DNA of 64,000 bases from contig CM072339.1 in the NCBI GenBank assembly GCA_036874045.1, forward strand, positions 4,409,501-4,473,500, written 5' to 3'. This document shows positions 1 through 64,000 of the stretch, in pieces. This DNA comes from Cymodocea nodosa. Its lineage: Eukaryota; Streptophyta; Magnoliopsida; Alismatales; Cymodoceaceae. The position numbers and the translations under genes were made by a program. The notes under the pieces were generated by a model, which was not told the origin of the DNA, made no database searches, and saw only the letters and a program-made list of their open reading frames with translations. Position 1 is the first letter of the stretch. Each line of letters starts with the position of its first letter.

Positions 1-441
1 GTCAACACATGGCCCAATACCATTAAAGAGATTATTAAAAAGCAATGCATTGATTGCATTCTATATGGCATTAATCTACAATTTGGTTAGTATTTTTTTT
101 TGATATTTAGAACATTATTAGTGCAATTTAAATAAATTCATATACTTTGATACTTTAGTTTGAAGTATATGGTGGCTTTAATATAATAAATGTCTAAAAA
201 TTAGTTTTAATTATTTTTACATGTCTTATTGATTACTTGAATATAAATTCATAGTTTTTGGCATTTTTGCAGACTTCCATGATTTGATTAAACTTCTACC
301 AACATTTTTACCAAAGTCTGACATATTTTCTTTTTTTGCTAGACCAAACTTTGACATAATGCCAAAGTTGAATTCCATGCTTATAGTCTGGACTAAGCTT
401 ATGAAAAAGGCCAAGTGTCTAAAGAATGCAGGTATGCTTAC
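1..441 (-). other. Intron 4 of the SIS3-like gene (partial)
   Basis: The splice donor GTAAGC begins at 441 on the minus strand, directly after the codons for GMGL. The next expected exon (family residues DFGWQQRYARF) was looked for on the minus strand down to position 1 and not found, so the intron is at least 441 bases and continues past the window edge. Short open frames exist on both strands around 226-496, but no family was recognised in them. Confidence 0.6.
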
Positions 442-989
442 AAGCCCATTCCTGCGGCAAGGCCATTGTCCAAGAACATCAACAGCCGAAAAATAAAGAC
501 GGTAGTATAGTCAACCTGAAATGACATGGATATCAGCGAGTTACAGCAGCTAGTCAATAACCATGAAGTTGAAAAGAAGCACAAAACCAAAGACAGAGAA
601 CTTACTACAATCCATATATGCAGGGGATGTGTGCAAAATCGGTACCGCTTCCAATTCATCGACACAATGATTCTATTCCAACATTGCTCAGGGAACAAAT
701 TGTCACCTTCATAGTATCAGCTCAAATACCACACGCAAAAAAAAAAAGAAACAAAACATGATGGATACAATAAAGAGAACAAATTTGTGCGGTAAGAAAA
801 GAAAGAAATAAAGGATACACGCTCGTTGCGAGCATTGACAGGAAAAATCCATCGTACCTACCAGTAACAAAAATAGCAACAATAGAGAAAAATCAAAACA
901 ACGTCGAAAGTGAATGCGCAACAGAAAAAAAAAGGAATAAGAAAGGCTAGGAATGCACACCACTTGAAATCAATACCACGCATCGGCAT
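442..989 (-). CDS. SIS3: SIS3-like RING-type E3 ubiquitin ligase, 5' exons (partial gene)
   Basis: Four exons can be assigned on the minus strand: 989-961, 857-819, 672-606 and 515-442. All three introns have GT...AG borders and the phases agree. The exons encode MPMRGIDFKW, then YDGFFLSMLATS, then a stretch with NWKRYRFCTHPLHIW, then VDYTTVFIFRLLMF and DNGLAAGMGL. From memory this matches the N-terminus of Arabidopsis SUGAR-INSENSITIVE 3 (At3g47990), a membrane-anchored RING E3 ligase of about 360 residues, nearly residue for residue. The part seen holds the first membrane segments (FFLSMLATSVIIV and VFIFRLLMF). The RING domain would lie in later exons beyond the left edge. The start was chosen because MPMRGIDFKW aligns with the family N-terminus and lies just inside a GC-rich leader. 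In the family the protein acts in sugar signalling through ubiquitination. Whether the gene is whole here cannot be judged. Confidence 0.87.
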
Positions 990-1300
990 CGCGGGAGACA
1001 ATTCAAACACCAAGCCATACAATGCCTCCGATCGCCATTTCAATTTCGAAATAAGGGGAAAGGAACGAAAGCGGAGAGCGGAGACGTGTCCCACTCGTTG
1101 GATTCCGTCCAGGGTAGAATATGCTCGAGCTCGAGTTCTCTGGATTTGGGAGGAGAGAAGGTAAGGAGGAGCTTGACCGGGGTCCAGGGGCGTTGATGGG
1201 CGCCTGTTGTGAAGAGTGAGCTGGTGTTGCGGTGCTGGGCTCTACACCGATGGAGGGAAAAGAGTTAACGGATTAGCACATGCGCGGGTCGGATCTCCGG
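990..1300 (-). promoter_or_regulatory. 5' leader and promoter-proximal region of the SIS3-like gene
   Basis: This is one of the few GC-richer stretches in the window and lies directly upstream of the SIS3-like start codon. It is rich in C and CT tracts on the minus strand, as plant 5' leaders often are. No clear TATA box was fixed. The sharp fall in GC beyond about 1310 marks the probable upstream edge. The transcription start is not known. Confidence 0.5.
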
Positions 1301-2040
1301 ATCCGCATTAGATTTTTAATTTTTCGCACCAATATCCGTATTATTACGACTAATTTTTATCTATCCTTCCTACGTTTATTTTATTTAAATTTTATACAAT
1401 CATGATTTTGAACTAATCATTCTCAAATGTCAAATTATAGATTTTACTAATAATCAAGAATAATATTTTATAATTAATTTTTTTCAAAATCGAAAAACAT
1501 TTCAATCCTAATCGATTTTATACAATTTTCTCCCTCAACGCGAAATTTATATATCGGCTAAACATTTTGTTTTCACTCATCTAAACTAATCTACAGAGAT
1601 TTCAATTAATGGCTTTGTTTCTTTGAAATCGATTCCAAACTTTTTGGATTTTGTACAATTATATATGTTTTAGACACAATTCTTCCTCGAGAAGCTTTTC
1701 GATGTGACAGCTTTTTGAAAAGAAGTTAATAATTTTAAATAAAATTTTCAACCAGAAAAACAGAGTTTGAGATTCATTAAATTTTTCGAATTATTTAATC
1801 CTTAGGATGTATTTGGAAACAACTCAAACTTTAAAATCTAGAAGCAAAAGTTATGAAATTCTACACGTAGAACAATGTAGTTCTAGATAAGTAATTTTAA
1901 GAAAATTAGAAATTCGTTTAAAAATCAGCAAAGATAGAAATTGAAATTTATAGATTATCCAAGTATACTCCTTTAATAGAATGATGAATTTTTTGATAAT
2001 TTGGATATAAAACATTTATGGTTATTACTAAATTTATTCA
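1301..2040. other. AT-rich intergenic DNA, nothing recognised
   Basis: No convincing open frame, repeat border or RNA gene was seen. It separates the host gene from the repeat block. Confidence 0.5.
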
Positions 2041-3141
2041 TAACTATTAGTACATCTGTATTTTGATAATACAAAAATTTAAGAGAAGAATTTATGTATT
2101 TCATAGACTAATCGAAAGACAAAAGCCTAGTTAAAAGAAATATTAGTTTAGTCGGAAGAAATACTAGTCAAACTAGAAGATAAAACAGGCTAACTGAAAG
2201 ATGAACAAGTTAACTGGAAGTTATACAAATTTGTCGGAAAGTTATAAGATAATTATTTGAGTTTTTCAAACAGTTACAAAATAATTATTTAAGTTTTCAT
2301 AGCTCACATGCAAAACTAAAATGCTCATATCATAAGATGGAAGAGTACGAAAAGAACTAGTTATGTCAAAAGATGAACATATTAACTAAAAGTTATACAA
2401 GTCTATTGGAAAATTATAAGATAACTATTCAAGTTTTTCAAAAAATTATGAGATAACTGTTTGACTTTTTCAAAAAGTTACAAGATAACTATTCAAGTTT
2501 ACATAACTCACGTATAGAACTTAAAAACTCACATGATAGGATGAAAGAGCACAAAAAAGAACTTGTTAAGTTAGCAATAACTTAACAACCTAGAAGAAGA
2601 TCAATAGCTATCGATTTTGGAAAATACTTAACAGTAATCAAATAGTAATTTTCCATTTTTGGACTAGTAGATCAGTAAGTACAAGTTAAATAACGTTAGA
2701 GGAAATCTAAATGTTACATTCTTTAATATAAAAATGGACTATGGATAGAAATATGGGCAACAATCATATCCATACATATAGTGAGAGCAACTAAGTTGAA
2801 AAAAGAGAAAATCAAGAATCATTGTAGATCACAATCAATTTAAGTTTAGAGAAAAATTCTCAAACAATTTCAAGTGTTGAAAGCTCTCTATGCAAAAACT
2901 CTGATTGAAGAAAAGTTGGTTGGTTTTAGAAATTTACACTAGAAAAGTTTAAGTATTATTGGTTAGAGCTATGACTAAAAACTCAAGTTGTGGTTGGTTC
3001 TTGTGTCTACTATAAAGTAAGTATTATAAGTAAAAGTAATAGTGAAGCTCAAGTTATGTTTTGAGGGTGAACTAGTCATTTGGGTGAATCATTTAAAAAT
3101 TTTCTATGGTTTTACTCTCTACTTTATTTTTCTACATTACA
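2041..3141 (+). repeat. Probable copia-type LTR remnant
   Basis: The stretch has the flavour of the copia-type LTRs at 32509-34167 and 41061-42315: repeated phrases such as GATAACTATTCAAGTTTTTC, a TATA-like ATATAAAAATGG near 2728, then a leader-like part ending in TCTACATTACA at 3141. Two imperfect copies of a block of about 200 bases lie at roughly 2200-2360 and 2390-2565. No target repeat or partner LTR was found, and divergence is high. It could instead be an unrelated AT-rich repeat. Confidence 0.35.
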
Positions 3142-5381
3142 TGTTGATTGGTGTTGGAAAACTTCTTTGATTTGTTTTTATGCTTATATCAATAAATTCT
3201 TTTAGAAGTAGACAAACAACATTTCACACAAATTAGATATTAAGTCAAATTTGTATTTTTAACTACAAGTACAAAGTATATATTATATTTATGTGTAAGT
3301 ATAGGTCGATCTCATAGAGATTGAGTAATAATTGTATACTATTTTAATTTTTATGCTAGAGTTTGTATGTATTCAATTAAACACTTTGTTGAGTTACTGT
3401 TAACTCAACAGACTTAGTTCATGGAGTTACAGCTAACTCAACGGACTAACTTTGTAGACTTAAGTTAACTACATGAGCCTACCTTTCTAGTTAAATGCTA
3501 CTATTCATAAAGAAATTCATCCATTTATTGGGTGGTTCTACAAAACGTAAATAACATCAATTAAGCTTTTCAATGTTAGTTAATCTAAGATTTGTCATTA
3601 AGCAGCACTAACATTTAGATATTTCGAATGGTAACCATTAAGATTTTTAAGTATCTTGTATGAATCAATTTCACTAAACAATAAAATAATTTTTATTTTC
3701 TGAATCAAATAAATATAATACATTGACAATACTAACAATGATAATATTAATCGCGATACAAAACAAATAATATAATACTTTAATACTAAATGTAAACACA
3801 AATAATTAGTAGTTTTTGTTATTTTTGTTTTGATATGTTCCCGAAGATGAATGAAAGGTGAAATGTAAAAATCTCTATCAATAGTAAAAACTTTTGTTAC
3901 TACATGCGACGCAATTACACTACTGAAAACTTAATCACTTACAATCTTGCCTTCTCTTCCTATAAAATCGCGAACCAAGACTTGTAAGTTGATTTTCTCT
4001 TCAGTATATTGACATCAACCTAAAACCAAGGCTAGAAGTTTTACGATCTCTTGAGATATGAGTCGGTGCTTGGTGAAAATAGCTTCCCTTCCTACGATGC
4101 GATCACTCCTCATAGTGGTTGTCAGTCACCATGTTTGGCTCGGAATCGACCCTACATCCAAAAAGTATCCTCACAAACCTCTGATGGTTGGTGATTTTGG
4201 TGGTGTTGTGGAGTATCAAGGAACTTCCAACACTTCCTGCAATTAGCGCGATCCTCCACTTCACACTCCCTCTTCATCTTTCTCCTCTTCTTTTATATTT
4301 CTTTTAGTAGTAATAGTTTTTGCTTAAATGATCAATTAGATTTCCTTCATTCATATCAATGATGGTGATTTCTTCTTTATTCCACGAGTTAATTCCTACA
4401 TAATACCTGCAATCGTGGTTTTCCTTCAAATTTCCTATTTCTACAACTACTATAGTGGCATGTTAGAAAATAATTGGTCTATGGAGTTAGTATAACTTAA
4501 TGGACTTACTTCGTTGACTTAACTATAAAACACGTACAATAAAGAAATAACTTATAAGCTTATAACACTAACACAACGTGTTACCTTAATGTATATTCAA
4601 GTAACTCAACACGTATAGTTATGCTAACTTAACAAGTTAAATATGTGTAGCTCATGTGACATAATAAATCATTTAAATTCAGCACATGTATAATTCTAAC
4701 TTAATGAGTTTAGATATACAACTTACAGTTTTTACTTGCTAACTCAACGAGTTCTTACGTGATCTTTTTACACCTTTAAACTTGTAACTTAACAAATTGG
4801 CACATGATCTTTCAACAAAAAGAACACTAACTCAATGAGTTGTTACTATGCATCTGTACATGATATAAATATGTGCAAATAAAATAGATCATGCTTAATA
4901 TTATAAAACCACACTTAAATCAGGTTTTCAAATCACGACACGTCCTCAGTAAGTTTTATGATAAAAAGATATTTTGGATACTTGCAAACTTAACTATTCA
5001 ATGCTCAGATGCATTTTGGATAGTTAGCACCTAACTTATCGAAAATCTACTTAAGTCATGCATTAATGTTACAACATGTGTACTCTAGGAAATAATAAAA
5101 TATTCTTTAAGCATTTAAAACATAATTGTCCAGTACATAAAATGTAACTCTTCGAAATAACAGACAATTTGGATTCTTAGGAATTAAAAAGCCTGTAACT
5201 TATCGACAGTTCAAAAATATACTTAATTAACATTAATTCCCTGAAATTATGTGGATTCTTTCATTAAAGCATATAATAGTGCAATTATAACATAATGGCT
5301 TAATTCTCATATGATAAGCTAAATATTATGCAATTAACCATTATTTAACCATTAATATTATGCACTTTTTCATTCTAAATA
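3142..5381 (-). repeat. Ath-B 3' LTR (long LTR subfamily)
   Basis: Collinear with the Athila LTRs elsewhere in the window, and ends at 5381 in CATTCTAAATA followed by the complement of the purine tract. The left border near 3142 (TGTTGATTGG...) is approximate because of divergence. At about 2.24 kb it is longer than the 1.85 kb LTRs of Ath-A and Ath-C, and is nearer in length and content to the solo LTR at 61637-63837. Confidence 0.7.
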
Positions 5382-7287
5382 CTTTCCTCATACTTAACTT
5401 TTGCTAGTCCCTTAGCAAACTACTAAGATCTAACTAGTTGGTCTTTCTAAAGTACTAGAACTAATTCTTCATTTTGTATCTTTAGAATACATAGATTAGC
5501 TTAATGTAAAGATATTCTATATTAATTTAGTAATCTAATTTAATAATGTTTTCTCCTCTCCAACATGCAAATATATTTAAAACATATGTAAATTACATAC
5601 AAAATATACTACCATCACATATGTGGTAGTTATATTATCAAAACTTTCTTTTCAAACATCTATTATCCTGAATTTCCCAATATAATTTCTAGAATAAATT
5701 TCAACTATATATGAATCAAAACACAATTCAACTCAATATGATTAAAATAAGAAGAATAATGAATTGTATCTCAAATAAACAACTTCAAAAGTCTAATTCT
5801 AGATTCATACTTCAGTAATCATAAATAACAAAAAATATACTCGATTCAAAAGATATCTGTATTTTCACAAAACACTTTTATCTTTTTAGAATAGTATATG
5901 CATATTTTTACTTTAAAAGTTAATTTGAAAATTTTGAATCATACAAGAGCTTTCTAGTGTACCTATGTATTGAACTTTCAATCAACAATCCCAGATCTGA
6001 TCAAGATCTTAGGTTGCTAGATTTAAAATCTTTTTTTAGGTAAACAATCCTTACATACCTATTTTCTCAAGTACAAAAGGCTTGTAATCAAACAAATCAA
6101 TAAACTCTCAAAGTTTTTCTCTCTCTTTTTTCCTCTTTTTCTTTTCAACATAGTATATATACGTTTTTCATTAATACAGATGTAATAAAACACAAATATA
6201 ATATAATCCTACTTCAATAATTTACTAAAAACATGAATCTATATCAATAAGCTCATACTTTTTCTATAGTTTAATAAGATTTACACGTAAATCATTTTAT
6301 AAGTTTAATTAATGAAATTAAATGTATCCTTGATCATATGTATTTCATTTAATCCAAAAGTCAACATTTCAGCTCCTTCAGGATTTAAGATCATTTCCTG
6401 AATTTTAGTTAAGCATTCTGAATTCCTTTTAAAATGGTAAAACTATTAAACTCATAAAATTCAATAAAAACATAAGATACTATATTTAGATTTGTATTAA
6501 TAGTAAAATTGTATAGCATCTTCTATAAGATTCTAAATATAACATTCAAGTAGTTACAATGTTTTTTTTTACAGTTTCAATTATCAGATAGTTATAAGAA
6601 ATTTCAATTAGTTACAACAAATTCATAAAAAAATTTCAGTTTCCATAGAAATTTGCAGCATAATTATAATTCCTCTAATTAACAAGATTACATGGATTTT
6701 AATCTAATTACCCCCCCACCCCTCATACCTACATTTTATATTGTCCTCAATGTAAAAGATTTTACAGTAAACACAATAAATGTTAGCAAGCATGAATATT
6801 GTTTCGTTGACTTAGCACCTAACTCAACGAACTTAATTCGTTGAGTTAATGAATAACTCCACGAACTGTATTTGAATGTAAATTCAAGATAAGTAATCAA
6901 TTACATACCTTGTTCTTTGTATCTCCTTCAATATCTTCCGACTTTTGATTTTAAAAAACTTTTTCATTCATAAATAAAAGTAGAATATATAACAAAATAA
7001 CAACTTAACAACAAAACATAAATTATTAAATTAGTGTCTTGTGTGGAACCTATGCTCTTACGCCTTCGATGGCTCGCAAGCAAGCTAGTTAGTTTCTCAG
7101 AATAGATACCAACAAATTGGATTGAAATTTTGTTTTTCTTTTCTTTTCCTTGTAAATACAATAAAACATAACTAAAGTTTTTTTTTTTCTTAAAAGTAAA
7201 TGCAGCATATATATAACATTAAAAGTATAAAATCATAGTTTAAGAACATGATTGAAAAGTAGTGACAAATAGAATAAATGTGTCAGT
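5382..7287 (-). other. Ath-B 3' untranslated region with an internal purine tract
   Basis: Homologous to 24647-26390 of Ath-A. It has the LTR-proximal purine tract at about 5382-5392. A second tract lies at 6711-6730 (C7 and C4 runs on the plus strand), preceded in element sense by GAGGACAAT. A GTTGAGTTA-type palindrome lies near 6820-6865. No open frame of note. Confidence 0.6.
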
Positions 7288-8388
7288 CTAGGCAAACTTT
7301 TTAGGTATAATTCTTCTTACTATTAATTCCATTTTAATGCAGTCTACTTTCCTTTTTAACTTGTAAATTTGCAGTATGTTATCGATGCTAAATATAAGTG
7401 TATTACCATTAATGAATTGAAATGCAGAAAGGGATTCTCTTCTGTTCCAAGATAATGTAGTTGTTTCTATTGCTACATATATTTCAACATATTTCTCTTC
7501 CCACTTCCATTCATTTAGGTCTTTCATAATCTATATTTAAAATTTCATCAGTCCATCCCACCATCTTACTAAACATAAAGTAGGATCATCATATTCATTA
7601 TACTACATTCCTAATTGAATTTTATCATGTTCTGCAAATGGTGGTTCAACTATATCATTAGGTATATGTAATATTTCTATAAAGTCATTATCATAATTAT
7701 TTATGCTTACTATGTATAAATCAGATCTAAATGCAACTTATATATTTGTGACTAGATATATATATCCATCAAGTACAACATGTATATTGTTAACTAATGC
7801 TTTCTCTCCTAAATATATCATAGTGTTTTCAATCCAAGATCTATTCAGAAAATTATACACACTTAAACATAGATCCTCATCCCAATTTCATGTTGGTCTC
7901 CAATAATACAATTTTTCAGGAATGATTGAATTTTTATCAGAAAATGTTAAAGCTAACACACAATTCTCAGTTGGTATTTCAAATCTATTAGGCCTTCCTA
8001 TATTCCATTCTTCTCTAGTAATAAGATTTCTAATCAAAATATCGAGTAATAGAATAACATACCTTAGTTTGGTTCTGTAAATAATTAATCATTCATCTAT
8101 CCTCATAATATGATCTATTCTTTCTAATGTATTGGGTGGAATTTCAGTAGTTTCTTCCATATTCAGATATTCATAGCTGATTGAACAATGATTAAATAAC
8201 TTCCATAAAAATTCATATCTAATATTAGTCATCTTTGTAGCTTGTAGTCTATGAAAATATTTTTCTAACACATTCTTTAATTTCTTTTGACACACAACAC
8301 AATCTACATAGATCTTTAGCTAATAAGTTACTCAATACTTCCCTTAGTGCATCCAGTAGTAATTTCATCAATTTCATCTGTTGTGATT
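7288..8388 (-). pseudogene. F-box gene carried by Ath-B (broken)
   Basis: Homologous to the better F-box copies at 23508-24646 and 45148-46314. On the minus strand it begins just after a splice-acceptor-like CAG (8389-8391). It keeps recognisable stretches of the middle part (YEYLNMEETTEIPPNTLE) and the C-terminal part (WKWEEKYVEIYVAIET). The copy is decayed, with many breaks. The family normally recruits substrates to SCF ubiquitin ligases; nothing here suggests this copy is still expressed. Confidence 0.7.
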
Positions 8389-9984
8389 CTGTATAACATA
8401 AACAAAATTTAGTAGAGATAAAATTAATATAGCTACTTACATACCTTCATGGAGTTAGGTCATAATTCAACAGACTAAGTTTGTTGAGTTAAGTAATAAC
8501 TCTACAATACTATTAACTATAATTGAACTTTCATTTTCTTTTTATATTTTCTACTTAATATATTATATATAGTTGCTAACAATTATACTACCTCATTCAG
8601 CTTCCCTCCCATAGGAGGTATCAATTTTATTAACAGTTCTATTGACAAGGTTAGACACTACTTGCATTGGTAATCCTTTAGTAGGTCTAACTTCTATTGA
8701 TTCCTTCTGTCTAGGAGATATATTTCTATTCATATTTTGATTCTGAATGGCAATATTTCCAAATACATGGTTTAGACGATTGTTTAATTATTGAATTATC
8801 TTTTCTAATTTCTCTATTCTAGATCCTTGTTCAACTAATGCTTCATAACTTATATTTTTGTCATTTATATTTTCTCCTCCTTGAAAATTATTATTTCTCC
8901 AACATAGGTTCGAGTGATTTCTCTAATTAGGATTATAAGAATTTCCAAAGTTATCTTTTTGGTTTCTAGCATAAATAATATTTAAGTCATTAATATTTGC
9001 ATTCTTTTCTACTAGTTTTTGATTTAATGATAACTCCTCTATTTTCTTTGATAATTCAATTAATTTAACTTCAAGCATAGTGCTTGAATCTATTTTATGC
9101 ATTCCCCTTGACAATATTCTTTTATCTGTAATAGCTTCAGTTGAGTTGTCCCATTAAGCAGTTCTTTTTGCAAAGTTTTCTAAGTATGTCCATGCTTCTT
9201 CACTACATAGTTTTAAAAATCCATTTTGACAAGTAGATTCTAATAAAGATTTAGTTGAAACATCTATGCTTTCATAAATTATACCTATTAATTATGCTTT
9301 ACTCATTGTATGATGTGGACATTGAGTTAGTAAATCTTTAAATCGTTCAAAATATTTTCAAAATGATTCTCCTTGTTTTTGGCTACACATTAATATTTCC
9401 TTTTTCTTTTTAATCATTTGATGTGTTGGATAATATTTTTCTAGAAAAACAAAGTAAAATTCAGTCCAAGCAGAAATTGAATCAGGCGACAAAATATATA
9501 ACCATCTCTTAGCTGTCTTTTAAAGCAAAAAAAATATATCTAAGTTTAATAGCATCAATACTCATGTTCGGCATTTTCATCAGTTGACAAACTTCACTAA
9601 ATTCTCTAAGGAAATAATAGGCATCTTCTCTTTCTATTCCATGAAAGTGTGGCAATTGACTAATATAATTAGATTTCAGTTCAAACCTATCTCCCTCAAA
9701 GTTTGGCAATCGTATACATGAAGGTTCATCAACTAGTTCAGGATACAAAATTTCCCCTAATGGTTTTTCTACTAGAGCAACCATATATTTGTTCTCCTTT
9801 AAAGAAATGTTAGCTATACCCCTAAGGATTTTGTTAAAGTCCTATTCAGAAAATTTTTCAGTATACTTCTATGTTAAATAATATCGTCTAGATGTTCTTA
9901 CTAATCATTTAGTGCTAGGAGAACGAGTCCATGTGCTCATAAACTCTTAACATAAAATAAAATTGCAAAAGATTAATTATATAC
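8389..9984 (-). other. Intron-like GT...AG segment in Ath-B
   Basis: On the minus strand the segment starts GTATATAATTAATC at 9984 and ends TATACAG at 8389. Its borders match those of the homologous segment in Ath-A (21949-23498), and in Ath-C the flanking sequences are directly joined without it. It contains the gag capsid gene and the palindrome cluster at 8455-8530. Length 1596 bases. Confidence 0.7.
8600..9784 (-). pseudogene. gag: gag capsid gene of Ath-B, inside the intron-like segment
   Basis: The translation from 9784 carries typical Athila gag features: LPNFEGDRFELKSNYISQLP, then FHGIERED and YYFLREFSEVCQ, followed downstream by the polar coiled part with ELSKKIEELSLNQKLVEKN. It corresponds to the capsid-type Retrotrans_gag domain that packs retroelement RNA. 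It lies downstream of the env-like region rather than just after the 5' LTR, as in Ath-A. Broken. Confidence 0.75.
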
Positions 9985-10154
9985 CAATCTGAAGCTTTAT
10001 TCTAAATAAATAAGTGTTGACGGATGAAGTTGAATCAGCTACTTCTCCTTCCAATTCCCCAACAAATTCTCTTTCCTCTTCTCAATTGCTGGTAACTAGT
10101 AAATAACATTCTGTTCTATATTTATAATGCATGCCTATAATGCAAATGAATCTT

Positions 10155-10177
10155 GTTGCAAGAACGTGTCTTGTAAC
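10155..10177. promoter_or_regulatory. 23-bp palindrome upstream of the Ath-B F-box module
   Basis: Arms GTTGCAAGA and TCTTGTAAC (one mismatch) around an ACGTG core. The same palindrome lies at 21755-21777 in Ath-A and 46468-46490 in Ath-C, each time a few tens of bases upstream of a TATA-like motif (here 10117-10128 on the minus strand). ACGTG is the core of plant G-box and ABRE elements. Confidence 0.45.
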
Positions 10178-10269
10178 GTGCAATATGATTCCTATTTTTA
10201 TGGATACGTGTTTCACTTATAATTTTTAAATTTTAGTAATCGCTAAAACCCATGAAGTCTCATTTGTAG

Positions 10270-10560
10270 CTAAAAGAATAACCATTTCACTAACTCCATG
10301 AACTAACCTCGTTGAGTTACAGATAACTCAATGGACTAACCTCAGTTACTATTCCTAACTTAACGAACTAATCTCGTTGAGTTACAGCTAACTCAATGGA
10401 CTAGCTTCGTCTCCTATTTGATAACCCCACAGACTAACGTTGTTGAGTTACAGATAACTCAACGGAGTGATCTTATATTTTATTATTGACCTTGTGGAAT
10501 TAAGGTTAACTCCATGAACTAACTTCGTTGAGTTAACACTTAGCAAATTTTTCTAACAAA
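10270..10560. repeat. Cluster of GTTGAGTTA/TAACTCAAC palindromes between env-like and capsid modules (Ath-B)
   Basis: At least four imperfect hairpins built on CGTTGAGTTA...TAACTCAACG follow one another here. Matching clusters sit at the same module boundary in Ath-A (21455-21630) and Ath-C (46600-46775). Confidence 0.7.
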
Positions 10561-10983
10561 CTTACTTCTCATCTTAACTTCTATATATTTTCCACCTACA
10601 TTTTATCTAAATAAAGTTAAATACATTACATTGATGTAGTGTTCTAATTTAAACTCATTTAAATCTGAACATTATATGCATATTTAACTTACAAGTCATT
10701 TCTTGTTATGCAGAATTTAGAGTTTCTGCAATTTGTAAACATATTCAGGTATTTCTTAAATAATCGTGCCTTTAAGCACATCTTTGATTCAATTCAATTT
10801 CTTTTAAAACAGTTTTGTAATGCTTCAAACATATATATAGATTAGAATTTCAATATAGCTTTAAATCATTCATTCACAAACATTAATTCAAAATCATCTT
10901 GCTATTCAAACATTTATATATATAAATAGTTTACGATTACATACAATCAGATATTTTTCAGTATAAGTAGATGAATAATATAT

Positions 10984-13215
10984 TTAGTCTTTCTTCCTAA
11001 GTTCATCTACTTTCTTTTGGAGCTTTTCTAATTGTTGCTCTAATTGATTTATACGTTCTACAGATCTTATAAAGTCTTTAGAAGGTCCAACAATAGAAGT
11101 AGTAGCATCATTATAATTTCTATATTTCTTCACTGAAATGGCTCTAGATCTTATTCTCTTAGATGTCCATTTTGTAAAGTCAATTCCTTCCATCATTAAT
11201 ACTAGTATCAAGTCTCCATAAAATAGTTTCTTCTTTGCAGACTTTATCTTTGACAGGAAGACTTGGCACCAATTAACTTGAATTTTGTTTACAACTACAT
11301 ACGCAACCTATTTGACAAACTGACTCAATTCTATATCATGGTCATGCCTATGATAGACATTTTTAACTAAAATGTTTGCCACCATGTGTGCTTTCCTATT
11401 TAAATATTTCAGTCTGTTCAGTAATGACACACTAGGGTCGATGGCCAAACATTGCTTGATTTCTTATTCTATCCATTCAGTTGTAGTTGTATTTTCCAAA
11501 ATTTCAATCCCTTCATTTTTCAGTCCAAAAATGTTGTAGAGAAGCTCAATTGTTATTTGAATATTAACTTCTTCCACGTTTGCAATTAATTTTCCTTCTT
11601 CCTCCCTTAGGTTTGCATAAAAGTAGGGTACTAAATTTTCATAAACTATATGCCCTTTTGCTCTCGAAATAAATTGCAGTAGGCTTTGGAATTCAAATAA
11701 TTCTTTAATCTCCTCCATTCTAGTCTAGTCAACTAGCCTACTGTAAATGATATCATACCTCTTTATCTCTTGATACTTATCATAAGCTTCCTAACTCTAA
11801 AAATGAATTTCATTCAGAATAGTTACTTCTACAAGGTCAGGGATTTGGATTTGTTGCTTTGGAGGGGTTTGTTCTTGAATTTCCTCTTCAATTTGCTGAG
11901 TTTGTTGTTGTAATTATTGCTGAAAATAATCCAAAGATCCCTGCCCTTCTACTCTGAATTGTTGTGGAGAGCTTACAAAACTTTCCACATTTTTATCTTG
12001 AATTCTCTCCATAAGTTGCTGAAGAGTTTCATTCTTTTCAAAGGAATCTATCGAATTCTTTTCTTCCAGTTCAACTTCCTACTCAACTTCTTCTCTTTCT
12101 TCCTCCTCCTCACTACCAATCTGCATTGTTACTATTCTTTCTGATTCTATGGCAGATTAGGATGGAGTTACAGGCACAGTATATTCTACCCTAACTTTAG
12201 TTTCTAATTCTTTAAGCTGCAAACTAATTTCAACCTGTTTTTCTTCTTTTCTTTGCTCCTCTTCTTCTTCTTCATTAGATAATAAATCTACAAAAATGGG
12301 CTCTTTATGCCCTACTATATATGTTATAGGCTCAGATTTAATTTCTTCTTTTATAGTCTCAAACACTTTTTCTTTTCCTTTTCTTTTTCTTAATAGTTGT
12401 GCTTGATCTTCTTCTTCTTCTTCTTCTTCTGATACTAAGTCAACAAAAATGGGCTCTTCAGGCTCTCGAGCCACAAGTATTGGCTCTTCTTATTTCACCT
12501 TCTCTATAGTTGGTCTCGAAGGACTAACCTCAGTTTCTCTTATAATAGGTATGACAATAGCTTCTTGATGCTGTTCAACTTTAACTTTGTATTAGGCCTT
12601 CAACTTTTCTACAGCCCTTCTTTTGTGAAGTGCATCAAACACTATATGTACTTTAACTACTGCCAAATCTTCTAGTTCTCCTTGGTTTTTCCCAACTCGA
12701 ACCAGTTCTTCAAACTCTCTCAACTCTTCTTCAGTAGAAGGCCCCATAACTACCACCTTTTCTAGTGGTTTAGGTGGTGGAATTGAAGGTTCTGCTTGTT
12801 CTATTACTGTAGTTGGTATTTCAACTTGCTCTCTTAGCTATTGTTGTGAAGATTTCAACTACTACTCTAGTTCTCATTAAACAACCACTTTTGTAGCTAT
12901 CTTTCCTATAAACCACAATCGTGATTTCCTTTTTATAAGTTCTAGGGCAACTTCATTATTCAGCTTGATTCTTCTTTCTCTATTCACGGTTGTTTCAGTT
13001 ACTACTTGTATTCTTATTTCCATTATTTAAGGTATTCTAACATTCAAATTTACTAGCCTTCTTATAAAAAAGAATAGGTCATCCTCTACCTTTTCAAGTT
13101 GTTTTTCTCTAGTAGTATTTCTAATCTTCTACCTTAAATGCTATTCCTTTGACTATTTGAGGAATTCTCTAGTGTCGATCTGATCCCAAAAGTTTGGCAT
13201 CATCTTGACCTTCAT
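10984..13215 (-). pseudogene. env-like region of Ath-B
   Basis: A long charged region in the position of the Athila env-like ORF (after pol). It holds an N-terminal basic and glutamine-rich part, a strongly acidic middle with two copies of EPIFVDL followed by glutamate runs (about 12456-12410 and 12303-12260), and a C-terminal part (YENLVPYFYANLREEEGK, then YNIFGLKNEG) resembling the 'putative plant transposon protein' domain found in plant retroelements. The protein's function is unknown. The copy is broken in several places. Confidence 0.65.
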
Positions 13216-13379
13216 GGCGTTACGGAACGGAATGAAATCACTCTAACTTTAACTATTCTAAGCTCTAAATGATTTCTATAGATAATGCCCCCAAATCCTA
13301 AGTTTTAGTATAAATAAACCCTAAGTTTTTTTTAGGAGGAAATCATGTCATTTTCCTACTCAAACTATCACTATTAACA

Positions 13380-13905
13380 CATACTATTTCGTGGAGTTAC
13401 GGTTAACTCTATAGATTAAGTTTGTGGACTTACCTTAAGTACTTTGTTGAGTTACAGTTAACTCAACAAAGTAAGTTCGTTAACTTATCCTAGACTCAAC
13501 AGAGTAAGTTCGTTGAGTTAAGCTTAACTCAACAGACTTCTCGTAAAGTTATAACTAATAAAATAAATAACTATAATAATAATTATTCAGTCAACATCGA
13601 AGAATCTTCGGTCTGACTGACTCTTAATTTTACTATTTCCTTAACTTTAGTCAAACCGTTGCATTTCCTTGGTCGAACTGAAATTACAAAATATATATTT
13701 TTCTAACACTCGGTTGAACTGATACTCTGCTTTGGTCAAACCAACACTCTATTTAATATAAAATTTCTCTTTTTACTTTTTTTAGTAATCGATGAGACTG
13801 ATGGATCCTTTCGGTGTGATCGTTACAATATTTTCTTTTAATTTTTTATGCTTCAGTAGAATTAATGATTTCTTTCGGTTAAATCGGCTCTACATTAAAA
13901 ATAAT
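13380..13905. repeat. Palindrome cluster and CCGAT/ATCGG-type hairpin array at the pol/env-like boundary (Ath-B)
   Basis: 13380-13560 holds GTTGAGTTA-type palindromes. From about 13585 on there are diverged repeats with TCGGTCTGACTGA, GGTCGAACTGA and GGTTGAACTGA phrases, spaced about 50-60 bases. They match the cleaner arrays at 20636-20812 (Ath-A) and 49772-50036 (Ath-C). Confidence 0.6.
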
Positions 13906-13929
13906 ACTAATAACAATAATAATTTTTAA

Positions 13930-14072
13930 AGAGTCATCCCATGTCACTTTAAATATCCTTCTCTTTCTGAATTTCTTATTCCTGAAATTCCTCCTTGAAT
14001 TCTTCTTATCTTTGTTGAGAGGACAATTAGTTTGAAAGTGACCCGACCTGTTGCACTTGTAGCATATGATTG
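13930..14072 (-). pseudogene. gag: Cop-1 gag, nucleocapsid part
   Basis: The minus strand matches the zinc-knuckle region of Cop-2 at about 57310-57450 (CYKCNR-type knuckle, then the lysine-rich tail). It is the left continuation of the Cop-1 gag at 31616-32421, separated by Ath-A. Confidence 0.75.
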
Positions 14073-14735
14073 TCTTTTGTTTAGAATGAAAAAGTGCATA
14101 TTATTAATGGTTAAATGATGGTTAATTGCATAATATTTATCTTATCATATGAGAATTAAGCCATTATGTTATAATTGCACTGTTATATGCTTTAATTGAA
14201 GAATCTGCTTAATTTTGGGGAATTAATGTTAATTTAGTACATTTATGAACTTTCGGTAAATTGTAGGCTGTGAAATTCTTAAGTATCCGAAAATGCATCT
14301 GAGCATCAGATAGTTATACCTTTAACTCTCCGAAATGTTATTTTATGTTTAAACTGCTGCTGACACGTGTCGAGATCTGATAGATTTACTTAAGTTATAA
14401 CTCGTTAAGTTAGCATAATTGTACGCGTTGAGTTGCTATATTGAACACTAAGGCAATGCGTTAGGTTAGCGTTATAAACTTAAGTTGTTATTTTTGCACG
14501 TGTTTTATAGTTAAATCAACGAAGAAAGTCTGTTGAGTTATCTGTAACTCCACGGACTATATATTTTCTAATATGCCACTATAGCGGTTGCAGGAATAGA
14601 CAGTTGGAAGGAAAAACCACATTCCCACGTATCACACAGGAATTCAATCATGTAGGGAGAAAGAAATCATCGCCATTGATCTGAAGGAAGGAAATCCAAC
14701 CGACCATTCATGTAGAAGCAGTTACTACTGAAGAA

Positions 14736-14744
14736 ATATAAAAG
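14736..14744 (+). promoter_or_regulatory. Probable LTR promoter TATA box (Ath-A 5' LTR)
   Basis: ATATAAAAG in an A-rich context, directly upstream of the conserved GC-richer leader. The same motif is kept in the other Athila LTRs of the window. Confidence 0.55.
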
Positions 14745-15625
14745 AAAAAAAGAAGAAGTGTGTGTGATCAATGGACTGCCAGTGTATACAGAGGAGGAGC
14801 ACCGAGCTTTCTACAGAAAGTATTGGCGATTCTCCGAAGTATCACACCAACCATCGTATCACCACCATAATCACCAATCATCAGAGGTCTGTGATGATAC
14901 TTGCCTGATGTCGGGTCGATTCCGAGCCAAACACAATGCCAGACAACTACTATGAGGAGTGATCGCGTCGCGGGAAGGGAAGCCATTTTCACCAAGCACC
15001 GACTCATATTTCAGGAGATCGTAAAACTTTTAGCCTTGGCTTCGGGTTGATGCCTGTATGCTGAAGAGGAGATCATCTTGCAATTCTGGACTCGTGATTC
15101 TATAGGGAGAGGAGACAAAATTGTAAGTGGTTTAATTTTCAGTGGTGTAATCGCATTGCAAGTAGTGTCGGAAGTATTTACTGTCAAGTGAGATTACTTT
15201 ACATTTCACCTTTCGTCCATCACATCAAAACAAAAATACCAAAAATAATTTATCTTTGTTTATATGTTGTATTTGAGTGTTGTATTGTTTATGTTGTATC
15301 GTGATTAATGTTATCTATATCAGTTTTATGATTGTTTTATGTTAGTTTTAATTTTACAGTTTACTGAAATTGGTTCGTATAAAAAACTTAAAGATTTTAA
15401 TGGTGACTATTTGAATCATCTGAATGTTAGTATTGCTTAATGATAAATCCAATGTTAACTAGCATTAAAAAGCTTAATTGATGTTATTTACAATCTGTGG
15501 AATCGCCCAATGGTTGGCCGAATTCCTCTGTAAATAGTAGTATTATAAAGAAGAGACAGGCTCGTGGAGTTAACTTAAGTCCACGAGCATAGTCCATTGA
15601 GTTAGTCATAACTCAACGAACTTAG

Positions 15626-15653
15626 TCCGTTGAGTTAACTGTAACTCAACGGA
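15626..15653. repeat. 28-bp perfect palindrome in the LTR
   Basis: Arms TCCGTTGAGTTA and TAACTCAACGGA with loop ACTG. The same 28 bases recur exactly at 20935-20962 inside the element. Confidence 0.9.
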
Positions 15654-15934
15654 GTGCTTATTGAATATAAATTTGAATTGTTCACAATCAAACATTTCTT
15701 AAATTCGTTAGCAATTCCTTGAGGGATCAACCTATACTTGCACACTGATACAATAGACACCGTACACTTGCAGTTAAAGTACAAATTGGAATTAATATCT
15801 AAATTGTATTAAAGGTTGTTTGTTTACTTCTAAAAGAAAGAATAGGCATAAAGATAAATTAACTAAGTAAAAAAATAGAAGTAACAAATCCAAATTTTTC
15901 TAGTGTAGTGCTAGGAAAAACCAAACAAATTTTA

Positions 15935-15952
15935 TGGCGCCGTTGCTGGGGA
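15935..15952 (+). other. Primer-binding site of Ath-A (Asp-tRNA type)
   Basis: TGGCGCCGTTGCTGGGGA lies seven bases after the LTR. It matches, with one change, the sequence complementary to the 3' end of plant tRNA-Asp that Athila elements use. Confidence 0.85.
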
Positions 15953-15963
15953 ATTGAATTGAA

Positions 15964-16986
15964 TTGAGTCGAAGTGAATTGAATAGATATAAGCAATTGC
16001 CAGAGCTGTTTCATTTTAATAGTCAGAGTTGTGTGTTTTCTTTTGTAATTGAGAATATGACATATGCTTATGCTCAAAGATTTCTGAAACCTTTAATTAG
16101 CATATGTGAATTCTGCAATTCTGAAGGACATGACATTTCTGATTGTTTGAAATTGAGACATTTACAGATTGTTAGATCCTATGAACAACAAATGAATTAT
16201 CCTCAATATAATAGAGCCGAGTATGAGAATCCTATAGTTTACCCAACTGATGGTCAGTATAGAATGTGTAATATGATGAGAGACACTGAAGTTTGGGATA
16301 GCTATGATAGACTAGAGCATAGTATAGAGCAAAATCTGGACAAACTGGAAAACTTTGTGTGTCAACAACAAGAAGTCAACTAGTTAAACTATAAGGAAGC
16401 ATATTCAGAACCTAAACAGGATATAATTTACAAAATTGAAAAAGCCATAAAGAAAATTGATCAAAAATTGAATGCAATCAAATTAGATGATCTAGAACCA
16501 AAAATAAAAGCATTAGACAAAAATGCAATGAAAATACAAGTTTTGCAACAGGACAATGAAAATTATAATGTTATAAACCTGCACAACTTGCAAAATATAC
16601 AACAAACAGAAAACACTAATGTAAGAGAATTTAAAGAATGCACTTTAAAACTAAAAACAATTGAAGATCATAATCACGAAAATGATATACAAAAACATCA
16701 TGAAAGTAACGAAAATCTGGAAGATGTATGTGTAACATTAAGATCTGAAATTGATATACCACCAAGAACTCAAAATGAAAATGATATGAAGGTGGACAAG
16801 AGTAAAAATCAAAATGATAATGAAAATGTAATAGCTGAAAATCTAGAAATCACTGAAGAACAATCTGAATCTGCAATTGAAGCTAAAAATGATCAAACAA
16901 ATCAACTAAAAGAAAAAGAGTCTTTGAAATCAAAATCTTTAGCACCCTATCCTGAAAGATTACAACAAATAATTCCTGAAAAATAA
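15964..16986 (+). pseudogene. gag: Ath-A nucleocapsid-type ORF and polar linker (5' gag position)
   Basis: The first part (to 16383) carries a CX2CX4HX4C zinc knuckle (CEFCNSEGHDISDC), which binds retroelement RNA. The following part (16468-16986) is a lysine-, asparagine- and glutamate-rich linker running up to the protease. No capsid domain is seen here; it lies at 22134-23319 instead. Broken. Confidence 0.7.
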
Positions 16987-17049
16987 GAAAAAATCAGAGA
17001 AATTTTTGAAAAAGTACTAAGTTAACATTCCTTTGTTAGATCTATTGTA

Positions 17050-17590
17050 GAATATGCCACCTTATGCTAAATTTCTGAAGGATTGGTGTACTAAGAAAAG
17101 AGAGTGAAAAGTTCTTAGAAATGTCTTTTTAGCTTAGCAAAGTAGTTCCCTATTTCTGTCACAAATTCCTAAAAAGTTATCTCATCTTGGAATCCCTATT
17201 ATATCATGCACCATAGGAAATACCATTCTAGAAAGAACCTTAATAGACTTAGGTGCAGGTATAAATGTTATGCCAAGTGATATATTTGCATCCTTAAGAT
17301 TAGAAGGCTTAACTCCTACTAGTACAGTTATTCAATTAGTTGATAGAAGTATAAGATACCCTAGAGGAAAAATAGAGGATGTCTTAATTAAAATCAAGAA
17401 TTTTATATATCCTGTTTATATTGTAATTTTGGATTCCCAACAAATTAAGCATAAAAATAGTGATACATCTTTAATTTTGGGAAGGCCATTTTTAGCAACA
17501 TCAAGGGCTGTTATAAATTGTAAAACTGGAGTAATGAAGTTAGCATATGGTAATGAGGATACTCAATTAAATATTTTCAAACTATAAAGG
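17050..17590 (+). pseudogene. Ath-A aspartic protease region
   Basis: Contains the retropepsin-type stretch IGNTILERTLIDLGAGINVM and, further on, SLILGRPFLATS, both typical of Athila protease. In this family it cuts the Gag-Pol polyprotein. The same part is better kept in Ath-C (about 53250-53772). Broken. Confidence 0.75.
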
Positions 17591-17989
17591 TTTGAGGAGT
17601 TAGAAATGTCCTTACATACCATAGACTTTTTAGAGGATGAAGGAGATATGTTAGATGATGTGATTTAAGAAGAATTAAATAGGCAAATCAATTCTGAAAC
17701 TTTAGAAGAAAGTGAAAGCATAAATATAGAAGGAGATCGGGAAGAAATTAATTTAAAAAATGATGATGTTCAATTAGGAGCTCTAGCTTCTGATAGGCAA
17801 TATTTAGAATTAAAACCTTTACCCCTTGAATTAACCTATATATTTCTAGAAGATAAACGGACCTGTCCAATCATTATTGCTTCAAATTTAAAAGAGGATC
17901 AAATAGCTAAATTAAAAGATGTAGTAAAAAGTTATAAAAAAGCAATAGGATGGACTATGACTGATATAAAAGGGTTAAGTTCAACTTTA

Positions 17990-19310
17990 TGCTGTCACCA
18001 CATATATTTAGAAGAGAATGCTAAACCTGTTAGAATTCCTGAGAGGAGATTAAATCCAAACCTTAAAGAAGTAGTTTAGAAGGAAATAGTTAAATGGTTA
18101 GATAATGATATAATTTATCCGATTTCTGATAGCTCGTGGGTTAGTCCAATCCATGTAGTTCCCAAGAAATCAAGATTAACATTTATTAGGAATGAAAGTC
18201 AAGACTTGATACCTACTAGAATTCAATCAGGTTGGAGAGTATGTATAGACTATAGAAAGCTGAATGCTGTGACTAGGAAAGATCATTTTCCCTTACTTTT
18301 TATAGATCAAATACTGGAAAGATTAGCAGGGCAAGAATATTTTTGTTTCCTAGACGGGTATTCAGGGTATAATCAAATTCCAATAGCATTAGAGGATCAA
18401 GAGAAAACAACTTTCACCTGTCCTAATGGAACTTATGCTTTTAAAAGAATGCCATTCGGATTATGCAATGCGCTAGCTACCTTTCAAAGGTGTGTGCAGG
18501 GCATATTTACTGGAATGACTGAAGAATTTTTAGAAATATTTATGGATGATTTTACTGTATATGGTAACTCATATGAAGTGTGTTTAAGCAATTTAGACCA
18601 AATATTAAAATGCTGTGTGGAAAAAAATCTGGTTTTAAATTGGGAAAAATGTCACTTCATGGTTAAACAAAGAATAGTCTTAGGGCATGTAGTTTCTAAA
18701 AAAGAGTTGGAAGTAGATAAAGCTAAAATAGAAGTAATTTCTTATCTATCAGAACCTAAATCAGTAAAAGATATTAGATCATTTCTAGGACATGCTGGTT
18801 TTTATAGAAGATTTATTAAAGACTTTAGCAAGATAGCTAGACCTTTAACTAATCTATTAAAAGATGTTCCATTTAACTTTGATAAAAATTGCATGGAAGC
18901 ATTTTTCAGACTTAAGACTAGCTTAATTTCAACTCTTATAATTCAAGCACCTAATTGGAACCATCCATTTGAATTAATGTGCGATGCTTTTGATTTTGCT
19001 GTAGGAGCAATGTTAGGACAGAAGATAGAAAAATCTCCTAGAGTGATTCATTATGCAAGCAAAACCTTAAATGATGCTCAAGTTAATTACACAACTACTG
19101 AAAAAGAATTATTAGCTGTTGTGTTTGCTTTAGAAAAGTTTAGATCATATCTGATTGGAGCTAAAGTAATAGTATACACGGATCATTCAGCTCTAAAACA
19201 TTTAATAAAGAAAAAAGAAACTAAACCTAGATTGATCTGATGGATATTATTATTGCAAGAATTTGATCTAGAAATTAAAGATAAAAATAGAAAAATCAAA
19301 TATTGAAATT
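17990..19310 (+). pseudogene. Ath-A reverse transcriptase and RNase H region
   Basis: RT motifs in order: [42 protein letters not shown], then FMDDFTVYG with the catalytic aspartate pair. The RNase H part follows ([44 protein letters not shown]). These are Athila-lineage sequences of the Ty3/gypsy group. The enzyme copies the element RNA into DNA in the capsid. The longest open stretch is 18206-19240. Broken. Confidence 0.88.
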
Positions 19311-19489
19311 AAGGATAATTTTCCTAATAAATAATTAATGACCATCAACACAATGCCTTGGTATGCAGACATAGTTAATTACTTAGTTACTGGTTTAACA
19401 CCTAAGGATTGGAATAGACAGGATAATAAATTATTTTTCTCAAGAGTAAAATATTACTATTAGGAAGACCCTTACTTATTTAAGAAATG

Positions 19490-20564
19490 TCCTGATCTGG
19501 TTTTAAGGAGGTGTGTTCCAGAAACTGAATATTCGAGTATATTGTCTTTCTATCATGACCAAGCTTGTGGAGGACATTTTGGTTCAGGGAAAACTACTGC
19601 AAAAATTCTGCAATGTGGGTTTTATTGGCCAACACTATTCAAAGATGCTCATAAATATTGCTTAAGTTGTTTAAGATGTCAACAAATAGGAAGAATATCA
19701 AAGAGGAATATGATGCCTCTTAATCCTATTGTTGAGGTTGAAATCTTTGATGTGTGGGGACTAGATTTTATGGGTCTATTTCCTATGTCTAATCAATTTA
19801 ATTACATATTGTTGGAGGTAGATTATGTATCAAAATGGATAGAAGTTATTCCTACAAAAACTAATGACAACAAAGTGGTAATTCAATTTATAAGAACAAA
19901 TATATTTGCTAGATTTGGAATACCTAAAGTTATTATCAGTGATAGAGGAACTCATTTCTGTAATAGAAGTTTTGAAGCCTTAATGAAGAAATATGGAGTA
20001 AACCACAAAATTGCAACATCATATCATCCACAAACAAGTGGACAAGTAGAAAGTGCAAATAAACAAATTAAATTAATCTTGGAAAAAGTAGTAAATCCTA
20101 CTAGAACAGATTGGGCTAATAGATTGATAGATGCACTTTAAGCTTATTGGGCATTAAAAGCTCTAAACACTAATTTAAATCAAGCTGCTGAAAATAGGAA
20201 AATGCAACTAATTGAATTAGAAGAATTTAGAAATGAAGCTTATTCGAAGATTGTAAGAGAAAAAGAGAAAATTAAATTCTGGCATGATAGAAAAATTATT
20301 CCTAAAAGCTTTGAAATAGGATAAGAAGTATATCTTTATTTGGCTAGACTCCATAACCATCCAGGAAAATTAAGATCTAGATGGTCAGGACCTTACATAG
20401 TTCGAAATGTTTATCCTTATAGAGCTATTGAAATTGAAAATCCTAAAAATCAGAATATATTTAAAGTAAATGGACAAAGACTTAAACCTATTTTGAAAAC
20501 ACCAAAAAGCTCCTTTGGAATTATAGAAGAAGTCAGAGTAGAGGACTACTCGAGCTTTACTTAG
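19490..20564 (+). pseudogene. Ath-A integrase region
   Basis: N-terminal HHCC zinc region (HDQACGGHF, then [14 protein letters not shown]), then the DDE core (VWGLDFMGLF, ISDRGTHFCN, and the glutamate region near [10 protein letters not shown]), then the C-terminal part ([13 protein letters not shown]). In this family it inserts the DNA copy into the chromosome. Broken. Confidence 0.85.
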
Positions 20565-20635
20565 TAAGAAATCAGTTTTATGTTTATATATATATATAAA
20601 CATTAAAAATATATATAAAACATAAAAATAGTTAC

Positions 20636-20812
20636 GGTTCAACCGATTGGATCCATCGGTATGACCGAAATATTAAAAAAAATTGTATATTAATTTTCAG
20701 AAAAAAATATTGGTTTTACCGAAACATAGTATCGGTTCAACCGAAAGAAAAATAAAAAAATAAAAAATATTTAGGTCTGATCGAAGCATAGTATCGGTTA
20801 AACCTGTAAAAA
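20636..20812. repeat. CCGAT/ATCGG-type hairpin array after integrase (Ath-A)
   Basis: Repeats of about 55 bases. Each has a small inverted motif such as ACCGA...TCGGT (TTTTACCGAAACATAGTATC, then GGTTCAACCG), alternating with AT-rich spacers. Corresponding arrays are at 13585-13885 and 49772-50036. Confidence 0.75.
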
Positions 20813-20864
20813 AATAGAGAAACTATTCTCTGTAATATTTTTATTATTATATTTGCTTGTACGG

Positions 20865-20962
20865 GGATTTCGTTGAGTTACTCTTAACTCAACGAGCCTA
20901 TTCCGTTGAGTCTTGAGTTAGTCAACGAGCTTATTCCGTTGAGTTAACTGTAACTCAACGGA
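20865..20962. repeat. Palindrome cluster downstream of the hairpin array (Ath-A)
   Basis: Includes 20935-20962, identical to the LTR palindrome at 15626-15653 (arms TCCGTTGAGTTA and TAACTCAACGGA), and a second imperfect copy upstream. Confidence 0.85.
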
Positions 20963-21454
20963 GTACTGTAGCTAAAACCTAAAATTAGAAAAACTCCAGA
21001 AGTAAGTAGATGAATTTAGGCATAGAGATTAAATTGTATTGTTCGTCTACTTGTGTAAAATTGTATGAAATTGTATGATGTACTTTTAATGTAATTGATT
21101 CATATTAATGAATATAATTTTTCAGATGCAATTTTCATACGTATTTGGATGTGAAATGAATGGAATTTATTGAATATTATGTAATTTGTGGAACTTTATG
21201 AATATGTAACAGATTTATAATTTGCTAAATGATAGGATAACTGCTTAAAAATTTCTGCATGTTATAAGGTAAAATGTAAATTATGCATAACATAAAATGA
21301 CCTGCAAGTTAAATCTTTATATAATGTTCAGATTTAAATATATTTTAATCAAAATGAGGCATTAATGACATAGATTTAACTTTATTACAGTTAGCAGAAT
21401 GACAAAGAAAAAAAAAACAGAATAGAAAACTTACGAGAGTGAAACTTAGAAGTT

Positions 21455-21630
21455 GCCAACTGTTAACTCAACGAAGTAAGTCCATTGAGTTAACCGTAAC
21501 TCCACGAGGTCAGTAATATAATATAAGAAAGTCTGTTGAGTTATCTGTAACTCAATGAAGTTAGTCCGTGGAGTTAGCAACAGTAATCGACTGTGTTCTG
21601 TTGAGTAATCTGTAACTCAACGAGGTTAGT
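21455..21630. repeat. Palindrome cluster upstream of the F-box module (Ath-A)
   Basis: Several imperfect GTTGAGTTA...TAACTCAAC and GTTGAGTTATCTGTAACTCA hairpins in a row. Confidence 0.75.
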
Positions 21631-21754
21631 TTGTGGATTAAGCAGAATGGTTATTCTTTTAACCACAAACGAAACTTCATTGGTTTAGTGGTTACCAAAA
21701 TTTGAAATTAGTAGTGGTACACGTACCCACATAAACACAGGAACCACGATGCAT

Positions 21755-21777
21755 GTTGCAAGAACGTGTCCTGCAAC
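21755..21777. promoter_or_regulatory. 23-bp palindrome upstream of the Ath-A F-box module
   Basis: Arms GTTGCAAGA and TCCTGCAAC around an ACGTG core. In element sense the core is flipped relative to Ath-B and Ath-C. It lies about 30 bases upstream of the TATA-like motif. Confidence 0.5.
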
Positions 21778-21805
21778 GAGATTTGTTCACTTTATGGATG
21801 CGTAG

Positions 21806-21814
21806 TATATATAT
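21806..21814 (+). promoter_or_regulatory. TATA-like motif, possible internal promoter of the F-box module
   Basis: TATATATAT in the context CGTAGTATATATATGAAACA. It is kept at the same place in Ath-C (46431-46439, minus) and as TATATTTATAAT in Ath-B (10117-10128). It lies about 140 bases upstream of the intron-like segment. Confidence 0.45.
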
Positions 21815-22133
21815 GAAACAGAATATTATTTACGAGTTACCAGCACTTTTAAAAGAAAGGAGAAAGCGTTGGAGGAATTGGAAGGAGAAGTAGCTGATTC
21901 AACCTTCATCCGACAACAAATATTTATAGATTGGAAAGCTTCAGACTGGTATGTAATTAATCTTCTGTTATTTATTTATGAGCACATGGACTCGTTCTCT
22001 AAGCACTAAACGATTAGTAAGAACACCTACCTAGGAATTTTCATTACAGAGGAGTACTGAAAAATTTTCTGAACTGAACTTTAACGAAATTCTTTGGGGT
22101 GTAGCTAACCTTTCTTTAAAAGAGAACGTAGAG

Positions 22134-23319
22134 ATGGCTGCTCCAGTAGAAAAACTATTAGGAGAGATTCTATATCCTGAATTAATTGATGAACATTCAT
22201 GTATTCGATTGTCAAACTTTGAGGGAGATATGTTTGAATTGAAATCTAATTATATTAGTCAATTGCCACATTTTCATGGATTAGAAAGAGAGGATGTCTA
22301 TTATTTCCTTAGAGAATTTAACGAAGTTTGTCAAATGATGAGAATGCCGAACATGAGTATAGATGCTATTAAACTTAGATATATCCCTTTTGCTTTAAAA
22401 GATATAGCTAAGAGATAATTATATACTCTATCGCCTGATTCAATTTCTACATGGACTGAATTTTACTCTGTTTTTCTGGAAAAATACTATCCAACACATC
22501 AAAAGATTAAAAAGAAGAAAGAAATATTAATGTGTAGCCAAAAACAGGGTGAATCATTCTAGAAATATTTTCAAAGATTTAAAGATTTACTAACTCAATG
22601 TCCACATCCAATGAGTAAAGCACAATTAATAGGCATAATTTATGAAGACATAGATGTTTCAACGAAATCTTTATTAGAATCTACTTGTCAAAATGGATTT
22701 TTAAAATTATGTAGTGAAGAAGCATGGGCATATTTAGAAAATTTTGCAAAAAGAACTGCACAATGGGAAAATTCGGCTGAAGCTATTGCAGATAAAAGAA
22801 TATTGCCAAGAGGAATGCATGAAATAGATTCCAATACTATGCTTGAGGTGAAATTAAATGAATTAACAAAGAAAATAGAAGAGTTATCATTAAATCAAAA
22901 GCTAGCAAAAAAGAATACAAACATAAATGACTTAGATATTATTTATGCTAGAAACCAGAGAGATAACTTGGGAAATTCTTATAATCCTAATTGGAGAAAT
23001 CACCTGAATTTATCTTGGAGAAACAACAATTTCTAGGGAGGAGAAAATATAAATAACAAGAACATAAGTTATGAAGTATTAATTGAACAAGGAGCTAGAA
23101 TAGAGAAATTAGAAAAGATAATCCAACAAGTAAACAATCGTCTCGAATTTATATTTGGAAATGCTGCAAATCAAAATCAGAATAGAAATATATCACTTAG
23201 ATAGAAGGAACCAATGGAAGTTAGACCTACTGGAGGATTGCCAATACAAGCTATACCTAATCCTGTCAATAGAACGATTAATGAAATTGATACCTCTTCT
23301 AGGAAGGCAGCTGAATGAA
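22134..23319 (+). pseudogene. gag: gag capsid gene of Ath-A, inside the intron-like segment
   Basis: Translation from 22134 gives IRLSNFEGDMFELKSNYISQ, then FHGLERED and YYFLREFNEVCQ, the familiar start of the plant Retrotrans_gag capsid domain. Next come the TWTEFYSVFLEKYYP region and LLESTCQNGFLKL with WAYLENFAKRT (about 22440-22780), and a coiled, polar tail. Athila gag normally follows the 5' LTR; here it is downstream of integrase and on the same strand. Broken, with few breaks. Confidence 0.85.
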
Positions 23320-23374
23320 GCAGCATATCTAAAGTAACTATCTATATGTATATATGTTTTTATTTTAAGTTAAT

Positions 23375-23440
23375 AGTATCGTAGAGTTAATTTTTAACTC
23401 AACAAACTTAGTCCGTTGAGTTATGCCTTAACTCCACGAG
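23375..23440. repeat. Palindrome pair between capsid gene and F-box gene (Ath-A)
   Basis: GTAGAGTTAATTTTTAACTC and GTCCGTTGAGTTATGCCTTA with the following AACTCCACGAG form two imperfect hairpins. Ath-B has the counterpart at 8455-8530. Confidence 0.65.
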
Positions 23441-23507
23441 GGTGTGCAGTAGTTATGTTAATTTTTGTCTCTACTAAATTTTTGTTTTTATTTTACAGAA
23501 TCGACAA

Positions 23508-24646
23508 ATGAAATTGATGCAATTACCGTTGGATGCACTAAGGGAAGTACTAAGTAACTTGTCAGCTAAAGATCTGTGCAAGCTGTGTTGTGTATCAAAG
23601 GAAATTAAAGACTGTATTGAAGAAAAATATTTTCAGGGACTACAAGCTGCAAAAATGACTAAGATTAGAGATGGATTCATATGGAGGTCATTTAATTGTA
23701 GTTCAAATACCCATGAATATCTGGCTATGGAAGAAACTACTGGAATTCCACCCAATGCATTAGAAGGAATGAGTTATATTATGGGGATAGATGAAGGATT
23801 AATCATATACAAGATGAGACCAAGGTATGCAAGTTTATCATTACCTGATATTTTGATAAGAAATCCTATAACAGGAGAAGAATGGAATATAGGAAGACCT
23901 AATATATTTGAAGCACCAACTGAAAATTGTGGGTCAGCTTTAATATTTTCTGATAAAAATTTTGCAATTCTTGAAAAATTATATTATTGGAGACCTACAG
24001 AAATTAGGGTGAAGATTTACGCTTAAGTATGTATAATTTTCTAAACAGATCTTGGAATGAAAACATTATAATATATCTAGGACAGAAATCATTAATTAAC
24101 CAAACACATGTCATACTTGATGGATATATCTATTTAGTCACGGAGATATCAATAGCATATAGATCTGATTTATACATAGTGAGCATAGACAGTTATGATG
24201 ATTATATAGAAATTTTACCTGTACCGAGTGAAATAGCTAAACCACCATCTACAGAATTTAATGAAATTCAAATAGGAATGTGGTATAATGAAGAAGATGA
24301 TCCTACTTTATGTCTAATAAGATGGTGGGATGAACTGATGAAATTTCAAATATGGATTATGGAAGACATGAATGAATGGAAGTGGGAAGAGGAGTATATT
24401 GAAATAGATGTAGAAATAGAAACTGCTACATTACCTTGGAACAAAAAAGGATCCCTTTCTGCATTACATATCATTAATGGTAATACACTCGTATTTGGAA
24501 TTTATAATATATTGCATGTTTACAAATTAAAAAAGAACAAGAACTGCATTAAAACAGAATTAATAGCAAGAAGAACTATGCCTAAAAAGTTTGCTTGGAC
24601 TGATACATTTATTCCATTTGTTTCTACTTTTCAATCATGTTCTTAA
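23508..24646 (+). pseudogene. F-box gene carried by Ath-A
   Basis: The first 45 residues are an F-box: LMQLPLDALREVLSNLSAKD, then LCKLCCVSKEIKDCI. F-box proteins bind SKP1 and bring substrates to SCF ubiquitin ligases. The rest, about 330 residues, looks like an F-box-associated domain: HVILDGYIYLVTE (about residues 200-215), then FQIWIMEDMNEWKWEEEYIE, then LHIINGNTLVFG. Total length near 375 residues, usual for F-box/FBA proteins. It starts ten bases after the acceptor of the intron-like segment. The frame appears broken about once or twice. Homologues at 7288-8388 and 45148-46314 sit in the same place, so the gene is part of the element. The nearest host gene is not identifiable from the sequence alone. 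Confidence 0.8.
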
Positions 24647-26390
24647 GCTGTGATTTTGTGTATTTAATGTTGTGTATTCTGCATTTATTTTTAGAAAGAA
24701 AAAAAATTTTTTTTTTGAAGTTTTCATGTTCATTTAAAAAAAAAAACAAACAAACGAACAAACAAAACAAAATATCAATCCAATTTGTTGGTATCTGTTC
24801 TGGGAAAGCAACTGGCTTGCTTGTGAGCCACCAAAGGCATAGGAGCTTGAGTTCCATACAAGACACTGATTTATTAATATCTGTTAAATGTTATTTTGTT
24901 TTATATTCTGTGTTTATCTGGGAATGAAAAGTTTTTCAGAATCAAAAATCAGAATATGCAGAAAGAGATACAAATGGATCAAGGTATGTAACCAATTAAT
25001 TATCCTGAATTTTAAATCAAACAAAACTTTATTCATGCCTGCTACAATTATTGTACTTATTGTCAAATCTTTTACATTGAGGACAATGCAAAATGTAGGT
25101 ATGGGGGGGAGGTAATTAAAGTAACAGCCATGTAAGTTTGTTAATTAAAGGAATTAAAATGGTATTACAAAGTTTTGAGAAAATTGAAAATTTTTATGAA
25201 CTTGCTGTAACTATCCGATAATTGAGACTGTAAAATTTTTATAAATTGCTTGAATGTTATATTTAGAAGGTTATAGAAGATGCTATAGAATTTATTATTT
25301 ATGTAAATCTAGATATAGTATCTTATGATTTTTTTGAATTTCATGAGTTTAACAGTTTCACTATTTTAAAATGAAATCAGAATATTTAATGCTTAATCAG
25401 AAAATTATCTGAAGTCCTGAAGGAGCTAAGATGTGAATTCTAGATTAAATGAAACACATATGATGAAAGATACATTTACTTTGACTAATTGAACTTGTAG
25501 AATGATTTATGTGTAGATCTTATTAAACTACAGATAAAGTATGAGCTTATTGTTATGGATTCATATCTTTAGTAAATGATAGAAGTAGGATTATATGAGA
25601 TTGGTGTTTTATTGCATCTGTATTAATGAAATACGTTCATATGCAGTATGTGATTAATGCTTTGTTTTGTGTGTGCATTTATTTTTTTAAAAAGAAAAAG
25701 AAAAAGAAAAAAACTTTGGGAGTTTATTGACTTGTTTGATCACGAGCCTTTTGTACTTGAGCAGATAGGTATGTAAGGATTGTTGACCTGAAAAAGGACT
25801 CTGAAAATCTGGCAACCTAAGATCCTAATCAGATCTGGGATTGTTGATTGAAAGCTCGTTACTTGGGTACATTAGAAAGCTCTTGTATGATTCAAGCTTG
25901 TCAAATTAACTTTTAAAGTACAAAAAAAGAAAAACATATACTGTTCTAAAAAGATACAAGTGTTTTGTGAAATATAGATATCTTATGAATCGAGTATATT
26001 TTCTATTATCTAGAATTGCTGAAATATGAATCTGGAATTAACTTTTGAAGTTGTTTAATGGAAATACAATTCTTTATTCTACTTGTCTTAATCAGATTGA
26101 ATTAGATTGTACTTTGATTCGTATATTGTTGAAATTTCTTCTAGAAAACTTATTGGAAAATTCAAGATAATAGATGATGAAAAGAAGAACAAACGATAAT
26201 ATAATTAACACCTATATGAAGATGATATACTTTGTATGTAATTTACATATATTCTAAATATCTTTGCAGGTTGATTATTGAAACATACAGAATATATGTT
26301 TATGCTGAACAAAAGAAAAAAACAAAAGGGGAAGAATTAATTTGAGCACTTTTTGAAAGACCAATTAATTAGATCTTAGTTTGCTAAGGG
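24647..26390 (+). other. Ath-A 3' untranslated region with an internal purine tract
   Basis: No gene. It has A- and T-runs (24700-24770), and an internal tract at 25096-25112 (ATGGGGGGGAGG) preceded by TTGAGGACAATGCAAAATG, a phrase typical of plant gypsy elements just before their polypurine tract. AAGAAAAAGAAAAAGAAAAA lies near 25695. Confidence 0.65.
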
Positions 26391-26395
26391 ACTAG

Positions 26396-29300
26396 TGTTC
26401 GAGGTTTCCCAGCACTACACTAGAAAAACTTGGATTTGTTACTTCTATTTTTACTTAGTTAATTTATCTTTATGTCTATTCTTTCTTTTAGAAGTAAACA
26501 AACAACCTTTAATACAATTTAGATATTAATTCCAATTTATACTTTAACTGCAAGTGCACAGTGTCTATTGTATTAGTGTGCAAGTACAGGTCGATCCCAC
26601 AGGGAATTGCTGACGAATTTAAGAAATGTTTGATTGTGAACAATTCAAATTTATATTCAATAAGCACTCCGTTGAGTTACAGTTAACTCAACGGACCAAG
26701 TTCGTTGAATTATGGATAACTCAACGGACTATCCTCGTGGACTTAAGTTAAGTCTACGAGACTGTCTCTTCTTTATAATACTACTAATTACAGAGGAATT
26801 CAGCCAACCATTGGGAGATTCCACAGATTGTAAATAACATCAATTAAGCTTTTTAATGCTAGTTAACATTAGATTTATCATTATGTAATACTAACATTCA
26901 GATGATTCAAATAGTAACCATTAAAATCTTTAAGTTGTTTTGTACAAACCAATTTCAGTAAACTGTAAAATTAAAACTAACATAAAACAATCATAAAACT
27001 GATACAGATAACATTAATCACGATACAACACCAACAATACAACACTCAAATACAACATACAAACAAAGATAAATTGTTTTTGGTATTTTTGTTTTTATGT
27101 GATGGGTGAAAGGTGAAATGTAAAGTAATTTCACTTGACAGTAAATACTTTCGACACTACTTGCAACGCAATTACACCACTGAAAATTGAACCACTTACA
27201 ATTCTGTCTCCTCTCCCTATAGAATCGCGAGTCCAGAATTGCAAGATGATCTCCTCTTCAGCATACAGACATCAACCCGAAGCCAAGGCTAAAAGCTTTA
27301 CGATCTCCTGAAATATGAGCCAGCGCTTGGTGAAAATGTCTTCCCTTCCCGCGACGCGATTGTTGAGCTATATTTTTAGCTCAAGCTTTACTGCAAGTGC
27401 ACAGTTCTTTTGGTGTACATGGCAAATACAGGTCATTCTTCCACAAGGATTATGTTTATGACTTAATCAACTATTACTCAACTTGTTCTTCAAGCTCTTA
27501 GGTATACTTCAGTAAATTAATGACATGTGAATGTAAAATAATCAAAGTTAACACAAGCTCACAAATCATGCAATTTCAAGGCAATTTGTAGTGGAAAATG
27601 GTGATGTGAATCAATTTCTTTACTTGTAAATCTATCAACTCATTCAATTATAACATGCACACAAGTTCCACGTGATTTCAGAAGTGATATCAATGCATCA
27701 ATATTAAGGAAAGAAAAATAAAACAACAAGGTTCAATAGACTATACTACTCTATTCTAATTTATACTAAATGCATGCAACTATGCTATTTGCTAATCTAG
27801 CTAAACTATACTATACTACTTGCATTAGAAATTCTTTTTGGAGATTGATTAGGACAAAATGTGATCTATATAAGATATAACAAAATCAATTAACTACTGA
27901 AATTAAAATTAACAACTAGATATAAGTGATAGGTTCTTCATTCAAATGAACATCAACACTTATTTTCTTCTTCTTTCAATTCACACCTTCTTCTCAAATG
28001 CGCCAAGCCACCATTGATGAGTGTCATTCACTCGTGTGAAAGCCTCACCAACAGCCCCAACAATACATGTGAATAGAGGATGCAAATTAGAAGTTGAAAA
28101 GAAGAATTAAACATTCATATACATTCATTGAACTCTATCTAGCTAAGAAGACATATAATTGAGATGTTCACCACCATTTCTCATCAATTCTTCCTTCTAT
28201 ACAAGAAAATAATAAACTCTAAGAGTTGTCACTACCTTAGGAGCTTCTTATCTTCTTCTCTAGAGCTTTGAATTCAATGGAACTTGGCAGCAAATCCACC
28301 TCCAAGCTTGGACGTCTTCTCCTTAGCCCTTGGAATGGTGAATAGCATTAATGGATGGTCTCCTTGCAAGCATAAGCCTCACCTCCAAGCTTTCTTCTCT
28401 TCTTTCTTTCTCTCCTTGGATGCACCAAGGTGTTGGCCGAAAATCCTCTCCCCTTGTATTTATGTTGTTTTGTCTTCTCTCTCTTTGATGTGGCACCTTG
28501 GTTTTATCACCAAGCCAATAAGATGCCATAGATCTAGGAGGGCCAATAAGGTGTTGGCATGTCCTCTTCTTTAAAGTTTAGTCCACCAACTTTTGATTCT
28601 TTACATCTTCTTTGGTCTTTTGCATTAAGCTCCTCCCATATATATGTTACCTACAATTAATGGAAGTTGAACTCCAAGAGACATTAGCCAACATAGGACA
28701 TGCAAAATAAATCAATGTGTTTCATGTAAAATTATATCTAATGGGGGATGCACTTGTTAATTAAATTTCTATATTGCACTATATTTCAAGACTTATATTA
28801 CCCATAATTAATATCATTTATCCATCATAGGTATATAATATCATGCAAAATTACTTATAAAATTCATTAAAAATGGGCAAAATTAAAGCTTGAACAGCGA
28901 TCACTCCTTACAGTGGTTGTCAGGCACTGTGTTTGGCTCGGAATCGACCCGACATCAAGCAAGTATCCTCACAGACCTCCGATGATTGGTGATTATGGTG
29001 GTGATACGATGGTTGATGTGATACTTCGGAGAATCGCCGATACTGTCTGCAGAAAGCTCGGTGCTCCTCCTCTGTATACACTGTCCGTCCATCGATCACA
29101 CTTTCTTCTTTTTCTTCTTTTCTTTTATATTTCTTCAGTAGTAACTGCTTCTGCTTGAATGATCAGTTGGATTTCCTTCCTTTAGATCAACGGTGATGCT
29201 TCCTTCTCCATGCGCGATTGAATTCCTACGTGATACGTGCAAACATGGTTTTTCCTTCCAACTGTCTATTCCTACAACCGCTACAGTGGCATTTTGGAAA

Positions 29301-29728
29301 ATAACTATAAAATACATGCAATAAAGAAATAAGTTGTTAACCTAACGCGTTACCTTAGTGTATATTCATGTAACTCAATGTGTATAGTTATGTTAACTTA
29401 ACGAGTTATAACTTAAGTAAATCTACCAGCTCTCGACACGTGTCAGCAGCAGTTTAAACATAAAATAACATTTTAGAGAGTTACAGGTATAACTATTTGA
29501 TGCTCAGATGCATTTTCAGATACTTAAAAATTTCACAGCTTGCAATTTACTGACAGTTCATAAATGTACTAAATTAACATTAATTCCCCAAAATTAAGCA
29601 GATTCTTCAATTAAAGCATATAATAGTGCAATTATAACATAATGGCTTAATTCTCATATGATAAGCTAAATATTATGCAATTAACCATTATTTAACCGTT
29701 AATAATATGAACTTTTTCATTCTAAACA
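26396..29728 (-). mobile_element. Solo Athila LTR nested in Ath-A
   Basis: Minus-orientation LTR bounded by TGTTCGAGG and CATTCTAAACA, with the 5-bp direct repeat ACTAG at 26391-26395 and 29729-29733. Only LTR sequence lies between, so it is a solo LTR (about 1.79 kb) that was itself interrupted by the element at 27361-28896. Same family as the Ath-A LTRs. Confidence 0.9.
27361..28896. mobile_element. Solo LTR of a different, unidentified family
   Basis: 1536 bases starting TGTTGAGCTA and ending AGCTTGAACA, flanked by the 5-bp direct repeat GCGAT (27356-27360 and 28897-28901) inside an Athila LTR. TG...CA ends, a 5-bp target repeat and the absence of coding sequence fit a solo LTR. The phrase TTTACTGCAAGTGCACAG near the left end resembles a phrase in the Athila LTRs. 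Frames around 28284-28574 are not convincing genes. Confidence 0.8.
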
Positions 29729-29740
29729 ACTAGCAAAATT

Positions 29741-29755
29741 TAGGTATGGGGGAAG
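29741..29755 (+). other. Polypurine tract of Ath-A
   Basis: AGGTATGGGGGAAG sits directly before the 3' LTR start TGTTTAG. The same tract, reversed, lies at 44419-44432 in Ath-C. In this group the tract primes plus-strand DNA synthesis. Confidence 0.8.
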
Positions 29756-31610
29756 TGTTTAGAATGAAAAAGTTCATATTATTAACGGTTAAATAATGGT
29801 TAATTGCATAATATTTAGCTTATCATATGAGAATTAACCCATTATGTTATAATTGCACTGTTATATGCTTTAATTGAAGAATCTGCTTAATTTTGGGGAA
29901 TTAATGTTAATTTAGTACATTTATGAACTGTCGGTAAATTGCAGGCTGTGAAATTCTTAAGTATCCGAAAATGCATCTGAGCATCGGATAGTTATACCTG
30001 TAACTCTCCGAAATGTTATTTTATGTTTAAACTACTACTGACACGTGTCGAGATCTGGTAGATTTACTTAAGTTATAACTTGTTAAGTTAGCATAACTGT
30101 ATGTGTTGAGTTGTTATATCGAACACTAAGGCAACACGTTAGGTTAGCGTTATAAACTTAAGTTGTTATTTTTGCACGTGTTTTATAGTTAAATCAACGA
30201 AGAAAGTCCGTTGAGTTATCTGTAACTCCACGGACTATATATTTTCTAATATGCCACTATAGCGGTTGCAGGAATAGATAGTTGGAAGGAAAAACCATGT
30301 TCCCACGTATCACGCAGGAATTCAATCACGTAAGGAGAAAGAAATCATCGCCGTTGATCTGAAGAAAGGAAATCCAACCGACCATTCAAGCAGAAGCAGT
30401 TACTACTAAAGAAATATAAAAGAAAAGAAGAAAAAAAGAAGAAGTGTGTGTGATCGATGGACGGCCAGTGTATACAGAGGAGCACCGTGCTTTCTGCAGA
30501 AAGTATCGGCGATTCTCCGAAGTATCACACCAACCATCGTATCACCACCATAATCACCAATCATCGGAGGTCTGTGATGATACTTACCTGATGTTGGGTC
30601 GATTTCGAGCCAAACATAGTACCTGACAACCACTGTGAGGAGTGATCGCGTCGCGGGAAAGGAAGCCATTTTCACCAAGCGCCAACTCATATTTCAGGAG
30701 ATCGTAAAGCTTTTAGCCTTGGCTTCGGGTTGATGCCTGTATGTTGAAGAGGAGATTATCTTACAATTCTCGACTCGCGATTCTATAGGGAGAGGAGACA
30801 AAATTGTAAGTGGTTTAATTTTCAATGGTGTAATCGCGTTGCAAGTAGTGTCGGAAGTATTTACTGTTAAGTGAGATTACTTTACATTTCACCTTTCGCC
30901 CATCACATCAAAACAAAAATACCAAAAACAATTTATCTTTGTTTGTATGTTGTATTTGAGTGTTGTATTGTTGGTGTTGTATCGTGATTAATGTTATCTG
31001 TATCAGTTTTATGATTGTTTTATGTTAGTTTTAATTTTACAGTTTACTGAAATTGGTTCGTACAAAAAACTTAAAGATTTTAATGGTGACTGTTTGAATC
31101 ATCTGAATGTTAGTATTGCTTAACGATAAATCCAATGTTAACTAGCATTAAAAAACTTAATTGATGTTATTTACAATCTGTGGAATCGCCCAATGGTTGG
31201 CCGAATTCCTCTGTAAATAGCAGTATTATAAAGAAGAGACAGGCTCGTGGAGTTAACTTAAGTCCACGAGGATAGTCCGTTAAGTTAGCCATAACTCAAC
31301 GAACTTAGTCCATTGAGTTAACTGTAACTCAACGGAGTGCTTATTGAATATAAATTTGAATTGTTCACAATCAAACATTTCTTAAATTCGTCAGCAATTC
31401 CTTAAGGGATCGACCTATACTTGCACACTGATACAATAGACACTGTGCACTTGCAATTAAAGTACAAATTGAAATTAATATCTAAATTGTATTAAAGGTT
31501 GTTTGTTTACTTCTAAAAGAAAGAATAGGCATAAAGATAAATTAACTAAGTAAAAAAATAAAAGTAACAAATCTAAGTTTTTCTAGTGTAATGTTGGGAA
31601 AAACCAAACA
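29756..31610 (+). repeat. Ath-A 3' LTR
   Basis: TGTTTAGAATG...ACCAAACA, 1855 bases, collinear with the 5' LTR and followed by the target repeat TCTTT at 31611-31615. In the last 147 bases seven differences from the 5' LTR were counted by eye. Confidence 0.92.
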
Positions 31611-31615
31611 TCTTT

Positions 31616-32421
31616 CATGAATAATTTCTTCTCCATATCTCCAGATGTCTTTGTTGACCTGAAGTTTTTACGTTTCTTCAATAGATTTCTAAATTTTCTA
31701 GTCAATAATAGTAAATCATCGTCAAAATCACTAGTGACTTTTGAGCGTTATCAGCCTCAAAAGCCAGATCCGTTCTAGGATTCTTTCCTTTTGGATCTAA
31801 ATGTTGTACTTCATAGGTTGTTAAATTGCCTATGAGATCATCAAGAGTATATGTATTTAAATCTTTGGACTTTTCAATAGATGTCTTTTGAACCCAAATT
31901 TTAGTTAAAGATCTAAGGATCTTTCTTACCAAGTCTTTTTTCTTGAATTTCTTGCCTAAAGATTTTAATGAATTTATAGTCTCAAGAAAATGGGAAAACA
32001 TAACAGAGATACATTCATTTTCATGCATTTTAAAAAACTCATATTTATGTACTAACATATTAATCTTAGATTCCTTGACTTGGTTAGTACCTTCGTTGGC
32101 AACTTCTAATGCATACCATATCTTATATGTAGTTTGATATGCAGAAATTTTGTTAAATTGATCATGAGATAAAGCACAAAACAAGATGTTTAAACCTTTA
32201 GCATTTAGTGACATTCGCTCCTTTTCATTAAAAGTCCAAGTATCATATGGAGTCGTAACTAACACTATAGGATTGCTAATTATATGCCATAATTTGAAAT
32301 CAATTAACTGAAAGAATATTTTCATCCTATATTTCCAGTAGTCATAATTGCTACCTTCAAACATAGGAGGACGATTAGTGGTTTGTCCTTTAATCATAAT
32401 TAAGATTTCAATATTATCCAT
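31616..32421 (-). pseudogene. gag: Cop-1 gag, N-terminal and capsid part
   Basis: Translation from 32421 gives PPMFEGSNYDYWKYRM, the standard copia gag opening, then WTFNEKERMSLNAK and YKIWYALEVANEGTNQVKES, all typical of the UBN2-type copia gag domain. It is collinear with the Cop-2 gag (42391-42564 and 56661-57600). The reading frame from 32421 stays open for about 239 residues. In life the protein forms the virus-like particle. Confidence 0.85.
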
Positions 32422-32494
32422 TTTAAACAGATGATCCTAAGTAAATGACAAGAAAAATTGATTCCTAAATAGAGAAATGAAAGCTCTTAATTAT

Positions 32495-32506
32495 ACTCTG
32501 ATACCA
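32495..32506 (-). other. Primer-binding site of Cop-1 (initiator Met-tRNA type)
   Basis: The minus strand reads TGGTATCAGAGT two bases after the LTR end. This is the usual plant copia primer-binding site. Confidence 0.85.
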
Positions 32507-32508
32507 GT

Positions 32509-34167
32509 TGTAGGATCATTGTATCATAAGAGGCAAGGTGAATTATGTCTTTAATAATTGCAATTACTAGCGGATAAAACAAGAGTACAAAACACTCATA
32601 AATAAAATTCTATTCTTTATAAACTTTAAAGAAAGAATTTACAATATCTTTTCAACCTAATTCCCTTCTTGTTGGTTTTGATATGGTAATGTTCGATATA
32701 CATTCAAATAGAAAATGAAAGTCCTTATTCAAAGTTAATTTCGAATTGTATAAAACCTAATTTTTATGCACGTAGCTCATTTTCCTTCTTTTTGCTCAGC
32801 TTCTATATCTCTTCTTCTCCAATTGTCAAATTTCTAGACTTCTTGCGTTTGCAGCTCCTTTTCTAAAATTGCTTGGAATTCCAAACTTCTTTTGATGTTA
32901 GAGAATTTTTCTGGATTTGATATGCAATTGAATATTCAAACTTGATATTTGAGATTTTGGAATTGAATATTCAGACTTGATTTTTCAGTTTGTGATTAGG
33001 ATCAAGATGATAGTAATGCAGCTCATACTCTTTATTAGTAGTCGAACTCTAACTTCACATTAAACATGTTCATCCACTTAATCCATAATCCACATACTAA
33101 TTTCAAATTCAAATTATCTACGATTTTCACTATCTTTTTGAATTTCCACTATGTCCACTATCATTTTGAATTTCCACGGTTTCCACTCGTAGATTCACTG
33201 AAAATTTACTTCCTGGAGATTTGTAGAATATCTTCTAAGTCACCACTTTAGTCGAACACTTATCATTTAAGTCTTGTAAAAACTCGAACACTTATCTATA
33301 ACTCTTCAAGTTTTTGAACCTATAAAACACGTGACTAAACAAAGAAAACTTATCTATTCGTTAGTCATTTTATAAAACTTAAACAGTTATCTATCCATGC
33401 ATATAAAAACTCGAGTAGTTATCTAACTTTTTGATTTTCATTACTAAATGCATATAAAAAACACGTGACAACTTAAAACATTAAAAACACACGTGTAGAT
33501 AACTTAACTATACGAGTTTTTAACATAACTCTTCGACTAAATCGAAATGTTAACTATCTGAAAGTTTAACTATCTAAAAATCTAACTATCTGAAAACTTT
33601 AACTATCTGAAAATCTAACTATCCAAAAGTTAACTATCCGAAATTTTAAATGAAACTTTCTGATAACTTGTCAATATTTAATTACGTGACTATTATACTT
33701 AGAAAATATTATTTAGACTTATTAAAAATGTTAATAAAGCATTTATCATCAAAACAAAATTCTTAACAGTTAATACGTAACTTTCCTTAACTCTACATAT
33801 TTTTATACTTAAAGTCTTCAACTTTTTAAGTTATAAAGCTCTTAACTCTACGACTTTCTAAGACTTAACATTTTCAACCTCTACTTCCTATATTTAAGTC
33901 ATTTTGTAATTCTTCCTATGTAATTCTTCTAATTTTATCATTTTAAATAATATAGACAATTTAACTATTAACTTACAAATTAATATCTTTAATTTCATCA
34001 TCATCAAAACATAGGACTTAACATTTTCAACCTCTACTTCTTAGATTCAAGTCATTTTGTAATTCTTCCCACGCAATTCTTCTAATTCTTTCATTTTAAA
34101 TAATTTAACTATTAGCTTACTAATTAATATCTTTAACCTCATCATCATCAAAACATAATCCTCAACA
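32509..34167 (-). repeat. Cop-1 LTR
   Basis: On the minus strand it starts TGTTGAGGATTATG at 34167 and ends GATCCTACA at 32509. The outer border is the less certain one: the start-like phrase TTTTGATGAT recurs near 33750, 34010 and 34155, because blocks of about 150 bases are duplicated in tandem (about 33865-34014 and 34015-34160). A start at 33768 would give 1.26 kb, close to the Cop-2 LTR. Confidence 0.7.
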
Positions 34168-34700
34168 AGTGCTCACCTTGGAAATGTGAATTACTCATGT
34201 AAAAGTTGTCCCCAAATCTGAAGTAGTTTCACCACCTAAAAGTTGTCCACAGACTTGCTAAGCCAATTCCATAGGAAGTCTTGATATAAGGTAGGTAGCA
34301 ACCTAAAGCTCATTCTAATGCTAACATAAGATAGTAAAATCAGTGGTAGCGAGTTGGTAGGCACCAAACTCTTCAAACAACATGCGAATGTTGCCATAAT
34401 ACTCTTGAATGGTCTGATCTATCATCTGCAATAAGAAAATCTATGCATATATCTCATAGACACAAAATATTTTTCTCCTCAGTATACATTTGCTTCAAAA
34501 TGCCTTAAATGGTTCTTACTAGATGTAACATCATCACTCTTTTAGCAACATTGAACTCCATACTATTTTTCAACCATGTAACAACTAAATTATCAGCAAA
34601 TCAATCGTTATAGCCATTATCCTTGGGATTTGATTGTGGGTACCTTAGATGTTTACTTTTCCTCTACACTGTAAAAAACATGAAGAAACTCACTAATACT
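34168..34700 (-). pseudogene. Copia-type gag remnant
   Basis: The minus-strand translation shows MIDQTIQEYYGNIRMLFEEF, followed by GAYQLATTDF and pieces with LPMELA and GGETTSDLGTTFT, resembling the C-terminal half of plant copia gag. Badly decayed. It abuts the Cop-1 LTR, so Cop-1 may have landed in this older element. Confidence 0.45.
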
Positions 34701-36155
34701 AGATAGTTGTCAAATCGTAGAATCATGTTGAACCATCACTACACAATTTCACCAACACTAAGATAACTCTCACATGAGTTGTAGGAAAGGAGAACCAATA
34801 GATTTCAACAACTACACATCTACAAGTGAGTGACAAGGATCACCAATCGCCCATCAACACAAGCAGATGCACCCATGTGTGTGTGAAAGGACAATGTTGA
34901 GCTCTTACATGCACAAGAGGAGTGGAATCAAATAGTGCAAATCAAAGGCATGGGAGGATGGAGCCTAGCAACTATGTCCTTATAAAATAAAGCAACTATG
35001 TTGAATTTGTCACTTAACATACAAAATAACACATAGCAAAAACACATGTAAATGGTCAAACAAAACATTTTAGAGTTCAATTAAGATAATAAAGTACTAC
35101 ATTCAAATTCTATCAAAATACATGTAAATATTTGGTTAAGTATTACATTCATAGTCCATCAAAATGCATGTTAATCACCTCCATCAAAATGTTTAAAGCA
35201 CCACTAAACTTTTACAAAATACCATAACTTGTACAAGCTTCATAGCTCATTTTCAACCATCCCAATCTAACCTCATTAGACTATATTTACATGAATGATT
35301 CATTTGCAAATTGTTTTTCAAACTTCATAAGTGCAAAAATCTATAACTATATAGTATCATCAATACTATCAATACTTAGTAAATCCATATTTTTTTATTA
35401 TTGAAAAATCATGTTTTATTACTTGAAAATTATTAGTCATTTCCTTAAAAGAGTTAATATGTTAATCTTTGTTGTGATAATTTATCTTTGCCTTTTCTTC
35501 TTTTTATTACATCATGCGATTGTTATTTAAAGGGAGGTCTTTATCACTGTTAGGATTTGCATTATTTCCTTACTCAATATCTAGTCTAGAAGAAGGAGGT
35601 GTATTAAACCCTAGAATGTGGTAATGGTCTGGAAAACTAGGAGAGACTCGTTTCACCCATTAGCAGTATGACTTAGCATAAGGAAATCAAATGCTAAACA
35701 TTAAGTCCTCCTCTTGTACCATGCCACCTCTTGGTTGATTTGGCTCCACAAGCATATGTAGCCTTTAATCAGTAGAGAAATAGTAGGTGTCCTCTTTATA
35801 GGTAAGATGTATTCTCAATGGGTAGATGCATTCATTTAATCTTGTTGATAATATTCTCTAGATCTAACTTATTTTAATAATGAGATTCACCTTTTTCTTT
35901 AAGAAAAAAAATCAAATCGTTTTCAAATTTTTCAAAGAAATATATTGCTAATTGAAATAGTGCCAACTACTAATAAACAAGATAAAATCTCAATGAAGTT
36001 TAAATGGAGTGATGATTCTGGTCCAAATTGATACCGCACAAAACTTATTTAGGATAAGATAATGGAAAAATAACTTACTTCATGCTAACTAATGAGATCT
36101 ATTGATGGAGGAGGACAAATTTCTACAAAATGGCAGCTTTGAAATAACATGCGTT
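34701..36155. other. Unassigned AT-rich DNA
   Basis: No open frame longer than chance and no repeat border recognised. Probably old repeat debris. Confidence 0.4.
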
Positions 36156-36985
36156 TCAAAACCGGTAAAAATGTAGTCCTACATTGGTTAAGTATTACTT
36201 GTATAGTTTGTTACATTCACAGCTTCAAAATTCTTGCCAATATTATAGGAAGATGTGATGGCATCTTCGAAAGTTTTAAACATAACAACTTTGGAAGATG
36301 ACAATGTAGTGATGACTTTCAAAGAGGAGGACGCGACAATAGAAGAGGAGGATGAGATTCATAGAAGATGGACACAACAGTGACGTCAAAAGAGGAGGAT
36401 GGGCAAGAGAGTTTGAACGTGCAAAGCATTTCTTGTTTCTTGAAGGATTTATGGTGGGCATTTTCATCATTTCAATGATGAAACCCATTGGAAGTGGTGC
36501 ACACCTACCTCCATTCTTCGTTTCCTAGATTAACTTTACACATCTGACATAGAAGTTACCGTGCACAGCTTCGTCATTTGCTATAATTTACAGTTAAAAT
36601 TACTAGAACACCGACTGTCTAATGTATAGTGATATGTTGTATGAATCTTGGAGACAAAATTCTTTTGAGGGGGTAGAATGTAAAATCTCAAAATTCTCAT
36701 CTAAAATGCCCAAAAAAATAAATAACATAGTATTCAAGAATTTTAATGAATTTTGAGAATTATATTGGCCAAAATGTATTTTATCCTTATAAATAGTGGG
36801 GTATTGTGCGAAAATAGCAATCATATGCAATCTAGGGTTCAAAGATGCAACGATGTAAATAATTTTCCTTCATTAATCTTACAAGTGGAGGTCCCTGAGA
36901 TATATAGAGTTATAATCTGATATTTAATCGGATATACAAAATCGGTAAAAATGTAACAAACTATACAAGTAATATTCCCCCTTAA
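36156..36985. repeat. Possible copia LTR or short insertion with direct and inverted end repeats
   Basis: CGGTAAAAATGTA occurs at both sides (about 36162 and 36944). TATTACTTGTATAGTTTGTT lies just inside on the plus strand near 36193 and on the minus strand near 36960. It lies directly next to a purine tract (minus strand, about 36980-36990) at the 3' side of Cop-3, where an LTR would be expected, but usual TG...CA borders were not fixed. Confidence 0.4.
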
Positions 36986-37347
36986 ACTAGGGAGAAGTGA
37001 TTATAGAACCCCAATTTAGAAAGAAATCTGTTGAAACTCAGACTAGAGAGTGGCTTTGTAAGCAAAACAACCACTTGATGAACAGATTTAGTGAACTAAA
37101 ATTGAATATCTCCAACAACATACTTTTCACACACAAAATGACAGTCAAGTTCTATATGTTTTGTGTGCTCATGAAAGACAGGATTTCTTGCAATATGTAT
37201 AGTGGCTGAATTATCACAATACAAGGTGGAAGGAGTGAGTTGAGTAATTCCTAAATTAGCAAACAACGTCTAGAGCCAAGTGACTTCTTGAATAGTCAAA
37301 CTTAATGCTTTATACTCAACTTCAGTGGAAGACATAGGAACTGTACT

Positions 37348-38459
37348 TTACTTTTTGGACTTACATGAAATCAATGAATCACCAAAGAAAATACAATAAC
37401 CAGAAACAAACTTTCTGGTTAGTGGACAACGTGCCCAATTGGAATTGGAATAAGTCGTAAGTGTAGAAGAACCAGATGCACTAAAAAGCAGTCCATAACA
37501 AGGTATACTTTTTAGATAGCGTAACACTGTCTTTAGACCGTGTAAATGCCCCTCTATTGGTTTCTCCATAATTGACTAAAATAATGCACAAAATATGATA
37601 TATTTGGCTATGAAATAGTGAGATAAATCAGTCGTCAAATCATTTTGTGATATATGCTAAGATCAGATAATAGAGGACTATTAGAAGGAATTCAAACTTT
37701 TCTGTTAAAGGTGCATGTGCTAGAGAACATGCTAAAAGACTAGCATCAGTAAGTAAATTTAGAACATACTTCTGTTGCGATAAAAACAATCCAGTATTAT
37801 TCCTATAGAATTCCTAACCTAAAAAATATCTTAACATACCAAGATCCTTTAACTTGAACCGTGCATGCAATTGTTGCTTCAATTCACCTATTTCATCTTT
37901 ATCACTTCGTGCAATAAGAAGTTCATCGACATATACAAGCAGGAGAATAATTGAATTGGGTGATCTTCTGAATAATAGAGTATAGTCTGCCCTTGATGAT
38001 CTAAAACCCAAGGAAATGAGAGCTTCCTGGAATTTTAAGAACCCAACTATGCGATGCTTGTATTAACCAATATAAAGCTCTTTGTAACTTACAAACTTGC
38101 TCCCTCTTAACTTGTAAACTAGGTGGAGCTTTCGTGTTGATGTCTTTTGCCAAGTCACCATGTAAGAAAGCAGAGTTTACATCTAATTGATGTAATTTCC
38201 AACACTGCTGAACTGCAACTACTAATAAAGAATGCATTGTAATGAGTTTAGCTACTGGTGAGAAGGTTTCAATGTAATCCAAACCTTGCTTTTGAGTAAA
38301 ACCTTTTACTACCAATCGGGTTGTGTATCGTTCAATACTTCCATCGACTTTATATTTTATCTTAAATACCCACTTGTAGCCTAATGGACACTTTCCCTTT
38401 GGCAAAGTAACAATACTCCAAGTCTTATTGTCTTCAAGGGCCCTCAACTCCTTCTCCAT
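37348..38459 (-). pseudogene. Cop-3 reverse transcriptase and RNase H
   Basis: RT stretches LEDNKTWSIVTLPKGK, YKWVFKIKYKVDGSIERY, LVVKGFTQKQGLDYIETFSP, then HQLDVNSAFLHGDL and the palm region near LLVYVDELLIARS, and RNase H stretches GLKTVLRYLKSIPCYGLL and LTTYSNSNWA. The order and wording are those of Ty1/copia pol. Broken. Confidence 0.85.
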
Positions 38460-38966
38460 TGCTTTATGCCATTGTGAGCTAGATTAGGCTTCATTATAAT
38501 CCTTCAGCTCATGATGTTCATACAAAATAGAAAGAAAAGCGTGATGTTAAGTATTCAGTCCATGTAATGAAACATAATTTCCAATTGGAAAAGGAATATT
38601 GGGAGAGACAGAAGAACAACTATAATCTTTTAAGTATCGAAGTGGATGCACTGACCTCTTGGACCTCCTGAGATTATCAAGAAGCCCCTTAGCATGTGTA
38701 GAGCTTTGTAAATTAAGGGTCTCATCCATTGCAACATTAGTTTGTTCTTCATCAAGATCGTCCAAAACGTCATCTAATTCTCTTGAATGGACTAAAGGAA
38801 ATAAAGACTCATTAGCAATATCACCAATACTAATAGGATTAATAAAATGTTAAATTTAGAAGAATCTGCATCATGCAACAAGGCATCTATTGCTATTGTG
38901 TTAGGAATTTCAGTAGAAAACTCATCTTGAGAGATGGATCATCAAAAATATGCAGAAAAGGTAAAT

Positions 38967-39764
38967 CTACATGTCGAATTGAATCCTCTTTTTAATATGA
39001 GCAAATGGAAATACATTCTCGTGAAATATTACATGTCTACTTACAAACACTTTATAACTATATAAATCAAGTAGCTTATACCCTTTCTTGCCATAAGGAT
39101 AACCCAAAAATACAACTTTGATTGCCCTTTTATCAAATTTGCATTGCTTGTTGTCACTATAAGCATATGCCAAACATCCAAGAACTCTTTAACTTGAATA
39201 ATCAAATAATTTATTAAACAACCTCTCATAAGGTGATTTTCCACCTAGTATTTCAATAGGTAAATGATTTATTAAATGAGTGGCTGTTAAAATACAATTT
39301 GTCCAATATTCAAAAGGCAACTTTGATTGAGACAATAAAGTATGAGCAACCTCAAGGAGATGTCAATGCTTCCTTTCAACCACCCCATTTTATTGAGGTG
39401 TATGAACACACAAAAACTATTGTAAGATACATTTTTTATTTAACAAATCAATTAAACTACCAAAAGTAAATTCACTACCATTGTCACTTCTAATCACTTG
39501 AACACAAGAATTGAATTACACCTCAACTAGCTTAAGAAAATTCTTGATGATCACAAACACTTTAGATTTATTTCTCATGAGATAAGTCCAACTACAATGG
39601 GAAAAATCATCAACAATGTTAAGAAAGTAATTAAATTTATTATAACTTAGGGTGGAAAACCTCCCCCAAACATCACAATGAATCACTTGAAAACATTTAC
39701 AATTTTTATTGTACTTCTTTGAAATGGCAAACATGCAAACATAGCTAAAAGATAAATTGAACAT
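38967..39764 (-). pseudogene. Cop-3 integrase
   Basis: Core stretch QVIHCDVWGRFS with YFLNIVDDFSHCSWTYLM (39764-39516), and the C-terminal stretch KCFVFLGY-like KVVFLGYPYGKKGYKLLD (about 39173-39000). Typical copia integrase. Broken. Confidence 0.8.
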
Positions 39765-40661
39765 TTATTCTCCACATCACTATTATTAACAGAAAGCAAA
39801 TTGTATAGTTCTTTATTCAAAGAATGACCTAACCTACGATGTCAAGTCAAATAAGAGATAACAATCATAGCAAAGACCTCTTGTGAAGTAACAAGAACAT
39901 ACAAACCATTAATCTACTTCCCTACTATGATCAGCCTCTACATTTGCAACTCCTGAATCAAACACAAATGAGCATAAAATGAGAAGAAGCATTTAGCATC
40001 AAAAGCAAACCTACTCACAGACAAGAGATTAAAAGAAAATTCAGGCACATATAAAACATCCTTAAGTTTAATTTCAAGGATAACTATGGAAGTCCCAACT
40101 AAATTAACACTTAGAACACTTTCATTTGGTATCTATAATGATTGAGAACAAGGTCTTTTAACTAAATTCTACATCTAATTAAGATCTCAACATGTATGAT
40201 CACAAACACCCATGCTAATGACTTAAATTTTAGCTTTATTTTTAGATAACTAACAAGCTAAACTAATAACATAATTAAACAAAACTTTTTTTGCTCAAAC
40301 AATATGATATACCTGCCATATTGAAAAAAACCTAATCATTAATGGTAGTACCAAGTAATGCCAAAAGATGACTATATTGTTCTTGTGTAATAGGGGCTTG
40401 AGATGAATTACAAGTCTAATCTTCACTAATAAAAGCAACATTATTGACACTCACAATTTTATTTGAAAATTTGTCTATTTGTTGCTTTCAAGGATACAAC
40501 TTATGTAATTTATGTCCTTGTGGAAACCCTATAATCTAGTAGCACCTTTTAATGGTATGGCCAGTGCCTTCATAATGAGTACAAAAAAGTTTCTTATTAC
40601 TTTTTCCTCTACCTTAAGAATTATTAGAAAATTTATTATTCTGAAAATCAAATTTACTAGT

Positions 40662-40967
40662 CTAGCTAGATTTAAGAATAGTCATGGCAACATTATCATT
40701 TGTATGTAAGACACTAACAACTTCTCGTTGCTTCTCTTCTTGAAGAATTAAATTGTAGATAATAGCAACATCTAGTAGAGGATGATTAAAGATAATTTGA
40801 CTCCTAATAGCATGATATGTTTCATTCAAACCATTGAGAAATTGCTTCACTTTCAATCGTTCATTCCTTTCACGTAATATTCCTAGGATATTGCAAGTAT
40901 AAGTTCTCATAGAACCATAGTGACAAGATGACATAGGCTCATATATAGACATTTCATCCCAAAACAT
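40662..40967 (-). pseudogene. Cop-3 gag remnant
   Basis: Translation with VKQFLNGLNETYHAIRSQI and HPLLDVAIIYNLILQEEKQR, the C-terminal half of a copia gag domain. Confidence 0.75.
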
Positions 40968-41060
40968 CTTAATCTTTGTAAAGTATGTGGTAACACTTTA
41001 CTTATTTTGATTTATACTAGCAAGTGAACGATGAATTTGAAAAATTCTAGAGTCATTCTA

Positions 41061-42315
41061 TTCGGAATTTTATTTTGATGATAAATATTTTATTAAAGTT
41101 TATAAATAAGTCTAAATAATATTTTTCTAAGTATAATAGTCACGTAATTAAAAGTTGACAAGTTATCAAAAAGTTTCATTTAAATTCTGAATAGTTAACT
41201 TTCAGATAGTTAAGGTTTTTAGATAATTAAAGTTTTTGGATGGTTAAGTTTTGGATAGTTAACATTTCAATATAGTCGAAGAGTTATGTTAAAAACTTGT
41301 ATACTTAAGTTATTTGCATGTGTGTTTTTAATATTTTAAGTTTTCACATATTTTCCATATGTGTTTGGTAATGAAAATCAAAGAGTTAGATAACTGTTCA
41401 AGTTTTTATACGCATGGATGGATAACTGTTCAAGTTTTATAAAATGGCTAATGAACAATAAGTTTTCTTATTTCATCACGTATTTTGCAAGTATAAAAAC
41501 TTAAAGAGTTACAGATAAGTGTTCGAGTTTCTATAGGACTTAAAGGATAAGTATTCAACTAAAGTGGTGACTTAGAAGATATTTCTACAAAACTTCAGAA
41601 AGATAAAAGTTTTGATAGATCTACGATATAAGATCGTGGATATTCAAAATAATAATGGAGATAATGGAAATTCAAAATAAGAAATGAACATAGTGGAAAT
41701 TCAAAAAGACAGCGGAAATCGTGGATAATTTGAATTTGAAATTAGTACGTAGAATTATAGATTATGGATTAAGTAGATGAACATGCTGAATGTGAAGTTA
41801 TAGTTCGACTACTATAAATAGATGATACGAGCTACATTACAATCATCCCAATCTCAAAGACCAAGTTGGAGTATTCAATCTCATTCCAATCCCAACTCAA
41901 AATATTCAAATCCAAAAAAATTCTCCAACATCAGAAGAAGTTCGAATTCCAAGCAATTTCAGAAAATGAGTTACAACATAAGAAGTCTAGGAAATTTAAC
42001 AACTAGAGAACAAGAGATGCAAAAACTAAGCAAAAAGAAGGAAAAGGAGCTACGTACATAAAGATCAAGTTTTATACAATTCAAATTAGTTTAGAATAAG
42101 GATTTTATTTTCTCTTTGAATTGTATCTCGAACTTTATTATATCAAAACTGACAAGTAGGGAATTGTACTAAAAAGTAATTGTAAATTCTTTCTTTAAGT
42201 CAATAAAGATTAGAATTTTATTTGTGAGTGTTTTATGTTCTTGTTTTATCTACTAGAAATCTTCAATTTCTAAAGACACAATTCACCTCCCCTCTTGTGA
42301 TACTACGATCCTACA
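41061..42315 (+). repeat. Cop-2 5' LTR
   Basis: Collinear with the inner 1.26 kb of the Cop-1 LTR (TTTTGATGATAAAT... to ...GATCCTACA). TATAAATA at 41813-41820 is a probable TATA box. The left border is blurred where it meets Cop-3 sequence. Confidence 0.75.
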
Positions 42316-42317
42316 AT

Positions 42318-42329
42318 TGGTATTAGAGT
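42318..42329 (+). other. Primer-binding site of Cop-2
   Basis: TGGTATTAGAGT two bases after the LTR end, one change from the usual initiator Met-tRNA site. Confidence 0.75.
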
Positions 42330-42390
42330 ATTCATTTTTCTACTTAGGAATCAGTCTTTCCTGTCATTTATGTATTTAGGATCATTTGCT

Positions 42391-42564
42391 TATAATAGAT
42401 AATACTGAAATTTTGATTATGACTAAAAGACAGACTACTACTCGACCTCCTACGTTTGAAGGTAGTAATTACAGTTAATAAAAATATAAGATAAAGTATT
42501 CTTTCAGTCAATTAATTTCAAATTATGGCATGTTAGTAGCAATCCTATAATATTAGTTACGACT
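42391..42564 (+). pseudogene. gag: Cop-2 gag, first part
   Basis: Encodes the region around RPPTFEGSNY, collinear with the Cop-1 gag from 32421. It ends at the Ath-C insertion and resumes at 56661. Confidence 0.75.
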
Positions 42565-44418
42565 TATTCGTGTTTTCCCAGCACTACACTAGAAAAACTT
42601 GGATTTGTTACTTCTATTTTTACTTAGTTAATTTATCTTTATGTCAATTCTTTCTTTTAGAAGTAAACAAACAACCTTTAATACAATTTAGATATTAATT
42701 CCAATTTGTACTTTAACTACAAGTGCACAATGTCTATTGTATCAGTGTGCAAGTACAAGTTAATCCCATAGGGAATTGCTGACGAATTTAAGAAATGTTT
42801 GATTGTGAACAATTCAAATTTATATTCAATAAGCACTCCGTTGAGTTATAATTAACTCAACGGACTAAGTTCATTGAGTTATGGATAACTCAACGGACTA
42901 TCCTCGTGGACTTAAGTTAACTCCACGAGCTTGTCTCTTCTTTATAATACTGCTAATTATAGAGGAATTCGGCCAACCATTGGGCGATTCCATAGATTGT
43001 AAATAACATCAATTAAGCTTTTTAATGCTAGTTAACATTGGATTTATCATTATGCAATACTAACATTCAGATGATTCAAACAGTAACCATTAAAATCTTT
43101 AAGTTGTTTTGTACGAACCAATTTTAGTAAACTGTAAAATTAAAACTAACATAAAACAATCATAAAATTGATACAGATAACATTAATCACGATACAACAC
43201 CAACAATACAACACTCAAATACAACATACAAACAAAGATAAATTGTTTTTGGTATTTTTGTTTTGATGTGATGGGCAAAAGGTGAAATGTAAAGTAATTT
43301 CACTTGACAATAAATACTTCTGACACTACTTGCAACGCGATTACACCACTGAAAATAGAACCACTTACAATTCTGTCTCCTCTCCCTATAGAATCGCGAG
43401 TCCATAATTGCAAGATGAACTCCTCTTCAGCATGTAGGCATCAACCCGAAGTCAAGGCTAAAAGCTTTACGATCTCCTGAAATATGAGTCGGCGCTTGGT
43501 GAAAATGTTTTTCCTTCCCGCGACGCGATTACTCCTCACAGTGGTTGTCAGGCACTGTATTTGGCTTGGAATCAATCCGACATCAGGCAAGTATCCTCAT
43601 AGACCTCCGATGATTGGTGATTATGGTGGTGATACGATGGTTGGTGTGATACTTCGGAGAATCACTGATACTGTCTGTAGAAAGCTTGGTGCTCCTCCTC
43701 TGTATACACTGGCCGTCCATCGATCACACCCTTTCTTTTTTTTCTTTTTTTCTTTTATATTTCTTCAGTGGTAACTGCTTCTACTTGAATGGTCAGTTGG
43801 ATTTCCTTCCTTCAGATCAACGGCGATGATTTCTTTTTCCCTACGCGATTGAATTCTTACGTGATACGTGGGAACGTGGTTTTTCCTTCCAACTATCTGT
43901 TCCTGCAACCGCTATAGTGGCATATTAGAAAATATATAGTTCGTGGAGTTACAGATAACTCAACGGACTTCCTTCGTTGATTTAACTATAAAACACGTGC
44001 GAAAATAACAACTTAAGTTTATAACGCTAATCTAACGCGTTGCCTTAGTGTATTTTCATGTAACTCAATGCGTGTAGTTATACTAACTTAACGAGTTATA
44101 ACGTAAGTAAATCTACCAGCTCTCAACACATGTCAATAGCAGTTTAAACATAAAATAACATTCCGGAGAGTTACAGGTATAACTATCCGATGCTCAGATG
44201 CATTTTCGGAAACTTAAGAATTTCACAGCCTGCAATTTACCGACAGTTCATAAATATACTAAATTAACATTAATTCCCCAAAATTAAGCAGATTCTTCAA
44301 TTAAAGCATATAACAGTGCAATTATAACATAATGGCTTAATTCTCATATGATAAGCTAAATATTATGCAATTAACCATCATTTAACCGTTAATAATATGC
44401 ACCTTTTCATTCTAAACA
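42565..44418 (-). repeat. Ath-C 3' LTR
   Basis: 1854 bases, collinear with 54835-56655. The palindrome with 12-base arms lies at 42837-42864. Directly followed on the right by the reversed purine tract CTTCCCCCATACC. Confidence 0.92.
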
Positions 44419-45147
44419 CTTCCCCCATACCTAAATTTTGTTAGTCCCTTAGCAAACTAAGATTTAATTAATTGGTCTTTCAAAAAGTACTAGAATTAAT
44501 TCTCTCCCTTTTGTTTTTTTTTTCTTCTGTTTAGCATAAACATATATTCTGTATGTTTCAGTAATCAACCTGCAAAGATATTTAGAATATATGTAAATTA
44601 CATACAAAGTATATCATCTTCATATAGGTGTTAATTATATTATCGTTTGTTCTTCTTTTCATCATCTGTAATCCTGAATTTTCCAATAAGTTTTTCCAGA
44701 AGAAATTTCAACAACATACAAATTAAAGTACAATCCAATTCAATCTGATTAAGACAAGTAGAATAAAGAATTGTATTTCCATTAAACAACTTCAAAAGTC
44801 AATTCTAGATTCATATTTCAGCAATTCTAGATAACAGAAAATATACTCGATTCATAAGATATCTGTATTTCACAAAACACTTGTATCTTTTCAGAATAGT
44901 ATATGTTTTTTTTCTTCTTTTTTTTTCCTTTTTTTGTGTACTTTAAAAGTTAATTTGGCAAGCTTGAATCATGCAAGAGCTTTCTAATGTACCCATGTAA
45001 TGAGCTTTTAGTCAACAATCCCAGATCTGATCAAGATCTTAGGTTGCCAGATTTTCTAATGTACCCATGCATTAAAAGTTTTTTTTTTGTTTTTTTTTTT
45101 TCTAAAAATAAATGCAGAATACACAACATTAAACACAAAATCACAGC
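44419..45147 (-). other. Ath-C 3' untranslated region and polypurine tract
   Basis: Purine tract at 44419-44432 (complement strand GGTATGGGGGAAG), then AT-rich sequence with T-runs (44905-44940, 45070-45100). Shorter than the corresponding part of Ath-A. Confidence 0.7.
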
Positions 45148-46314
45148 TTAAGAACATGATTGAAAAGTAGAAACAAATGGAATAAATGTATCAGTCCAAG
45201 CAAACTTTTTAGGCATAGTTCTTCTTGCTATTAATTCTGTTTTAATGTAGTTCTTGGTCCTTTTTAATTTGTAAACATGCAATATATTATAAATTCCAAA
45301 TACGAGTGTATTACCATTAATGATATGTAATGCATAAATGGATCCTTTTTGGTTCCAGGGTAATGTAGCAGTTTCTATTTCTACATCTATTTCAATATAC
45401 TCCTCTTCCCACTTCCATTCACTCATGTCTTCCATAATCCATATTTGAAATTTCATCAGTTCATCCCACCATCTTATCAGACATAAAGTAGGATCATCTT
45501 TTTCATTATACAACATTCCTATTTGAATTTTATTAAATTTTTCAGATGATGGTTTAGCTATTTCACTCGGTATAGGTAAAATTTCTGTATAATCATCATA
45601 ACTGTCAATGCTCACTATGTATAAATCAGATCTATATGCTATTGATATCTTCGTGACTAAATAAATATAACCATCAAGTATGACATGTGTTTGGTTAATT
45701 AATGATTTCTATCCTAGATATATTATAATGTTTTCATTCCAAGATCTGTTTAGAAAATTATACACACTTAAGCGTAAATCTTCACCCCAATTTCCTGTAG
45801 GTCTCCAATAATATAATTTTTCAGGAATTGCAAAATTTTTATCAAAAAATATTAAAGCTGACCCACAATTTTCAGTTGGTGCTTCAAATATATTAGGTCT
45901 TCTTATATTACATTCTTCTCCTGTTATAAGATTTCTTATTAAAATCTCAGGTAATGATAAGCTTGCATACCTTGGTCTCGTCTTAAATATGATTAATCCT
46001 TCATCTATCCCCATAATATGACTCATTCCTTCTGATGCATTGGGTGGAGTTCCAGTAGTTTCTTCCATAGCCAGATATTCATGAGTATTTGAACTACGAT
46101 TAAATGACCTCCATATCAATCCATCTCTAATCTTAGTCATTTTTGCAGCTTGTAGTCCTCGAAAATATTTTTCTTCAATACAGTCTTTAATTTTCTTTGA
46201 TACACAACACATCCTGCACAGATATTTAGTTGACAAGTTACTTAGTATTTCCCTTTGTGCATCCAACGGTAATTGCATTAATTCCATTTGTCGATTCAGT
46301 CTGAAGCTTTCCAT
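45148..46314 (-). pseudogene. F-box gene carried by Ath-C
   Basis: F-box at the start (LMQLPLDAQREILSNLSTKY, then LCRMCCVSKKIKDCIEE), a middle part with LAMEETTGTPPNASEG, and a C-terminal FBA-like part with FQIWIMEDMSEWKWEEEYIE and LHIINGNTLVFG. Highly similar to 23508-24646. Here the module leader runs straight into the F-box part, because the intron-like segment is absent, and an ATG at 46314 lies in the leader 24 bases before the one used in Ath-A. The two main frames are 46314-45709 and 45615-45148; it looks broken about once. The role would be substrate choice for an SCF ubiquitin ligase, inferred from the motif only. Confidence 0.82.
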
Positions 46315-46430
46315 TCTATAAATATTTGTTGTCGGATGAAGGTTGAATTAGCTGCTTCTCCTTCCAGTTCCTCCAACACTTTCTCCTTTCTCTTAAAAGT
46401 GCTGGTAACTCGTAAATAACATTCTGTTTC

Positions 46431-46490
46431 ATATATATACTGCGCATCCATAAAGTGAATAAATCTCGTTGCAAGAACGTGTCTTGCAAC
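46431..46490 (-). promoter_or_regulatory. TATA-like motif and 23-bp palindrome of the Ath-C F-box module
   Basis: The plus strand has ATATATATA at 46431-46439 and the palindrome GTTGCAAGA / TCTTGCAAC with an ACGTG core at 46468-46490. The arms are perfect in this copy. Position and spacing match Ath-A and Ath-B. Confidence 0.5.
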
Positions 46491-46599
46491 GTGCATCGTG
46501 GTTCCTGTTTTAATGGGTACATGTATCACTACTAATTTCAAATTCTGGTAACTGCTAAACCGACGAAGTTTTGTTTGTGGTTAAAAGAATAACTGTTCT

Positions 46600-46775
46600 G
46601 CTTAATCCACAAACTAACCTCGTTGACTTACAGATTACTCAACAGAACACAGTCGATTACTATTGCTAACTCCACGGACTAACTTCGTTGAGTTACAAAT
46701 AACTCAACGAAGTGACCTTATATTATATTACTGACCTCGTGGAGTTACGATTAACTCAATAGAATTACTTCGTTG
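46600..46775. repeat. Palindrome cluster between env-like region and F-box module (Ath-C)
   Basis: Imperfect hairpins such as CGTTGAGTTACAAATAACTC with AACGAAG following, and GTGGAGTTACGATTAACTCA. Counterparts at 10270-10560 and 21455-21630. Confidence 0.75.
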
Positions 46776-47215
46776 AGTTAACACTTGGCAACTTCTAAGT
46801 TTCACTCTCGTAAGTTTTCTATTCTGTTTTTTTTATTTTTCTTTGTCATTCTGCTAACTGTAATAAAGTTAAATCTATGTCATTAATGCCTCATTTTGAT
46901 TAAAATACATTTAAATCTGAACATTATATAAAGATTTAAATTACAGGTCATTTTATGTTATGCAGAATTTACATTTTACCTTATAACATGCAGAAATTTT
47001 TAAGCAGTTATCTTGTCATTCAGCAAATTGTAAATCTGTTACATATTCATAAAGTTCCACAAATTACATAATATTCAATAAATTCTATTCATTTTACATT
47101 CAAATAAGTATGAAAATTGCATCTGAAAAATTATATTCATTAATATGAATCAATTACATTACAAGTACATCATATAATTTCATACAATTTTACACAAGTA
47201 GACGAACAATACAAT

Positions 47216-49434
47216 TTAATCTATATGCCTAAGTTCATCTACTTCCTTCTGGAGTTTTTCTAATTGATGCTCTAATTGATTTATCCTCTCTACTACTCCT
47301 CCAATTTCTCCAGAAGGTACAGCTAATTCTGCAGCTACAAAATTTCTGTATTCTTTCACTGAAATGGTTCTAGATCTTATCCTTTTTGATGTCCATTTAG
47401 TGAAATCAATACTATCCACCATCATCAGTGGAATCAAATCTCCATTAAATAATTTCTTCTTTACTATTTTCAGCTTGGAGATAAAAACTGCAGACCAATT
47501 TATTTGGATCTTATTTACAACTGTATACGTGGCCAATTTGACAAATTGACTTAATTCTATGTCATGGCCTTATTGTTGATAGACATTCTTAATCAGAATG
47601 TTAGCTACCATGTGTGCTTTACCATTTAAATGCTTCAATCTGTTTAATGATGGCACACTAGGATTGATAGCTAAACAATCCTTAATTTGCTGCTCAGTCC
47701 ATTCAACTACAGTTGTATCCTCCAAAATTTTTGTTCCTTCATTCTTTAAACCAAATATGTTGTGGAGAAGCTCTGGTGTTATCTGTACATCAACTTCCTC
47801 TACGTTTGAAATTAATTCTCCTTCTCCTTCTCTTAAATTTGCATAGAAACAAGACACTAAATTCTCATATACTACATGCCCTCTATCTTGAGATATAAAT
47901 TACAGTAGACCTTGGAATTCAAATAGGTCTTTGATTTCCTGCATTCCATTCCAATTTACTGGTCTACAGTAAATAATATCGTAACCCCTTATTTCTTGGT
48001 ATTTGATATAAGCTTCCTGACTACAAAAATGTACTTCATTCAAAATTGTTGTTTCAGTCGGGTCAGGAAGGAGACTTTGTTTCTCTAGAGGGGTTTGCTC
48101 TTGCTCTTCCTTTAGCATAGGCTGCATTTGAACATTCTCTTCAGATTCCTGAATTTTTGCTATTGCTTATGTCTGTGGTGGTGAGCCAACAGAACTCTCC
48201 ACTCTATCTTGAATTCTTTCCATAATTTGCTGAAGAGTTTCTTGCTCTTCAATGGAATCTGTGAAATTATTTTTGTCCAAATGGCTTCTTTCAGCCTCTT
48301 CATTTTCTACTCTTTCTTCTTCCTCCTGACAACCAATCTGTTCTGTTATTGTTCTTTCTGATTCTGTAACAGATTGGGATGGAGTCACGGGCAATTCAGT
48401 TTCTACCCTAATTTCTATTTCTTCTTGTACAGGTTGGAAACTAATTTCAGCCTGATTTTTTTCTTTTCTTTACTCCTCCAGCTCCTCAGATTCAGATAGT
48501 AGGTTAATAAAAATCTGCTCCACAGGCCCTGTAAAAATTGGTACTTCAAATTTAATTTCTTTATAATCAGGCACTTTTTCTTTCTTTTTTCTCATTAGTT
48601 GTGCATGTTCTTCCTCTTCATCTTCTGGAATTAAATCTACAAAAATAGGCTCTGCAGGCTTTCGAACCACAAGTACTGGCTCTTCCTATTTAATTCTTCC
48701 AATAATTGCTGGTCTCGAAGGACCAGCTTCAGCTTCTTTTGCAGCATCTCTAACAGCAGTTCTGGCAGTAGCTTTCTGATGTTGTTCCACTTTAATTTTA
48801 TATTGGGCTTTCAACTTTTCTGCAGCCCTCTTTTTGTATAGTGCATCAAACACCAGATGTGCTTTAGCCACTGCCAAATCTTCTGATTCTCCTTGGTTTT
48901 TCTAATTTGAACTAGTTCTGCAAATTCTCTTATTTCTTCTTCAGTCGAAGGCCCCATCATTTCTGCTCGTGTCAATGGCTTAAATGGTGGAATTGAAGGT
49001 CTAGACTGCTGCTCCTCAAGAATAGGTCTTTCAGTAGTTGGTTCCTCCCGTTCTTCAGTTGCCTCTTCATTTGCTTTCCTTTCTTGCTCCCAAATCACCC
49101 GTTTAGCTTGTCTACAGATTCGTCTTTTGAACCAGAGTCGAGACTTACGCTAGATTAATTCTAGGGCAACTTCATTACTTGGCCTTATTTGTCTTTCCTT
49201 ACTTACAGCTATTTCTGTTGCTATTCTGATTCGTGTTTCCATTATTTGAGGTATTCGTATATCCATATCTACTAAATCTCTTCTCAACTTGAAAAGTTCT
49301 GATTCTACCTTTTGTAGCTCTTTCTCTCTTGTCGTATTTCTAATCTTCTACCGCATGTGCCACTCTTCTGATTCCTTTAGAAATTCTGATGTATCAGCAA
49401 CATCATCCCAGAATTCAGGCGTCATCTTCATCAT
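47216..49434 (-). pseudogene. env-like region of Ath-C
   Basis: On the minus strand: an N-terminal charged, helical part rich in Glu, Arg and Gln (about 49434-48690); an acidic part with two IFVDL/IFINL motifs followed by acidic runs (about 48652-48610 and 48520-48473); an acidic, Gln-rich part; then a more globular part with SCFYANLREGEGE, ITPELLHNIFGLKNEG and LAINPSVPSLNRLKHL (47857-47570) resembling the 'putative plant transposon protein' domain; and a basic C-terminal part with IDFTKWTSKRIRSR. In Athila elements the ORF after pol is called env-like by position. No signal peptide or clear membrane anchor was seen here. Broken. Confidence 0.7.
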
Positions 49435-49609
49435 CGTGGAGTTACACAACAGCACGTAATCGCTCTGATTTCTACTAGTCTAGATTCTAAATGATTTGTC
49501 GGATAATGCCCCCAAAACCTTAGGTTTTAGTTTAAATAATCACTAAGTTTAGGCAAGTAATCGGGTCATTTCCCGAACCAACTATTACTATTTTATCCGC
49601 GGTCTTAGC

Positions 49610-49715
49610 TATAGTACTTCATTGTGTTACAGGTAACTCAACGGAATAAGCTCATTGACTAACTCAAGACTTAACGGAGTAAGCTCGTTGAGTTAAGCGT
49701 AACTCAACGGACTCC
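49610..49715. repeat. Palindrome cluster between env-like region and hairpin array (Ath-C)
   Basis: Includes CTCGTTGAGTTAAGCGTAAC with TCAACGG following (about 49684-49711), plus less perfect copies. Confidence 0.75.
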
Positions 49716-49771
49716 CCGTACAAGCAAATATAATAATAAAAATATTACAGAGAATAGTTTTTTTTTTTTTA

Positions 49772-50036
49772 CAGGTTTAACCGATACTATGCTTCGGTCA
49801 AACTTAAATATTTTTTTATTTTTTTATCTTTCTTTCGGTTGAACCGATACTATGTTTCGGTAAAACAAAATCTTTTTCTGAAAATTAATATACAATTTTT
49901 TTCTGGTTTAACCGATACTATGCTTCGGTAAAACCAATATTTTTTTAATGTTCCGGTCATACCGATACTACGCTTCGGTCAGACCTAAATATTTTATAAT
50001 TTTTTGGCCATACCGATGGATCCAGTCAGTTGAACC
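49772..50036. repeat. CCGAT/ATCGG-type hairpin array after integrase (Ath-C)
   Basis: About five units of roughly 50-60 bases built on AACCGATACTATGCTTCGGT with AT-rich spacers. Each unit carries a short inverted motif (ACCGA/TCGGT). The cleanest of the three arrays. Confidence 0.85.
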
Positions 50037-50123
50037 GCAACTATTTTTATGTTTTATATATATTTTTAATGTTTTTTTTATTTAAATATATATATATATA
50101 TAAACATAAAAACTGATTTCTTA

Positions 50124-51300
50124 CTAAGTAAAACTCGAGTAGTCCTCTACTCTGATTTCTTCTATAATTCCAAAGGAGCTTTTTGGTGTTTTCAGAATAG
50201 GTTTAAGTTTTTGTCCATTTAATTTAAATATATTCTGATTTTTAGGATTTTCAATTTCAATAGCTCCATAAGGATAAATATTTCGAACTATGTAAGGTCC
50301 TACCCATCTAGATCTTAATTTTCCTGGATGGTTATGGAGTCTAGCCATATAAAGATATACTTCTTGTCCTATTTCAAAGTTTTTAGGAATAATTTTTCTA
50401 TAATGCCAGAATTTAATTTTCTCTTTTTCCCTTACAGTCTTTGAATAAGCTTCATTTCTAAATTCTTCTAATTCAATTAGTTGCATTTTCCTATTTTCAA
50501 CAGCTTGATTTAAATTAGTGTTCAGAGTTTTTAATGCCCAATAAGCTTTATGTTCTATTTCAACAGGTAAATGACAACTTTTTCCATATACTAGCCTAAA
50601 AGGTGACATACCTAAGCTCGTTTTATAAGCAGTTCTATAAGCCCAAAGTGCATCAATCAATCTATTAGCCCAATATGTTCTAGTAGGATTTACTACTTTT
50701 TCCAAGATTAATTTAATTTGTTTGTTTGCACTTTCTACTTGTTCACTTGTTTGCGGATGATATGATGTTGCAATTTTGTGGTTTACTACATATTTCTTCA
50801 TTAAGGCTTCAAAACTTCTATTACATAAATGAGTTCCTCTATCACTGATAATAGCTCTAGGTATTCCAAATCTGGCAAATATATTTGTTCTTATAAATTG
50901 TATTACCACTTTGTTATCGTTAGTTTTTGTAAGAATAGCTTCTATCCATTTAGATACATAATCCACTCCTAACAATATGTAATTAAATTGATTAGATATA
51001 GGAAATGGACCCATAAAATCTATTCCCCACACATCAAAGATTTCAATCTCAACAATAGTATTAAGAGGCATCATATTCCTCTTTGATATTCTTCCTATTT
51101 GTTGACATCTTAAACAACTTAAGCAATATTTATGAGCAGTGTTGGCCAATAAAACTCACATTGTAGAATTTTTGCAGCAGTTTTCCCTGAACCAAAATGT
51201 CCTCCACAAGCTTGGTATTGACAGAAAGACAATATGCTCGAATATTCGGTTTCTGGAACATACCTCCTTAAAACCAGATTGGGACATTTCTTAAATAAGT
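50124..51300 (-). pseudogene. Ath-C integrase
   Basis: From 51149 an open stretch of about 340 residues holds the last part of the zinc region ([17 protein letters not shown]), the DDE core ([20 protein letters not shown], glutamate region near VESANKQI), [15 protein letters not shown] and the C-terminal [15 protein letters not shown]. The HHCC start lies further upstream, to about 51300. Athila lineage. Confidence 0.88.
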
Positions 51301-51324
51301 AAGGGTCTTCCCAATAGTAATATT

Positions 51325-53772
51325 TTACTCTTGAGAAAACAATTTCTTATCCTGTCTATTCCAATCCTTAGGTGTTAAACCAGTAACTAAGTAATTAACT
51401 ATGTCTGCATACCAAGGCATTGTGTTGATGGTCATTAATTGTTCATCAGGAAAATTATCCTTAATTTCAATATTTGATTTTTCTATTTGTAATCTTGATA
51501 AATGATCTGCTACTACATTCTCACAACCTTTTTTATCTTTAATTTCTAAATCAAATTCTTGCAATAATAATATCCATCGGATCAATATAAGTTTAGTTTC
51601 TTTTTTCTTTATTAGATGTTTTAGAGTTGAATGATCCGTGTATACTATTACTTTAGCTCCAATCAAATATGATCTAAACTTTTCTAAAGCAAACACAACA
51701 GCTAATAATTCTTTTTCAGTAGTTGTGTAATTAACTTGAGCATCATTTAAGGTTTTGCTTGCATAATGAATCACTCTAGGAGATTTTTCTATTTCCTGTC
51801 CTAACACTGCTCCTACAGCAAAATCAGAAGCATCGCACATTAATTCAAATGGATGGTTCCAATTAGGTGCTTGAATTATAGGAGTTGAAATTAAGCTAGT
51901 CTTAAGTCTAAAAAATGCTTCCTTGCAATTTTTATCAAAGTTAAATAGAACATCTTTTAATAGATTAGTTAAAGGTCTACCTATCTTGCTAAAGTCTTTA
52001 ATAAATCTTCTATAAAAACCAGCATGTCCTAGAAATGATCTAATATCTTTTACTGATTTAGGTTCTGGTAGATTAGAAATTACTTCTATTTTAGCTTTAT
52101 CTACTTCCAACCCTTTTTTAGAAACAACATGCCTTAAAACTATTCCTTGTTTAACCATGAAGTGACATTTTTCCCAATTTAAAACCAAATTTTTTTCCAC
52201 ACAGCATTTTAATATTTGGTCTAAATTGCTTAAACACACTTCATATGAGTTGCCATATACAGTAAAATCATCCATAAATATTTCTAAAAATTCATCAGTC
52301 ATTCCAGTAAATATGCCCTGCACACACCTTTGAAAGGTAGCTGGTGCATTACATAATCCGAATGGCATTCATTTAAAAGCATAAGTTCCATTAGGACAGG
52401 TGAAAGTTGTTTTCTTTTAATCTTCTAATGCTACTGGAATTTGATTATACCCTGAATACCCGTCTAGGAAACAAAAATATTCTTGCCCTGCTAATTTTTC
52501 CAGCATTTGATCTATAAAAGGTAAGGGAAAATGATCTTTCCTAGTCACAGCATTCAACTTTCTATAGTCTATACATACACTCCAACCTGATTGAATTCTA
52601 GTAAGTATCAAGTCTTGACTTTCATTCCTAATAATTGTTAATCCTGATTTCTTAGGAACTACATGGATTGGACTAACCCACGAGCTATCAGAAATCGGAT
52701 ATATTATATCATTATCTAACCATTTAACTATTTCCTTCCTGACTACTTCCTTAAGGATTGGATTTAATCTCCTCTTAGGAATTCTAACAGGTTTAGCATT
52801 CTCTTCTAAATATATGTGGTGACCGCATAAAGTTGAACTTAACCCTTTTATATCAGTCATAGTCCATCCTATTGCTTCTTTATAACTTTTTATTACCTCT
52901 TTTAATTTAGCTATTTGATCCTCTTTCAAATCTGAAGCAATAATGATTAGACAGGTCCGTTTATGTTCCAAAAATATATAGGTTAATTCAGGAGGTAAAA
53001 GTTTTAATTTTAAATGCTGCCCATCAGAAGCTAGAGCTCCTAATTGAACATCATCATTTTTTAAATCAATTTTTTCCTGATCTCCTTCTATATTTATGAT
53101 TTCACTTTCTTCTAAAGTTTCAGAATTGATTTGCCTATTTAATTCTTCTTGAATCACATCATCTAACATATCTCCTTCATCCTCTAAAAAGTCTATGGTA
53201 TGTAAGGACATTTCTAACTCCTCAAACCTTTCTAGTTCGAAAATATTTAATTGAGTATCCTCATTACCATATGCTAACTTCATTACTCCAGTTTTACAAT
53301 TTATAACAGCCCCTGATGTTGCTAAAAATGGCCTTCCCAAAATTAAAGATGTATCACTATTTTTATGCTTAATTTGTTGGGAATCCAAAATTACAATATC
53401 AATAGGATATATAAAATTCTTGATTTTAATTAAGACATCCTCTATTTTTCCTCTAGGGTATCTTATACTTCTATCAGCCAATTGAATAACCGTACTAGTA
53501 GGAGTTAAGCCTTCTAATCCTAAGGATGCAAATATATCACTTGGCATAACATTTATACCTGCACCTAAGTCTATTAAGGTTCTTTCTAGAATGGTATTTC
53601 CTATGGTGCATGATATAACAGGGATTCTAGGATCAGATAACTTTTTAGGAATTTGTGGCAGAAATAGGTAATTACTTTGCTCAACTAAAAAGACCTTTCT
53701 AAGAACTGTTCGCTCTCTTTTCTTAGTACACCAATCCTTCAGAAATTTAGCACAAGGTGGCATATTCTGCAA
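51325..53772 (-). pseudogene. Ath-C protease, reverse transcriptase and RNase H
   Basis: Protease: IGNTILERTLIDLGAGINVM and SLILGRPFLATSG (about 53640-53300). [75 protein letters not shown] (about 52720-52250). RNase [46 protein letters not shown] (about 51860-51600), then [13 protein letters not shown]. The motifs and their wording are those of Athila pol. Two long frames (53772-52417 and 52368-51325); it looks broken here about once. Confidence 0.9.
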
Positions 53773-53883
53773 TAGATCTAACAGAGGAATGTTAACTTGT
53801 ACTTTTTCAAAAATTTCTCTTATTTTTTCTTGTTTTTCAGGAATTGTTTGTTGTAATCTTTCAGGATAGGGTGCTAAAGATTT

Positions 53884-54834
53884 TTATTTCAAAGACTCTT
53901 TTTCTTTTAGTTGATTTGTTTGATCATTTTTAGCTTCAATTGCAGATTTAGATTGTTCTTCAGTGATTTCTAAATTTTCAGCTATTACATTTTTATTATC
54001 ATTTTGATTTTTACTCTTGTCCACCTTCATATCATTTTCATTTTGAGTTCTTGGTGGTATATCAGTTCCAGATCTTAATGTTACACATACATCTTCCAGA
54101 TTTTCGTTACTTTCATGATGTTTTTGTATATCATTTTCGTGATTATGATCTTCAAATGTTTTTAGTTTTAAAGTGCATTCTTTAAATTCTCTTACATTTG
54201 TGTTTTCTGTTTGTTGTATTTTTTGCAAGTTGTGCAGGTTTATAACATTATAATTTTCATTGTCCTGTTGTAAAACTTGTATTTTCATTGCATTTTTGTT
54301 TAATGCTTTTAATTTTGTTTCCAGATCATCTAATTTCATTGCATTCAATTTTTGATCAATTTTCTTTATGGCTTTTTCAATTTCGTAAATTATATCCTAT
54401 TAGGTTCTGAATATGCCTCCTTATAGTTTAATTGGTTGACTTCTTGTTGTTGACACACAAAGTATTCCAGTTTGTCTAGATTTTGCTCTATACTATGCTC
54501 CAGTCTGTCATAGCAATCCCAAACTTCAGTGTCTCTCATCATATTACAGATTCTATACTGACCATCAGTTGGGTAAACTATAGGATTCTCATAAAACAGA
54601 TCTATCAGTCTGTAAATGTCTCAATTTCAAACAATCAGAAATGTCGTGTCCTTTAGAATTGTAGAATTCACATATGCTAATTAAAGGTTTCAGAAATCTT
54701 TGAGAATAAGCATATGTCATATTCTCAATTATAGAAGAAAACACACAACTCTGACTATTAAAATGAAACAGCTCTAACAGTTGCTTATATCTATTCAATT
54801 CAATTCAATTCCCTAGCAACGGCACCATAAAACT
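53884..54834 (-). pseudogene. gag: Ath-C nucleocapsid-type ORF, polar linker and primer-binding site
   Basis: The primer-binding site is at 54827-54810 (minus strand TGGTGCCGTTGCTAGGG). A zinc-knuckle-type stretch (CEFYNSKGHDISDCLKL region) follows in 54798-54589, and then a Lys/Asn/Glu-rich linker (54348-53884) up to the protease. As in Ath-A, no capsid domain is present between the LTR and pol. Broken. Confidence 0.75.
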
Positions 54835-56655
54835 TGTTCGTGTTTTCCCAGCACTACACTAGAAAAACTTGGATTTGTTACTTCTATTTTTACTTAGTTA
54901 ATTTATCTTTATGCCTATTCTTTCTTTTAGAAGTAAACAAACAACCTTTAATACAATTTAGATATTAATTCCAATTTGTACTTTAACTGCAAGTGCACAG
55001 TGTCTATTGTATCAGTGTGCAAGTACAGGTCGATCCCATAGGGAATTGCTGACGAATTTAAGAAATGTTTGATTGTGAACAATTCAAATTTATATTCAAT
55101 AAGCACTCCGTTGAGTTACAGTTAACTCAATGGACTATCCTCATGGACTTAAGTTAACTCCACGAGCCTGTCTCTTCTTTATAATACTGCTAATTACAGA
55201 GGAATTTGGCCAACCATTGGGCGATTCCACAAATTGTAAATAACATCAATTAAGCTTTTTAATGCTAGTTAACATTGGATTTATCATTATGCAATACTAA
55301 CATTCATATGATTCAAATAGTAACCATTAAAATCTTTAAGTTGTTTTGTACGAACCAATTTCAGTAAACTGTAAAATTAAAACTAACATAAAACAATCAT
55401 AAAATTGATACAAATAACATTAATCACGATACAACACCAACAATACAACACTCAAATACAACATACAAACAAAGATAAATTGTTTTTGGTATTTTTGTTT
55501 TGATGTGATGGGCGAAAGGTGAAATGTAAAGTAATTTCACTTGACAGTAAATACTTCCGACACTACTTGCAACGCGATTACACCAATGAAAATTGAACCA
55601 CTTACAATTCTGTCTCCTCTCCCTATAGAATCGCGAGTCCAAAATTGCAAGATGATCTCCTCTTCAGCATACAAGCATCAACCCGAAGCCAAGGCTAAAA
55701 GCTTTACGATCTCCTGAAATATGAGTCGGTGCTTGGTGAAAATGTCTTCCCTTCCTGCGACGCGATCACTCCTCACAGTGGTTGTCAAGCACTGTGTTTG
55801 GCTCGGAATCGACCCGACATCAGGCAAGTATCCTCACAGACCTCCGATGATTGCTGATTATGGTGGTGATACGATGGTTGGTGTGATACTTCGGAGAATC
55901 ACTGATACTGTCTGCAGAAAGCTCGGTGCTCCTCCTCTATATACACTGGCCGTCCATCGATCACACCCTTTCTTTTTTTTCTTCTTTTCTTTTATATTTC
56001 TTTAGTGGTAACTGCTTCTACTTGAATGGTCGGTTGGATTTCCTTCCTTCAGATCAACGACGATGATTTCTTTCTCCCTACGCGATTGAACTCCTGCGTG
56101 ATACGTGCAAACGTGGTTTTTCCTTTCAACTGTCTGTTCCTGCAACTGCTACAGTGGCATATTAGAAAATATATAGTCCGTGGAGTTACAAATAACTCAA
56201 CGGACTTCCTTCGTTGATTTAACTATAAAACACGTGCAAAAATAACAACTTAAGTTTATAACGCTAACCTAATGCGTTGCCTTAGTGTATTTTCATGTAA
56301 CTCAACGCGTGTAGTTATACTAACTTAACGAGTTATAACGTAAGTAAATCTACCAGCTCTCAACACGTGTCAACAGCAGTTTAAACATAAAATAACATTC
56401 TGGAGAGTTACAGGTATAACTATCCGATGCTCAAATGCATTTTCGGATACTTAAGAATTTCACAGCCTGCAATTTACCGACAGTTCATAAATGTACTAAA
56501 TTAACATTAATTCCCCAAAATTAAGCAGATTCTTCAATTAAAGCATATAACAGTGCAATTATAACATAATGGCTTAATTCTCATATGATAAGCTAAATAT
56601 TATGCAATTAACCATCATTTAATCGTTAATAATATGCACTTTTTCATTCTAAACA
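54835..56655 (-). repeat. Ath-C 5' LTR
   Basis: Bounded by TGTTCGTG and CATTCTAAACA on the plus strand, 1821 bases, followed by the target repeat CGACT at 56656-56660. Confidence 0.92.
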
Positions 56656-56660
56656 CGACT

Positions 56661-57619
56661 CCATATGATACTTGGACTTTTGATAAAAAAGAGTGAATGA
56701 CATTAAATACTAAAAATTTAAATATCTTGTTTTGTGCTTTATCTTATGATCAATTTAATAAAGTTTTGACATATTAAACTGCATATGAGATATGAGATAC
56801 ATTAGAAGTTACCAACAAAGGTACTAACCAAGTCAAGGAATCTAAGATTAATATGTTAGTACATAAATATAAGCTTTTTAAAATGCACAAAAATGAATAT
56901 ATCTCTTACATGTTTTCCCGTTTTCTTAGGATTGTAAATTCATTAAAATCTTTAGGCAAGAAATTCGAGGAAAAAGACTTGGTAAGAAAGATTCTTAGAT
57001 CTTTAACTTAAATTTAGGCTCAAAAGACAACATCTATTAAAGAGTTCAAAGATTTAAATACATATACTTTAGATGATCTCATAGGCAATCTGACAGCCTA
57101 TGAAGTACAACATTTAGATCCAAAAGGAAATAATCCTAGAAGAGATCTGGCTTTTGAGGTTGATAAAGTCTCAGAAGTCATTAGTAATTTTGACGATAAT
57201 TTACTTTTGTTGACCAGAAAATTTAGAAATCTATTTAAGAAATGTAGGAACTTTAAGTCAGCAAAGACATCTAGAGATATAGAGAAGAAGTCATTCATGA
57301 AGGATAAAATCATATGCTACAAGTGCAACAGGCTAGGTCACTTTCAAATTGATTATCCTCTCAACAAAAATAAGAAGAATTCAAGGAGGAATTTCAAGAA
57401 TAAGAAATTCAAAAAGAGAAGGGCACTTAAAGTGACATGGGATGACTCTTTCTCTTCACAAAGTAAAGAAATAAAGGATTCAACATCAAATAATGAATCA
57501 TCATCAAGATCAGATTCAAAAAAAAATCTAGCAAATGTGTGCTTTATGACAAATTCTAGTGAGGTACACAAATCAAAATGGAAAATAGACAGTGAAGCAT
57601 CTAGCCACATGACTAAAGA
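56661..57619 (+). pseudogene. gag: Cop-2 gag, continued, and start of protease
   Basis: Continues the gag split by Ath-C. It contains capsid-type stretches, the lysine-rich part RKFRNLFKKCRNFKSAKTSR, a zinc knuckle (CYKCNRLGHF), a basic tail, and then the protease-type stretch KWKIDSEASSHMTKD up to the solo LTR border at 57620. Broken. Confidence 0.8.
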
Positions 57620-59374
57620 TGTAGGATCATATGGCTACACAAGAGGGGGGTGAATTGTGTTTTTCAATATTTTCGATTATCATTGAAACTTTAAAACTCA
57701 AAAACAAGTCGAGACACTATTTTCATAAAATCATATTTATTTAAGGTTTCAATTACAATATACAATTCAATTCTCCTCAAAAATTGTAGATGCAATTATA
57801 TATTGATATCATGTTTTATCTATAAAATTTCATAACTACAAACAGAGAAAACTAATTTGCGGAACTTAAAGCATTTCTCACTATTTGATATATTTCTTCT
57901 TCTTCTTCTCTTTCTTTTTTAGCAATTCTTTAGTGACGAGTATCTAGTCTTTCTCTACTTCACCGAATTTGCTTTCTTCTGATACTTTAAAACTTCAGTG
58001 ACATAAATCTAACATTTTCTGCTTCACTGAATTTTCTTCCATTTGATACTTCAAATCTTTAGTGACATAAATCTAACCTTTTCTGCTTCACTGAATTTTC
58101 TTCCACCTGATACTTCAAATTTTTAGTGACATAAATCTAACCTTTTCTGCTTCACTGAATTTTCTTCCACCTGAAGAGCTTTTCCTTGAAAAGATTTTTC
58201 ATTTGGTGTGTAGGGATAACTGATCAACGAAAATTCTATGCCTTTTATATTGTATCTTTATTTCATGCACATCCTCCATGTTTAATCACTATCAATCTTC
58301 CACTTCTTCACGTCTTTTCTTTTTCCTTCATCGAAATACACACGTTCTGACCCACGTTTATATTTCAAATTTTCTTTAATCATCAATCTTGGATCTCTGA
58401 AAAATTTCCTACAAAATAAACTTTCTCGTCCAAAATCTTTCATCAAATGTAATAAGAAGTCGTTACTTTAATGTTAATTAAACGAGTAAAACAAGTAAAT
58501 ATATAACTTAACGTTTCTAACTTAACGAGTTCCTCATGTGCCAACTCATGTGACAAGTAATGTAGCTAACTCAATGAACTAAGTCTGTAGTGTTACGATA
58601 ACTCAATGAACTATCTCCGTTGTGTTACAGATAACTCAATGAACCAACTCAACCTTTCTTTCAGAAGGTTAAATGCTAACTCACCGATAACAGTTTATTT
58701 TTCAGATAGTTATGGTTGTAAGTTTTCGAAAAACTTTAACTCACCGATTCAACAATAAACAAATATTTTTATAATAAGAATTTTACCATGTGCAAAAATA
58801 ACAACTTAAGTTTATAACGCTAAGCTAACGCGTTGCCTTAGTGTTCAATATAACAACTCAACGCGTTTAGTTATGTTAACTTAACAAGCTAAACATATGC
58901 ACCTCACGTGATACAATATAACATTTGTAACTTATAATTTCACCACGTGTACAACACTAACTTAACGAGTTCATCTCTTCTTTTACTCACTAACTTAACG
59001 AGTTCTCATGTGACCTATTTTAACCTTTAAGCCTCTAACTTAATGAGTTCTCATGTGATCTCTATACAAATAACACTCTAACTTAACGAGTTGTCTAAAC
59101 GTGCACTGTTCATGATACAGAAAATATAACTTTAAAACATATCATGCTTTTCAATAAAAACACACGTTAACTTAACATTTAGTTAAATGAGAAATTAATG
59201 CAATGAAACGACTAGTTATTAACTTAGTATAATTTCAGATCCAATACAAACAAGTATTTATATCAGTAAACTTTTTCTGTATTAATTGATGTTTTTAATT
59301 TCTTTTCACAAGCAATAGTAATTGAGCAAATATGATTACTTTCAACACACATCATCAAAACAAAATACTCAACA
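57620..59374 (-). mobile_element. Solo copia-type LTR inserted in Cop-2
   Basis: On the minus strand it starts TGTTGAGTATTTTG at 59374 and ends GATCCTACA at 57620, like the Cop-1 LTR but diverged. The flanking repeat is AAAGA on the left (57615-57619) and GAAGA on the right (59375-59379), four of five bases the same. ATATAAAAGG on the minus strand at about 58240 is a likely TATA box. A tandem repeat lies at 57960-58173. Confidence 0.82.
57960..58173. repeat. 64-base tandem repeat in the solo copia LTR
   Basis: Three and a third copies with period 64, starting near 57981, 58045 and 58109. Shared phrases are GTGACATAAATCTAAC and TTCTGCTTCACTGAATTTTC. The last two copies are nearly identical. 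Confidence 0.85.
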
Positions 59375-60079
59375 GAAGATATATGATTACTTACAGAAGT
59401 AACAAAGACTAAGAACGTACAAGTTACCTTTGGAAATAAAAGTAAAAAAAAAATCCTTAGGTCTAGTAAGGTTCAAGTAACTGAAAAGTATTTTATAAAT
59501 GATGTCTTTTTAGTAGAAAACTTAGGTTTTAATTTGTTGAGTGTTCCTGTCTTAATGAAATTTTATAAAGTGATTTTTGAAAAAGATTCCTATAAAATTA
59601 TAGACATACATACAAATGAAATTTTGTTTGCTACATACAAGAAAAGATTCATTTGTATTCTAAATTTGCCTTCTAATATTATTAAAGACAATGCTTACTT
59701 AGTTGCGAAATCGGATGAAGTGATTTTATGGCATAGAAGGTTAGGTTACTAAAACCTAAGGTTATTACTAAAGCTATCTAAAAAGAATCTAGTTAGAGGT
59801 TTACCTAATATTAATTATTCGAAAGAGTTTATGTGTGATGCATGTCAATTAGGTAAACTACATTAAACATCCTTTAGAATGTTAAATGAAATAACAAGCA
59901 AAAAAGTATTAGAAATAGTGCATATGGATTTATTTGGACCTATTGGGACAACAAGTCTAGGAGATAAACATTATGTTTTTGTATTAGTTGATGATTATTT
60001 TAGGTTTACTTGGGTTTATTTTCTAACTAATAAAACTAAAGTTTTTGAAATATTTAAAGTATTCTGTAATAAAGTTTAG
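59375..60079 (+). pseudogene. Cop-2 pre-integrase and integrase region
   Basis: VQVTFGNK-type protease tail, then the pre-integrase stretch YLVAKSDEVILWHRRLGY (about 59700-59752), then the integrase core KVLEIVHMDLFGPIGTTSLG with VFVLVDDYFRFTWVYFLTNK (59879-60079). Typical copia order. Broken. Confidence 0.82.
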
Positions 60080-60159
60080 ATTAGACAACACTAAAACAAA
60101 AAATACATCAATGAGTACTATCACTAAGTTGGATAAAGATGACTCTTAAAAATCTATAG

Positions 60160-60836
60160 ATATAAAACAATATAAAAGTATGATTGCTTCAGTACTTTAT
60201 TTAACAGTTAGCCATCCAAATATTATGTTTAGTGTGTGTACTTGTGTAAGATATTAATCTAATCCTAAAGAGTCATGCCTACTAGCTGTTAAGAGAATTT
60301 TTAAATATCTATTAGGAACTATCAATTTCGGATTGTTTTACTTTAAACACAGCTCTTTAAATTTAATAGGTTATAGTGATGCTGATTTTGCAACATGTAA
60401 GTCTGAAAGAAAAAGCACTAGTGGCACTTGTCAATTATTAGGAAATTTTTTAGTGTCATGGTTTAGCAAAAAGCAAAATTGTGTAGCTTTATTCACAACA
60501 GAAGTTGAATATATAGTTGTTGCACTTTGCTATCCTCAAATCCTATAAATCAGATAGACTTTAAAAGATTTTAACTTAACCTATAAACCAACTAAGATTT
60601 TTTGTAATAGTAGTTCTGTAATAAGTTTGTCTAAAAATCCTATTTTATACTCACGAGCTAAATATATAGAAGTTAGACATTATTTTCTAAGGGATAATGT
60701 GATAAAAGGAAAAATAGTATTAAATTTTGTTCCAACTACAAAATAATTAGCAAATCTATTTATAAAACCCTTAAATGAGAATACTTTTTTAAAATTACGA
60801 TTAGAACTTGATATTTGTAGGTTATCTGATGTTTAA
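60160..60836 (+). pseudogene. Cop-2 RNase H region
   Basis: YKSMIASVLYLTVSHPNIMF, then AVKRIFKYLLGTINFGLFY, YSDADFATCKSERKSTSG, WFSKKQNCVALFTTEVEYIV and a C-terminal LRLELDICRL. This is the copia RNase H with its usual ending. Little of the RT palm is seen between integrase and this part. Broken. Confidence 0.82.
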
Positions 60837-61636
60837 ATTGTCTTATTCATTACAAAATATTTTGGTTTGTTAAAAAGAAGTTTAGAATTTAATTTCTTTA
60901 TATTAGAAAAACTCAAAATATTTGATCTAGAATTAATGTTTACTGGTAGTTAAGAATTTATGAAATTTTGATTTTTATTGAAGTCAATTTATTTAAGAAA
61001 TATTCAGAAAATGTTACTTAAGAAAAGTTAATTTAATTCAATATAAGTACCAACTATGTTTTTGTTACTTATGTATACGCCTTTATAGAGATTTTAACTA
61101 GAAAATACATAGAAAGTATGTATAGTTTATTAAAGGAAAATTATTAACATTCTGTTAAAAAAATTAAATCTTGTGGTTGCCTCTTATTTTATTTACTGTC
61201 TTATTTTATTTTTGGTCTAAAATTACTTAAGTAATTAAGTCCATTGGGGGATCCTAAATCCTAGTCATTTGAACCAACTAGTTTGGGATGTGCTGACTAA
61301 AAACTCATTATACAAGTAATTTAAATTATACTTAAAAAAAAATTCTCTCTTATCATTTAATAACTGGTTATCTTTCCCCTAAGTAATGGATTGTGATCAT
61401 GTAAAAAGATCATAATGTGGGAGGTAACAAATAAAATAATTCTTTAATAAAAAAGGGGGGGCAATGTACTCAAACATAGTTTATTTTATAGATGTTATAA
61501 TAATTCTACCATAAACTGTGTATATAATCTTTGTTATTTTTTTGTTACTATCTATTATTTACACTTAATGTAATGCATTTATTTTCTTAAGTTCAAGTAT
61601 TCATGATTGAATTCTTTAAATTTACTTGAAGGTATA
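60837..61636 (+). other. Cop-2 tail with a purine tract
   Basis: AT-rich non-coding DNA. AAAAAAGGGGGGG at 61449-61461 is a polypurine tract. The sequence after it does not clearly match the 5' LTR, so the 3' LTR could not be confirmed. Confidence 0.5.
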
Positions 61637-63837
61637 TGTTTAGATTTTCCTAGCATGACACCAGAAAAACTTTGATTTGTTACTTCTATTTTTACTTAGT
61701 TAATTTAGCTTTATACTTATTCTTTTTCTTTAGAAGTAGACAAACAACCTTTAATAGAATTTAGATATTAATTCCAATTTGTACTTTAACTACAAGTGCA
61801 CAATGTCTATTATATCAGTGTGCAAGTACATGTTGATCCCACAGGGAATTGCTTAAGAACTGAGAACTACCCATTTGTTAACAATCAAATTTGGATCTTT
61901 AATAAGCCCTCCATTGAATTACATTTAACTCAACGGACAAAGTTCATTGAGTTATAGCTTACTCAATGGACTAACCTCGTGGACTTAAGTTAACTCCACG
62001 GGCCTGTCTTTTCTTTTTAAATACTGCTATTTACAGAGGAATTAGGCCAACCATTGGGCGATTCCATAGATTGTAAATAACATCAATTAAGCTATTTAAT
62101 GTTAATAAACATTGGATTTATCATTAAGCAATACTAACATTCAGATAATTCAAACAGTAACACTATTAAAATCTTAAGTCTTTTGAACGAACCAATTTCA
62201 GTAAACTGTAAAACTAAAACAAACATAAAACAATCACAACACTAACAAAGATAACATTAATAATGATACAACACAAACAATACAACATTCAAATACAAAA
62301 TACAAACAAAGATAAATTATTTTTGGTATTTTTGTAATAATATGAACATGGAAATGGGCGAAAAGTGAAATGTAAAGTAATCTCACTTGACAGTAAATAC
62401 TTCCGTCATTACTTGCAACGCGATTACACCATTAAAAATTAAACCACTTACAATTCTGTCTCCTCTCCCTATAGAATTGTGAGTCCAGAATTGCGAAATG
62501 ATCTCCTCTTCAGTATATAGGCATCAACCCAAAGCCAAGGCTAAAAGCTTTACGATCTCTTGAAATATGAGTTGGCGCTTGGTGAAAATGGCTTCCCTTC
62601 CCGTGATGCGATCACTCCTCACAGTAATTGTCAGGCACTATGTTTGGCTCGGAATCGACCCGATATCAAGAAAGTATTCTCACAGACGTCCGATGGTTAG
62701 TGATTGTGGTGGTGGTAACGATGGTTGGTGTGGTACTTTGGAGAATTGCCGATACTGCCTACAGAAAGCTCGGTGCTCCTCCTCTGTATACACTGGTCGT
62801 CCATCGATCACACCCTTTTCTTCTTTTTCTTCTTTTCTTTTATATTTCTTTAGTAGTAACTGCTTATACTTGAATGGTCGATTGGATTTCCTTCATTCAT
62901 ATCAACGGCGATGATTTCATCTCCCTACGCACTATGTGCAAACGTGGTTTTTCTCTTCCCTGTCTGTTCCTACAATTATTATAGTGGAATATTAGAAAAT
63001 AAATAGTCTGTGGAGTTACAAATAACTTAACGGACTTTCTTCGTTGATTTAACTACAAAACACGGGCATAAATTTAACGATCCGATGCTCAGGTGCATTT
63101 CGGATACTTACAAACTTAGCTATCCAATGCTTAGATGTATTTCGGATAGTTACAGATAACTCACCGATATATAAATTAAGTAAATCTACCAGATCTCGAC
63201 ACGTGTCAACAGTAGTTTAATAATAAAATAAACATTTTGGAGAGTTATAGGTGTAACTATCCGATGCTCAACTACAATTTCGGATAGTTATAGATAACTC
63301 ACCGAAAATCCACTTAAGTCACTTTACTAGAACATGACACGTGCCCACAGCTATTTTATAAATAAAAAGAGATTTCGGAGAGTTACAGGTCTAACTATCC
63401 GATGCCCAACTGCAATTTCGAATGGTTAGAGATAACTCACCGAAAATCCACTTAAGTCATGCATTATGGTTTTGACACGTGTACTTCAGGAAATAATAAA
63501 ATATTACTTCAAAACATAACTGTTCGGCAATTTAAACATAACTATCCGACATGTTCGGTCTGTTAAACATAACTGTCTAAAATATGTTTGATATGTTAAA
63601 CATAACTATCCGAAATATCAAAAAATTCGAATACTTAGAATTTCACAGCCTGCAACTTACCGACAGTTTAGAAATGTACTAAATTAACATTAATTCTCCA
63701 AAATTAAGCAGATTCTTTAATTAAAGCATATAACAGTGCAATTATAACATAATGACTTAATTATCATATGATAAGCTAAATATTATGCAATTAACCATCA
63801 TTTAATCGTTAATAATATACACTTTTTCATTCTAAAA
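61637..63837 (-). mobile_element. Solo Athila LTR (long subfamily)
   Basis: Bounded by TGTTTAGATTTTCC and CATTCTAAAA, with the 5-bp direct repeat GTATA at 61632-61636 and 63838-63842. 2201 bases. Only LTR sequence lies between the target repeats. It is longer than the Ath-A and Ath-C LTRs by extra copies of a CGGATAGTTA...TAACTCACCGA block at about 63070-63440. Confidence 0.9.
63070..63440. repeat. Tandem block repeats in the long Athila LTR
   Basis: Three to four imperfect copies of a block of about 100 bases. Each begins with TATCCGATGCTCA, continues with ATTTCGGATAGTTA and AGATAACTCACCGA, and then TCCACTTAAGT. The short LTRs (for example 44155-44215) carry one such block. The Ath-B LTR has a similar, diverged stretch near 4920-5110. 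Confidence 0.8.
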
Positions 63838-63842
63838 GTATA

Positions 63843-64000
63843 TCTCTATGAATTTTCTTTTGTAAACTAAATAAAATAAAAGTCAGAAAGTCTAAACTAT
63901 TAAAACTACTATTTATTTCTGTATTTAATTTACAAGAAAAGAGATAGATTTTTCTTTGTATTTAGGGCTTGTCAACCCACTTAAGTTAGCCATTTGAATT
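63843..64000. other. Unassigned AT-rich DNA at the right edge
   Basis: No feature recognised. It could be the continuation of Cop-2 or host DNA. Confidence 0.4.

Follow-up and report, generated by a model that had tools for sequence, protein, structure and literature searches.

This locus raises the question of whether an F-box gene that recurs inside LTR retrotransposons of Cymodocea nodosa is a working part of those elements, and what the elements might do with it. The window, the whole 64,000-nucleotide stretch analyzed (C7:4409501-4473500, in a genome of 374,616,459 bases on 28 contigs), contains three element copies with such a gene. The original prediction, made from the letters of the window, was that an F-box gene with an FBA-like C-terminal half lies at the same position and on the same strand in three independent copies of an Athila-type element, having been carried along by transposition as a standing part of the lineage. 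The lineage was further suggested to have amplified a host F-box gene, which it may have turned against host control.

Element copies in the window and their F-box genes

The following features were recognized (positions are those of the window).

Copy 2
14078-31610, +, whole element, with target repeats TCTTT at 14073-14077 and 31611-31615
14078..15927, +, 5′ LTR
15935..15952, +, primer-binding site TGGCGCCGTTGCTGGGGA, after the 5′ LTR
18206..19237, +, reverse transcriptase and RNase H
19542..20138, +, integrase
20983..21948, +, env-like tail, the exon upstream of the intron described below
23499..24646, +, F-box exon, with ATG at 23508; frame broken
24647..26390, +, 3′ untranslated region (UTR)
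26396..29728, −, solo LTR of this family, inverted and nested in copy 2; target repeat, ACTAG; interrupted at about 27361-28896
29756..31610, +, 3′ LTR, preceded by a purine tract

Copy 3
42565-56655, −, whole element, with target repeat CGACT at 42560-42564 and 56656-56660
54843..56655, −, 5′ LTR
51328..52368, −, reverse transcriptase and RNase H
45148..46296, −, F-box exon, with one in-frame stop
42565..44418, −, 3′ LTR
32251..32255, no strand, unoccupied paralogous target site of copy 3, within 31610-33762

Copy 1
7288..8388, −, F-box exon, with several stops

The characters of a Ty3-type LTR retrotransposon were all found, with reverse transcriptase (RT)/RNase H located before integrase, LTRs, a primer-binding site, a polypurine tract, and 5-base target repeats. 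An ORF region lies between pol and the 3′ LTR, where an env-like ORF would be expected in Athila; the only profile to match there, Transposase_32 (PF20167), scored 21.0 and 28.0 bits, below the cut-off of 45. The primer-binding site is one that we take to be of the tRNA-Asp type. In the available part of PMC1142308, this primer type is given for the Athila/Calypso/Diaspora lineage. The Athila label is plausible given the RT-RNase H-integrase order, the tRNA-Asp-type primer site, and the 1.85-kb LTR, and this Ty3-type family probably belongs to the Athila clade.

The predicted F-box was recovered by profile search, with PF00646 matching copy 2 (23508-24023; E value, 5.2e−10; 39.3 bits) and copy 3 (46314-45712, minus strand; E value, 4.2e−10; 39.5 bits) above the Pfam cut-off of 20.5; these two copies supply the Pfam evidence in the window, and copy 1 is tied in by 82% DNA identity. 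Two relatives with open frames scored 42.8 and 43.3 bits against the same cut-off. All F-box frames in the window are broken, that of copy 2 being lost near 24,000, and full-length open frames were found in two of the fetched copies. The protein is of an ordinary plant type of ∼378 amino acids. Its C-terminal half does resemble FBA, as had been proposed, with FBA_1 matches at E values of 0.01 to 0.055 (13.8 to 16.2 bits); these were always below the cut-off of 21.1, so that an FBA domain above the Pfam cut-off was found in neither the window copies nor the open relatives. This half was mostly beta in a low-confidence structure model (pLDDT 52). Protein searches with the N-terminal piece and with one open relative returned nothing under the threshold, a PDB sequence search with the F-box protein gave no significant match, and a fold search with its poor model gave nothing at an E value of 0.001 or better.

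Self-alignment of the window bore out the common position and strand of the gene relative to the element in all three copies. Its DNA was 95% identical between copies 2 and 3, and copy 1 was ∼82% identical to each. The flanks carried the target-site repeats that had been named for copies 2 and 3, and because these repeats differ and an empty-site paralogue of copy 3 exists, copies 2 and 3 are independent insertions and not segmental duplicates of one locus. The repeats and the empty site likewise support carriage of the gene by transposition. Independence had been claimed for three copies and was established for these two; copy 1 is older and truncated, target-site repeats being shown for copies 2 and 3. 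LTR divergence (K2P) was 0.050 in copy 2 and 0.046 for the main LTR part of copy 3.

Several other rearrangements were seen in the window. The inverted solo LTR sits just before the 3′ LTR of copy 2, and the pair forms a large palindrome (29338-30146). Copy 2 is without a 2.3-kb env-like stretch that copy 3 keeps (join at 20979/20983; copy 3, 49601-47265); a splicing origin for this gap was rejected, its edges not being GT...AG. Copia-type pieces on the minus strand matched Retrotran_gag_2 (E value, 8.5e−22) and RVT_2 (E value, 3.9e−37) at 31705-32421 and 38004-38459, and short tandem duplications of ∼160 bases occur at 57950-58174 (91% identical) and 33859-34157 (86%).

Occurrence of the F-box gene in the family

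A genome search with the Pfam F-box profile produced 4220 candidates; 150 of them were scored, and the best 48 were read. Element-family members made up 46 of these 48 best-scoring places: seven of ranks 1 to 8 (the eighth being an ordinary gene), all 20 of ranks 9 to 28, in which L026, L027, and L028 count as one, and 19 of ranks 29 to 48, the remaining one, L047, being ambiguous. L026 to L028 had an identical match table on three contigs, and two of them are assembly duplicates; without assembly duplicates, the count was 44 of 46. The order of parts was constant at element-family places wherever enough sequence was read.

The 48 places had been chosen by F-box score, so other tests were started from other parts of the element. 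A 23-base motif at the capsid end, picked regardless of the F-box, had 488 matches in the genome, and an F-box start lay at the expected distance in ∼335 of them (69%; at least one site counted twice), with reversed-pattern controls giving 0. This count is of the exact pattern, and the other ∼31% of sites may be a mixture of base changes, different spacings, and elements that truly lack the gene. Among fetched loci with the capsid-end motif, all of which had been chosen by F-box, 13 of 13 matched the F-box start. Searches with the RT-RNase H region of copy 3 (8418 candidates, 117 scored) and with the capsid (5275 candidates, 150 scored) yielded scored hits that were all at least 92% identical to the query. 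When these hit lists were compared by eye, at least 14 RT hits had a capsid hit 5.5 to 6.2 kb downstream, at least three more had one at 3.1 to 3.3 kb, and at least eight capsid hits were followed by an F-box hit at 0.3 to 0.5 kb. The family thus mostly carries the F-box gene, and the 46 of 48 F-box places together with the ∼335 of 488 capsid-end sites lend strong support to its being a standing part of the element.

Spacing within the element varied. In some copies (C4:3445672, C3:15685283, C1:20958265, C1:7121706, and C14:13077122) the capsid or F-box lay only 2.6 to 3.3 kb after the RT, compared with the usual ∼5 to 8 kb, and shorter subfamilies of the element probably exist. At L018:1-9901, two family F-box copies adjoin, with UTR and LTR sequence between them.

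A capsid-bearing intron and its spliced copies

Comparison of the copies brought out features beyond the original prediction, namely, an intron, a capsid inside the intron, and copies in spliced form.

21949..23498, +, GT...AG intron of 1550 bases in copy 2, exactly absent from copy 3
22035..23033, +, Gag capsid ORF of copy 2, broken, inside the intron
46296..46297, −, spliced junction of copy 3, GACTG joined to AATCGAC
8389..9984, −, intron of copy 1, still present and holding a capsid remnant
15958..16380, +, 5′ ORF segment of copy 2; nucleocapsid part of Gag, its CCHC zinc knuckle seen by eye; no Pfam hit

In copy 2 the intron starts with GTATGT and ends with TTACAG, and copy 3 runs directly from exon to exon. 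Both marks of a spliceosomal intron, GT...AG ends and exact loss in retro-copies, were found. The capsid profile PF03732 (Retrotrans_gag) matched the window copy below the cut-off (E value, 0.038) and two relatives at E values of 6e−19 and 1e−19. In these sequences, a GT...AG intron holding the Gag capsid domain has the F-box gene as its downstream exon. The CCHC knuckle of copy 2, found by eye, lies ∼180 bases behind the LTR and before pol, so that a capsid would not fit there. It appears that Gag is split, with the knuckle before pol and the capsid after the env-like region, inside the intron.

The donor GT was kept in all 22 distinct unspliced copies aligned at that point, and the acceptor AG was kept in 36 of 42 copies. 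Another acceptor-like site that seemed usable stands before the capsid (TTACAG, last base at 22049); its join to the same donor was found once genome-wide, which speaks against a capsid message being made in that way.

Five of the 47 distinct sampled copies, window included, were in spliced form (win3, L011, L037, L041, and L046), and the others retain the intron at least in part. Genome-wide, the exact spliced junction had 172 matches and the exact unspliced donor at least 2000, with 0 for the reversed-pattern control in each case; on the collected sequences, the junction pattern matched the five spliced copies only and the donor pattern matched 13. Outside the window, at least six spliced junctions among the matches listed lay ∼5 kb downstream of an RT hit. 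In an IQ-TREE phylogeny built from 36 F-box exons, the spliced form at five tips required five changes, and well-supported branches forced at least four of these. One common origin for the five was rejected (p-AU, 1.8e−50) and a pairing of win3 with L046 was weakly rejected (p-AU, 0.033), while a pairing of L011 with L037 was compatible with the test (p-AU, 0.085). The 172 exact junctions and the five separate losses on the tree indicate that spliced element RNA has repeatedly been reverse transcribed and integrated, yielding copies that lack the capsid.

Coding constraint and possible roles of the F-box protein

Comparison of synonymous and nonsynonymous change between copies, which had been proposed as a check, was informative once mutation was corrected for. 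In distant pairs the median of the plain NG86 omega was 0.37, but pseudo-frames of the UTR also gave low values (0.50 to 0.86); this measure was set aside as evidence of constraint, and a mutation-corrected test was relied on instead, in which substitution rates were taken from the 3′ UTR and observed nonsynonymous change was divided by its expectation. In the F-box frame, nonsynonymous change was 0.58 to 0.60 of expectation (0.60 to 0.66 without the 45 codons of the domain used for sampling), for pairs that are not independent and with a bootstrap over codons only. Read in its other two frames, this DNA gave 0.82 to 1.51, and UTR pseudo-frames gave 0.63 to 1.23, their lowest bins (0.63 from 4 pairs and 0.76 from 26 pairs) being close to or overlapping the F-box value. 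The capsid frame gave 0.43 to 0.57 and its other frames 0.67 to 1.41. For the close pair win2-win3, omega was near 1. The F-box frame shows coding constraint, of moderate degree. Much of the divergence probably arose after insertion, so constraint in the active lineage was probably stronger.

Coding constraint together with recurrent splicing onto the F-box gene supports use of the gene by the element. We consider it likely, with a probability of roughly 0.75, that in this large Ty3-type, probably Athila-clade family the F-box gene is a standing accessory gene under selection and encodes an SCF adaptor. In nearly all copies read, the gene occupies one position, between the capsid ORF and the 3′ UTR. 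Unspliced RNA would serve as the genome and carry the capsid gene; in spliced RNA, the F-box ORF would come to lie directly behind the upstream exon, with the capsid removed, and F-box protein could be made. This protein is predicted to join the host SCF ubiquitin ligase via SKP1, and the complex may then target some protein for degradation. Our guess at the likeliest class of target would be a host silencing or restriction factor, with the element's own proteins as the alternative. It is conceivable, though tentative, that splicing acts as a switch in which unspliced RNA gives capsid and spliced RNA gives an F-box protein that turns SCF on plant silencing as a counter-defense, with packaging of spliced RNA seeding capsid-less copies that need mobilization in trans.

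Equally tentative is a role within the element itself, in which the F-box protein would limit Gag or another element protein rather than act on host defense. The splice that exposes the F-box takes out the capsid ORF and so links the two products; constraint on the F-box frame is compatible with any function. If, instead, the gene were a functionless passenger, captured once and copied passively with a successful element, then the broken state of every window F-box copy and the omega near 1 of win2-win3 would be expected, and the element would amplify any cargo. We regard this as improbable, since the F-box frame stands at ∼0.6, and at 0.60 to 0.66 outside the sampling domain, against 0.82 to 1.51 in the other frames, full-length open frames persist, and the intron donor and acceptor are conserved. 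Ordinary DNA deletion is a very improbable source of the capsid-less copies. Deletions are known in these elements, and the 2.3-kb gap of copy 2 lacks GT...AG ends, but separate lineages show the capsid-removing join at a GT...AG pair, exact to the base, and the exact junction occurs 172 times compared with a single join of the same donor to the other acceptor-like site. The chance that segmental duplication or an assembly artifact created the repeated F-box position is close to nil: L026, L027, and L028 do share a match table on three contigs, but target-site repeats differ, an empty-site paralogue exists, the tree is deep, and hits fall on many contigs, and for copies 2 and 3 this explanation is already refuted.

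Polerovirus P0 and lentiviral Vif are viral adaptors of host cullin ligases. They would resemble the present case as ligase adaptors encoded by a parasite, if the SCF reading holds, and differ in that the present protein is an ordinary plant-type F-box protein of ∼378 amino acids.

Among transposable elements, the available text of PMC1142308 proposes that env was lost in Diaspora through reverse transcription of anomalously spliced RNA. The present family differs from Athila/Calypso/Diaspora as described in that text in its F-box gene, in a capsid ORF that follows pol and lies within an intron, and in its many spliced-form DNA copies; the probable kinship is drawn from shared features. Extra ORFs are known from plant LTR elements, as are env-like ORFs reached by splicing and captured genes (PMC7264820, in part); the likeness lies in a sense ORF in the corresponding region reached by splicing, whereas here, as far as that excerpt goes, the ORF is a recognizable F-box gene and the intron holds a capsid. 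Retand elements carry antisense ORFs in the corresponding region (PMC11963269, partial text). In orchids, an AlkB-type RNA demethylase domain is fixed in Gypsy elements and is thought to have a role in host-element conflict (accessible portion of PMC9289625), which, as here, places a fixed domain of cellular type in a Gypsy lineage, though a different domain; F-box is not named in the section where that paper describes its screen of 121 angiosperm genomes. Nematode F-box host genes fused to transposon domains (available part of PMC12062965) also link F-box with mobile DNA, but in nematodes it is the host gene that acquired a transposase domain, and here the element carries the F-box. A literature search, mostly at the level of titles and listings and covering sources other than subscription journals, did not turn up any Athila or other plant LTR family described as having an F-box gene among its standing parts.

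Retroviruses and plant viruses encode active counter-defense, and an element-wide, constrained F-box gene bears on whether plant LTR elements do so as well. The gene provides a defined protein that can be tested for SKP1 binding and for substrates. For genome annotation, there is a warning in that transposon genes accounted for 46 of the 48 F-box places that scored best and were read (from 150 scored of 4220 candidates). The intron also acts as an internal record, in that any DNA copy with the spliced form shows that spliced RNA was reverse transcribed and integrated. If the gene does encode an SCF adaptor, the F-box protein of this family may steer the protein-disposal machinery of the plant.
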